A stretch of DNA of 38,400 bases from Planctomycetota bacterium (GTDB lineage: Bacteria > Planctomycetota > UBA1135 > GCA-002686595), in NCBI GenBank assembly GCA_016872715.1, contig VGZD01000027.1, positions 1-38,400 of the forward strand, in the 5' to 3' direction. Shown piece by piece: positions 1 through 38,400 of the stretch. Numbering within the stretch: the stretch's first letter is position 1; each line of letters starts with the position of its first letter. The notes under the pieces are model-generated. The model made no database searches. It saw only the letters and a list, made by a program, of their open reading frames with translations, and was not told where the DNA came from. A program made the position numbers and the translations under genes.

Positions 1-1312
1 CGCCAGGCGCGGTGCAGACGCCGGCGCTGAGCTTGGTGACGCCCAGCGGCAACAGTGCATCGCGCAAGCGCGAGGACTCGCGCGTCGTGAGCGTGAGGTC
101 GGCGTCGGGAAACTCGCGCCGCAGGTACAGGAACGCCTTGGCGAAGTCATCGTCGTCGACGACTTGCGCGACACGGTAGTCGCACTGCGCGTCGACGGAC
201 TGCACGCGCGGTAGCGAAAAGCCCAGCCGCACGAACGGTGCGAGCTCGCGCAGGCGCCGCGCGTGCTCGACGAGCGCCGCAAGGTCGTGCGCGAGTGGCG
301 CGAGGCCCAGCAAGACGCCCAAGCCCAGCGCCTCGAAACCCGCGGCCAGCGCGCGCTCGGCCGCCTCCAGCCGATGGGCCATGTCGCGCTTGGGGCCACT
401 GCGATGCACGGCGCGGTACGCGGCCGCGTCGTAGGTCTCTTGGTAGAGGTGGTAACCGACCGCGCCGGCCTCGCGCAGGCGGCGAAACTGCTCGAGCGAG
501 AGCGCGCCGAGGTTGAGGTGAATGCGCTCGATCTCCGTGCGCGAGAGCACGGCTTCGACGATGCGGCAGAGCTGGTCGATGAAGGCGTCGTGCGGGACCT
601 CGCCGGTGACGAGATCGAGCGCGCGATGGCCCGCGGCGGCGAGCGCGCGCGCCTCGGCGAGCGCCGCGTCGACGGACAGGTGCACGCGGCTCGCCGACGC
701 GCTCCTGCGAAAGCCGCAGTAGGCGCAGTCGTTCAGGCAGGCATTGGAGATGTACAGCGGCGCGAACAGGCGCACCTGATCGCGAAAGTAGAGCGCGCGG
801 GCCTGCTCGATCTGCGGGCGCAGCTCCGTCGCCAACTCCGCCAGCGGACGCGCGAGGAACTCGGTCACCGAGGGCTGACGCGCCAGCGCGCTGCGGCCCA
901 AGCGCATGGCGATGCGCGAGTTGCTCAAGTCGGCCGCCACGCGTTGGTCCTCGAGCTCGCGCTCGACGCGGCGGATCAGCTCGAGCACAGCCTGCGTCAG
1001 GGACTCGGCTTGCTGCGCGTCCAGCGAGTCGAAGCCGATCTCGGCCGTGCAAGCGACGTCCGCTCGCGCTGCGCGGCTCAGACGGCGGGCCGCGACCTCG
1101 GCCAGCGCAGCCTCGCGCCGCGCCGACGCGGGCGCGCTCGTCGCTTCGATCCGCCCAGCCCGCCAGCGCGCGTGCGCGGTGGCGCCGACGGGTCGCACGC
1201 CAGCACGCAAGAGGCAGACGAGAGCCGCGCCGTCGCGCTCGACGCGCAGCGACGAGGGCCACGGCGCGGCGGACGAGGACTCGAGCGCGAGCACGGGCGC
1301 CACATCGGTCAC
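1..1312 (-). CDS. ThiH/HydG-like radical SAM enzyme (3' end outside window)
   Basis: Predicted radical SAM enzyme of the ThiH/HydG (tyrosine lyase) family. The frame contains CLNDCAYCGF, the CX3CX2C [4Fe-4S]/SAM motif, preceded by PLYISN. Further on are DLVTGE and YHLYQETYD, which match the ThiH barrel. ThiH cleaves tyrosine to dehydroglycine for the thiamine thiazole; HydG matures [FeFe]-hydrogenase. No hydrogenase gene is visible, so a ThiH-type role is the default. The GTG start at 1312 lies 7 bp after the preceding gene, with GGTGAG six bases upstream. From this start about 190 residues precede the cysteine motif, roughly 100 more than E. coli ThiH; that extension is not recognised. The C-terminus runs off the left edge, so the ThiH versus HydG question (the HydG C-terminal cysteines) cannot be settled here. 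Confidence 0.8.
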   Translation of the reverse strand, partial: MTDVAPVLALESSSAAPWPSSLRVERDGAALVCLLRAGVRPVGATAHARWRAGRIEATSAPASARREAALAEVAARRLSRAARADVACTAEIGFDSLDAQQAESLTQAVLELIRRVERELEDQRVAADLSNSRIAMRLGRSALARQPSVTEFLARPLAELATELRPQIEQARALYFRDQVRLFAPLYISNACLNDCAYCGFRRSASASRVHLSVDAALAEARALAAAGHRALDLVTGEVPHDAFIDQLCRIVEAVLSRTEIERIHLNLGALSLEQFRRLREAGAVGYHLYQETYDAAAYRAVHRSGPKRDMAHRLEAAERALAAGFEALGLGVLLGLAPLAHDLAALVEHARRLRELAPFVRLGFSLPRVQSVDAQCDYRVAQVVDDDDFAKAFLYLRREFPDADLTLTTRESSRLRDALLPLGVTKLSAGVCTAPG

Positions 1313-1319
1313 GGCACGC

Positions 1320-3575
1320 TCACCAAGGCGGCGGCGCGCGACGCGCGAAGATGCCCATCCCTCCCGTGTCCGTCTTCAGATCGAGGTCGAGGTGGGTCAT
1401 GCCCCACCCGGGCAGATCGACCCACACGTGCTCCTGCAGGTAGCAACGCGACCCGGGCTGCGACGGCATGGTGAGCGGCACGTCGCCGACGTGCACGAGG
1501 CCGCGCGCGTCGGGCGAGAACAGCGTGACGGGAACGACCGCGCTGGCCATTCCCAGCAGTGCCTGCGCCGCGAAGCCCTCGACGAGCACTTGCTCACTCG
1601 CCGCGCCGGGTTGGAACTGCGCCGGAGCGAGGCCCAGAGCATCGAGCCTCAACAGGCGCTCGAAACGCTCGAGGTCGTACACGCTGACGTAGTTCTCGAA
1701 CGTGTTGCTGACGTAGGCCAGATAGGAGACGCGCGAGGGATCGCCGGTGTCCTTGCGGCCATAGGAGATGCCATGGCTCCCCAGACCGGCTGGGAAGGTG
1801 TAGATGCCCTGCGGCAAGCCGCTCGCGTCGAGCGGGATGATGTTGACGTTGAACGAGGCCTTGTTGCACACGGTCATGAAGCGGCCGTGGCCGGTCGAGC
1901 CGGGCGGGCTGATGGCGCATTGGATCGGCATGTGCGACCAGCGCACCGGCATGGCCATCATGTCGGTGAGCGCGAGATTCCCCGCCGCGTTGCCCAACGG
2001 TGAGGGCAGCCTGACGCGCGTCAGCCTCTCGGCGCCGTCCGACGCGTCGATCGTATACACGCTGATGTCGTCGGTGCCCGCGTTGTTGGTGTAGCCGCGA
2101 TGGCGCGTCGCGTTGGGATTGCCGGTGTTGAAGATCGAGGCCGCCAGCGGGGAGAGCCCACCCGTGGACGTCGAAGCCACTTCCGCTCCCGTGCCCGTGC
2201 GCGCGTCCGCATCGACCCAGCGGCGCGAAATCGAGTAGAGCGAAGCACTGCCCGGGAGCGTGTTGGCGGTGAGAATGTGGTCGCCGTCGTCGAGGAACCA
2301 CAGACCGTGCGGCGAGAACCCCGGCGGAGCCGTGCGACCGGAAGATTGACCGAGCGCGGGCAGGTTCGGCCGCTGCCAGTTGATCGCCGTGAACGGATCG
2401 AATTCCTGCAGCTTGTTGCTGCCCATCACCGTCACGAACCAGCGATCGGCGCCCGTGGCCGCGTTCAGGCGCCCGGGCGCGGTCATGATGTGCGCGTTGG
2501 CGGCGCCCATGGGCACGTCGCCCAGAATCTGTTTGGAGTTCGCATCGATGATCGTGACCGTCGTGTCGTGCCAGTTCGCGTACACCGCGACGTCGCGGAG
2601 CACGCCCAGGTCGTCGCGCGACGTCCCGATCCAGCCGTTGTGCGGGTTGTTGCCGACGTTGGGGATGTTCGTCGAGGTCCACGTCCGCGTGTCGATCACG
2701 TCGACGGCACCGTTGGGTCCAGATGTGTTCGTGTAGGTCTGCATTCCGACCCACACTTCGCCACGGCCGAGCACCTTGGGCCGAGCGATCGGCAGCTTGC
2801 TGACGTGAGTCAGCGGCGTCGGGTTGCTGTCCGGCGTCACGATCTGCACTTGCATGTACGGGTGCAGCGAGCAGTAGTACTTCCAAGCGCCCGAAGCCAA
2901 GTCGGACAGCTCCAGATAGAAGTAGCCGGTGTTCTGGCTCGTGATGTTGCCCGAGTAGCCGATGAAACCGGTGTCCACACCCAAGCCGAGGTTGCTGACC
3001 GTGTGCCAGGTCTTTCCGCGGTTGATGACCTTGATGTAGTCGCCCGCCGACATCACCACGCGCCGCCGATCGTGGGCGAGGTCGCGGACGTCCGTGTCGT
3101 CATCGCGGAACCACGGTGCTTCGTCGAGGATCTCCAGCACGATCCCGTGGCCGCTGGGCACCGGAGGCGGCGGCACGCCCGTCAGCGGATCCGCTCCTCC
3201 GACCGGCGGCGCGTACACCAGCCAGTCGACGAGCTGATCGAGCTCGGCGTCGCTGATCACTTCGCGCCCGAAGGCCGGCATGCGGTAGTCGAATCCGCCG
3301 ACGAGGTAGGCCCCGTTGCGGACCATGAAGCGCGCGTGATCGGCGACGGCGGGCTGAGGCGAAGCGAGCGCGTAGGCGATGGGCGGCGCCCACGTTCCAG
3401 GATCGACCCAACCCGGTCCGCCTCGTCCGTCGGCACCGTGGCAGGTCGCGCACGAGGCGGCGAAGATCTTGGCCGGCGGGCGCACGGCTTGCTGCGCCAC
3501 GGCCACGGCATCGAGCAGCGCGAGAACGACGATCAGCCGACAGAAAAGCGACGAAAACAAGCGTGAGTGCGTCAT
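1320..3575 (-). CDS. Secreted cytochrome c / type-1 copper / beta-propeller fusion protein
   Basis: A 751-residue predicted periplasmic protein with three parts. (1) A signal peptide (about residues 1-28), then a class I cytochrome c with haem motif CATCH (C42, C45, H46) and a likely axial Met in YRMPAFG (M99). (2) A cupredoxin, about 142-250, with H191 (KTWHTV) and CSLHPYM (C235, H238, M241), the type-1 copper pattern seen in amicyanin and pseudoazurin. (3) A YVTN/NosZ-like beta-propeller, about 260-700, whose blades repeatedly carry His near the inner strand (NPHNG, NAHIM, SPHGLW, WSHMP, GSHGIS). The architecture resembles but does not match cd1 nitrite reductase (cytochrome c plus propeller) or NosZ (propeller plus CuA). 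ATG 3575 is chosen because it starts directly at the signal peptide; a TTG at 3602 is the alternative. It follows the polyferredoxin gene after a 389-bp gap, so it may have its own promoter. Substrate unknown. Confidence 0.8.
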   Translation of the reverse strand: MTHSRLFSSLFCRLIVVLALLDAVAVAQQAVRPPAKIFAASCATCHGADGRGGPGWVDPGTWAPPIAYALASPQPAVADHARFMVRNGAYLVGGFDYRMPAFGREVISDAELDQLVDWLVYAPPVGGADPLTGVPPPPVPSGHGIVLEILDEAPWFRDDDTDVRDLAHDRRRVVMSAGDYIKVINRGKTWHTVSNLGLGVDTGFIGYSGNITSQNTGYFYLELSDLASGAWKYYCSLHPYMQVQIVTPDSNPTPLTHVSKLPIARPKVLGRGEVWVGMQTYTNTSGPNGAVDVIDTRTWTSTNIPNVGNNPHNGWIGTSRDDLGVLRDVAVYANWHDTTVTIIDANSKQILGDVPMGAANAHIMTAPGRLNAATGADRWFVTVMGSNKLQEFDPFTAINWQRPNLPALGQSSGRTAPPGFSPHGLWFLDDGDHILTANTLPGSASLYSISRRWVDADARTGTGAEVASTSTGGLSPLAASIFNTGNPNATRHRGYTNNAGTDDISVYTIDASDGAERLTRVRLPSPLGNAAGNLALTDMMAMPVRWSHMPIQCAISPPGSTGHGRFMTVCNKASFNVNIIPLDASGLPQGIYTFPAGLGSHGISYGRKDTGDPSRVSYLAYVSNTFENYVSVYDLERFERLLRLDALGLAPAQFQPGAASEQVLVEGFAAQALLGMASAVVPVTLFSPDARGLVHVGDVPLTMPSQPGSRCYLQEHVWVDLPGWGMTHLDLDLKTDTGGMGIFARRAPPPW

Positions 3576-3964
3576 GGTGGTGCTCGAGTGCTGCGCCTGC
3601 AAAGAGGCGTGAAAACGACACCTTGGAATCTACTGCGCCACTCGCGAGACGGCGTCGGCCATAGGCCGTAGGCGAACTTGCGAACAACGTCGGTGCGCGA
3701 GCGAGCTGCCGATGTCGCTTCCATGGCGCGCCAACGACGCGCCGCGGGCTTGGGAGGTGCCCGGTCGTGCCCTCACTCCGAACGTGCGCTCCGCCGATCT
3801 GCGAACCACTGCGCATCGACCGCCATCGACATCCGTCGGCAAATGACGACGTGCTGGCGATGCCCGATCCGATGAAATCGCACGGCGCTTGGGTCGTGCT
3901 GTTCTCGTCCATCGGCGCCGGCGCGCTAGCTCGCAACGCCCGCTCGTCGGGGCCGAGGCGCCGC
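3576..3964. other. 389-bp intergenic region
   Basis: Lies between the polyferredoxin-TPR gene and the cytochrome c/cupredoxin gene, both on the minus strand. The open frames crossing it have no recognisable domains and continue as shadows of the neighbours. I see no convincing sigma54 or NorR-type site, and no hairpin with a T-tract. A promoter for the cytochrome/cupredoxin gene is expected here but was not identified. Confidence 0.5.
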
Positions 3965-5929
3965 TCAGCGCGCCGAGCGCAGCAGGTCCTCGACCGCGGC
4001 GACGAGGCGTGGATCGAGCTTGCACGCGGCGTCGAACTCGGTGCGTGCTTGGGACGCGCGGCCCAGAGCGAGCAGCGCGTGACCGAGGTTGAAGCGCGCG
4101 ACGGCGTGCTGTGGAGCGAGCTCGACGGCGGCGCGCAGCTCGACTTCGGCCTGCACGGCGCGGCCCTCTCGCAGCAGGACGAAGCCCAAGTTGTTGCGGA
4201 AGTCGGCCTCGCCCGGCGCCAGCTCGCAGGCGCGCTCGAAGCACTCGCGAGCGCCGCTCCAATCGTCGCGCGCGACGCACGTGGCACCGAGCTCGTAGTG
4301 GACCAACGCCCAGTCCGGCTTGAGTGAGCGCGCGGTGGTGAAGTGCTCCGCGGCGGCCGCGGGCTCCCCTTCCCGCAGCGCCAGCTCGCCGCGCCGCAGG
4401 TGCAGCTCGGCCAGATGCTCGGCCTGATCCTGTCGACCCGCCTCCGGCGTGGGCGTCGAGTCGATGGCGCGCTCGAGCACTTCCGCGGCCTGCGAAGATC
4501 TCCCGCGCGCTAGGTGCACGCGCGCGAGCACGAGCACGGCCTCGCGCAGCTGTGGAACTCGCGCGAGCAGGTCGGTCAGCGTGTTTTCGGCCTCTTCGAG
4601 CTCCCCGCACAGCTCCGCGATTCGCGCGTGGCGCAGCTGCGCCGCGGGCGACTCGAACAGTCCAAACCTGCGCACGGTGTTCGCACTCGCGCGGGCCGCC
4701 GCGAGCCGTTCGGGCTCCAACGCGCCGCCGCGCTTGTCGGCCGCGGCGACAGTGCGCTCGACGGCCAGCTCGTTCCAACGGATCCAACCGCTGTGCGCGG
4801 TCAGTGCCGCGAGCAGCGCACTGACGCCACAGAACGCGACTCCGGCCCTTCGCACGCGCCCGCCCTTGGCGAGCACGATCTTCTGCAGCCGCGCCTCTCG
4901 CCGCCGCATCACGCGCACGCACAGCCACGCCGTGGCGCCCGCGAAGACCCCGAGCGTGAGCGCGACCAGGAAAGGCACGCTGTCGTACAGGCCGCGCGTC
5001 GCGAGGAACGTGGCCAACACGACCACGGCCACGAGCACCTCCTCCGACGCAGTGAGGTCGAACTTGCGCGGCAGGCCGCGCCGGGCGAGCGCAGCTCGAA
5101 AGAGGGGCGGCGTGCTGAAGCGGAACACGATGTTGCCGTCGGGACAGGCGGCCATGCAGTCCAGATCTCGTAGACAGTCCTTGTCGACGATCGCGCCAAA
5201 TTGCGTCAGCTCTCGATGGACTCGGATGTGCGACGTGCAAACCGCCGTGCAGCGGCCGCAGCCCGAGCAATCGCCGCGGGCCACGAGTCGGCCCGGCGCG
5301 ATGCGGTCGGCGAGCGCGAACAGCGCGCCGTACGGGCAGACCGTCGTGCAGAACGAGCGCGAACCGAGCACATACACCGCCAGCGGACCGCAGGCGACGA
5401 ACGTCAACGCGATGATCCAAGGACCAGGCAGATTGCGCCAGAACTCGCTGGTTGCGAGCGATCCCCATCCGGCCGAGTCGGACGCGAAGCGCAGCGTGGG
5501 CAGCCGTCCTTCCTGAACGAAATGCACGAGCAGCGGCGCCGCGAACATGTACGCCATGGCGAGCGTGCCGACCGTGCGCAGCGCACGCGAGCGCAGCGGG
5601 CGGGGCTTGATGCCGAGCTTGCGCAACAGCCAGTGCGAGGCGTCTTGCAGCGCCAGAATGTGGCAGGCCCACGAACAGAAGTAGCGCCCGAAGACGGCTG
5701 TGGCGAGGACGGCGACAGCGAGCAACAAGAAGCCGGCGGTGACGACGCCGAGCGCGAAGGTGTAGACGGCCTCGTTGAACTCCAGCGGGGCCAGCGTTCG
5801 ACCGGCGAGCTTCCAGTGCGCGATGTGCAGACCCGCCGCGACGTGTACTGCGAGCAGCACGAGCGCACGGCGACGCGAGTAGCGTTCCTCGTCGAGGGCG
5901 AGCGGCCGCATCGATCCGCCGGCTTCCAT
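3965..5929 (-). CDS. NapH/NosR-like membrane polyferredoxin with C-terminal TPR domain
   Basis: A 654-residue integral membrane iron-sulfur protein. The N-terminal half has about five membrane segments. It carries the cysteine pairs typical of NapH/NosR/CcoG relatives (FCSWACH near a membrane segment; FCTTVCPYG), then a full ferredoxin motif (CSGCGRCTAVC), then a second motif in which the second Cys is Asp (CLRDLDCMAACP, CX2DX2CX3CP). Two further hydrophobic segments follow. The C-terminal third is tetratricopeptide repeats (for example VHYELGATCVARDDWSGARECFERACELAPG). Family members pass electrons from the quinone pool or cytoplasm to periplasmic reductases; the TPR fusion is unusual and suggests docking of partners. 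The ATG at 5929 is 5 bp after the upstream stop, with GGAAG upstream; ATG 5911 is an alternative. It is translationally linked to the FG-GAP/TPR gene. The partner enzyme is unknown. Confidence 0.85.
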   Translation of the reverse strand: MEAGGSMRPLALDEERYSRRRALVLLAVHVAAGLHIAHWKLAGRTLAPLEFNEAVYTFALGVVTAGFLLLAVAVLATAVFGRYFCSWACHILALQDASHWLLRKLGIKPRPLRSRALRTVGTLAMAYMFAAPLLVHFVQEGRLPTLRFASDSAGWGSLATSEFWRNLPGPWIIALTFVACGPLAVYVLGSRSFCTTVCPYGALFALADRIAPGRLVARGDCSGCGRCTAVCTSHIRVHRELTQFGAIVDKDCLRDLDCMAACPDGNIVFRFSTPPLFRAALARRGLPRKFDLTASEEVLVAVVVLATFLATRGLYDSVPFLVALTLGVFAGATAWLCVRVMRRREARLQKIVLAKGGRVRRAGVAFCGVSALLAALTAHSGWIRWNELAVERTVAAADKRGGALEPERLAAARASANTVRRFGLFESPAAQLRHARIAELCGELEEAENTLTDLLARVPQLREAVLVLARVHLARGRSSQAAEVLERAIDSTPTPEAGRQDQAEHLAELHLRRGELALREGEPAAAAEHFTTARSLKPDWALVHYELGATCVARDDWSGARECFERACELAPGEADFRNNLGFVLLREGRAVQAEVELRAAVELAPQHAVARFNLGHALLALGRASQARTEFDAACKLDPRLVAAVEDLLRSAR

Positions 5930-5934
5930 GCGGC

Positions 5935-8466
5935 TCAACTTCCGCCGTACTCGGCCTGTGGATCCGCGGGCCGTTCGCCCAGCGACTTCCAGCGCTCGAT
6001 CCACGTCCGCGGTGTCGCGTGCAGAGTGTGCAGCAACGCCGCACCCGTGCGCGTGTCGCCCTCGTTCGTCGTGCCCGGCGAGCTCGCGGGAGCGCCAGCG
6101 GCGATCGCGTGCGCCTCGTCGAGCAGGCGCCGCGCCTGCTCGAGGTCGCCGCGCAGCCATGCGCAGCGGCCCTGATGGTAGCGCGCTTCGACCGAGCGCG
6201 GATTGAGCGCCGCAGCCGCGTTGAAGTGCTGTTCGGCACGCTGCGCGTCGCCGAGCAGCAAGGCCGCGAGGCCGAGCTTGACGACCGGCCCGCTGTCCTC
6301 GCGGTTGATGGCGTGGCAGCGCTCGAACGCGCGCTCCGCCTCCTCGAGCGCCGCCTCGTCGCCTCTCTCCAAGAGCAGGCTGCCGATCTGCATCCAGCCC
6401 CGATTCGAAGTCGGGTGATAGAGCACGAGGCGGCGATAGGCGACCAGCGCGGCGTCCATGTCGCCCTGCGTCAGCGCGCAATTCCCAAGGTTGTAGAGGC
6501 AGTCCTCGTGGCTCGGCCAGACTTCGAGCGCGCTCCGGTAGCCCTCGACCGCCTCGTCGATGCGGCCTGCGACGCGTGCCTTGGTCGTCGCGTCGAGCAA
6601 CGCGTAGAAACGCCGCTGCGCCGGCGCGTCCACAGGCCCCGCGAGCGCCGACTCGCGCTTGCCCGGGAGCAGCTCGATCAACGGCGGATGTCCGCGCATC
6701 CACGTGATCAACGTGTCGGCGGGAATGTCCCGCAGGCGCTCCTGCGCTCCGTCGGGCCAGCGCACGACCAGCTCATCGACGCGCGGCGACGTGCCGAGTC
6801 CGAAGGCGATCTCGCCGGTCGCGTGCTGCGACAAGTATGAGCCCTGCGTGTCGAGTTCGCCGATCGAAATCCGCCCGCCCGCGTGCAGCTCCAGCGCCGC
6901 TCCGATCGCAAGTCGATTGCCCACAGGCTGGCGCAAGCGTACGCGCACGCTGCGGCGCGCGTTGCCACCGTCGTTGCGCAGGAGCCTCGGCGAGCCGCCG
7001 TGAGTCGTGACGAGCAGGTCCTCGTCTCCGTCGAGGTCGTAGTCGAAGGTGGCTCCGCCGCGCCCCACGTGCTCCGCGCCAAAAAAATCTCCAGCGGCCG
7101 CACCGAGGTCGAAGTAGCCGCGCTTGCCACCGGCGTTCCAGAACAGCTGGCTCTTCTGCGGCACGAGCGCAGTCGCGTCGTCCTTGCGCGGCAGCGTGCT
7201 GCCGTTGATCACGAACAAGTCGAGCAGGCCGTCGCAGTCGTAGTCGAAAAAGCCCGTCGCCCAGCCGACTCGATCGAGCGTGGCCTGCCCGAGCCCGAAC
7301 CGATCGGCCTGATCCATGAAGGACAGCGGCAGGTCACGCTCACGCTCGATGCCGGGCAGCCGCCGCATGTTCACGTACAGCGCGTTCTCCTGCGCGAGCC
7401 AGTGCGTGACGACGAAGTCGAGGTCGAGGTCGCCGTCGAAGTCCCCGGCGGCGAGCCCCATCGCGCCGCGGTAGTCCCCCACCTGCGCGGTCGCGGTGCG
7501 GTCCTCGAAGCCCCCCGCGGCGGTTCCGATGAAGAAGGCGTTGTCGCTGACGTCGTTGGCGACGTACAGATCGGGACGGCCGTCGCCGCTGAGGTCGGCC
7601 ATGATCGCGCCCAGACTGCGGCCCGCGGGATCCGCGACGCCGAGCTTTTCAGCGACGTCTTCGAACGTGCCGTCGCCGCGGTTGCGCAGCAACAGATTGC
7701 GTTCCGGCGCGTAGGAACTCGGGTTGATGCCCGCGGGGATCGCGAGGTCGTATTGCGACGGTGTCCGCGCGGCGTCGCCCTCGTGCTCGACGAAGCTCAC
7801 GTAGGCACAGACATAGACGTCGAGCGCTCCGTCGCGGTCGAAGTCGCTCACCGCCAACCCGGTGAAGAAGCCGTGGAAGCCACCCAGACCGGCGGCGGCG
7901 GTGACGTCGCGAAAGCGCGCGTCGCCCACGTTTTGGAGCAGCGTGAGCCCACCGTAGCTCGTGACCAGCAGGTCGAGGTCGCCGTCGGAGTCGTAGTCGA
8001 GGAACGCCGCCCCCATGCCGAAGAGCTCGAGGTCCACACCGGCGGAGCGAGCGATGTCGACAAAAGTGCCGTCGCCGCGGTTGCGAAACAGCGCGCAGCG
8101 ACCGCCGCCGCTGCCCTCGGGGTCGAGCGAGCCTGCGGTGTTGACGAGAAATGCGTCGGTCCATCCGTCGCCGTCGACGTCGCCGAGCGCGACGCCCGAG
8201 CCCATGTCCTCGGGCAGGCGATTGGTGCGCGTCGAGGGAAAGTGGCGGAACACGATCTGCGACTGTTCCGTCACGTCCTCGAAGCGAGCGCGCGGCCGGT
8301 CGTCGGGGAGCTTGCGACCGAGGCTGTCGAACAACCCCTCCGCTCCGGCGCCGGGCACGTAGCGCTGCTCGCGTCGACTCCAGCTCCACCACGCGAACAC
8401 CGCCGCGACCGCCACGGCGGCGACCGCGAGCGAACGCCCGCCACGCCCGCGCCGCCACCGTGTCAC
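5935..8466 (-). CDS. FG-GAP/ASPIC-UnbV repeat protein with TPR C-terminus
   Basis: An 843-residue exported protein. A short N-terminal membrane anchor (about residues 10-28) is followed by an FG-GAP/VCBS seven-bladed propeller. Seven calcium-loop-like motifs are visible: DVDGDGWTD, DYDSDGDLD, DFDRDGALD, DLSGDGRPD, DFDGDLDLD, DYDCDGLLD and DYDLDGDED. Next comes an ASPIC/UnbV domain (GSYLSQHATGEIAFGLG, then VRWPDG), then four or five TPRs. Such proteins are common in Planctomycetota and Acidobacteriota and usually act as extracytoplasmic scaffolds; no enzymatic role is known. The GTG start at 8466 shares GTGA with the stop of the cytochrome gene (4-bp overlap), which implies translational coupling. 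Its TPR tail parallels that of the next gene, so the two products may interact. Domain assignment is firm; function is inferred. Confidence 0.85.
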   Translation of the reverse strand: MTRWRRGRGGRSLAVAAVAVAAVFAWWSWSRREQRYVPGAGAEGLFDSLGRKLPDDRPRARFEDVTEQSQIVFRHFPSTRTNRLPEDMGSGVALGDVDGDGWTDAFLVNTAGSLDPEGSGGGRCALFRNRGDGTFVDIARSAGVDLELFGMGAAFLDYDSDGDLDLLVTSYGGLTLLQNVGDARFRDVTAAAGLGGFHGFFTGLAVSDFDRDGALDVYVCAYVSFVEHEGDAARTPSQYDLAIPAGINPSSYAPERNLLLRNRGDGTFEDVAEKLGVADPAGRSLGAIMADLSGDGRPDLYVANDVSDNAFFIGTAAGGFEDRTATAQVGDYRGAMGLAAGDFDGDLDLDFVVTHWLAQENALYVNMRRLPGIERERDLPLSFMDQADRFGLGQATLDRVGWATGFFDYDCDGLLDLFVINGSTLPRKDDATALVPQKSQLFWNAGGKRGYFDLGAAAGDFFGAEHVGRGGATFDYDLDGDEDLLVTTHGGSPRLLRNDGGNARRSVRVRLRQPVGNRLAIGAALELHAGGRISIGELDTQGSYLSQHATGEIAFGLGTSPRVDELVVRWPDGAQERLRDIPADTLITWMRGHPPLIELLPGKRESALAGPVDAPAQRRFYALLDATTKARVAGRIDEAVEGYRSALEVWPSHEDCLYNLGNCALTQGDMDAALVAYRRLVLYHPTSNRGWMQIGSLLLERGDEAALEEAERAFERCHAINREDSGPVVKLGLAALLLGDAQRAEQHFNAAAALNPRSVEARYHQGRCAWLRGDLEQARRLLDEAHAIAAGAPASSPGTTNEGDTRTGAALLHTLHATPRTWIERWKSLGERPADPQAEYGGS

Positions 8467-10562
8467 GACTGGACCTTCACGCTCGCGTTGGCCGTGGACA
8501 GGACCGTGATCGGGCTGGTGACCGTGTTGGACTCCCCGTACATGAAGTTGAGCAGGTACTGGTCGATCTTGCGGTAGTTGAGTCGGGCCTCGATCGTGAG
8601 CACGCCTTCGGCGCCGACCGGTACCGGCACGTCGATGTCGCTCGCCACGGGCAGGTCCGGCACCGCGGCACCCTGCACGCTCGGGCACGCGAACTCGTAA
8701 CTCGCGACCTCCTCCGCGCCGGGGAACAGCGAGCGGCGGAAGCGCACGCCGACCATCTCCCACAGGTTGTGGCGGTCGATCAGGTTGCCGTAGCGATCGA
8801 CGGGCTCGGCCTTGAACATGAACGTCGCCGGCTCGATGAAGTGACGCTCGTCGCGCGCGCCGGAGTGGAACACGACGTTGCCCGAGGGGTCCTTGACCTC
8901 CAGCTCGATCCACGACTGGATGATGTCGAGCGGACCGGTCGGGAAGTCGTGGCCGACCTTGTTGCTGAGCACGCGCACACGCAGCGCGAGGCGCTCGCCG
9001 GCGCGCACGCTCTGCGGCGCCACGATCTCGATCGGCACGGCCGGACCCTTGCTCCAGCGGTCGGCGATTTCTGGGACTTCCAACTCGCCGCGCAGCCAGC
9101 GTTCGACGAGTTGCGCGTGCTCCGCGCCACCCTCGAGCTCCATCGCCACGGGGATGAACTGGTTGGCGCCCAAGAAGCGGTGCGTGCGGTGCTGGCCGTC
9201 CGCCGCGTCCCGGTTGAAGTCGGCTCCGTCGCCGCGCGCGGGATCGTTCGACGCCGTGAGTGGCATGTGGCACTCACGGCACTCGATCGTCTCGGTCGGC
9301 TCACCGGGGTGGTTCCAGCGGCTGTTCTTCCAGTTGTCGTATTGGTTCTGAAGCTGCACCCAACCGACGTCATTGACCTGCTCGTCGATGAACTGCTTGT
9401 GGCAGGCCGCGCAGAACTCGGAGGTCTTGAACATGCGCTTGGAGAGGCTGGCCACGTGCTGGTCTGGGTAGGCGCGCAGCACGAAGTCGCGCACGAAGCG
9501 CGCCACGTCACCGTCCTTGCGCTCCCAGGCGTAGCGCTCGGGTTGGTGGATCACGTAGTTGGCGTTGCCGGCGACGTCGGTCTGCTCGATCGCATGGCAC
9601 GCGAGGCACGAGATGCCCTCGCGGTAACCGGCCAGTCCGGTCAGGTTCTCGACGCCGATGTACTTGGTGCCTGAAAACAGGGAGATCGGGTCGTGGCAAC
9701 CCGCGCAGTAGCGCGTCGAGGTCGCGCCATTTTGCTGCGCCATCAGGTTTTGGATGCCTTGGAAGGCGACGTCCATCGCAGCGTAGCGGTGCGCGCTCGG
9801 CAGCCACTCGCGGTAGATCTCCTCGTGGCATCCGCTCGTTCCGCACGACGCGGAGTCGTCGAACGAGCGCGCGTCGAAGGCGCCGCCGGTGGCCGTCTTC
9901 GCAAGGCTGGGCGCGAACGGCCCCGCGTCGCCGTAGGCGGCCTGCTCGTACTCGGGCGGGAACTCGTTGACGTAGCTCGTCGGTCGCACGACGAGGCACA
10001 GCACGCCGGTCGCGGCGAGGCACAGCGCACACACGCCACCGGCCAAGCGCAGGTGAGCGCGCAACGCACTCAGCACGACGGCCGAGACAGCTTGCAGGTC
10101 GCCACGCCGCTCGCGCGACAGAAGCGATGCGTAGTGCGGGATCAAGAACGCCAGCGTCGCGGGAGTGCTCGCGATGTGGATCCAGCGCCAGCTCGCGTCG
10201 ATGCGCGTGCCCAGCGCGCTCTGCCACGTCAGCACGAGTCCCGAGACGGTGCACACGGCGAGCGCGACCAACGCTGCCCAGCCCGTGAACTTGATCTGGG
10301 TCAGCGGGAACGCCCACCAGACGCGGATGTGGCGGACGCAAAACCACGCCAGCGCCGGGAGCGTGAGCAGTCCGATCAGCGTGTGCGCGACCACCGAGTG
10401 CTCGCTGAACACGTTGAACGGCGCGAGCCAGATCACGAGGCCGCTGACGCTGAGGTACGCGAGCACGCCGGTGACGAGCTTCGACAGGGGGGAAGACCAA
10501 CCCGCCGCGCGCCGTTCTAGGATCGCGCTGCGCTCGTCGTTGACTTGGGGCGAAGTGGACAT
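8463..10562 (-). CDS. Membrane cytochrome b-like / multihaem cytochrome c fusion
   Basis: A 699-residue protein. The N-terminal ~190 residues hold about five membrane helices with scattered His (HSVVAH, CVRHIRVWW, RWIHIA, IPHY) that could ligate b-type haems on a quinol-oxidising module. The periplasmic part has four CXXCH sites (CAGCH, CLACH, CAACH, CRECH) and one CX4CH (CGTSGCH), so up to five c-type haems. It resembles the cytochrome c-554/hydroxylamine-oxidoreductase-like group. The C-terminal beta-sandwich contains NKVGHDFPTG, whose His is a frequent haem ligand in multihaem cytochromes. A plausible role is carrying electrons from membrane quinol to periplasmic acceptors, probably the cytochrome c/cupredoxin protein encoded downstream. 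ATG 10562 is preceded by GAGAG; a TTG at 10625 would extend it by 21 residues. First gene after norR, 215 bp downstream of it. Confidence 0.82.
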   Translation of the reverse strand: MSTSPQVNDERSAILERRAAGWSSPLSKLVTGVLAYLSVSGLVIWLAPFNVFSEHSVVAHTLIGLLTLPALAWFCVRHIRVWWAFPLTQIKFTGWAALVALAVCTVSGLVLTWQSALGTRIDASWRWIHIASTPATLAFLIPHYASLLSRERRGDLQAVSAVVLSALRAHLRLAGGVCALCLAATGVLCLVVRPTSYVNEFPPEYEQAAYGDAGPFAPSLAKTATGGAFDARSFDDSASCGTSGCHEEIYREWLPSAHRYAAMDVAFQGIQNLMAQQNGATSTRYCAGCHDPISLFSGTKYIGVENLTGLAGYREGISCLACHAIEQTDVAGNANYVIHQPERYAWERKDGDVARFVRDFVLRAYPDQHVASLSKRMFKTSEFCAACHKQFIDEQVNDVGWVQLQNQYDNWKNSRWNHPGEPTETIECRECHMPLTASNDPARGDGADFNRDAADGQHRTHRFLGANQFIPVAMELEGGAEHAQLVERWLRGELEVPEIADRWSKGPAVPIEIVAPQSVRAGERLALRVRVLSNKVGHDFPTGPLDIIQSWIELEVKDPSGNVVFHSGARDERHFIEPATFMFKAEPVDRYGNLIDRHNLWEMVGVRFRRSLFPGAEEVASYEFACPSVQGAAVPDLPVASDIDVPVPVGAEGVLTIEARLNYRKIDQYLLNFMYGESNTVTSPITVLSTANASVKVQS

Positions 10563-10777
10563 GCTCGTGCTCTCGAGGCGTGGCGTCGCAACCTCATCGG
10601 CGCGCCGCGGCGCCGAGCCATCCAAGGTTAGACAGCGAATTGGATCCGCTCAGAACTGCGCACTTTTCCGCACGTTTCTACGCACGCTCGCGCGCGGGGC
10701 TCACCGCTACCACGGCAGCGCCTCGTGCACGAAGTGGGCGGCGAGCGTGAGCGCGGATCGCCGCGCGAAGTCCGCGC

Positions 10778-12322
10778 TCAGCGCAGGCCCAGCCGCTTGG
10801 CGAGGTGGTGCAGGTTGCTGCGGTGCAAGCCGAGCGCGCGCGCTGCGGCGGCCCAGTTGCCCGCGTGCACGACCAGCGCACGACGGATGCGTTCGCGTTG
10901 GAATTCGAGCAGCGCTTCGCGCAGCGGCAGATCCGGTGCGACGGACGCGCTCACGCTCGGCGTCGGCTCGGCGGGCGTTTGAGCCTCGGCGCGCAGGTCC
11001 GACAGACGCACGATGACCGTCTCGCCGGCACTCACTCGCCCCAGCGCGCGCAGGATCGCGCGCGAGAGCGCGTTTTCGAGCTCGCGCACGTTGCCGCGCC
11101 ATGGACTGCGGATGAGCTCGTCGCGCGCGTCCGGCGCAATGCGGATCGGACCGGTGCCCAGCCGCCGCCGCGCGCGGTCGGCGAAGTAGCCGGCGAGCAG
11201 CGCGATGTCCTCGGGATGCTCACGCAGCGGTGGAACGCGAATTCGGCACACGTCGAGGCGGTGGCGCAAGTCGGCCCGAAAGCGACCGGCGCGAACTTCG
11301 GCCTCCAGATCGCGGTTGGTGGCGGCGAGCACGCGCACATCGACGCGCTCGGTCCGGTCCGAGCCGACCGGTTGCACCTCGCCATCCTGCAGGACGCGCA
11401 GCAACTTGGGCTGGACGTGCGTCGGCAGCTCGCCGATCTCGTCGAGGAACAGGGTCGCGCCATGGGCTGCGCGGAACTTGCCGGGCCGCGCCTCGAGCGC
11501 GCCCGTGAACGCGCCCTTCACGTGGCCGAACAGCTCGCTCTCGACGATCGACTCCGGCAGCGCGGCGCAGTTGACGTACACCAGCGGCTCGTCGGCCCGC
11601 CGCGACTGTGCGTGCAGCGTGCGCACGACGAGTTCCTTGCCGACGCCCGTCTCGCCCGTGACGAGCACGGGCAGCTCGGTGCCGGCGACTAGTTCGATCT
11701 CGCGCCGCAGCCGCGTCATCGCCGGCCCCTGACCGAGCAGCGTGCCTCCGCGCCGCTCGAGCACATCGCGCACGAGCGCGCGCGCGATCAGGCCCTTGTG
11801 CGTGGCGTGGCGCTCGAGCGCCTCGATCAGATCACTGGTGCGCAACGCCGCGGCGCTGAGGGCGGCGAGCTGTTCGAGAAAGCGCGGATCGACCTGCTCG
11901 AAGGCGCCGGGCGCGAGCGCATCGGCCGTCAGCACGCCGACCAGCTCGCCCTCGACGCGCAGCGGGCAACCCAGACACGAGTGCACGGTGAGGTGCGGCG
12001 CATCGACGACCAAGCCGTCGTAGGGGTCCGGCAAGCTGCTGTCGGAAGGGAACAGCGTCGGAGCGACGGCGCGACAGAGAATCTCGAGCCGCGGATGCTC
12101 GCCACGCACGAAGCGGCGACCGAACACGTCGCTCGAGAGGCCGTGCGCGGCGATCGGGATGAGCACGTCGCCGTCGAGCCGCAGCAAGACCGCAGCGTCG
12201 CACGGCAGCGCGCGCACCACGGCTGCGACCAGCCGGTTCGAACGGTCCTCGGCCGAGAGCGAGGCCGTCATGTCGAGGGCGATCGCGAGCAGGGTGTCGG
12301 CGGGACCGGAGGTTGTCTCCAC
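10778..12322 (-). CDS. norR: NorR, NO-sensing sigma54-dependent transcriptional activator
   Basis: A 514-residue bacterial enhancer-binding protein that aligns along its length with E. coli NorR. The N-terminal GAF domain keeps all residues proposed as the NO-sensing mononuclear iron site: R78, R84, D99 and D102 (LPDPYDG), H114 and C116 (VHSCLG), and D134, each offset by +3 from E. coli. The central AAA+ domain has Walker A GETGVGKE, the sigma54-contact loop GAFTGA and Walker B LFLDEIGE. The C-terminus is a Fis-type helix-turn-helix (NWAAAARALGLHRSNLHHLA). NO binding should relieve GAF repression and switch on a sigma54 promoter. It is divergent from ric, and its GTG start lies inside the first of three NorR-type sites, which suggests autorepression as in E. 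coli. No clear Shine-Dalgarno precedes the GTG. Confidence 0.95.
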   Translation of the reverse strand: METTSGPADTLLAIALDMTASLSAEDRSNRLVAAVVRALPCDAAVLLRLDGDVLIPIAAHGLSSDVFGRRFVRGEHPRLEILCRAVAPTLFPSDSSLPDPYDGLVVDAPHLTVHSCLGCPLRVEGELVGVLTADALAPGAFEQVDPRFLEQLAALSAAALRTSDLIEALERHATHKGLIARALVRDVLERRGGTLLGQGPAMTRLRREIELVAGTELPVLVTGETGVGKELVVRTLHAQSRRADEPLVYVNCAALPESIVESELFGHVKGAFTGALEARPGKFRAAHGATLFLDEIGELPTHVQPKLLRVLQDGEVQPVGSDRTERVDVRVLAATNRDLEAEVRAGRFRADLRHRLDVCRIRVPPLREHPEDIALLAGYFADRARRRLGTGPIRIAPDARDELIRSPWRGNVRELENALSRAILRALGRVSAGETVIVRLSDLRAEAQTPAEPTPSVSASVAPDLPLREALLEFQRERIRRALVVHAGNWAAAARALGLHRSNLHHLAKRLGLR

Positions 12323-12325
12323 AAC
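12312..12325. promoter_or_regulatory. Predicted NorR binding site 1 (distal)
   Basis: GTTGT-N4-ACAAC inverted repeat that contains the NorR core GT-N7-AC twice (12312-12322 and 12315-12325). It overlaps the norR start codon. It is the furthest of three similar sites upstream of the predicted sigma54 promoter of ric, centred about 143 bp before its predicted start. Confidence 0.55.
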
Positions 12326-12330
12326 AACTA

Positions 12331-12346
12331 GTGTAGTCGATCACAC
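12331..12346. promoter_or_regulatory. Predicted NorR binding site 2 (middle)
   Basis: GTGT-N8-ACAC inverted repeat with a GT-N7-AC core at 12336-12346. It is spaced about 20-25 bp from sites 1 and 3, as in the three-site NorR enhancer of E. coli norVW. It also overlaps a possible -10 element of norR (TACACT on the minus strand, 12335-12330). Confidence 0.5.
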
Positions 12347-12359
12347 AACGTCGCGCGCT

Positions 12360-12371
12360 GTGTTTTCAACA
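12360..12371. promoter_or_regulatory. Predicted NorR binding site 3 (proximal)
   Basis: GT-N7-AC core at 12360-12370, with TGTT-TTC-AACA dyad symmetry and an A/T-rich centre. It lies about 95 bp upstream of the predicted sigma54 transcription start, a normal enhancer distance. Confidence 0.5.
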
Positions 12372-12434
12372 ACGTGGCGCCGCAAGTGCCTGCCCATCCA
12401 CGACCTGCACGCGCGGAGCGGACTTCGCCACCCG

Positions 12435-12450
12435 CGGCACGAACTTCGCT
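12435..12450 (+). promoter_or_regulatory. Predicted sigma54 (-24/-12) promoter of ric
   Basis: CGGCACGAACTTCGCT matches the sigma54 consensus TGGCACG-N4-TTGCW at all but two positions. The invariant GG (12436-12437) and GC (12448-12449) are separated by exactly 10 bp. Predicted start is near 12461, about 34 bp before the ric ATG, with three NorR-type sites upstream. Confidence 0.65.
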
Positions 12451-12494
12451 AGGGCTTCGCCATAGGCCTGCCCAACCCCCAACCGGAGCCGACC

Positions 12495-13175
12495 ATGACC
12501 CATTCCACCGCACCGATCCGACCCGACACCACCCTCGCCGACCTCGCGACCACGCACGCGGGCGCCTCACGCGTCTTCCACCGCCACGGCCTCGACTTCT
12601 GCTGCCACGGCCGCATCTCGCTCGCCAAGGCCTGCGCCGAGCACAAGCTCGACCTCGACGCGTTGCTCTCCGAGCTGCGCGCCGAGGAACAGCGCACCGA
12701 GAGCTTCGAGCAGTGGGACGAGCGCGCGCTGCCGCAGCTCGTCGAGCACCTGCTCGCGAACTTCCACCTTCGCCACCGCGAGGAACTGCCCCGCCTGATC
12801 GCCGCCGCCCGCAAGGTCGAGTCGGTGCACGGCGAGAAGTCGAGCTGCCCCAAGGGCCTCGCCGCGCACCTCGAACACATGGCCGAGGAGCTCGAGGACC
12901 ACATGCAGAAGGAGGAGCAGGTGCTCTTCCCGATGGTGCTCGCGGGCCGCGGCGCGATGGCCGCGATGCCCGTGCAGGTGCTCGAGATGGAGCACAACGA
13001 CCACGCCCTCAACCTGCAACGCTCGCGCGCCCTCGCGCACGGGTTCGTCCCGCCGTCCGAGGCTTGCGGCACTTGGCGCGCCCTCTATCTCGGCCTCGAG
13101 GCGTTCGAGCGCGACGTGATGCAGCACATCCACCTCGAGAACAACGTCCTCTTCCCGCGCACCCTGCGCAGCTGA
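12495..13175 (+). CDS. ric: RIC/YtfE/ScdA/DnrN-family iron-sulfur cluster repair di-iron protein
   Basis: A 226-residue cytoplasmic protein of the repair-of-iron-centres family, which restores Fe-S clusters damaged by NO and oxidative stress. The N-terminal ScdA domain carries the paired cysteines in HGLDFCCHG. The hemerythrin-like four-helix domain supplies di-iron ligands in FHLRHREEL, HLEHMAEELEDHMQKEEQVLFP, HNDHAL and HIHLENNVLFP. Length and motif order match E. coli YtfE (220 residues). GGAG lies 7 bases before the ATG at 12495. It is divergent from norR and preceded by a sigma54 promoter with NorR-type sites, matching the known norR-dnrN/norA pairing in other bacteria. Induction by NO is therefore expected. 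Confidence 0.95.
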   Translation: MTHSTAPIRPDTTLADLATTHAGASRVFHRHGLDFCCHGRISLAKACAEHKLDLDALLSELRAEEQRTESFEQWDERALPQLVEHLLANFHLRHREELPRLIAAARKVESVHGEKSSCPKGLAAHLEHMAEELEDHMQKEEQVLFPMVLAGRGAMAAMPVQVLEMEHNDHALNLQRSRALAHGFVPPSEACGTWRALYLGLEAFERDVMQHIHLENNVLFPRTLRS

Positions 13176-13181
13176 GCCGCG

Positions 13182-13223
13182 CCGCACGACGCGCGCGTTG
13201 CGTGAGCAACGTGCGCCGTGCGG
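13182..13223. terminator. GC-rich hairpin between convergent genes
   Basis: Imperfect inverted repeat just after the ric stop. The outer arms are CCGCACG/CGTGCGG, the inner arms GTTGC/GCAAC around a GTGA loop, with an internal bulge. It sits between convergent ric and actF and could end transcription from either side. No T-tract follows, so a factor-independent terminator is only possible. Confidence 0.4.
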
Positions 13224-13351
13224 AGCTCGACGTCGCCAGCGCCAAACGGACCGACCGCGCCAACGCGGCGGCGTTGCGCCGTCGTGAGAGCCGTACGTTC
13301 CTCGTCGGCCGCCCTCCCACGAGGCCCGAGCGCCGCGAGCCGCCTTCCCGA

Positions 13352-14479
13352 TCAGGGATGCGGAGCGTGTGCAGCGGTCCGAGCGAGCAGCGGCTCGCGC
13401 GCGAGGCCGCGCAGGAACAGCCACAGGAAGAGCGCTGCGGCGCCGAGCAGCGGGCCGAGCTCCCACGCGCTGATGCGAACCTCCGAGCCCTGCAGCGCAG
13501 GCGCCACGAGCACGAAGAGGTCGAGCGCGCGCCCGACGAGCACCAACGCGGCGATGCGACCGAGTGCCACGGGGTTGCGGCGCCAAGGCTTGCGCATGAG
13601 CGCCAAGAAGGGCACGGCGAAGTTCACGAACAGGTTGAGCCGCACGAGCGTGCTCCAGTCACCGGCTTCGCGAGCGAGGTAGTAGGTCGTCTCCTCGGGG
13701 ATGTCGACGTACCAGATGATCATGTGCTGGCAGTACCAGATGTAGGCCCAGAAGAGCGACAGGCCCATCAGGATCTTGGCCAGATCCTCGAGCGCGTCGG
13801 ACGTGACGAGCTCGCGCCCGTGCTGTGTTCGACGCAGCCACAAGAGGGCCAGAATGCAGACGGCGATCCCGCTCGTGCCGACCGCTGCCAGACCGTGCAG
13901 CGCGAAGATCGTGCTGAACCAGTGCGGCTCGAGCGACTGGATCCAATCGACGCAGGCCAGCGAGAACGTCAGCGCGAAGAGCGCCATGAACAGGGCGGCC
14001 ACGCGCAGGTTGCGTCCGCGCTCGAGCGGACGAAGGCCCGCGAGCTTGCGCGCGAGCCAAATCCAGACGACGAAGACGAGCACGGTGCGCAGCGCGAAGC
14101 CCGGCACGTTCAACCACGCGGACTTGTGTTCGAGCAGATGGTCGCCTCGGACCGCGCTGGCATGCGACCACTCGTACAGCGCGTGCGTGCCCGCCACGAG
14201 CATCACTCCGAGTGCCAGCGCGCCCGGCAGGGTCGCGCCCATGGCGGCTGGGATGGCGCGCAGCGGCATCGCCCAGCGCATGTCGGCGAGATGCGTGATC
14301 GCGAGGAACAGCGGTCCGGCCAGCGCCACGAACGTGAAGTAGCAAAACCCCATCAGGTAGCCGCTCCACGTGCGTTCCGGTGCGAGCAGCATCCCGAGCA
14401 GGAAGATCACCAGTCCGGCGCTGGCCACGCCGACGAGGACGCGCATCAGACGCGCGGAAGGGACAAGAGTCGTTTCCAT
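13352..14479 (-). CDS. actF: ActF, alternative complex III membrane subunit
   Basis: A 375-residue integral membrane protein with about ten hydrophobic helices. Motifs such as WCVDWIQSLEPHW-like (CVDWIQSLEPHWFSTIF), FWAYIWYCQHMIIWYVDIPEET and WSTLVRLNLFVNFAVPFL match ActF, the second NrfD-like subunit of alternative complex III, a quinol:electron-acceptor oxidoreductase. Known ActF is a diverged partner of ActC in the membrane sector. The ATG shares its A with the actE stop (TGATG), so translation is probably coupled. It is the last gene of the nar-act operon. Confidence 0.92.
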   Translation of the reverse strand: METTLVPSARLMRVLVGVASAGLVIFLLGMLLAPERTWSGYLMGFCYFTFVALAGPLFLAITHLADMRWAMPLRAIPAAMGATLPGALALGVMLVAGTHALYEWSHASAVRGDHLLEHKSAWLNVPGFALRTVLVFVVWIWLARKLAGLRPLERGRNLRVAALFMALFALTFSLACVDWIQSLEPHWFSTIFALHGLAAVGTSGIAVCILALLWLRRTQHGRELVTSDALEDLAKILMGLSLFWAYIWYCQHMIIWYVDIPEETTYYLAREAGDWSTLVRLNLFVNFAVPFLALMRKPWRRNPVALGRIAALVLVGRALDLFVLVAPALQGSEVRISAWELGPLLGAAALFLWLFLRGLAREPLLARTAAHAPHP

Positions 14480-15048
14480 CAGCGCGTCGCCCCCTGCAAT
14501 GCCCGGACGTGATGAATCACCTGCCAGCGTTGGAGCGGGCCAAGCTGCAGCGCGTAGCTCGCCATCGTGCCTTGTCCGCGCGTGAGCAGGTGGTACAGCT
14601 CGCCGTCCGCGATCTGGCGCGCGCGCGCGCCCAACAGGGACGGCGGCGGCAACATGCCGCGCTGCACGACGGAACCACCGCCATTGCCGTCGGCGCCGTG
14701 ACACACGACGCAAAACGCACGGTAAAGCTCGGCACCGCGCGCGAGCGTCTCGGCGCTGTGTTCGAGCGGATTGACGAGCTCCCTTCCAGCGCGCGTGGCT
14801 TCTTCGGGGCCCGGGCCGTAGCGGAAGCTCTCGCCCCCGCGCACGACGACCCCCTCGGGCAAGCCTTGATGCGTGATTCCACCGGGCAAGACCGAGCTCG
14901 GGCTCTGGCTCTCCGCCGCCGGGGAACGCGCCATGTCGGGGAAAAACTCGAAGTTGCGCCGTTCCGGGTCGGGACGCAGCAGCTCGCCCCCGACTCCCAG
15001 AACCGCGCACAGCGTCAGGGACGCGAACAGGATGACGCGCGCGCTCAC
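14479..15048 (-). CDS. actE: ActE, monohaem cytochrome c subunit of alternative complex III
   Basis: A 189-residue exported cytochrome c. A hydrophobic N-terminus is followed by FEFFPDMARS, a motif typical of ActE. The single haem site is CVVCH, and GTMASYALQL gives a possible axial Met. In ACIII this subunit hands electrons to a soluble or oxidase-bound acceptor. The GTG start at 15048 overlaps the actD stop by 4 bp (GTGA) and has a strong GGAGGAG eight bases upstream. A TTG at 15066 is possible but has no such site. Confidence 0.9.
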   Translation of the reverse strand: MSARVILFASLTLCAVLGVGGELLRPDPERRNFEFFPDMARSPAAESQSPSSVLPGGITHQGLPEGVVVRGGESFRYGPGPEEATRAGRELVNPLEHSAETLARGAELYRAFCVVCHGADGNGGGSVVQRGMLPPPSLLGARARQIADGELYHLLTRGQGTMASYALQLGPLQRWQVIHHVRALQGATR

Positions 15049-15560
15049 GGAATCGTCTCCTCCCAAGCCCGCTCCGCCCCTGCGGCGAGGAGCATGCGAT
15101 CGACCTCGTGCGCGGGGAGCGTCGGGTCGCGCGGCACGGCCGCGAGAACAAACCGGTCATCCGTGACGCCGGGATGGGCGCGGACGACTTTGCCCGGCCA
15201 CAGCCGACTGCGCGCGAGCAACGCGAAGACCGTCGTCAGTCCGGCGCACAGCACCGTCAGCTCGAACATGACCGGCATGAAGGCCGGCAGGGAATCGAAT
15301 GGCTTGCCGCCCACGTCGATCGGCCAGTCGACGGCCGACGACCAATACTGGAAGACGGTCCCGAGCACGAGCCCGGTCGCTCCTCCCGCGAAGGCCAGCA
15401 TCGGCAAGCGCGAGCGCGGGATTCCTAGCTGCGCATCGAGGCCGTGCACGGGATGGGGAGACCAAGCCTCGACCACGTCGAGCTGCGCCGCTCGGCAGCG
15501 AGCGATGGCGCCGAGCAGCGCGTGCTCGTCATCGAAAGAAGCCAGATGCCGGCGTTTCAT
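15045..15560 (-). CDS. actD: ActD, alternative complex III subunit (DUF3341)
   Basis: A 171-residue protein with a cytoplasmic N-terminal region (FDDEHALLGAIARCRAAQLDVVEAWSPHPVHGLD) and two membrane helices around LAFAGGATGLVLGTVFQYW and MFELTVLCAGLTTVFALL, the DUF3341/ActD pattern. It carries no cofactor and is structural within ACIII. Its ATG overlaps the actC stop by 4 bp (ATGA). Confidence 0.92.
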   Translation of the reverse strand: MKRRHLASFDDEHALLGAIARCRAAQLDVVEAWSPHPVHGLDAQLGIPRSRLPMLAFAGGATGLVLGTVFQYWSSAVDWPIDVGGKPFDSLPAFMPVMFELTVLCAGLTTVFALLARSRLWPGKVVRAHPGVTDDRFVLAAVPRDPTLPAHEVDRMLLAAGAERAWEETIP

Positions 15561-16990
15561 GCGTGCTCCTTGGGGTGGGCGGGGGCAAGCACCGTCTTGA
15601 CCTCGAACATCGAGATCATCGGCAGGAAGCGACAGAACAGCAGGAAGAGCGTGAAGAACAGGCCGAACGCTCCGACCATCGCGCCGAACTCGACCAGCGT
15701 CGGGCAATAGCTCGACCACGACGACGGTAGGAAGTCGCGCTGGAGCGAGACGACGATGATCACGAAGCGCTCGAACCACATGCCGACGTTGACGAGCAGC
15801 GAGATCACGAAGATCGCCACCATCGAGCCGCGCACGCGCCGCAGCCACAGGAGCTGGGGCACGAACACGTTGCAACTGACCATGATCCAGTAGGCCCACG
15901 CCATCGGACCGTGGAGGCGGTTCTCGAAGGCGAACATCTCGTACTCGTTGCCCGAGTACCACGCCGTGAAGAGCTCGGTCGCGTAGGCGAGGCCCACGAT
16001 CGAGCCGGTGAAGACGAGCACCTTGCACATCGCGTGGATGTGCCGGACGGTGATGTAGTCCTCGAAGCGCATCACGCGCCGCGCGATCAACATCAGCGTC
16101 AACACCATCGCGAAGCCGGAGAACACCGCTCCGATCACGAAGTAAGGCGGCAACACGGTGGTGTGCCAGCCGGGCACGACCGAGGTCGCGAAGTCGGTGC
16201 TCACGACGCTGTGCACGGACACCACCAGCGGCGTCGCCAGACTGGCGAGCAACATGCACGCCATCTCGTAGCGCGACCACGTGCGACCGGATCCGTCCCA
16301 GCCAAAGCTCAGCCAGCCGAAGAGCTTCTTCCTCCAGCCGCGCGCGCGATCGCGCAGCGTGGCGAGGTCGGGGATCAGGCCCACGTACCAGAAGAGCAGG
16401 CTGATCGTGAAGTACGTGCTGATCGCGAAGACGTCCCACAGCAGCGCCGAACGCCAGTTGATCCACAGCGAGCCGCGCGCGTTGGGGTACGGAAAGACCC
16501 AGAAGGCGAGCCACGGCCGACCCATGTGGATCACGGGGAACAGCGCGGCGCACAGCACCGCGAAGATCGTCATGGCTTCGGCCGAGCGATTGATCGAAGT
16601 GCGCCACTTCTGTCGGAACAGCAGCAACACGGCCGAAATGAGCGTGCCGGCGTGGCCGATGCCGACCCAGAAGACGAAGTTCGTGATGTCGAAGCCCCAG
16701 CCGACCGTGCGGTTGAGGCCCCACGTGCCGATGCCGGTGGCGGTCTGGTAACCGACGGCCCAGACGCCAAAGAGGAGCATCGCGAGCGCCGCGCACAGCG
16801 CCGCCCACCAAGCGAACGTGGGTCGACGCTCGAGCGGCGCGCACACGTCGCGCGTGACCTGCGTGAGCGTCTTTCCGCCGCCGATCAGCGGCTCCTCGCT
16901 CGGCACGGCGCAGCCCGACGGGCGCGAGGGGGCGTGCGGGTTCGGCGCGCGCGTCGGCGCGTGCGCGAGCACTTCGAGCTCAGCCGCCAT
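15557..16990 (-). CDS. actC: ActC, NrfD-family quinol-oxidising membrane subunit of alternative complex III
   Basis: A 477-residue polytopic protein of the NrfD/PsrC family with about ten helices. Diagnostic stretches include NRTVGWGFDITNFVFWVGIG (after which comes HAGTLISAVLLL), VIHMGRPWLAFW and GMWFERFVIIVVSL. ActC holds the quinol-binding site next to ActB. The ATG at 16990 lies inside the end of actB (11-bp overlap), with AGGAGAG six bases upstream. Upstream in-frame starts would give an implausible basic N-terminus overlapping actB further. Confidence 0.95.
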   Translation of the reverse strand: MAAELEVLAHAPTRAPNPHAPSRPSGCAVPSEEPLIGGGKTLTQVTRDVCAPLERRPTFAWWAALCAALAMLLFGVWAVGYQTATGIGTWGLNRTVGWGFDITNFVFWVGIGHAGTLISAVLLLFRQKWRTSINRSAEAMTIFAVLCAALFPVIHMGRPWLAFWVFPYPNARGSLWINWRSALLWDVFAISTYFTISLLFWYVGLIPDLATLRDRARGWRKKLFGWLSFGWDGSGRTWSRYEMACMLLASLATPLVVSVHSVVSTDFATSVVPGWHTTVLPPYFVIGAVFSGFAMVLTLMLIARRVMRFEDYITVRHIHAMCKVLVFTGSIVGLAYATELFTAWYSGNEYEMFAFENRLHGPMAWAYWIMVSCNVFVPQLLWLRRVRGSMVAIFVISLLVNVGMWFERFVIIVVSLQRDFLPSSWSSYCPTLVEFGAMVGAFGLFFTLFLLFCRFLPMISMFEVKTVLAPAHPKEHA

Positions 16991-19937
16991 GACCGCTCTC
17001 CTTCTTCGTGCTCCGACCGGAATGGACGTGGGCGAGGTAGCGGATCGAAGGCTGCACATTGAGCTCTTCGAGCAGCGTGTAGGCGCGCGGATCGGACGCA
17101 CTCGCGCTCACGCGGCTGGACGGATTCTCCAGATCTCCGAACACAATCGCGTTGGCCGGGCACGACTGCTGGCAGGCGAGCTGCACGTCGCCGTCGGCGA
17201 GCGCTCGCCCCTCGACGCTCGCGCGCGCCTTGGCTTCCTGAATGCGTTGCACGCAGAACGAGCACTTCTCCATCACCCCGCGGGAACGCACGGTGACGTC
17301 CGGATTCAGCGCCTGATTCGCGAGCGCGTCTTCGTGCGGGTAGTCGAACCAATTGAAGCGCCGCACCTTGTAGGGACAGGTGTTGGAGCAGTAGCGCGTG
17401 CCGACGCAGCGGTTGTAGATCTGCTGGTTCAGACCCTCGGCCGAGTGCACGGTGGCGAGCACCGGGCAGACCGATTCACAAGGCGCGTGAGCGCAGTGCT
17501 GGCACAGCATCGGCTGATGGAGCGTGCGCAGTTCCTCACCCTCGCCCTGGTAGTAGCGGTCGATGCGGATCCAGCTCATCTCGCGGTGCCGCAGGACCTC
17601 GTCCTTGCCAACCACGGGCACGTTGTTCTCCGCCTGACAGGCGATCACGCACGCAGAACACCCGGTGCAGCGCGCGAGGTCGATCGTCATGCCCCAACGT
17701 CGCTCGCCGCGGTGGTCATCGGGCCACAGATCTTGGTCCGCGACCGGGTGTTTCGAGCGAGCTACCGCGTGCGGATCGGCCGCGTGCTCGGCGTGGCTGG
17801 TCGAGCGCACGGCATCGCGCACTTCGTGGCCGTGGCTGGCGAGCGCCGCGGGCAGCTCGAGCGAGTGGTAGTCCTGCGTGCAGGCCAACGACACGTTCCG
17901 CGCCAGACGATCGAGCCGCGCGGGAGCTCCCGCGAAGCTCCGGCCCGCGCTGCCCCACACGACCAGCGGCCCGGCGTGCACGCCGACCACGCCGTCGCTC
18001 GCGACGGTCGGTTGCGCATCGAGCCAGTGCGGTCCGACGCGTGCGAAGCGGCCGGTGCCGACGCGGCCATAGCCCAGCGCCACCGCCACGACGCCCTCGT
18101 GCTGTCCGCTCTGGAGGTGCGCGGGGAGCTCGATGGCGCCTTGCTCGGTGTGCACGCGCACGACGTCGCCCTCGCCGATCCCCAGCGTCGCTGCCGTGGT
18201 CGGCGCGAGGCACGCATAGTTGTCCCAGGCGATCTTCGTGACCGGGTCGGATAGCTCCTGCAACCACGGGTTGTGCGCGTGGCGCCCGTCTAGGAGACCG
18301 ACCTTCGCGTACAGGACCAGCGCGAGCGCGCCGGGCGCCGGGCTCTGCGCGCGCGGTGCGAGTTGCGCCAGCGCATCGGGTCGGAAGGCGAGCGAGCGTC
18401 GTGCGCGAGGCTCGAGCTCGACGAAGCCTGCCTGCAGCGCGCGCTCGAAGAACAGATCGAAGTCACTCTCGCCGCTGCGCGGGAAGATCTCGCTGCGCCA
18501 GTGGGCGCGCACGAGGTCCCGATCGGAGCGCGCATCGCCCGACCAACGCGCGAGCGACGCGCGCAGGCTGCGCGTCGAACGCAGCGCGGGCACGGTCGGC
18601 TGCGTCAGAACGAACAGACCCTCGCGCGGCTCGCCGTCGTCCCACGCTTCGAGCGCATGCGGCGCTGGGCAGACCCAGCCCGCGGCGACGGCAGTCTCGT
18701 CGAGCGCCTCGCTCGCGACGATGACGTGCTTCGCACGCGCGAGCGCGAGCCGCCCGCCGAGGTCATAGGCCGGGTTGACGCCCGCGATGACGAGTGCGTC
18801 GACCGATCCCGCGTCGAGCTCGGCCGCGAGCTCGCCGAGCGCACGCTCGTCCCCGAGCCGTCGCTGCGAAGGACGCGCGAGGTCGAGCGTCGCGCCGTGG
18901 TTGCCGAGCAGTTCGTTGGCGTAGGCGCACAGCAGTTGGGACTCCAGCTCGTCTATCCCGCACAGGACCAAGCTCGCGCCGCGCGAGGCCCACACCTCGT
19001 GCGCCAAGGCCGCGATCCGCTCGGAGCGCGGCGTCGCGCCGAGCTGTGCGAGACGCGAGGGCAGACCGGCCAAGCGCTCGAGCTCGGCACACAGACCCGC
19101 GAGCGCGGGAGCGGTCTCCCACGGTGCGAGCAGCACGCGTTCGTCGGCCCGCGAGCCCGTCAGCGAGAGGCGGGACTCGAGCTGGATGTGGCGGAACTTC
19201 GCTCCGGGCGCGAGTTCCCGTCCGCGCGTGTACGCCGCGCCGAACTCGACCGGCGAGATCCACGTGCCGAGGAAGTCGGCGTCGAAGGCGAGGATCGTGC
19301 GCGCGCGCTCGAACTGCGGCGAGGGCAAGAGCCGCCGACCGAACAGCAGCTCGTAGGCAGTGAGCGTGGCCGAGGCGGGGAGCGGGTCGTAGCTCACGTG
19401 TCGGCCATCGGCGAAGCGCGCCACGAAGCGCGCGATCGCCGCGCGCGTGCTCGGGCTGTGCACGCTGCCGGTCAGCAGCCGCACACGACCGCCGCTGCGC
19501 TCGAGTTCCGCGAAGATGCGCGTGAGCTCGCGGTCGCAGTCCTCGAAGCTCGCGCTCGCACCGCCGCGGCGCGCACCGTCGAGACGCATCGAGTCGTAGA
19601 GCGAGAGAACCGACGCTTGACCGACCGCGCACAGGCCGCCGAGCGAGGCGGGGTGGGCGCGGTTGCCTTCGAGCTTGATCGGTCGACCGTCGCGGCACTT
19701 GGCCAGAACGCCGCACCCAGCCGAGCACGCGCCACAGGTCGTCGCGATCCAGTAGGCGCGGCCGGGGAGGATCTCGGGGCTCGGCGCGAGCGAGGGCACG
19801 ACGTAGCGCACCGGGCCGCGCGAGCAACCGGCCATGGCCGCGCTGGCGATGCCGAAGCCCACCGTGCGCAGGAAACTGCGCCGCGAGCTGGTGGTGTCCT
19901 CGAAAGGCAAGAGCAGGTTGTCGTCGTGCGTTTCCAT
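16980..19937 (-). CDS. actB: ActB, fused molybdopterin-like / iron-sulfur subunit of alternative complex III
   Basis: A 985-residue fusion of a molybdopterin-oxidoreductase-like part (B1, about 1-700) and a four-cluster ferredoxin part (B2, about 700-985). The N-terminus has a twin-arginine motif (SRRSFLRT) ending at AMAGC, so it may be Tat-exported and lipid-anchored. B1 keeps a TCGACSAGCGV cysteine motif, although studied ActB proteins bind no molybdenum. B2 has RCTGCSACVIAC, CQHCAHAPCESVCP, CVGTRYCSNTCPYK and KCSFC...CQQSCP. It relays electrons from the ActC quinol site toward the haem subunits. The ATG shares one base with the actA stop. The product lies in the periplasm with ActA and ActE. 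Confidence 0.95.
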   Translation of the reverse strand: METHDDNLLLPFEDTTSSRRSFLRTVGFGIASAAMAGCSRGPVRYVVPSLAPSPEILPGRAYWIATTCGACSAGCGVLAKCRDGRPIKLEGNRAHPASLGGLCAVGQASVLSLYDSMRLDGARRGGASASFEDCDRELTRIFAELERSGGRVRLLTGSVHSPSTRAAIARFVARFADGRHVSYDPLPASATLTAYELLFGRRLLPSPQFERARTILAFDADFLGTWISPVEFGAAYTRGRELAPGAKFRHIQLESRLSLTGSRADERVLLAPWETAPALAGLCAELERLAGLPSRLAQLGATPRSERIAALAHEVWASRGASLVLCGIDELESQLLCAYANELLGNHGATLDLARPSQRRLGDERALGELAAELDAGSVDALVIAGVNPAYDLGGRLALARAKHVIVASEALDETAVAAGWVCPAPHALEAWDDGEPREGLFVLTQPTVPALRSTRSLRASLARWSGDARSDRDLVRAHWRSEIFPRSGESDFDLFFERALQAGFVELEPRARRSLAFRPDALAQLAPRAQSPAPGALALVLYAKVGLLDGRHAHNPWLQELSDPVTKIAWDNYACLAPTTAATLGIGEGDVVRVHTEQGAIELPAHLQSGQHEGVVAVALGYGRVGTGRFARVGPHWLDAQPTVASDGVVGVHAGPLVVWGSAGRSFAGAPARLDRLARNVSLACTQDYHSLELPAALASHGHEVRDAVRSTSHAEHAADPHAVARSKHPVADQDLWPDDHRGERRWGMTIDLARCTGCSACVIACQAENNVPVVGKDEVLRHREMSWIRIDRYYQGEGEELRTLHQPMLCQHCAHAPCESVCPVLATVHSAEGLNQQIYNRCVGTRYCSNTCPYKVRRFNWFDYPHEDALANQALNPDVTVRSRGVMEKCSFCVQRIQEAKARASVEGRALADGDVQLACQQSCPANAIVFGDLENPSSRVSASASDPRAYTLLEELNVQPSIRYLAHVHSGRSTKKESGHGG

Positions 19938-20581
19938 CAGAAGTGGCAGGCCGAGCAATCGGTGGACACGTGCTGCGCGCTATTTCCGCCAGGTTCGGCG
20001 GCGCTGGCGCGGTGACAATCGACGCACCAACCCATCGAGAGCGAAGAGACTTGGCGGATGCGCTCCATGCTCTGCACGGGACCGTGGCAGGTCTCGCAGG
20101 CGATCGCGCGTGCGACGTGCACGCGGTGGTCGAACCAAGTGAAGTCCGGGAGGTCGTGCACGCGCACCCACGGGATCGGCGTGGGCGCGCTCTGCTGAGT
20201 CAGCGTTTCATCCAGCCCGAGCGCGGCGTAGAGCTTGGCGATCTCGGGTGAGACGACGCGGCGCGGGTCGCGCGACTCGGCCACCGCCGCGGCGCGCTCG
20301 GCCATTTGCGCGTCGAAGCCCGCGCTCACGCTGGCGTGGCAGTTCATGCACACGCTGGCGGGCGGAATGCCCGCATGGCGGCTCTCCCACGCACCGAAGT
20401 GGCAGTAGCGGCAGTCGATCGACAACTCACCGGCGTGCAGGCGGTGCGAGAAGTGGATCGGCTGTTCCGGCGCATACCCACTGTGGTCCCCGGGCAGGCG
20501 CGGTGGCGAACTGCCGGGCAGCAGGAACGCGGCCGGGACGAGCGCGACGAACAGCGCCACCCTGAGCGGGTTCGCAGCCAT
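19937..20581 (-). CDS. actA: ActA, pentahaem cytochrome c subunit of alternative complex III
   Basis: A 214-residue exported cytochrome with five CXXCH sites in order: CRYCH, CMNCH, CETCH, CVDCH and CSACH. Additional His (FSHRLHAGEL, FDHRVHVARA) can serve as distal ligands. The N-terminal segment LRVALFVALVPAAFLL is a membrane anchor or signal. Haem number and spacing match ActA of Rhodothermus- and Flavobacterium-type ACIII. It starts 1 bp after the narK2 stop, with GAGG upstream, so act follows nar in a single transcript. Confidence 0.95.
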   Translation of the reverse strand: MAANPLRVALFVALVPAAFLLPGSSPPRLPGDHSGYAPEQPIHFSHRLHAGELSIDCRYCHFGAWESRHAGIPPASVCMNCHASVSAGFDAQMAERAAAVAESRDPRRVVSPEIAKLYAALGLDETLTQQSAPTPIPWVRVHDLPDFTWFDHRVHVARAIACETCHGPVQSMERIRQVSSLSMGWCVDCHRASAAEPGGNSAQHVSTDCSACHF

Positions 20582-20582
20582 G

Positions 20583-21962
20583 TCAGCAGGGAACCTCCGC
20601 GCCCTTGCGCGCGTAGAACCACCAGTTGATGGCGGTCGCGACCGCGTAGAAAGCGATCGCCCCGAGGAAGAACCCTCGCGGCGAACCGCTCGTGTCGATC
20701 GAGAGCCCGATCAGGGTCGAGACGATGAACGGCCCGTAGGCCGCCACGGCGCCCGTCCAGCCGAGCACGCCGGCACCTTGACGCGGCGAATGCGCGAAGA
20801 TCAGCGGATACTGGCGGAACGTCGCCGCATTGCCGATGCCTGTGAAGAAGAACAGGCCCAGCATGATCCCGACGAAGAGCGGGAAGGAGTCGAGCGACGT
20901 CGGCGTCAGGACGCCCGTGAACACGAGCGCGGACGCGAGCGCCATCAGCGCCAAGCCGCTGATGTGCGTCAGGATGGCTCCGCCCGTGCGGTCAGCCACG
21001 AAGCCGAAGATCACGCGGCTGGTCGAGCCGATCAGCGGACCGTAGAAGGCCCACGCGAGCGGGTCGGGCGCGCCCGGGAACGAGCCGTAGACGGTGCGAA
21101 TCAGGAGCGGGAAGGCGGCCGACAACCCGGAGAACGAGCCGAAGGTCATCACGTAGGTGATCGTGCAGAACCAAGTGTGCTTGTTCTTGAAGATGTCGAG
21201 CTGGTCCTTGAAGGACACGCGCACGGGCACGCTGCGCAGCCCGAACCAGCACGCGATCCCGAGCAGCACCAGGAACGGCACGTAGACGAGGAAGGCGTTC
21301 TGCAGCCAGATCGGCTTGGTCACGTCGCCCTTGGTGAACGTCTGCGACTCGCCGCCCAGCATCGCGAACGCTCCGAAGCCGATGATCCAAGGCGTCACGA
21401 ACTGCACCAGCGACACGCCGAAGTTGCCGATGCCGGCCTGAATTCCCAGTGCCGTCCCCTGCAAGCGCTTGGGGAAGAAGAGGCTGGTGCTCGGCATGTA
21501 CGACGAGAAGTCGCCGCCGCCCATTCCGGCCAAGAAGGCGAGCAGCATGAACATCCAAAACGGCGTGGCCGGGTTCATCACCGCCATCACGAGGCCCACG
21601 CAGGGAATCAGCTTCAGCAGCGTCGCCACGGTGATCACCGCGCGCGTACCGAAGACCGGCACGAGGAACGTGTGCAGCATGCGCAACGTTCCGCCCGCCA
21701 ACCCCGGCATGGCGGTCAGCCAGAAGAGCTGAGTGGTCGAGAACTTGAAGCCCACGTTCGGCAGGCGCACGACGACCGCCGACATCGCGAACCAAGTCGC
21801 GAAGGAGAGCACCAAGCTCACGGTCGTGAGCGTCAGCGTGCGCCAGGCGATGCGACTACCCGTCGTCCGCCAGAATGTGGCGTCCTCAGGAGTCCAGACC
21901 GGCAACCAACTGCTGCGTGCGGGAGGCGCCGCCTGTACTTCACTCGCAGTGCGTGTGCTCAT
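20583..21962 (-). CDS. narK2: NarK2-type nitrate/nitrite transporter (MFS)
   Basis: A 459-residue major facilitator protein with 12 predicted helices. The nitrate-signature glycines lie in GIQAGIGNFGVSLVQF, and GMGGGDFSSYMPSTSLFFP is typical of the NarK2 (NarU-like) branch that exchanges nitrate for nitrite. It imports nitrate for the cytoplasmic NarG site and removes toxic nitrite. It overlaps narK1 by 4 bp (ATGA) and is followed 1 bp later by actA. The exact transport mode is inferred. Confidence 0.92.
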   Translation of the reverse strand: MSTRTASEVQAAPPARSSWLPVWTPEDATFWRTTGSRIAWRTLTLTTVSLVLSFATWFAMSAVVVRLPNVGFKFSTTQLFWLTAMPGLAGGTLRMLHTFLVPVFGTRAVITVATLLKLIPCVGLVMAVMNPATPFWMFMLLAFLAGMGGGDFSSYMPSTSLFFPKRLQGTALGIQAGIGNFGVSLVQFVTPWIIGFGAFAMLGGESQTFTKGDVTKPIWLQNAFLVYVPFLVLLGIACWFGLRSVPVRVSFKDQLDIFKNKHTWFCTITYVMTFGSFSGLSAAFPLLIRTVYGSFPGAPDPLAWAFYGPLIGSTSRVIFGFVADRTGGAILTHISGLALMALASALVFTGVLTPTSLDSFPLFVGIMLGLFFFTGIGNAATFRQYPLIFAHSPRQGAGVLGWTGAVAAYGPFIVSTLIGLSIDTSGSPRGFFLGAIAFYAVATAINWWFYARKGAEVPC

Positions 21963-23227
21963 GACAGCCTCCCCGTCGACGCGAGCTTCGGCGGCGCGTC
22001 GTGCTCGTCATCCCGTGCGCGCCCTCCCCTGCCGACCCAGGTCGAAGTCCACTGCCGCGTGACGAGCGCGAGCGCGACCAGCACGACCACGGCCAGAAGC
22101 GTGCCCGACAGGAAGCCGGGCCCGAAGCTGTCGTAGTGCTGCTTCCCTAGTCCCATTGCGTTCGGCAAGAGGCCCCCTGCCAGCGCACCGATCTCACCCA
22201 CCAGACTGCCGGCCACGGCCGTCGTCGACTTGAAGCGCAGCGGAACGAGCTGGAACACGGCTCCATTGCCAGCGCCCATCGCGCTGAAGCACACCACCAA
22301 GATCACGACCATCACCCACGGATTGGCGGGCAGCATGGCTGCGGCGGCCGTGGCGCCGATGATCACGAAACCGAGAAGGTAGAGCAGGCGCAGCCCGCCG
22401 ATGCGATCGGCGATCCAGCCACCGATGACGCGCAGGATGCTGGCCATGACGATGATCACGGCCGAGTACTGACCGACCGATTCCTTCGGGATCGCGTACT
22501 GGTCGTGGAACAGCGTCGGCAAGAAGCTCGTCAGGCCGATGTAGCCGCCGAACGTCAGCATGTACATCAGGTTGAAGATCCACGCGTCGCGGTCGACCAA
22601 GATCTTGAGGTAGTCCTTGAGCGGCTTGTGCTCGCGGTCGGGCGGCTCCTTGGCGAAAATCTGCAACAGCACCATCGCCAGCACGATCGGCAGGATCGCG
22701 AGGCCGTAGACGGCCCTCCATCCGTAGAGTGCAGCCAGCGGCGGCGCGAACAGCACCGCCAGCACGGCGCCCGAGTTGCCCGCACCCGCGATGCCCATCG
22801 CGAGGCCCTTGTACTTCGGCGGATACCAGCCCGAGCCGAGCGACAACGCCACGCCGAAGCTCGCGCCTGCGATGCCGAGGATCACGCCCATCGCAATCAC
22901 TCCGGTCATCGTCTCGACGAACAAGTAACCGAAGGCCAGCCCGACGCAGATCAGGGCCATCTCGACCTGCGCCGCCCGCTTGCGTCCGATGTACTGCGAC
23001 AGGAGGCCGAGCGGGAAGCGCATCAGGGCGCCGGCGATCACCGGCACCGAGACCATGAAGCCCTTCTCGGCCGGGGAGAGCCCGAACTCGGAAGCGATGT
23101 AGGGCGCCATGGCGCCGTTCAACACCCACACCGCGAAGCAGAAATCGAAGTAAAGCAGCGCGGTGAAGAGCGTGCCGGGGTGCCCGGAGCCAAGGAATGC
23201 CTTGGTTCGTTGAAGCCAATTGCTCAT
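21959..23227 (-). CDS. narK1: NarK1-type nitrate transporter (MFS)
   Basis: A 422-residue, 12-helix MFS transporter. Markers are MRFPLGLLSQYIGRKRAA and GIAGAGNSGAVLAVLFAPPL, placing it in the NarK1 branch, usually a nitrate/proton symporter that starts nitrate respiration before nitrite builds up. A narK1-narK2 pair next to narGHJI is common in denitrifiers, including Thermus. It starts 3 bp after narI. The hydrophilic C-terminal tail (about 25 residues) is poorly conserved. Confidence 0.92.
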   Translation of the reverse strand: MSNWLQRTKAFLGSGHPGTLFTALLYFDFCFAVWVLNGAMAPYIASEFGLSPAEKGFMVSVPVIAGALMRFPLGLLSQYIGRKRAAQVEMALICVGLAFGYLFVETMTGVIAMGVILGIAGASFGVALSLGSGWYPPKYKGLAMGIAGAGNSGAVLAVLFAPPLAALYGWRAVYGLAILPIVLAMVLLQIFAKEPPDREHKPLKDYLKILVDRDAWIFNLMYMLTFGGYIGLTSFLPTLFHDQYAIPKESVGQYSAVIIVMASILRVIGGWIADRIGGLRLLYLLGFVIIGATAAAAMLPANPWVMVVILVVCFSAMGAGNGAVFQLVPLRFKSTTAVAGSLVGEIGALAGGLLPNAMGLGKQHYDSFGPGFLSGTLLAVVVLVALALVTRQWTSTWVGRGGRARDDEHDAPPKLASTGRLS

Positions 23228-23230
23228 GAC

Positions 23231-23923
23231 TCAGCCTCCATGACCGCGATGGATGCGCGGCCGATTCCAGATCACGACCTGAGCCCTGCGCCACAGGTAA
23301 GGGTTGGGGACGACGAGCACGTGCACCAGGCGCGTGAAGGGGAAGACGCCGATGAGCACGAAGGCGCTGACGATGTGCAGCTTCACGAGCCACGGCAGCG
23401 ACGCGACGAAGCCGACCTCGGGTGACAGGCGCGCGAGCGACCACAGCCAAGGCGTCAGGTTCGTCGCGAACCACGAGCTGCCCCAGCCGTGCACGACCGC
23501 GACACCGATGCCGCTCCCGACCTGCAAGAGGAGCAGCCCGTAGACCAGCCAGTCGAGTCCGGTCGTGACGCGCCGCGCGAGGCGGTTCTCGAGTCGCCGC
23601 ACGACGATGTTGACCAGACCGACCAGCGTCACGAGCGCGAGCGCCAGCCCCGAGAGCTCGAGCGCCATCAGGCGCAGCGGCTCGGCGTTCCAGCTCAGGA
23701 TCGCGCGCGGCGCGACGACCGCGAGGAGGTGCCCCGCCAGCACTCCGAGCACGCCGTAGTGGAACGGCACCGAACCCCAGAAGTGGTGTTGGTTCTCGAG
23801 GAACTGCGAGGAGAGGCTGGAGTAGCTGAAGCCCTTGGTGCGGTAGCGCGAGATGCTGACGAGCAGGAACAGAACCAGCGCGACGTAGGGCAGCACACCG
23901 AACAGAACGAAGTCGTTGATCAC
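23231..23923 (-). CDS. narI: NarI, respiratory nitrate reductase gamma (cytochrome b) subunit
   Basis: A 230-residue membrane cytochrome b with five helices that oxidises quinol and passes electrons to NarH. The haem ligands are all present: H55 and H65 (FWGSVPFHYGVLGVLAGH), H183 (WLVKLHIVSAF) and H201 (TRLVHVLVVP). Their spacing equals E. coli H56/H66/H187/H205. The GTG start overlaps the narJ stop by 4 bp (GTGA). Confidence 0.96.
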   Translation of the reverse strand: MINDFVLFGVLPYVALVLFLLVSISRYRTKGFSYSSLSSQFLENQHHFWGSVPFHYGVLGVLAGHLLAVVAPRAILSWNAEPLRLMALELSGLALALVTLVGLVNIVVRRLENRLARRVTTGLDWLVYGLLLLQVGSGIGVAVVHGWGSSWFATNLTPWLWSLARLSPEVGFVASLPWLVKLHIVSAFVLIGVFPFTRLVHVLVVPNPYLWRRAQVVIWNRPRIHRGHGG

Positions 23924-24462
23924 AGCGAAGCCTCCGTGGCCAGCGCGGGCGCTTCGTGCAGGGCGAGCACCACCAAGACTGCTTCCAAGACGCCGCACCA
24001 GGGACTCTCGATCTCCCGCAGGCCGGACAGGATCTTCTCGCTCGCTTGGCGCGCGTGACCGTGCGCGAGCGCGGCCGCCAAGCCCTCCTCGGCGCGGCCG
24101 AGCAGCGGCAGCACGTGTGCGAGGTGGTCGGGCAGCTCCGTGCGCTCGGGCACGCCGTTGCGCCGCATCAGGTCGCGCAGTCGCACCATCAAGACCCCGC
24201 GCGCGTAATTCTCGCCGAACAGCTGCCAGCCGACCTCGAGCGAGCGTTCGGCGACGTTGTCGAACGTGCGCGTGTAGAGCTCTTCGAGCTCGCCTTCGTC
24301 GCATGCCGCGATCCCGCTCGAGAACGCGCGCAGCGGATCGGCCGCCGCCGGGCAGGCCGAGCTGACCAGTCGCACCGCGGCCGAGTAGCGTTGAGCGTTG
24401 CCCTCGCCGGGGTACGTGAGCAGGCAGGCGAGAGCCTCGTGGACTTGAGGAGTGGGACGCAC
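23920..24462 (-). CDS. narJ: NarJ, nitrate reductase assembly chaperone
   Basis: A 180-residue acidic cytoplasmic protein of the NarJ/TorD family. It includes the hallmark ELEELYTRTFDNV and SLEVGWQLFGENYARG. NarJ binds NarG during molybdenum cofactor insertion and membrane attachment and is not part of the final complex. The GTG start at 24462 is 2 bp after narH, with GGAGGAG five to six bases upstream. Length is slightly below E. coli NarJ. Confidence 0.93.
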   Translation of the reverse strand: MRPTPQVHEALACLLTYPGEGNAQRYSAAVRLVSSACPAAADPLRAFSSGIAACDEGELEELYTRTFDNVAERSLEVGWQLFGENYARGVLMVRLRDLMRRNGVPERTELPDHLAHVLPLLGRAEEGLAAALAHGHARQASEKILSGLREIESPWCGVLEAVLVVLALHEAPALATEASL

Positions 24463-24464
24463 GG

Positions 24465-25952
24465 CTAGCTCCTCCGCGGCGCTTCACGGAAGCCGAAACC
24501 GGCTCCGGCGCGGTGCTCGTGCGGATCGACCATCATCTCCATGGCCGCTTCGCGCTGGAACGGCGGGATGACGAAGCGGTCTTCCCACGTGGCGAGCGTC
24601 GAAAGTCGGTAGATCGCGTCGGCCTGCTCGACCGTGCAGTCCGCTTCGAGCAGCGCCTTCGAAGCTGCCTCCGCCGTCACGTCACCGACCGTCACGTGCC
24701 GCCGCCAGATGCGCACGGCGAGCTGCTTGCGCAGCGCGTAGCGCACCTTGCCCGAGTTGCCCGCGCCGAACAGCTTGCCCATGTATTCGATCGGAGCGCG
24801 GGCCTTCTCGATGTCGGCGAACAGCGCGTCGACGTCGCTTCGCACGAGCGCCCCGTCGCTGACCGACATCACCGGCAAGAGCGGCGGGACGTAGAACAGC
24901 ATCGGGAAGGTGCGGTACTCGACGTGCAGCGGCAGACCGAGCTTCCACTCCTTGGCGAAGCGGTAGACCGGCGAGCGACGCGCCGAGTCGATCACGTTCT
25001 CGCTCACGCCCGAGCGCAACGCGGCCTCGACCACCGCAGGATCGTTCGGATCGAGGATCAACTCGCGCTGGGCATCGACGAGTTCGTTGTCCGGTCGCAG
25101 CGCAGCGGCGCGCATCGCGTCGGCGTCGTACAGCACGTTGCCCAGATAGCGGATGCGGCCGACGCAGCTGTGGAAGCACGCCGGCGCTTGCCCCGACTCC
25201 AGGCGCGGGAAGCACAGGATGCACTTCTCCGACTTGCCCGTGGACCAGTTGTAGTACGTCTTCTTGTACGGGCAGGCCGAGACGCACGCGCGCCACGCAC
25301 GGCAGCGATCCTGATTGATGAGGACGATGCCGTCCTCGCCGCGCTTGTACATCGCGCCCGAGGGACACGAGGCGACGCAGCTAGGGTTGAGGCAGTGGTT
25401 GCAAATGCGCGGCAGGTAGAACATCACCAGCCGCTCGATGGCCTGCATTTGCTGGCGCTGCTGGTCCGAGAGCACGCTCAAATTCGGATCGTTCGCGGCG
25501 TAGACCTTGGAGCCGCCGAGGTCGTCGTCCCAGTTCGGACCGGCCTGAATTTCGATCGGATCGCCGGTGATCATCGAGATCGGGCGCGCGGTGGGCTGGT
25601 CGTCGCCCTCGGGAGCGTTGAACAGCTCCTTGTAGTCGTAGGTCCACGGCTCGTAGTAGTCGTCCATGCTCGGCATGGACGGGTTGTGGAAGATGTTCGG
25701 GACGATCTTCTTCTTGCTGGTCGAGCGCAGCTCGAGCTCCTTGCCGTCGCTCTTCCAGCCGCCCTTGTAGGCCTCCTGATCCTCCCACTTCGTCGGATAG
25801 CCGGTGCCGGGCTTGGTCTCGACGTTGTTCCACCACATGTAGTCGGTGCCCTCGCGATCGGTCCACACGTTCTTGCAGGCGATGCTGCACGTGTGGCACC
25901 CGATGCACTTGTCGAGGTGGAACACCATCGAAATTTGCGAACGAACATCCAT
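24465..25952 (-). CDS. narH: NarH, respiratory nitrate reductase beta (iron-sulfur) subunit
   Basis: A 495-residue cytoplasmic ferredoxin-like subunit with three [4Fe-4S] and one [3Fe-4S] cluster. Motifs: KCIGCHTCSIACKN, CNHCLNPSCVASCP, CRAWRACVSACPYKK (Trp in place of the second Cys marks the [3Fe-4S] site) and KCILCFPR...CFHSCVGR. The ATG at 25952 lies 5 bp after the narG stop. The reading frame stays open upstream into narG, but the conserved NarH N-terminus begins here. Confidence 0.97.
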   Translation of the reverse strand: MDVRSQISMVFHLDKCIGCHTCSIACKNVWTDREGTDYMWWNNVETKPGTGYPTKWEDQEAYKGGWKSDGKELELRSTSKKKIVPNIFHNPSMPSMDDYYEPWTYDYKELFNAPEGDDQPTARPISMITGDPIEIQAGPNWDDDLGGSKVYAANDPNLSVLSDQQRQQMQAIERLVMFYLPRICNHCLNPSCVASCPSGAMYKRGEDGIVLINQDRCRAWRACVSACPYKKTYYNWSTGKSEKCILCFPRLESGQAPACFHSCVGRIRYLGNVLYDADAMRAAALRPDNELVDAQRELILDPNDPAVVEAALRSGVSENVIDSARRSPVYRFAKEWKLGLPLHVEYRTFPMLFYVPPLLPVMSVSDGALVRSDVDALFADIEKARAPIEYMGKLFGAGNSGKVRYALRKQLAVRIWRRHVTVGDVTAEAASKALLEADCTVEQADAIYRLSTLATWEDRFVIPPFQREAAMEMMVDPHEHRAGAGFGFREAPRRS

Positions 25953-25957
25953 GGAAT

Positions 25958-28900
25958 TCACCAGGTGACGGAGTGGAGCTTGCGAACCAAGACCTGCGTG
26001 TCGCGGTTGCAACCGGTCGGGCCCCAGTAGTTGAAGTGGAAGGTGAACTGCGCGTAGCCGCCCACCATGAGGTTCGGCTTGAGGCGCGTGCGCACGAGGC
26101 TGTTGTGTCCGCCCGCGCGGCGGTTCCCGCGCAGCGGCGACTTGGGCACGCCGTAGGTGCGCTCCGGCGAGTGGTAGATGATGCAGATGCCCGGCGGGAT
26201 GCGGGCGCTGACCGCGGCGCGCGTGACGACGACTCCGTGGTCGTTGTGCACTTCGACCCAGTCGTTGTCCTCGACCCCGATCTTGTCCGCGTCGAGCGGG
26301 TTCATCCAGAACGGCTCGCACCCGCGCGAGAGCGTCGTCATGCGCTGGTTGTCGCCGTACGTCGAGTGGATGTGCCACTTGCCGTGCGGCGTCAGGTAGT
26401 TGAGCTGCAGCGTAGGCCCCTCTTCCTTGCTGAAGACGAGGTCGGCGTAGGCGTCCGGCTTGGGCTTGGGCTTGTACGTCGGGAGGTGCTCGCCGAATTG
26501 CAAGTAGCCCGGATGATCGAGATACAGGTGCTGTCGGCCCGTGAGCGTGCGCCACGGCACCATGCGCTCCTTGTTGTAGGTGAACGGCGCGTACGTGCGG
26601 CCGTTCGCCACCAACCCGCTCCACATCGGACTGTTGAGCAGTCGCCGCGGCTGGCTGCGCAGATCCTTGTAGGTCATGCGCACGCCGCGGTCCTTCTCGG
26701 CCAGATCGGCGAGCGGCAATCCCACGCGCTCCTCCATGACCTTGTACGAGCGGTAGGCGAGCTCGCCGTTCGTCACGGTCGCCATGGCGAGCACGAGATC
26801 GGCCGCCTGACGCGCCTCGCGCAGCGAGGGGTAGGTGTTGCCGCCCCAGCGCTGGACCGGACCGGTGGCGAGCTTCTCGTCGTAGACGTCGGCGATCGGA
26901 TAGCTCGTCCCGTGCGCGCCCAGACCGTTCTTGCGCGCCTGCGGGCCGAACGAAATGAACTGCTCGTAGAGGTGCGGGTATTCGCGCTCGACGAGCTTCA
27001 GGGCCGGCATGGTCTTGCCCGGGATGGCCGCGACCTCGCCGCGAATCCAGTCCGACATGCGCGGCTGCGCGATCTCGGCCGGGGTGTCGTGCGCGAGCGG
27101 CGCCGCCACGAGATCGGGCGTCTTGCCCGGGAGGTGCTTCGCGGCGAGCTCGGAGAAGACGCGCGAGATCTCGCGGAACGCATCCCAGTCGCTCTTCGAC
27201 TCCCAGCACGGCGGGACGGCCTGCGACAGCGGGTGGATGAAGCTGTGCATGTCCGTGGAATTGAGATCGTCCTTCTCGTACCACGTGGCTGCCGGCAGAA
27301 CGATGTCGGAATAGAGCGCCGACGTGTCCATGCGGAAGTTGAGATCGACGACGAGGTCGACCTTGCCGCTCGGAGCCTTGGCATGCCACGCGACCTCGCG
27401 CACGTGTCCCTCGGCCAGATCCTTCGAGATGTTGTTGTGATGCGTGCCGAGGTAGTGGTCGAGGAAGTACTCGTGACCCTTGGCCGAGCTCATCAGCGCG
27501 TTGCCGCGCCAGATGAACCACAGCCGCGGCCAGGCGCTCTCGGCGTCGGGATCCTCGATCGAGAACTTGAGCTTGCGCTCCTGAAGCGCCTTGACGACGT
27601 AGGCCTGCACCGCCGCTTCGTCGTTCGCACCGGCGGCGCGCGCCGCGCGCACGAGCTCGATCGGATTCTGGTCGAACTGCGGATAGAACGGCAGCCACCC
27701 GTTGCGCACCGCGCGCACGTTGGCGTCGATCGTGTGTCCCTCGGCCAGACTGTTCTCGGGCTGATCGGCCGGCACGGTGTGGTAGTCGCGGAAGCTCTTC
27801 TCGTAGCGCCACTGGTCGGAGTGCACGTAGTGCCAGCTCGGCGCGTTCTGCAGGCGCGAAGGCGGATACCAGTCCTTGGCGAACGCGATGCTCGACCAAG
27901 ACTCCATCGGCGCGAGCTTCTCCTGTCCGACGTAGTGCGCCAGTCCACCGCCGTTCACGCCGACGCAGCCGCAGAAAACCAGCGCGTGGATCGCCGCGCG
28001 GTACATCAAGTTCGCGTGGTACCAGTGGTTGATGCCCGCGCCGATGATCACGGTGCAGCGTCCACCGGTGTGCAGCGCGGTCGAGGCCCACTCGCGCGCG
28101 AAGCGGATCAGCGTGGAGCGGTCCATGCCGGTGTAGCGCTCGGCCCACGCCGGCGTGTACACCGCGTCATCGTCGTAGCTCGCGGGGTAGGCTCCGCTCA
28201 GGCCGCGTCCGACGCCGTACTGCGCCATCAGCAGGTCGTAGACGGTCGTAACGAGGACCTCCTTGCCGTCCGCGCACTCCAGCCGCCGCGCCGGCACGCC
28301 GCGCAGCACGCTGCGTCCGTCCGCGAAGTCGTCGAACGCGACCTGAACGACGGCGTCGTTCTTCTCGAGGAACGAGAGCTCGGCGTCGATCGAGCTGCCG
28401 TCGAGCCCGTCCTTCTCGAGCAGGTTCCACTGGCCCTTCTTGGCTTGCCAGCGATGACCGACGCTGCCCATCGGCATCTTCGGGCGGTTTTCTCCGCGGT
28501 CCCACTGCAAGAACTTCCACTCGCCGTTGTCCTCGCTCGCGTAGCGCCCAAGCCGCCCGGCGCGCAGGAGCTGTCCGGCCTTGTAGCCGCGCGCGTCGCC
28601 GCACAGCTCGACGAGGAAGGGTGAGTCCGAGTACGTGCGCGTGTAGTCGAGGAAGGCCTTGTTCTTTTGCTCGTGGTGGAACTCCTTGAGGATCACGTGG
28701 TTGACGGCCATCCACCACGCGCCGTCCTGTCCGGCGTTGATCGGAATCCACTCGTCGGCGTACTTCGCCACCTGATTGAAGTCAGGGGCGAACACGACCA
28801 TCTTCGAGCCGTTCGTGCGCGCCTCGCAGGCGAAATGCACGTCGGGCGTGCGCGTCATGTTGAGGTTCGCGCCCATGACCGCGATGAACTTGGCGTGGAA

Positions 28901-29626
28901 CCAGTCGGCCGACTCGTTGACGTCGGTCTGCTCACCCCACGTCTCCGGCGAGGCGTTGGGCAAGTCGCAATACCAGTCGTAGAACGACAGGTTCACGCCG
29001 CCCATCAGTTGCAGCATGCGCGCTCCGGCCGCATAGGAGAGCATCGACATGGCCGGGATCGGCGAGAAGCCGACCACGCGGTCGGGCCCGTGCTTCTTGA
29101 TCGTGTGCACGGCGCTGGCCGCGATGATCTCGAGCACGGTCGACCACGATGCGCGGCGCAGACCGCCCTTGCCGCGCGCGCGCTGGTAGCGCGCTCGCTT
29201 GGCGGGATCGGCCATCAGCATGGCCCAGGCGTCGACCGGGTCTTCGTGCGCCGCGCGCGCCTCGCGCCACAGGTCGAGCAGCGCGCCGCGGATGTAGGGG
29301 TACTTCACCCGCAGCGGGCTGTAGAGATACCACGAGTACGAGATCCCGCGCTGGCAGCCGCGCGGCTCGTAGGGCGGGATTTCCGAGTCGATCACCGGAT
29401 AATCCAGCGCCTGCATCTCCCACGTGACGATTCCGTCCTTGGTGTGGATGTTCCACGAGCAGCCGCCCGTGCAGTTCACGCCGTGCGTGCTGCGCACGAC
29501 GTTGTCGTGCTGCCAGCGGTTGCGATAGAACTCCTCCCAGCCGCGGGTGGCGGGGTCGACGAGGTCTTGGATCCAGGGGTTGTCGCCGTTGTTGCAACGG
29601 CCGTCAAAAGATTGCGACGAGCTCAT
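25958..29626 (-). CDS. narG: NarG, respiratory nitrate reductase alpha (molybdenum) subunit
   Basis: A 1222-residue catalytic subunit reducing nitrate to nitrite on a bis-MGD molybdenum centre. The FS0 cluster ligands are H48, C52, C56 ([12 protein letters not shown]) and C91 (EPRGCQRG). The Mo ligand is D221 in [20 protein letters not shown], equivalent to E. coli D222. No twin-arginine leader is present, so it should be the classical cytoplasm-facing type rather than the exported type of archaea and some planctomycetes. ATG 29626 has GGAGAT about eight bases upstream and overlaps the narC stop by 4 bp. Confidence 0.97.
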
Positions 29627-30501
29627 GAGTGGATCTCCGCGGCGACGCGGCGGCGCGGCAGGTGGACGAGCGGTCGGCGCGTGGCGCGGTAGCGCTTGCG
29701 CCACACGATGTCGAACAGGACCAAGAGGGCGAGCGCGCCGAGCACCCCACCCAAGACGAGCTTCAGCGTGTTCGGCGCGGCCTGCGCGGCGCCCGAGTTG
29801 GCCGCGTCCTTGAGGTAGGCGACCAGTGCGAGGACCTCGTCACTGTCGAGACCCTGACGCGAGAACACCGGCTGCATCACGGGCGAAGGCGGAGCCGAGA
29901 GCCAGGCCGCCAGCGCCTTGCGCCCCTCCAGACGCGCGTACACCTCGGTCAGGTCGGGACCGATTCGTCCGCCGCCCAGGCCAGCGATTCCCTCCACGGC
30001 ATGGCACGAAATGCAGGGCGGCGCGCCGCTCGCGAAGGCCGCGCGACCGAGGAACAACCGCTCACCTTGACGCACGTCTTCCTCCGTCAGGGCGCGGTCG
30101 GAGATCTGCAGCCCGGCGAAGGCGGAGCGTTCGAGCGCGGACTCGGCCGCGATCAAGGCCACGAGCTTCTCGGCCAGTGACGCATCGATGCCCGGGATCG
30201 TGGGCATCACCACGCCGCGCGCATCGCGCACGAGCGCGGCCGCGACGGGGTCGCCGCCGTCGATGATCTGCTTGGGGTTCTGGATGAAGGCCGTGAGCCA
30301 CTTCGCCTCACGGCGCTCGTGCGCACCCTTCAGATCGGGCCCGGCCAGCGGGCCGCCGCCGATCGTGTGGCAACTCGCGCAGTTCTGGCGGAAGAACTGC
30401 GTAGTCTCCTCGGAAGGCTGCGACTGCGACCAGCCGGGGACGGAGAGGAACGCACAGAGCACGAGCATCGCCGCCACACGGGACGCCACAGTTCGCTTCA
30501 C
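29623..30501 (-). CDS. narC: NarC-like dihaem cytochrome c
   Basis: A 292-residue protein: signal peptide ([20 protein letters not shown]), two cytochrome c domains (CASCH near residue 40, CISCH near 165, with Met in VVMPTIPG and VMQPVF), and a C-terminal membrane helix ([20 protein letters not shown]). The position directly before narG matches narC of Thermus, a dihaem cytochrome tied to nitrate reductase assembly and electron transfer. I prefer the GTG at 30501 (GGAG six bases upstream, and a 20-nt leader from the predicted sigma54 start). An ATG at 30513 adds four residues but has no well-placed Shine-Dalgarno. The ortholog name is by context and architecture. Confidence 0.85.
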
Positions 30502-30531
30502 GGGGGACTCCATGGGGATGAGCCACTCCCA

Positions 30532-30547
30532 ATCAACTCGCGTGCCA
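30532..30547 (-). promoter_or_regulatory. Predicted sigma54-type promoter of the nar-act operon
   Basis: On the minus strand TGGCACGCGAGTTGAT matches TGGCACG-N4-TTGCW except that the -12 dinucleotide is GA instead of GC. Predicted start is near 30521, about 20 nt before the GTG of narC. The neighbouring upstream gene is a sigma54-dependent response regulator. The deviating -12 base lowers confidence. Confidence 0.5.
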
Positions 30548-30608
30548 GCGCTCGACCTGCCCGCTCGACCCGCCCTCGCGCCACCGTCTCGCGCGTCAGC
30601 GCGCGGGG

Positions 30609-30650
30609 GTGCATACGCGCGTATGCGTCGCTGCCGCGCGCGCTATGCAC
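30609..30650. promoter_or_regulatory. Palindromic cluster, candidate activator site for the nar-act operon
   Basis: Contains a perfect 16-bp palindrome, GCATACGCGCGTATGC (30611-30626), plus a further TATGCAC half-site at 30644-30650 that pairs with GTGCATA at 30609-30615. It is centred about 95-110 bp upstream of the predicted sigma54 start, the usual place for an enhancer bound by an NtrC-type regulator such as the one encoded next door. Confidence 0.5.
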
Positions 30651-30682
30651 GTGACGTGGCGCTCACCACGTCGCCACGCCGC

Positions 30683-32089
30683 TCATCCGCGATGCGCTTC
30701 GCGCTCGATGCCGAGCCCGCGCATGATCCGTTGCAGCGCCGCGCGCGTCATGCCGCAGGTCTCGGCCGCGCGCGAGATGTTGCCACCGGCCGCTTCCAGC
30801 GCACGGTGCACGAACTCGCGCTGGAACTCCTCGAGCGCGCGCTGCTTCTCGGCCGCGTAGTCGAGTTCCTCGAGGTTGCCCTCGGGCTTCTTCGCCGGAC
30901 CCCAGCCGTTGGCGCCCAGTCCGAGGTGCCAGGGCTCGACCACGTCACCCGCGCACACGATCACGGCCCGTTGCAACGCGTTCTCCAGCTCGCGCACGTT
31001 GCCGGGCCAAACATGTGTCTCGAGCGCGCGCAACGCTGCGTCGGATAGGCGCGGCGCGGGCGATCCGCTCGCGAGCGTGACCTCCGCGGCGCGAGCGAGG
31101 AAGTGGCTCGCGAGCGGTGCGATGTCTCCCTTGCGCTCGCGCAGCGGCGGGACGAACACGCGCACCACGCCGAGTCGATAGAAGAGATCCTCGCGAAACT
31201 CGCCCGTGGCGATGCGCTTTTCGAGGTCGCGATTGGTGGCCGAGACGAGCCGGAAGTCGACCGGTCGATCCGCGCTCCCGCCGAGCGGTCGCACGATCTT
31301 CTCCTGCAGGACGCGCAGGAGCTTGCCTTGGAACGAGGGTGACATCGAGGCCACCTCGTCGAGGAACACCGTGCCGCCGCGGGCCTGCACGAACAAGCCG
31401 TCGCGCGCTCGATCCGCGCCCGTGAACGCCCCGCGCGCGTGACCGAAGAGCTCCGATTCGAGTAGCGTGTCGGGCAGCGCGGCCGTGTTGACCGCCAGAA
31501 AGGGCTTGTCACGCTGCTCGCCCTCGGCGTGCAGGGCGCGCGCCACGAGCTCCTTGCCCGTGCCGCTCTCGCCCTCGATCAGGACCGGAGCCGGGCTCTT
31601 GGCCACGCGCTGGACGAGCTCCACCACCGCACGCATGCGCGCATCGACCGCGATCAGGCTCGCGCCACCGACGCGCTCGAGAGGCGGGCTCTTGCGAGCG
31701 AGCAACTGGCGCCCGAGGCGCTCGATCAGGCGCAGGATGTCGTCGTTGTCGAACGGCTTGGTCAGGAAGTGCGCCGCGCCGCCCTGCAAGCACTGCACGG
31801 CCGACTGCACCGTGCCGTAGCCCGTGAGCACGACCACTTCGATCGCGGGCCAACGCTGCTTCACGATCGCCAACAGCTCGGCGCCCGACATGTGCGGCAT
31901 CATCAAGTCGGTCAGCAGGAGGTCGGCTCCGCGACGCTCGAGCTCGAGCAGGGCGGCCGCGCCGTCCGCCGCCTCGGCGACCTCGGCGCCCGCGCTCCCC
32001 GCCAGACGCGCGAGCCCGCGCCGCAGGTCGGCCTCGTCGTCGACGACGAGCACGCGCAGGCCTCGGAGCTGTTGGGGCAGCGTGCTCAT
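30683..32089 (-). CDS. NtrC-family sigma54-dependent response regulator
   Basis: A 468-residue regulator. Receiver domain (about 10-125): acidic pair D17/D18, phospho-acceptor D61 (LLLTDLMMP), LTGYG and TKPF. AAA+ domain: Walker A GESGTGKE, sigma54-binding GAFTGA, Walker B TVFLDEVAS. C-terminal Fis-type helix-turn-helix GNISRAAETCGMTRAALQRI. It overlaps the kinase gene by 4 bp, so the two form a two-component pair. The 169 bp after its stop hold a sigma54-like promoter and a palindrome in front of narC, so it probably activates nitrate respiration. It is distinct from NarL, which is a LuxR-type regulator without sigma54 dependence. Confidence 0.93.
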   Translation of the reverse strand: MSTLPQQLRGLRVLVVDDEADLRRGLARLAGSAGAEVAEAADGAAALLELERRGADLLLTDLMMPHMSGAELLAIVKQRWPAIEVVVLTGYGTVQSAVQCLQGGAAHFLTKPFDNDDILRLIERLGRQLLARKSPPLERVGGASLIAVDARMRAVVELVQRVAKSPAPVLIEGESGTGKELVARALHAEGEQRDKPFLAVNTAALPDTLLESELFGHARGAFTGADRARDGLFVQARGGTVFLDEVASMSPSFQGKLLRVLQEKIVRPLGGSADRPVDFRLVSATNRDLEKRIATGEFREDLFYRLGVVRVFVPPLRERKGDIAPLASHFLARAAEVTLASGSPAPRLSDAALRALETHVWPGNVRELENALQRAVIVCAGDVVEPWHLGLGANGWGPAKKPEGNLEELDYAAEKQRALEEFQREFVHRALEAAGGNISRAAETCGMTRAALQRIMRGLGIEREAHRG

Positions 32090-34317
32090 GATGGACTCCG
32101 CAACAGCCGCACGCGGAACACCGTCCGCCCCGGGCGACTCGCGACGAGCTCGAGCCCGCCGCCCTGAATCTCGGTGATGCGACGGGCCGTGGAGAGCCCC
32201 AGTCCGGTGCCTTCTCCGCGCGGCTTGGTCGTGTAGAAGGGACGGAAGATCGCCTCGTAGTTCTCGGCCGGAATGCCGGGGCCGTCGTCCTCGACGTCGA
32301 TCACGAGGTGGTTTCCTTCCAAGGACGTGCGCACGACCACGTGCACCGAGGATCCCGCTTGCAGTGCATTGAGGATCAGGTTCACGAACACCTGCCGGAT
32401 CTGAACCTCATCGCCGCGCACGATGGCCTCGGGCGCCGCGAAGTCGAACAGCAGCTCGGCACCCTTGCGCTCGCGCAGCGCGCGCAAGAAACGCTCGACG
32501 TCCTCGAGCGTCTCGTGAACGTCGATCTCGCCCACCTCGGGCGACGAACCGGTCGCATAGTCGAGCAGATCCCGAATCGTGCGCGAGCAGGCCTGAATGT
32601 TGCGTTCGATCACCGCCACGTCTTCGAGCAGCGGTGAATCCTTCGGCAGATTGCGGCCGAGCATCTGCGAGAACATGCGGATCGCGGCCAGCGGGTTGTT
32701 GAGCTCGTGCGCGACCACGGCCGCGACCTCGCCCAGCACGGCCAGACGCTCCTGATGGATCTGCCGTTCGTCTTGCGCGATCCGGTCGCTGACCTCGCGC
32801 GCCACGAGAACGCGGCCCGCGCGCCCGTCGGGCTCGGCCGAGAGCGGCGTCGAGTGCACCTCCCACACGCTCGCTCCGGCATCGACCAGACACGAGCGCG
32901 GCGGAGCGGCGGCTTCGAACAGGCAGCGGTGGCAGGCACCGGCGGCGTCCTGGGGCGCGTCGCCGAGCGCAACGCGCGCCGACTGGCACAGGCGATGAGA
33001 GCGCAGCTCGAGCCCGCCCTTGGCCGCGATCTCGACCAGCGGACGCGCGGCTGCGTTCCACACCAAGGGCTGGCCGTCGGCGTCCAGCACCATCAATCCG
33101 TCGCGCATCGAGAGGATCACCGCGTTGAGCCGATCGCGTTCCTTCTTCAGCTCGGCCTGACGCTGCTCGAGCGCGCGCGCCGAAGCCTCGAGCGCACCGG
33201 TTCGCTCCTCGACGGCCTCCGCCATCAGGTTGAAGGACTGCGAGAGCTGGCCGAGCTCGTCGCGCGACTCGACCTCGACGCGCGTGCTGAAATCGCCATC
33301 GTGGATCTTGCGCGCCGCGCGCTCGAGCTGAGCGAGAGGACGCGCGAGGAAGCGCATCGGGAACACGAGCAACAGGCTCGCCGCGAGCGTCAATACGGCT
33401 CCGACCAGCACGAAGCGCGATTGCAGCCCCGAGACCGCCGCCAAGGCCGCGCTCGAGTCGAGCTCGGTTTCCAGCGTCCAGCCATTGGCCGAGATCGGCA
33501 GGCTGCGCGAGAACACGCCGCGACCGGCGAGCGCGGGCTCTTCACGGCGACGCGCCGCCTCGAGCTGCAGCCCGAAACCCGAGCGCACGAGCTCGCTGTC
33601 GGGCGCGGGACGCGACGGCTCGATCAGGCTGCGCTGAATCACGAGCATCTGCCCGGAACCGTCGAGCAGGCGCAGCGTCGGCGCCTGCGCTTGATCCTGC
33701 GTCGATGTACGCATCACGGCCAGCGACTCGGCGATCCACACGCCCACGTTGATCTTGACCACGAGGCGCCCGAGCAACCGCGTGCCGTCGAGCGTGCGCA
33801 GCGGCGTCGAGAACGAGCAGACGGGCGCCGCATCGCTCGCGAGCTTCAGCAAGGCCCCGTATTGCTCCACCTCGGCCGGCTCGGCCGCCACGTGTGCGCC
33901 CCACTCCCCGTCCGCGAGCCGCGCCGGAAACAGGTCGCCCGAGCGGGGCACCAACGCGAGATTGGCGAAGGCCGGTACGAGCGGGAGCTTGTTTTCGACC
34001 AAGTGCCGACGCAGCTCCGCCTCAACGACCTCGCGCTCGGCACCGCTCGCGCGCTCCCGCGCTTCGAGCTGGGCGCGAATGTGTCCGTCCGAGGCGAAGT
34101 CGCGCGCGCGCTGCGCCAGCGCTCGGAGGTCCCCCTCGAGGGCGCTCGCATAGGCCTCCGATTGGAAGCGCAAGCGAGTCAGGATCTCATCCTCGAGCGT
34201 CGCCATGGCCGAGCGCGACACGAGGTAGCCCCCGACCCCGAACGCGAGCAGGCAAACGCCCACGAAGGCGAGCGCCAGCTTGTAGCGCACGGGGACGTTG
34301 CCGAGCGGATCGCGCAT
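32086..34317 (-). CDS. Membrane sensor histidine kinase with PAS cysteine cluster
   Basis: A 743-residue kinase. An N-terminal helix (YKLALAFVGVCLLAFGVGGYLV) and a second near 310-335 flank a ~270-residue periplasmic sensor, probably Cache-like. Then come HAMP (RPLAQLERAARKIHDGDFS), a short coiled coil, a PAS domain (AVILSMRDGLMVLDADGQ), HisKA with H537 (VVAHELNNPLAAI) and HATPase_c (N-box NLILNALQ; DDGPGIP; GEGTGLGLS). The PAS domain has four Cys (C in HRLCQSAR, the pair in ACHRCLF, and RSCLV), a pattern seen in other PAS sensors with a CX2C pair. The signal is unknown; nitrate, redox or metal are plausible from the context. Confidence 0.9.
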   Translation of the reverse strand: MRDPLGNVPVRYKLALAFVGVCLLAFGVGGYLVSRSAMATLEDEILTRLRFQSEAYASALEGDLRALAQRARDFASDGHIRAQLEARERASGAEREVVEAELRRHLVENKLPLVPAFANLALVPRSGDLFPARLADGEWGAHVAAEPAEVEQYGALLKLASDAAPVCSFSTPLRTLDGTRLLGRLVVKINVGVWIAESLAVMRTSTQDQAQAPTLRLLDGSGQMLVIQRSLIEPSRPAPDSELVRSGFGLQLEAARRREEPALAGRGVFSRSLPISANGWTLETELDSSAALAAVSGLQSRFVLVGAVLTLAASLLLVFPMRFLARPLAQLERAARKIHDGDFSTRVEVESRDELGQLSQSFNLMAEAVEERTGALEASARALEQRQAELKKERDRLNAVILSMRDGLMVLDADGQPLVWNAAARPLVEIAAKGGLELRSHRLCQSARVALGDAPQDAAGACHRCLFEAAAPPRSCLVDAGASVWEVHSTPLSAEPDGRAGRVLVAREVSDRIAQDERQIHQERLAVLGEVAAVVAHELNNPLAAIRMFSQMLGRNLPKDSPLLEDVAVIERNIQACSRTIRDLLDYATGSSPEVGEIDVHETLEDVERFLRALRERKGAELLFDFAAPEAIVRGDEVQIRQVFVNLILNALQAGSSVHVVVRTSLEGNHLVIDVEDDGPGIPAENYEAIFRPFYTTKPRGEGTGLGLSTARRITEIQGGGLELVASRPGRTVFRVRLLRSPS

Positions 34318-34772
34318 GGACGGAAGCGGACTGGGCAGCCGCCGGGACGGTGATTGTAGCCGCAGAGAAGAGCCGCACGGCGCCGCCGCACGTCACGAGA
34401 CTCGATCCACGCGCCGCGCATGGAAATCTGCGCTCCTGTGCGTAGTTCGGGCGGGCCGTGAGCGCAGAGAGCCTTGAGCGCGCACGCAGCGTCGAGCCAA
34501 CTCGGCCGCAGCTCCATCACGCCATCTCTCGCACATGGGCGAGGAGCGAGCTCGTCTTTGTGCTCCTCGGCGCCGGCGCTGGGCTTTGGAGCTACTTGAC
34601 GGTCTCGCGCGAGGCAACGAACCTCCACACCGCGGTCGACGACGGCCGCCGAGAACGGACATCACCAGCCGGGGGCAGCCGACCACCGAGGATCTGGCCA
34701 CCGCCATCTCGGCGACCGGGATGGCTTGCTCCGCACCGGCATCTCCCCCACTCGCCGCCAACCCACGCATCC
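34318..34772. other. 455-bp region between divergent genes, no supported gene
   Basis: Separates the kinase (minus) from the radical SAM gene (plus). Open frames cross it on both strands, including a plus frame from 34458 that joins the radical SAM gene and encodes a short hydrophobic stretch (ELVFVLLGAGAGLWSYLT). None shows a conserved domain, and the conserved radical SAM part begins only after 34773. A gene remnant or leader peptide cannot be excluded. Confidence 0.4.
34353..34358 (-). promoter_or_regulatory. Possible -10 element of the kinase-regulator operon
   Basis: TACAAT on the minus strand, about 35 bp before the kinase ATG, resembles a sigma70 -10 box. The -35 region at the right distance (GCCGTG) is poor, so this is tentative. 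Confidence 0.3.
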
Positions 34773-36050
34773 ATGACCGCCCCGGGCTCACCGCAAGCGA
34801 GGATCCGCCGTCCCATCCACGTGATGGCGAAGCCCACCGGTGCGACCTGCAACCTGAATTGCAGCTACTGCTATTACCTGCACAAGGATGCCGCGCCCCC
34901 CGCCGTTTGGCGCATGAGCGATGAGGTCCTGGAGAACTTCATCCGCCAATTCCTGGCCACGCATCCTGGCCCCGAAGTGACCTTCGCCTGGCAGGGTGGC
35001 GAGCCGACGCTGCTGGGGCTGCCGACCTTTCGCCGCATCCTAGCTCTGCAAGCACGCTATCGCGGCGCGGGCCAGACCGTCGCCAACACGCTCCAGACCA
35101 ACGGCATCTTGTTGGATGAGGAGTGGGCCGAGTTCTTGAGGCAGAACAACTTCCTGATCGGCGTCAGCATCGACGGCCCGGAAGAACTCCATGACCACCA
35201 CCGCCTCGACAAGGGCGACGAGCCCACCTTTCGGCGGGTCATGGCCTCCATCGAGCTGCTGCGGCGCCGGGGCGTGGAGTACAACCTGCTCTGCACCATC
35301 AACGACGCCAACGGCGATCATGGCGCACGCGTCTATCGCTTCCTTCGCGAGCAGGCCGTTCACATCCAGTTCATCCCCGTCGTCGAGCGCGTGGGTGATC
35401 CGGACCCATCCTCGCGGGGGCAGGACCTCACGCGCAGCAGCGTCCGTCCGGCTCAATTCGGGAAGTTCCTCTGCGATGCCTTCGATGTCTGGTTCTCCGA
35501 AGATGTCGGGCGGGTCCATGTCCAGCTCTTCGAAGTTCAAGTGGCAGCCGCGCTGGGCCTTCCCGCGGGACTGTGCACGTTCAACGAGACGTGCGGCGAT
35601 GCCGTGGTCTTGGAGCGCGATGGCAGCGTGTACTCCTGCGACCACTACGTGTATCCCCCCTACCGACTCGGAAACATCGCAGAGCAGCACCTCTCCGAGC
35701 TGTGCAGCACGAGCGCGCAGCGCCGCTTCGGCAACGCCAAGCGAGACACTCTGACGAAGCGCTGCCGCGCGTGCGCGCACCTCCATCGCTGCCATGGCGA
35801 CTGCCCCAAGCACCGATTCGCGACCGCGCCAGACGGCGAAGGAGGTCAGAGCTACCTGTGTCCGGGCTACCTCCGATTCTTCGAGCACTGCTCCGCGCGC
35901 TTCGACGCCATGGCCGATGGCCTGCGCCGCGGCATCTCGGCCCCGATTTCCGCGAGCGCCTTTGGCGAGAGCGTCCGGGCGCGCAAGGTCGGCCCCAACG
36001 ATCCTTGCTCCTGCGGCAGCGCCAAGAAGCGCAAGAAATGCTGCGGATGA
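34773..36050 (+). CDS. Anaerobic sulfatase-maturase-like radical SAM/SPASM protein with SEC-C tail
   Basis: A 425-residue radical SAM enzyme. The AdoMet cluster motif is CNLNCSYCYY, followed by FAWQGGEPTLLGL and TLQTNGILLD, typical of anSME (AslB/ChuR), which converts a sulfatase active-site Cys or Ser to formylglycine. The SPASM region has the expected cysteines (CTFNETCGDAVVLERDGSVYSCDH, then CRACAHLHRCHGDCPKHRF). It ends in a SEC-C zinc motif (GPNDPCSCGSAKKRKKCCG), often found on SecA and accessory proteins. ATG 34773 is chosen because it directly precedes the conserved core; ATG 34824 is an alternative. No sulfatase gene is in the window. Base composition appears slightly less GC-rich than in the nar/act genes. 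Confidence 0.88.
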   Translation: MTAPGSPQARIRRPIHVMAKPTGATCNLNCSYCYYLHKDAAPPAVWRMSDEVLENFIRQFLATHPGPEVTFAWQGGEPTLLGLPTFRRILALQARYRGAGQTVANTLQTNGILLDEEWAEFLRQNNFLIGVSIDGPEELHDHHRLDKGDEPTFRRVMASIELLRRRGVEYNLLCTINDANGDHGARVYRFLREQAVHIQFIPVVERVGDPDPSSRGQDLTRSSVRPAQFGKFLCDAFDVWFSEDVGRVHVQLFEVQVAAALGLPAGLCTFNETCGDAVVLERDGSVYSCDHYVYPPYRLGNIAEQHLSELCSTSAQRRFGNAKRDTLTKRCRACAHLHRCHGDCPKHRFATAPDGEGGQSYLCPGYLRFFEHCSARFDAMADGLRRGISAPISASAFGESVRARKVGPNDPCSCGSAKKRKKCCG

Positions 36051-36099
36051 GCTCCTCACCATTCACCCGACCACGCCCTCTCCCTCAGTCCGCCTCTCC

Positions 36100-37518
36100 A
36101 TGACCGACCCTTCCGATCGCCCGCTCCCGCGCATCATCCAAGGAGGCATGGGCATCTCCATTTCCAACTGGCGACTGGCCCAAGCCGTCTCTCGAGCGGG
36201 TCAACTCGGCGTCCTATCCGGCACGGCGATCGAGTTGGTCATCACCTGCCGACTTCAAGAGGGCGATCCGGGCGGCCACATCCGCCGCATCCTCGGGACG
36301 TTTCCCAACCAGGCTCTCGCGAATGAAGTGCTGAAGACGTGGTACCAGCCCAAGGGCCTTCCCGGCCCCGGACGGTACCGGCGCGTGCCGATGTACTCCC
36401 ACAAGTCGAATCCAAAATTGCAGGCGCTGACGGTCGTTTCCGCTTTTGCCGAAACGGCTCTGGCAAAGGAGGGACACGACCATGAGGTCGGCATCAACCT
36501 GCTCGCGAAGATCCAGCCACCGACGCTGCCGGTGCTGTACGGAGCCATGCTCGCCGGCGTCGATTGGGTCCTCATGGGGGCTGGCATTCCCCGCGACCTG
36601 CCGCTGCAGGTCGAGCGACTGTCTCACCATCTGCGCTGCGAGCAACGGATCGAGCTCGGGGATGGCAAGCACCTCGAGCTGGAATTCGATCCGGCGAGCA
36701 TCGGTTGCACGGACCGTTCGCTCTGCAAGCCCAAGTGCGTCGCGATTCTCTCTTCCGATGTTTTGGCCACGTCACTGGCCCGCTCCGGCGGCTTCGCTGG
36801 ATTCGTCGTGGAGAACTGGCGGGCCGGTGGTCACAACGCACCGCCACGCGGAAGCGGCAACGACGCCGTCGATGCTCCGGTCTACGGCCCTCGTGATGAC
36901 GCCGATCTGTCCAAGCTGCGCAATCTCGGGCTGCCCTTCTGGCTGGCTGGTGCACATGGCAAGCCCGGCAGCCTGAAGGAGGCTCTGGCGCTCGGAGCGA
37001 GCGGCATTCAGGTCGGAACCGCGTTTGCCTTCTGCGAAGAGAGCGGGATGGACGTGCCCCTGCGCTCGGAGACCGTGAGGGCCGTCCGTCGGCGCTCCGT
37101 CGCCGTGACCACCGAGGGCCGCGCCTCGCCGACGGGTTTCCCGTTCAAGATCGCGAATACTGCGGGAACCGAAGGGGATCGACCCGCCGACGCGCGCACG
37201 CGGCGACGCTGCGTCATCGGTTACCTTCGCCATGCGGTGCGACGCGAGGACGGCTCGGTCCTCTGGCGTTGTCCGGCGGAGCCCGTGGACGATTGGGTCC
37301 GCAAGGGCGGCGCTCGCGATGCCACCGAGGGACGGCGCTGCATCTGCCACGGCCTGTTGGCCACGGCCGGATACGCCCATGCCACACCCGATGGCGAGCT
37401 CGAACGTCCGCTCGTCACGGCCGGTGATGACCTCGCGGGAATCAGCCGCTTCTTCCATCCGAGCAAGGATTCCTACGCCGTGCAGGATGTGCTCGACTTA
37501 TTGCTCGATGCCCGCTGA
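36100..37518 (+). CDS. Nitronate monooxygenase-like FMN enzyme (2-nitropropane dioxygenase family)
   Basis: A 472-residue cytoplasmic TIM-barrel protein. Family motifs are PRIIQGGMGISIS at the N-terminus, AGVDWVLMGAGIP, GGFAGFVVENWRAGGHNAPP and ASGIQVGTAFAFCEES, covering the FMN phosphate site. Such enzymes oxidise nitronates or act as FMN-dependent reductases related to FabK/PfaD. At 472 residues it is longer than bacterial NMO (about 330-360). The extra C-terminal part (from about 370) has several Cys (RRRCVIGYL, WRCPAEP, RRCICHG) and is not recognised. It begins 49 bp after the radical SAM gene without a clear Shine-Dalgarno. True substrate unknown. Confidence 0.75.
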   Translation: MTDPSDRPLPRIIQGGMGISISNWRLAQAVSRAGQLGVLSGTAIELVITCRLQEGDPGGHIRRILGTFPNQALANEVLKTWYQPKGLPGPGRYRRVPMYSHKSNPKLQALTVVSAFAETALAKEGHDHEVGINLLAKIQPPTLPVLYGAMLAGVDWVLMGAGIPRDLPLQVERLSHHLRCEQRIELGDGKHLELEFDPASIGCTDRSLCKPKCVAILSSDVLATSLARSGGFAGFVVENWRAGGHNAPPRGSGNDAVDAPVYGPRDDADLSKLRNLGLPFWLAGAHGKPGSLKEALALGASGIQVGTAFAFCEESGMDVPLRSETVRAVRRRSVAVTTEGRASPTGFPFKIANTAGTEGDRPADARTRRRCVIGYLRHAVRREDGSVLWRCPAEPVDDWVRKGGARDATEGRRCICHGLLATAGYAHATPDGELERPLVTAGDDLAGISRFFHPSKDSYAVQDVLDLLLDAR

Positions 37519-37630
37519 CCCAGCCAAGCAGCGGTGCCGCCGCGCGCCGCCCTGCTCCGATTCGAATCTCGCGCCCCCGGCGGCGGTCCCGCGAGGGACC
37601 ACGGCCGAGGGCGCGCCGCGCGAGCTGCCT

Positions 37631-37714
37631 GTCCCGGGCTTGTCGTCCCGGGCTTTTCGTCCCGGGCTTTTCGTCCCGGGCTTTTCGTCCCGGGCTTTTC
37701 GTCCCGGGCTCTCA
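37631..37714. repeat. 14-bp tandem repeat, six copies
   Basis: Unit GTCCCGGGCTTTTC. Copies 2-5 (37645-37700) are identical; copy 1 has one change (TTG) and copy 6 degenerates after GTCCCGGGCT. Each unit contains the palindrome CCCGGG followed by a short T-run. It lies between the convergent NMO-like and isocitrate lyase genes, just past the latter's stop. Open frames across it are unlikely to be coding because the unit is not a multiple of three. Confidence 0.9.
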
Positions 37715-37726
37715 ATTCCGAACCGT

Positions 37727-38400
37727 TCAGTCCTTGGCGATCAGCTTGCCCAGCGCGACACCATCGGGCGTGAGCAAGTCGGCGATCCGCGGAGCGTGGA
37801 CGTCGGCCACGATGATCTGCCCGACCTCGGTGCTGACACTCGAGAACAGACCCGCGTTCTTCATCTTCTCCGCCTGACCTCGGTTGTCCTCGGTCGGGCT
37901 CACGTAGTGCACCGCCACGGCCTTGTAGCGGTGGATGAGGAAGATGTGGATCAGCATCGTCAGGCGCTTGCCGCGCAGGGCCGATTCGGTGTGCTGATCG
38001 CGAACGAGCAGGAGCCGCTGTCCCTTGCGGTCCTGAAGCTCGCTGAACACGATGCTGGCGAACTTCTCGCCCTTGTCGCCGAGAACCGCCAGCTCGAGCA
38101 GGTCGGAGCCGGGCGTGACCGGTCGCAGGCGAACCCGAATCGTGCCCGCGATCTTGTTGTGCTGCGCCCAGCGCTTGAGCCAGTCCTGAAGCACGCTCGG
38201 AGGCGTTTCGATCGGCACGAGGTGTTGGTGCTGCGTCGAACCCTTGCCCATGGCCTTGGTCGTGGCCGTGCGTCCTGACGAAGCGACGAGCGCCGCGTCG
38301 ATGCGCGGACCGCCGACGAGCGTCTGGGGCGTCTTGTAGGGAGACTCGAGCAACCGCAGCTTCCGCTGCAAGCGCGCCAAGGCCAGCATGCCGTCTTGCC
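37727..38400 (-). CDS. Isocitrate lyase, large ICL2-like type (C-terminal part; start outside window)
   Basis: The frame is open to the window edge, giving about 223 residues. [20 protein letters not shown] and [20 protein letters not shown] belong to the C-terminal part of isocitrate lyase as I recall it from the large ICL2-like branch. The tail ([20 protein letters not shown], then NTEVGQI-like [12 protein letters not shown]) resembles the extra regulatory domain of that branch. The enzyme cleaves isocitrate to glyoxylate and succinate in the glyoxylate shunt. Translation starts beyond 38400; the ATG at 38389 is internal. It is convergent with the NMO-like gene. Catalytic residues are upstream of the window. 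Confidence 0.7.

Follow-up and report, generated by a model that had tools for sequence, protein, structure and literature searches.

A predicted secreted protein combining haem c, type-1 copper and a propeller with four invariant histidines, encoded near nitrate respiration genes in a planctomycete

Introduction

Copper propellers lined with histidine carry out hard chemistry, namely N2O reduction and thiocyanate oxidation. Thiocyanate dehydrogenase (TcDH), which has a trinuclear copper site, is not known to contain a fused haem or cupredoxin domain, and cytochrome cd1 nitrite reductase is built of eight blades and carries haem d1. In nitrous oxide reductase (NosZ) seven histidines are needed for the CuZ site: replacement of any of six of the ligands leads to the loss of all the metal, and the H382A variant retains a three-copper site that is inactive (PMC11573801). 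TcDH is a seven-bladed propeller whose tunnel copper passes electrons to cytochrome c (PMC9456337). L-NosZ joins a YVTN/lactonase-like propeller to a cupredoxin (PMC11033732). As clade III it was reported only in 2025 (He et al. 2025, cited in PMC13122619).

The 751-residue protein described here resembles these systems and differs from all of them. It stands apart by a different number of candidate ligands, by its own haem and type-1 copper, and by the location near Nar and NXR genes in several phyla. The family may represent a step in the nitrogen cycle that has so far gone uncounted. Surveys based on nirK, nirS and nosZ miss it, since Pfam and NCBIfam hold no model for the whole protein. 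No description of a nitrite enzyme combining type-1 copper with a YVTN propeller was found in the open-access literature.

Results and Discussion

Domain organization of the protein

The DNA analysed (the window) comprises a complete contig, 38,400 bases in length. As judged from its sequence, the gene on the minus strand encodes a real secreted protein in which a haem c domain, a type-1 copper domain and a propeller are placed in one chain (Table 1). That the gene is real is borne out by its orthologues elsewhere, which are 66-68% identical. An alternative longer reading frame begins at 3602 with a TTG start and adds nine residues to the ATG form; residues are counted from the ATG throughout, as in the earlier note.

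Both electron transfer sites proposed in that note were borne out. C42, C45, H46 and M99, at the positions quoted there, make up a class I haem c signature (CxxCH and a distal Met), and the domain is matched by PF13442 (E=7.5e-12) and PF00034 (E=3e-7). These four residues are invariant in 10/10 orthologues and in 13/13 proteins of sub-family A (see below). H191, C235, H238 and M241 make up the type-1 copper signature, His...Cys-x2-His-x2-Met, in an amicyanin-like cupredoxin, and these ligands do not vary in an alignment of 24 proteins. As the C-x2-H-x2-M motif contains a single Cys, the site is not CuA. The cytochrome c was the sole domain found by Pfam, and a phmmer search with the protein gave weak matches to cytochrome c and amicyanin.

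Table 1. Coordinates and assignment of the features of the window
Feature	Positions	Strand	Remarks
Gene of the three-domain protein	1320..3575	minus	ATG at 3575, TGA ending at 1320; 751 aa
Sec-type signal			about residues 1-28 of the 751-aa protein
Haem c domain	3180..3480	minus	about residues 33-132; C42, C45, H46, axial M99; PF13442
Type-1 cupredoxin	2810..3150	minus	about residues 142-255; H191, C235, H238, M241; amicyanin-like
Seven-bladed YVTN propeller	1325..2780	minus	residues 266-748; H312, H362, H423, H601
ThiH/HydG-like radical SAM protein	2..1318	minus	sequence motif; directly downstream, cut by contig end
NapH/MauN-like membrane 4Fe-4S protein fused to TPR	3965..5911	minus	Fer4_5, NapH and TPR matches
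FG-GAP / ASPIC-UnbV and TPR protein, inside respiratory gene cluster	5935..8469	minus	profile matches
Membrane-anchored multihaem cytochrome c	8463..10625	minus	four CxxCH and one Cx4CH (CGTSGCH), N-terminal membrane part
NorR, NO-responsive sigma-54 activator	10778..12322	minus	NF003451, 658 bits (cut-off 476)
RIC/YtfE di-iron repair protein	12495..13175	plus	NF008221, 266 bits (cut-off 254)
NarGHJI, respiratory nitrate reductase	23231..29626	minus	narG 1495 bits; NarH PF14711; NarI PF02665; NarJ from position and sequence alone

Family and distribution

A scan of 199 related genomes yielded three full-length orthologues (G001, G004 and G049), at the identity given above, and two compact relatives at 35-37% identity. 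Among named genomes, further members came from Armatimonadetes, from Candidatus Methylomirabilis and from a contig that bears the label Uhrbacteria. Full-length or partial genes were present in 4/95 Methylomirabilota and 2/251 Armatimonadota genomes. The family thus spreads over Planctomycetota, Armatimonadota, Methylomirabilota and others. Orthologues with all three domains occur in at least three phyla, several of them with nitrogen-oxide neighbours.

The family alignment of 24 proteins (22 complete) comprises sub-families A (13), B (10) and C (1), which are about 27% identical to one another; this is also the mean identity between A and B. The haem c and type-1 ligands are retained in every member of sub-family A. 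Sub-family B is a sister group having the type-1 cupredoxin and the same propeller without the cytochrome. In one Methylomirabilota genome (G548), the minus-strand gene L146 encodes a CuA-like and a type-1 cupredoxin before the same four-His propeller, and may connect the NosZ-like forms with those of type 1.

Four propeller histidines are invariant

According to the earlier note, a His recurs at a comparable place in most blades of the propeller. This holds for H312, H362, H423 and H601, H362 being one residue later in its repeat than the other three. The remaining two of the six listed have drifted: H548 (WSHMP) lies upstream of the shared position, is R in L031 and N in L137, and is gone from the compact and most of the cytochrome-free (B) forms; H563 (TGHGRF) is in an outer turn and is replaced by N or D in compact and most cytochrome-free forms. 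The expected conservation of the listed residues among homologues was thus found for four of the six.

In an alignment of 10 proteins, H312, H362 and H423 are invariant together with the haem and type-1 ligands, and H601 is present in 9/9 sequences that reach that position. All four are invariant in every complete member of the 24-protein family. The 22 complete proteins (A, B and C) share 33 invariant core columns, and the His, Cys and Met among these are exactly eight: H191, C235, H238, M241, H312, H362, H423 and H601. Histidine occupies 6 of the 33 columns as against 12 of the 455 core positions of the 751-residue protein, an enrichment with a hypergeometric value of 6e-5, which is a rough figure. 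The protein contains 20 His in all; those other than the six core His and H46 of haem c, which is kept throughout sub-family A, vary. The propeller thus has four invariant His, while most of the long forms have five. At the level of sequence, both the three-domain protein and the four conserved histidines are solid.

We take the protein for a probable redox enzyme, not described before, that has a second metal site. The main evidence is that, across three sub-families of such low identity, the four propeller His vary no more than the type-1 ligands do; in addition, three-domain orthologues are found across phyla, several beside nitrogen-oxide genes. The alternative, that the protein serves only in electron transfer or binding, with haem c and type-1 copper mounted on a YVTN propeller in which the His have a structural role, is rather unlikely. 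In its favour, many YVTN propellers have no catalytic function, a lone PHG motif can be seen in a plain one (L125 product), and an S-layer propeller is the closest structural match; however, the four His stayed invariant while most other propeller residues changed, and two neighbouring His of the same protein drifted freely.

Model of the propeller

An AlphaFold2 model was built from a 10-sequence alignment (pLDDT 79.5, pTM 0.84). It superseded an earlier AlphaFold model from 6 sequences (pLDDT 60.6), in which the N-terminal domains were too poor. Residues 266-748 form a seven-bladed propeller in the model. Its best match is the S-layer propeller 1l0q (Z 34.4, rmsd 2.4 over 294 residues), the match spanning residues 271-747 at 23% identity. 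Among the matches listed, 1l0q is the closest in fold and sequence, although it is without cofactor or electron-transfer domains. The YVTN repeat model beta_rpt_yvtn scores 65 bits in a compact relative (L028).

In YVTN propellers the first strand of a blade is the innermost. The four His lie near the start of the modelled strands 311-320, 359-370, 422-427 and 600-608, and in that position H312, H362, H423 and H601 should face the mouth of the propeller channel.

Comparison with NosZ, L-NosZ and haem propellers

Clade I and II NosZ share with the protein a seven-bladed propeller, His at the starts of inner strands and a cupredoxin domain. The differences are several. NosZ has seven CuZ His in place of the four (five in most long forms) found here, and its CuA is C-terminal to the propeller, whereas the type-1 copper with its single Cys235 is N-terminal to it. 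Haem c is fused in the present protein and nos genes are not beside its gene. A profile alignment by hhalign placed the SPHG motif of H423 on the SPHG ligand of NosZ, together with the propeller NK motif (E=1.6e-4, probability 51%). The correspondence of blades between NosZ and the present family is ambiguous, as the profile pairs H423 with NosZ blade 5 and counting from the N-terminus gives blade 4. Common ancestry of the two propellers is possible from this local match, though YVTN repeats are easily matched.

Could the protein be a nitrous oxide reductase, kin to NosZ with a reduced cluster? The SPHG alignment would be in keeping with this, as would the several gene-bearing genomes that have a NorB-like protein and are without NosZ. 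The reading is nevertheless very unlikely: the loss of single His abolishes or inactivates CuZ in NosZ (PMC11573801), the H382-type position is Ala or Gly in the family alignment, and CuA is absent. NosD was over the cut-off only in the window's genome (G000), on the contig of that genome's own NosZ, and in none of 13 other genomes. A CuZ site was rejected on the number of His and the lack of CuA, and bearers without NosZ had no NosD over the cut-off either. The analogy to NosZ drawn in the earlier note thus finds no support at the level of the cluster.

L-NosZ is alike in its YVTN/lactonase-like propeller and cupredoxin, and differs in that the type-1 site and the fused haem c belong to the 751-residue protein. 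The L-NosZ model NF052460 did not match the protein at E<=0.1, and two relatives, L028 and L146, scored 44.8 and 93.8 bits against its 700-bit cut-off. The best 50 fold matches listed for the second model (VIA-align) do not include NosZ, TcDH or L-NosZ, an absence which does not imply exclusion; with the first model the NosZ structure 5i5j was at rank 47.

NirS and NirN have a cytochrome c domain followed by a propeller, and they stand high in Foldseek lists. Their propellers have eight blades and not seven, and the Cytochrom_D1 domain PF02239 gave no match in the protein at E<=0.01. A cd1-like haem d1 propeller was rejected for these reasons, so that the other parallel of the earlier note also had to be given up. 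The second metal site foreseen there remains likely on the four invariant His. The NirK models, including TIGR02376, were not matched by the protein, which has one cupredoxin domain in place of the two-cupredoxin type-2 copper core. The RPE65-type domain of carotenoid cleavage oxygenases, four-His iron propellers, is absent from its Pfam matches.

Gene neighbourhood

Besides the genes of Table 1, the window contains an alternative complex III-like cluster, recognised from the order of its genes and a match to NrfD, and two NarK-like transporters, assigned from their sequence and location. A homologue of the NapH/MauN-like TPR protein adjoins the gene in G004, G049 and one Armatimonadota genome (40-43% identity), and is thus retained in two phyla, Planctomycetota and Armatimonadota; it is a probable electron-transfer or maturation partner. 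G049 also keeps the FG-GAP neighbour at 52% and the multihaem cytochrome at 60% identity.

In G004, MoaA and then NXR subunit A (L024 10715-15500), with about 1,680 bits to Kuenenia NXR (7b04), follow within about 5 kb of the sub-family A gene, and a similar subunit A copy is found in G001 (L023 16756-19001). The sub-family B gene of G540 (Methylomirabilota) is inside an NXR cluster (1,636 bits to Kuenenia NXR). Anammox-type NXR therefore adjoins relatives in two phyla.

Working in the opposite direction, the same arrangement of domains would make a dehydrogenase, in which a small anion or amine would be oxidised at the propeller metal and electrons would leave through type-1 copper and haem c. 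Its models are thiocyanate dehydrogenase or the methylamine dehydrogenase/amicyanin/cytochrome c system. The amicyanin-like cupredoxin fits it, as does a neighbour of the NapH/MauN family, to which a maturation factor of methylamine dehydrogenase belongs; TcDH, too, places copper in the tunnel of a seven-bladed propeller and hands electrons to cytochrome c (PMC9456337). The context in the window, however, is nitrate respiration, and methylamine or thiocyanate genes were not recognised in it. Among the rival readings this is the likeliest, though unlikely in itself.

A part in a Mn or Fe oxidation system alongside multicopper oxidases is more improbable still, slightly more so than kinship to NosZ in function. 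In three genomes of Methylomirabilota (L034, L166 and L167) the next protein upstream is a laccase-like multicopper oxidase, and a multicopper oxidase is downstream of a sub-family B gene in G533; none was recognised beside the gene in the Planctomycetota and Armatimonadota loci examined.

A candidate enzyme of nitrogen-oxide respiration

Reduction of a nitrogen oxide is favoured over other functions by context, because NarGHJI, NarK, NorR and RIC are encoded in the window, and NXR and NnrS near relatives. Against it, the neighbour in Methylomirabilota is a laccase-like oxidase instead, and the occurrence of NarH among relatives does not follow that of the gene. Our leading reading, to which we give somewhat less than an even chance, is a three-centre periplasmic or secreted redox enzyme of nitrogen-oxide respiration with a candidate four-His metal site; that it would be a reductase we infer from the gene context. 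The four His would hold a metal, most likely copper, at the mouth of the propeller channel. Electrons would pass from the quinol pool to the NapH-like protein and/or the cytochrome, then to haem c, type-1 copper and the four-His site, where the nitrogen oxide would be reduced.

Nitrite is the best single guess for the substrate, albeit a doubtful one. A bolder form of the proposal is that of a third NO-forming nitrite reductase besides NirS and NirK, with a catalytic copper site on four YVTN His that would receive electrons from haem c and type-1 copper of its own chain; in Methylomirabilota, the sister without cytochrome would act next to NXR of the anammox type. In this full form it is unlikely.

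The genomes compared are all draft bins, and their gene pattern allows a nitrite reductase role without demanding one. In the genome from which the window comes, a canonical NosZ is accompanied by NosD; NirK, NirS and NrfA were not found in this draft genome beyond weak sub-family-level matches. None of the planctomycete bearers G000, G001, G004, G049, G031, G160 and G260 has NirK over the cut-off or a full NirS, and NorB-sized COX1 proteins are found in five of them (G001, G004, G049, G031 and G260), three of which have NrfA. The argument from a missing Nir is weak, because NrfA is present in five bearers (G001, G004, G031, G505 and G809), G507 has NirS, G506 has a NirK-like protein, and the genomes are draft bins. 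Known partial denitrifiers are also without Nir (PMC4689864, abstract). The proposition that all bearers are without a nitrite sink was rejected on the five NrfA. NarH (PF14711) was found in 37/199 genomes and, among bearers, only in G000; it was dropped as a phylogenetic marker for the gene, being uninformative because the model misses NXR-type partners.

Additional observations

The planctomycete relatives G004 and G001 are not recognised as anammox bacteria, yet encode anammox-type periplasmic NXR subunit A. In L032, on contig MGDT01000005.1 labelled Candidatus Uhrbacteria, NnrS adjoins the gene; the occurrence is unexpected there and may be a binning error. In G049, too, a homologue of the ThiH/HydG-like protein comes next after the gene (L025 7690-8718, minus strand), so that two genera have it directly downstream; with 272 bits, the homologue in G049 stays below the cut-off of 380 set for the ThiH model. 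A further radical SAM protein of the window (34458-36050, plus strand) has the look of an anaerobic sulfatase maturase with a SEC-C tail, and a similar one is near the gene in G049 (L025 12945-14171).
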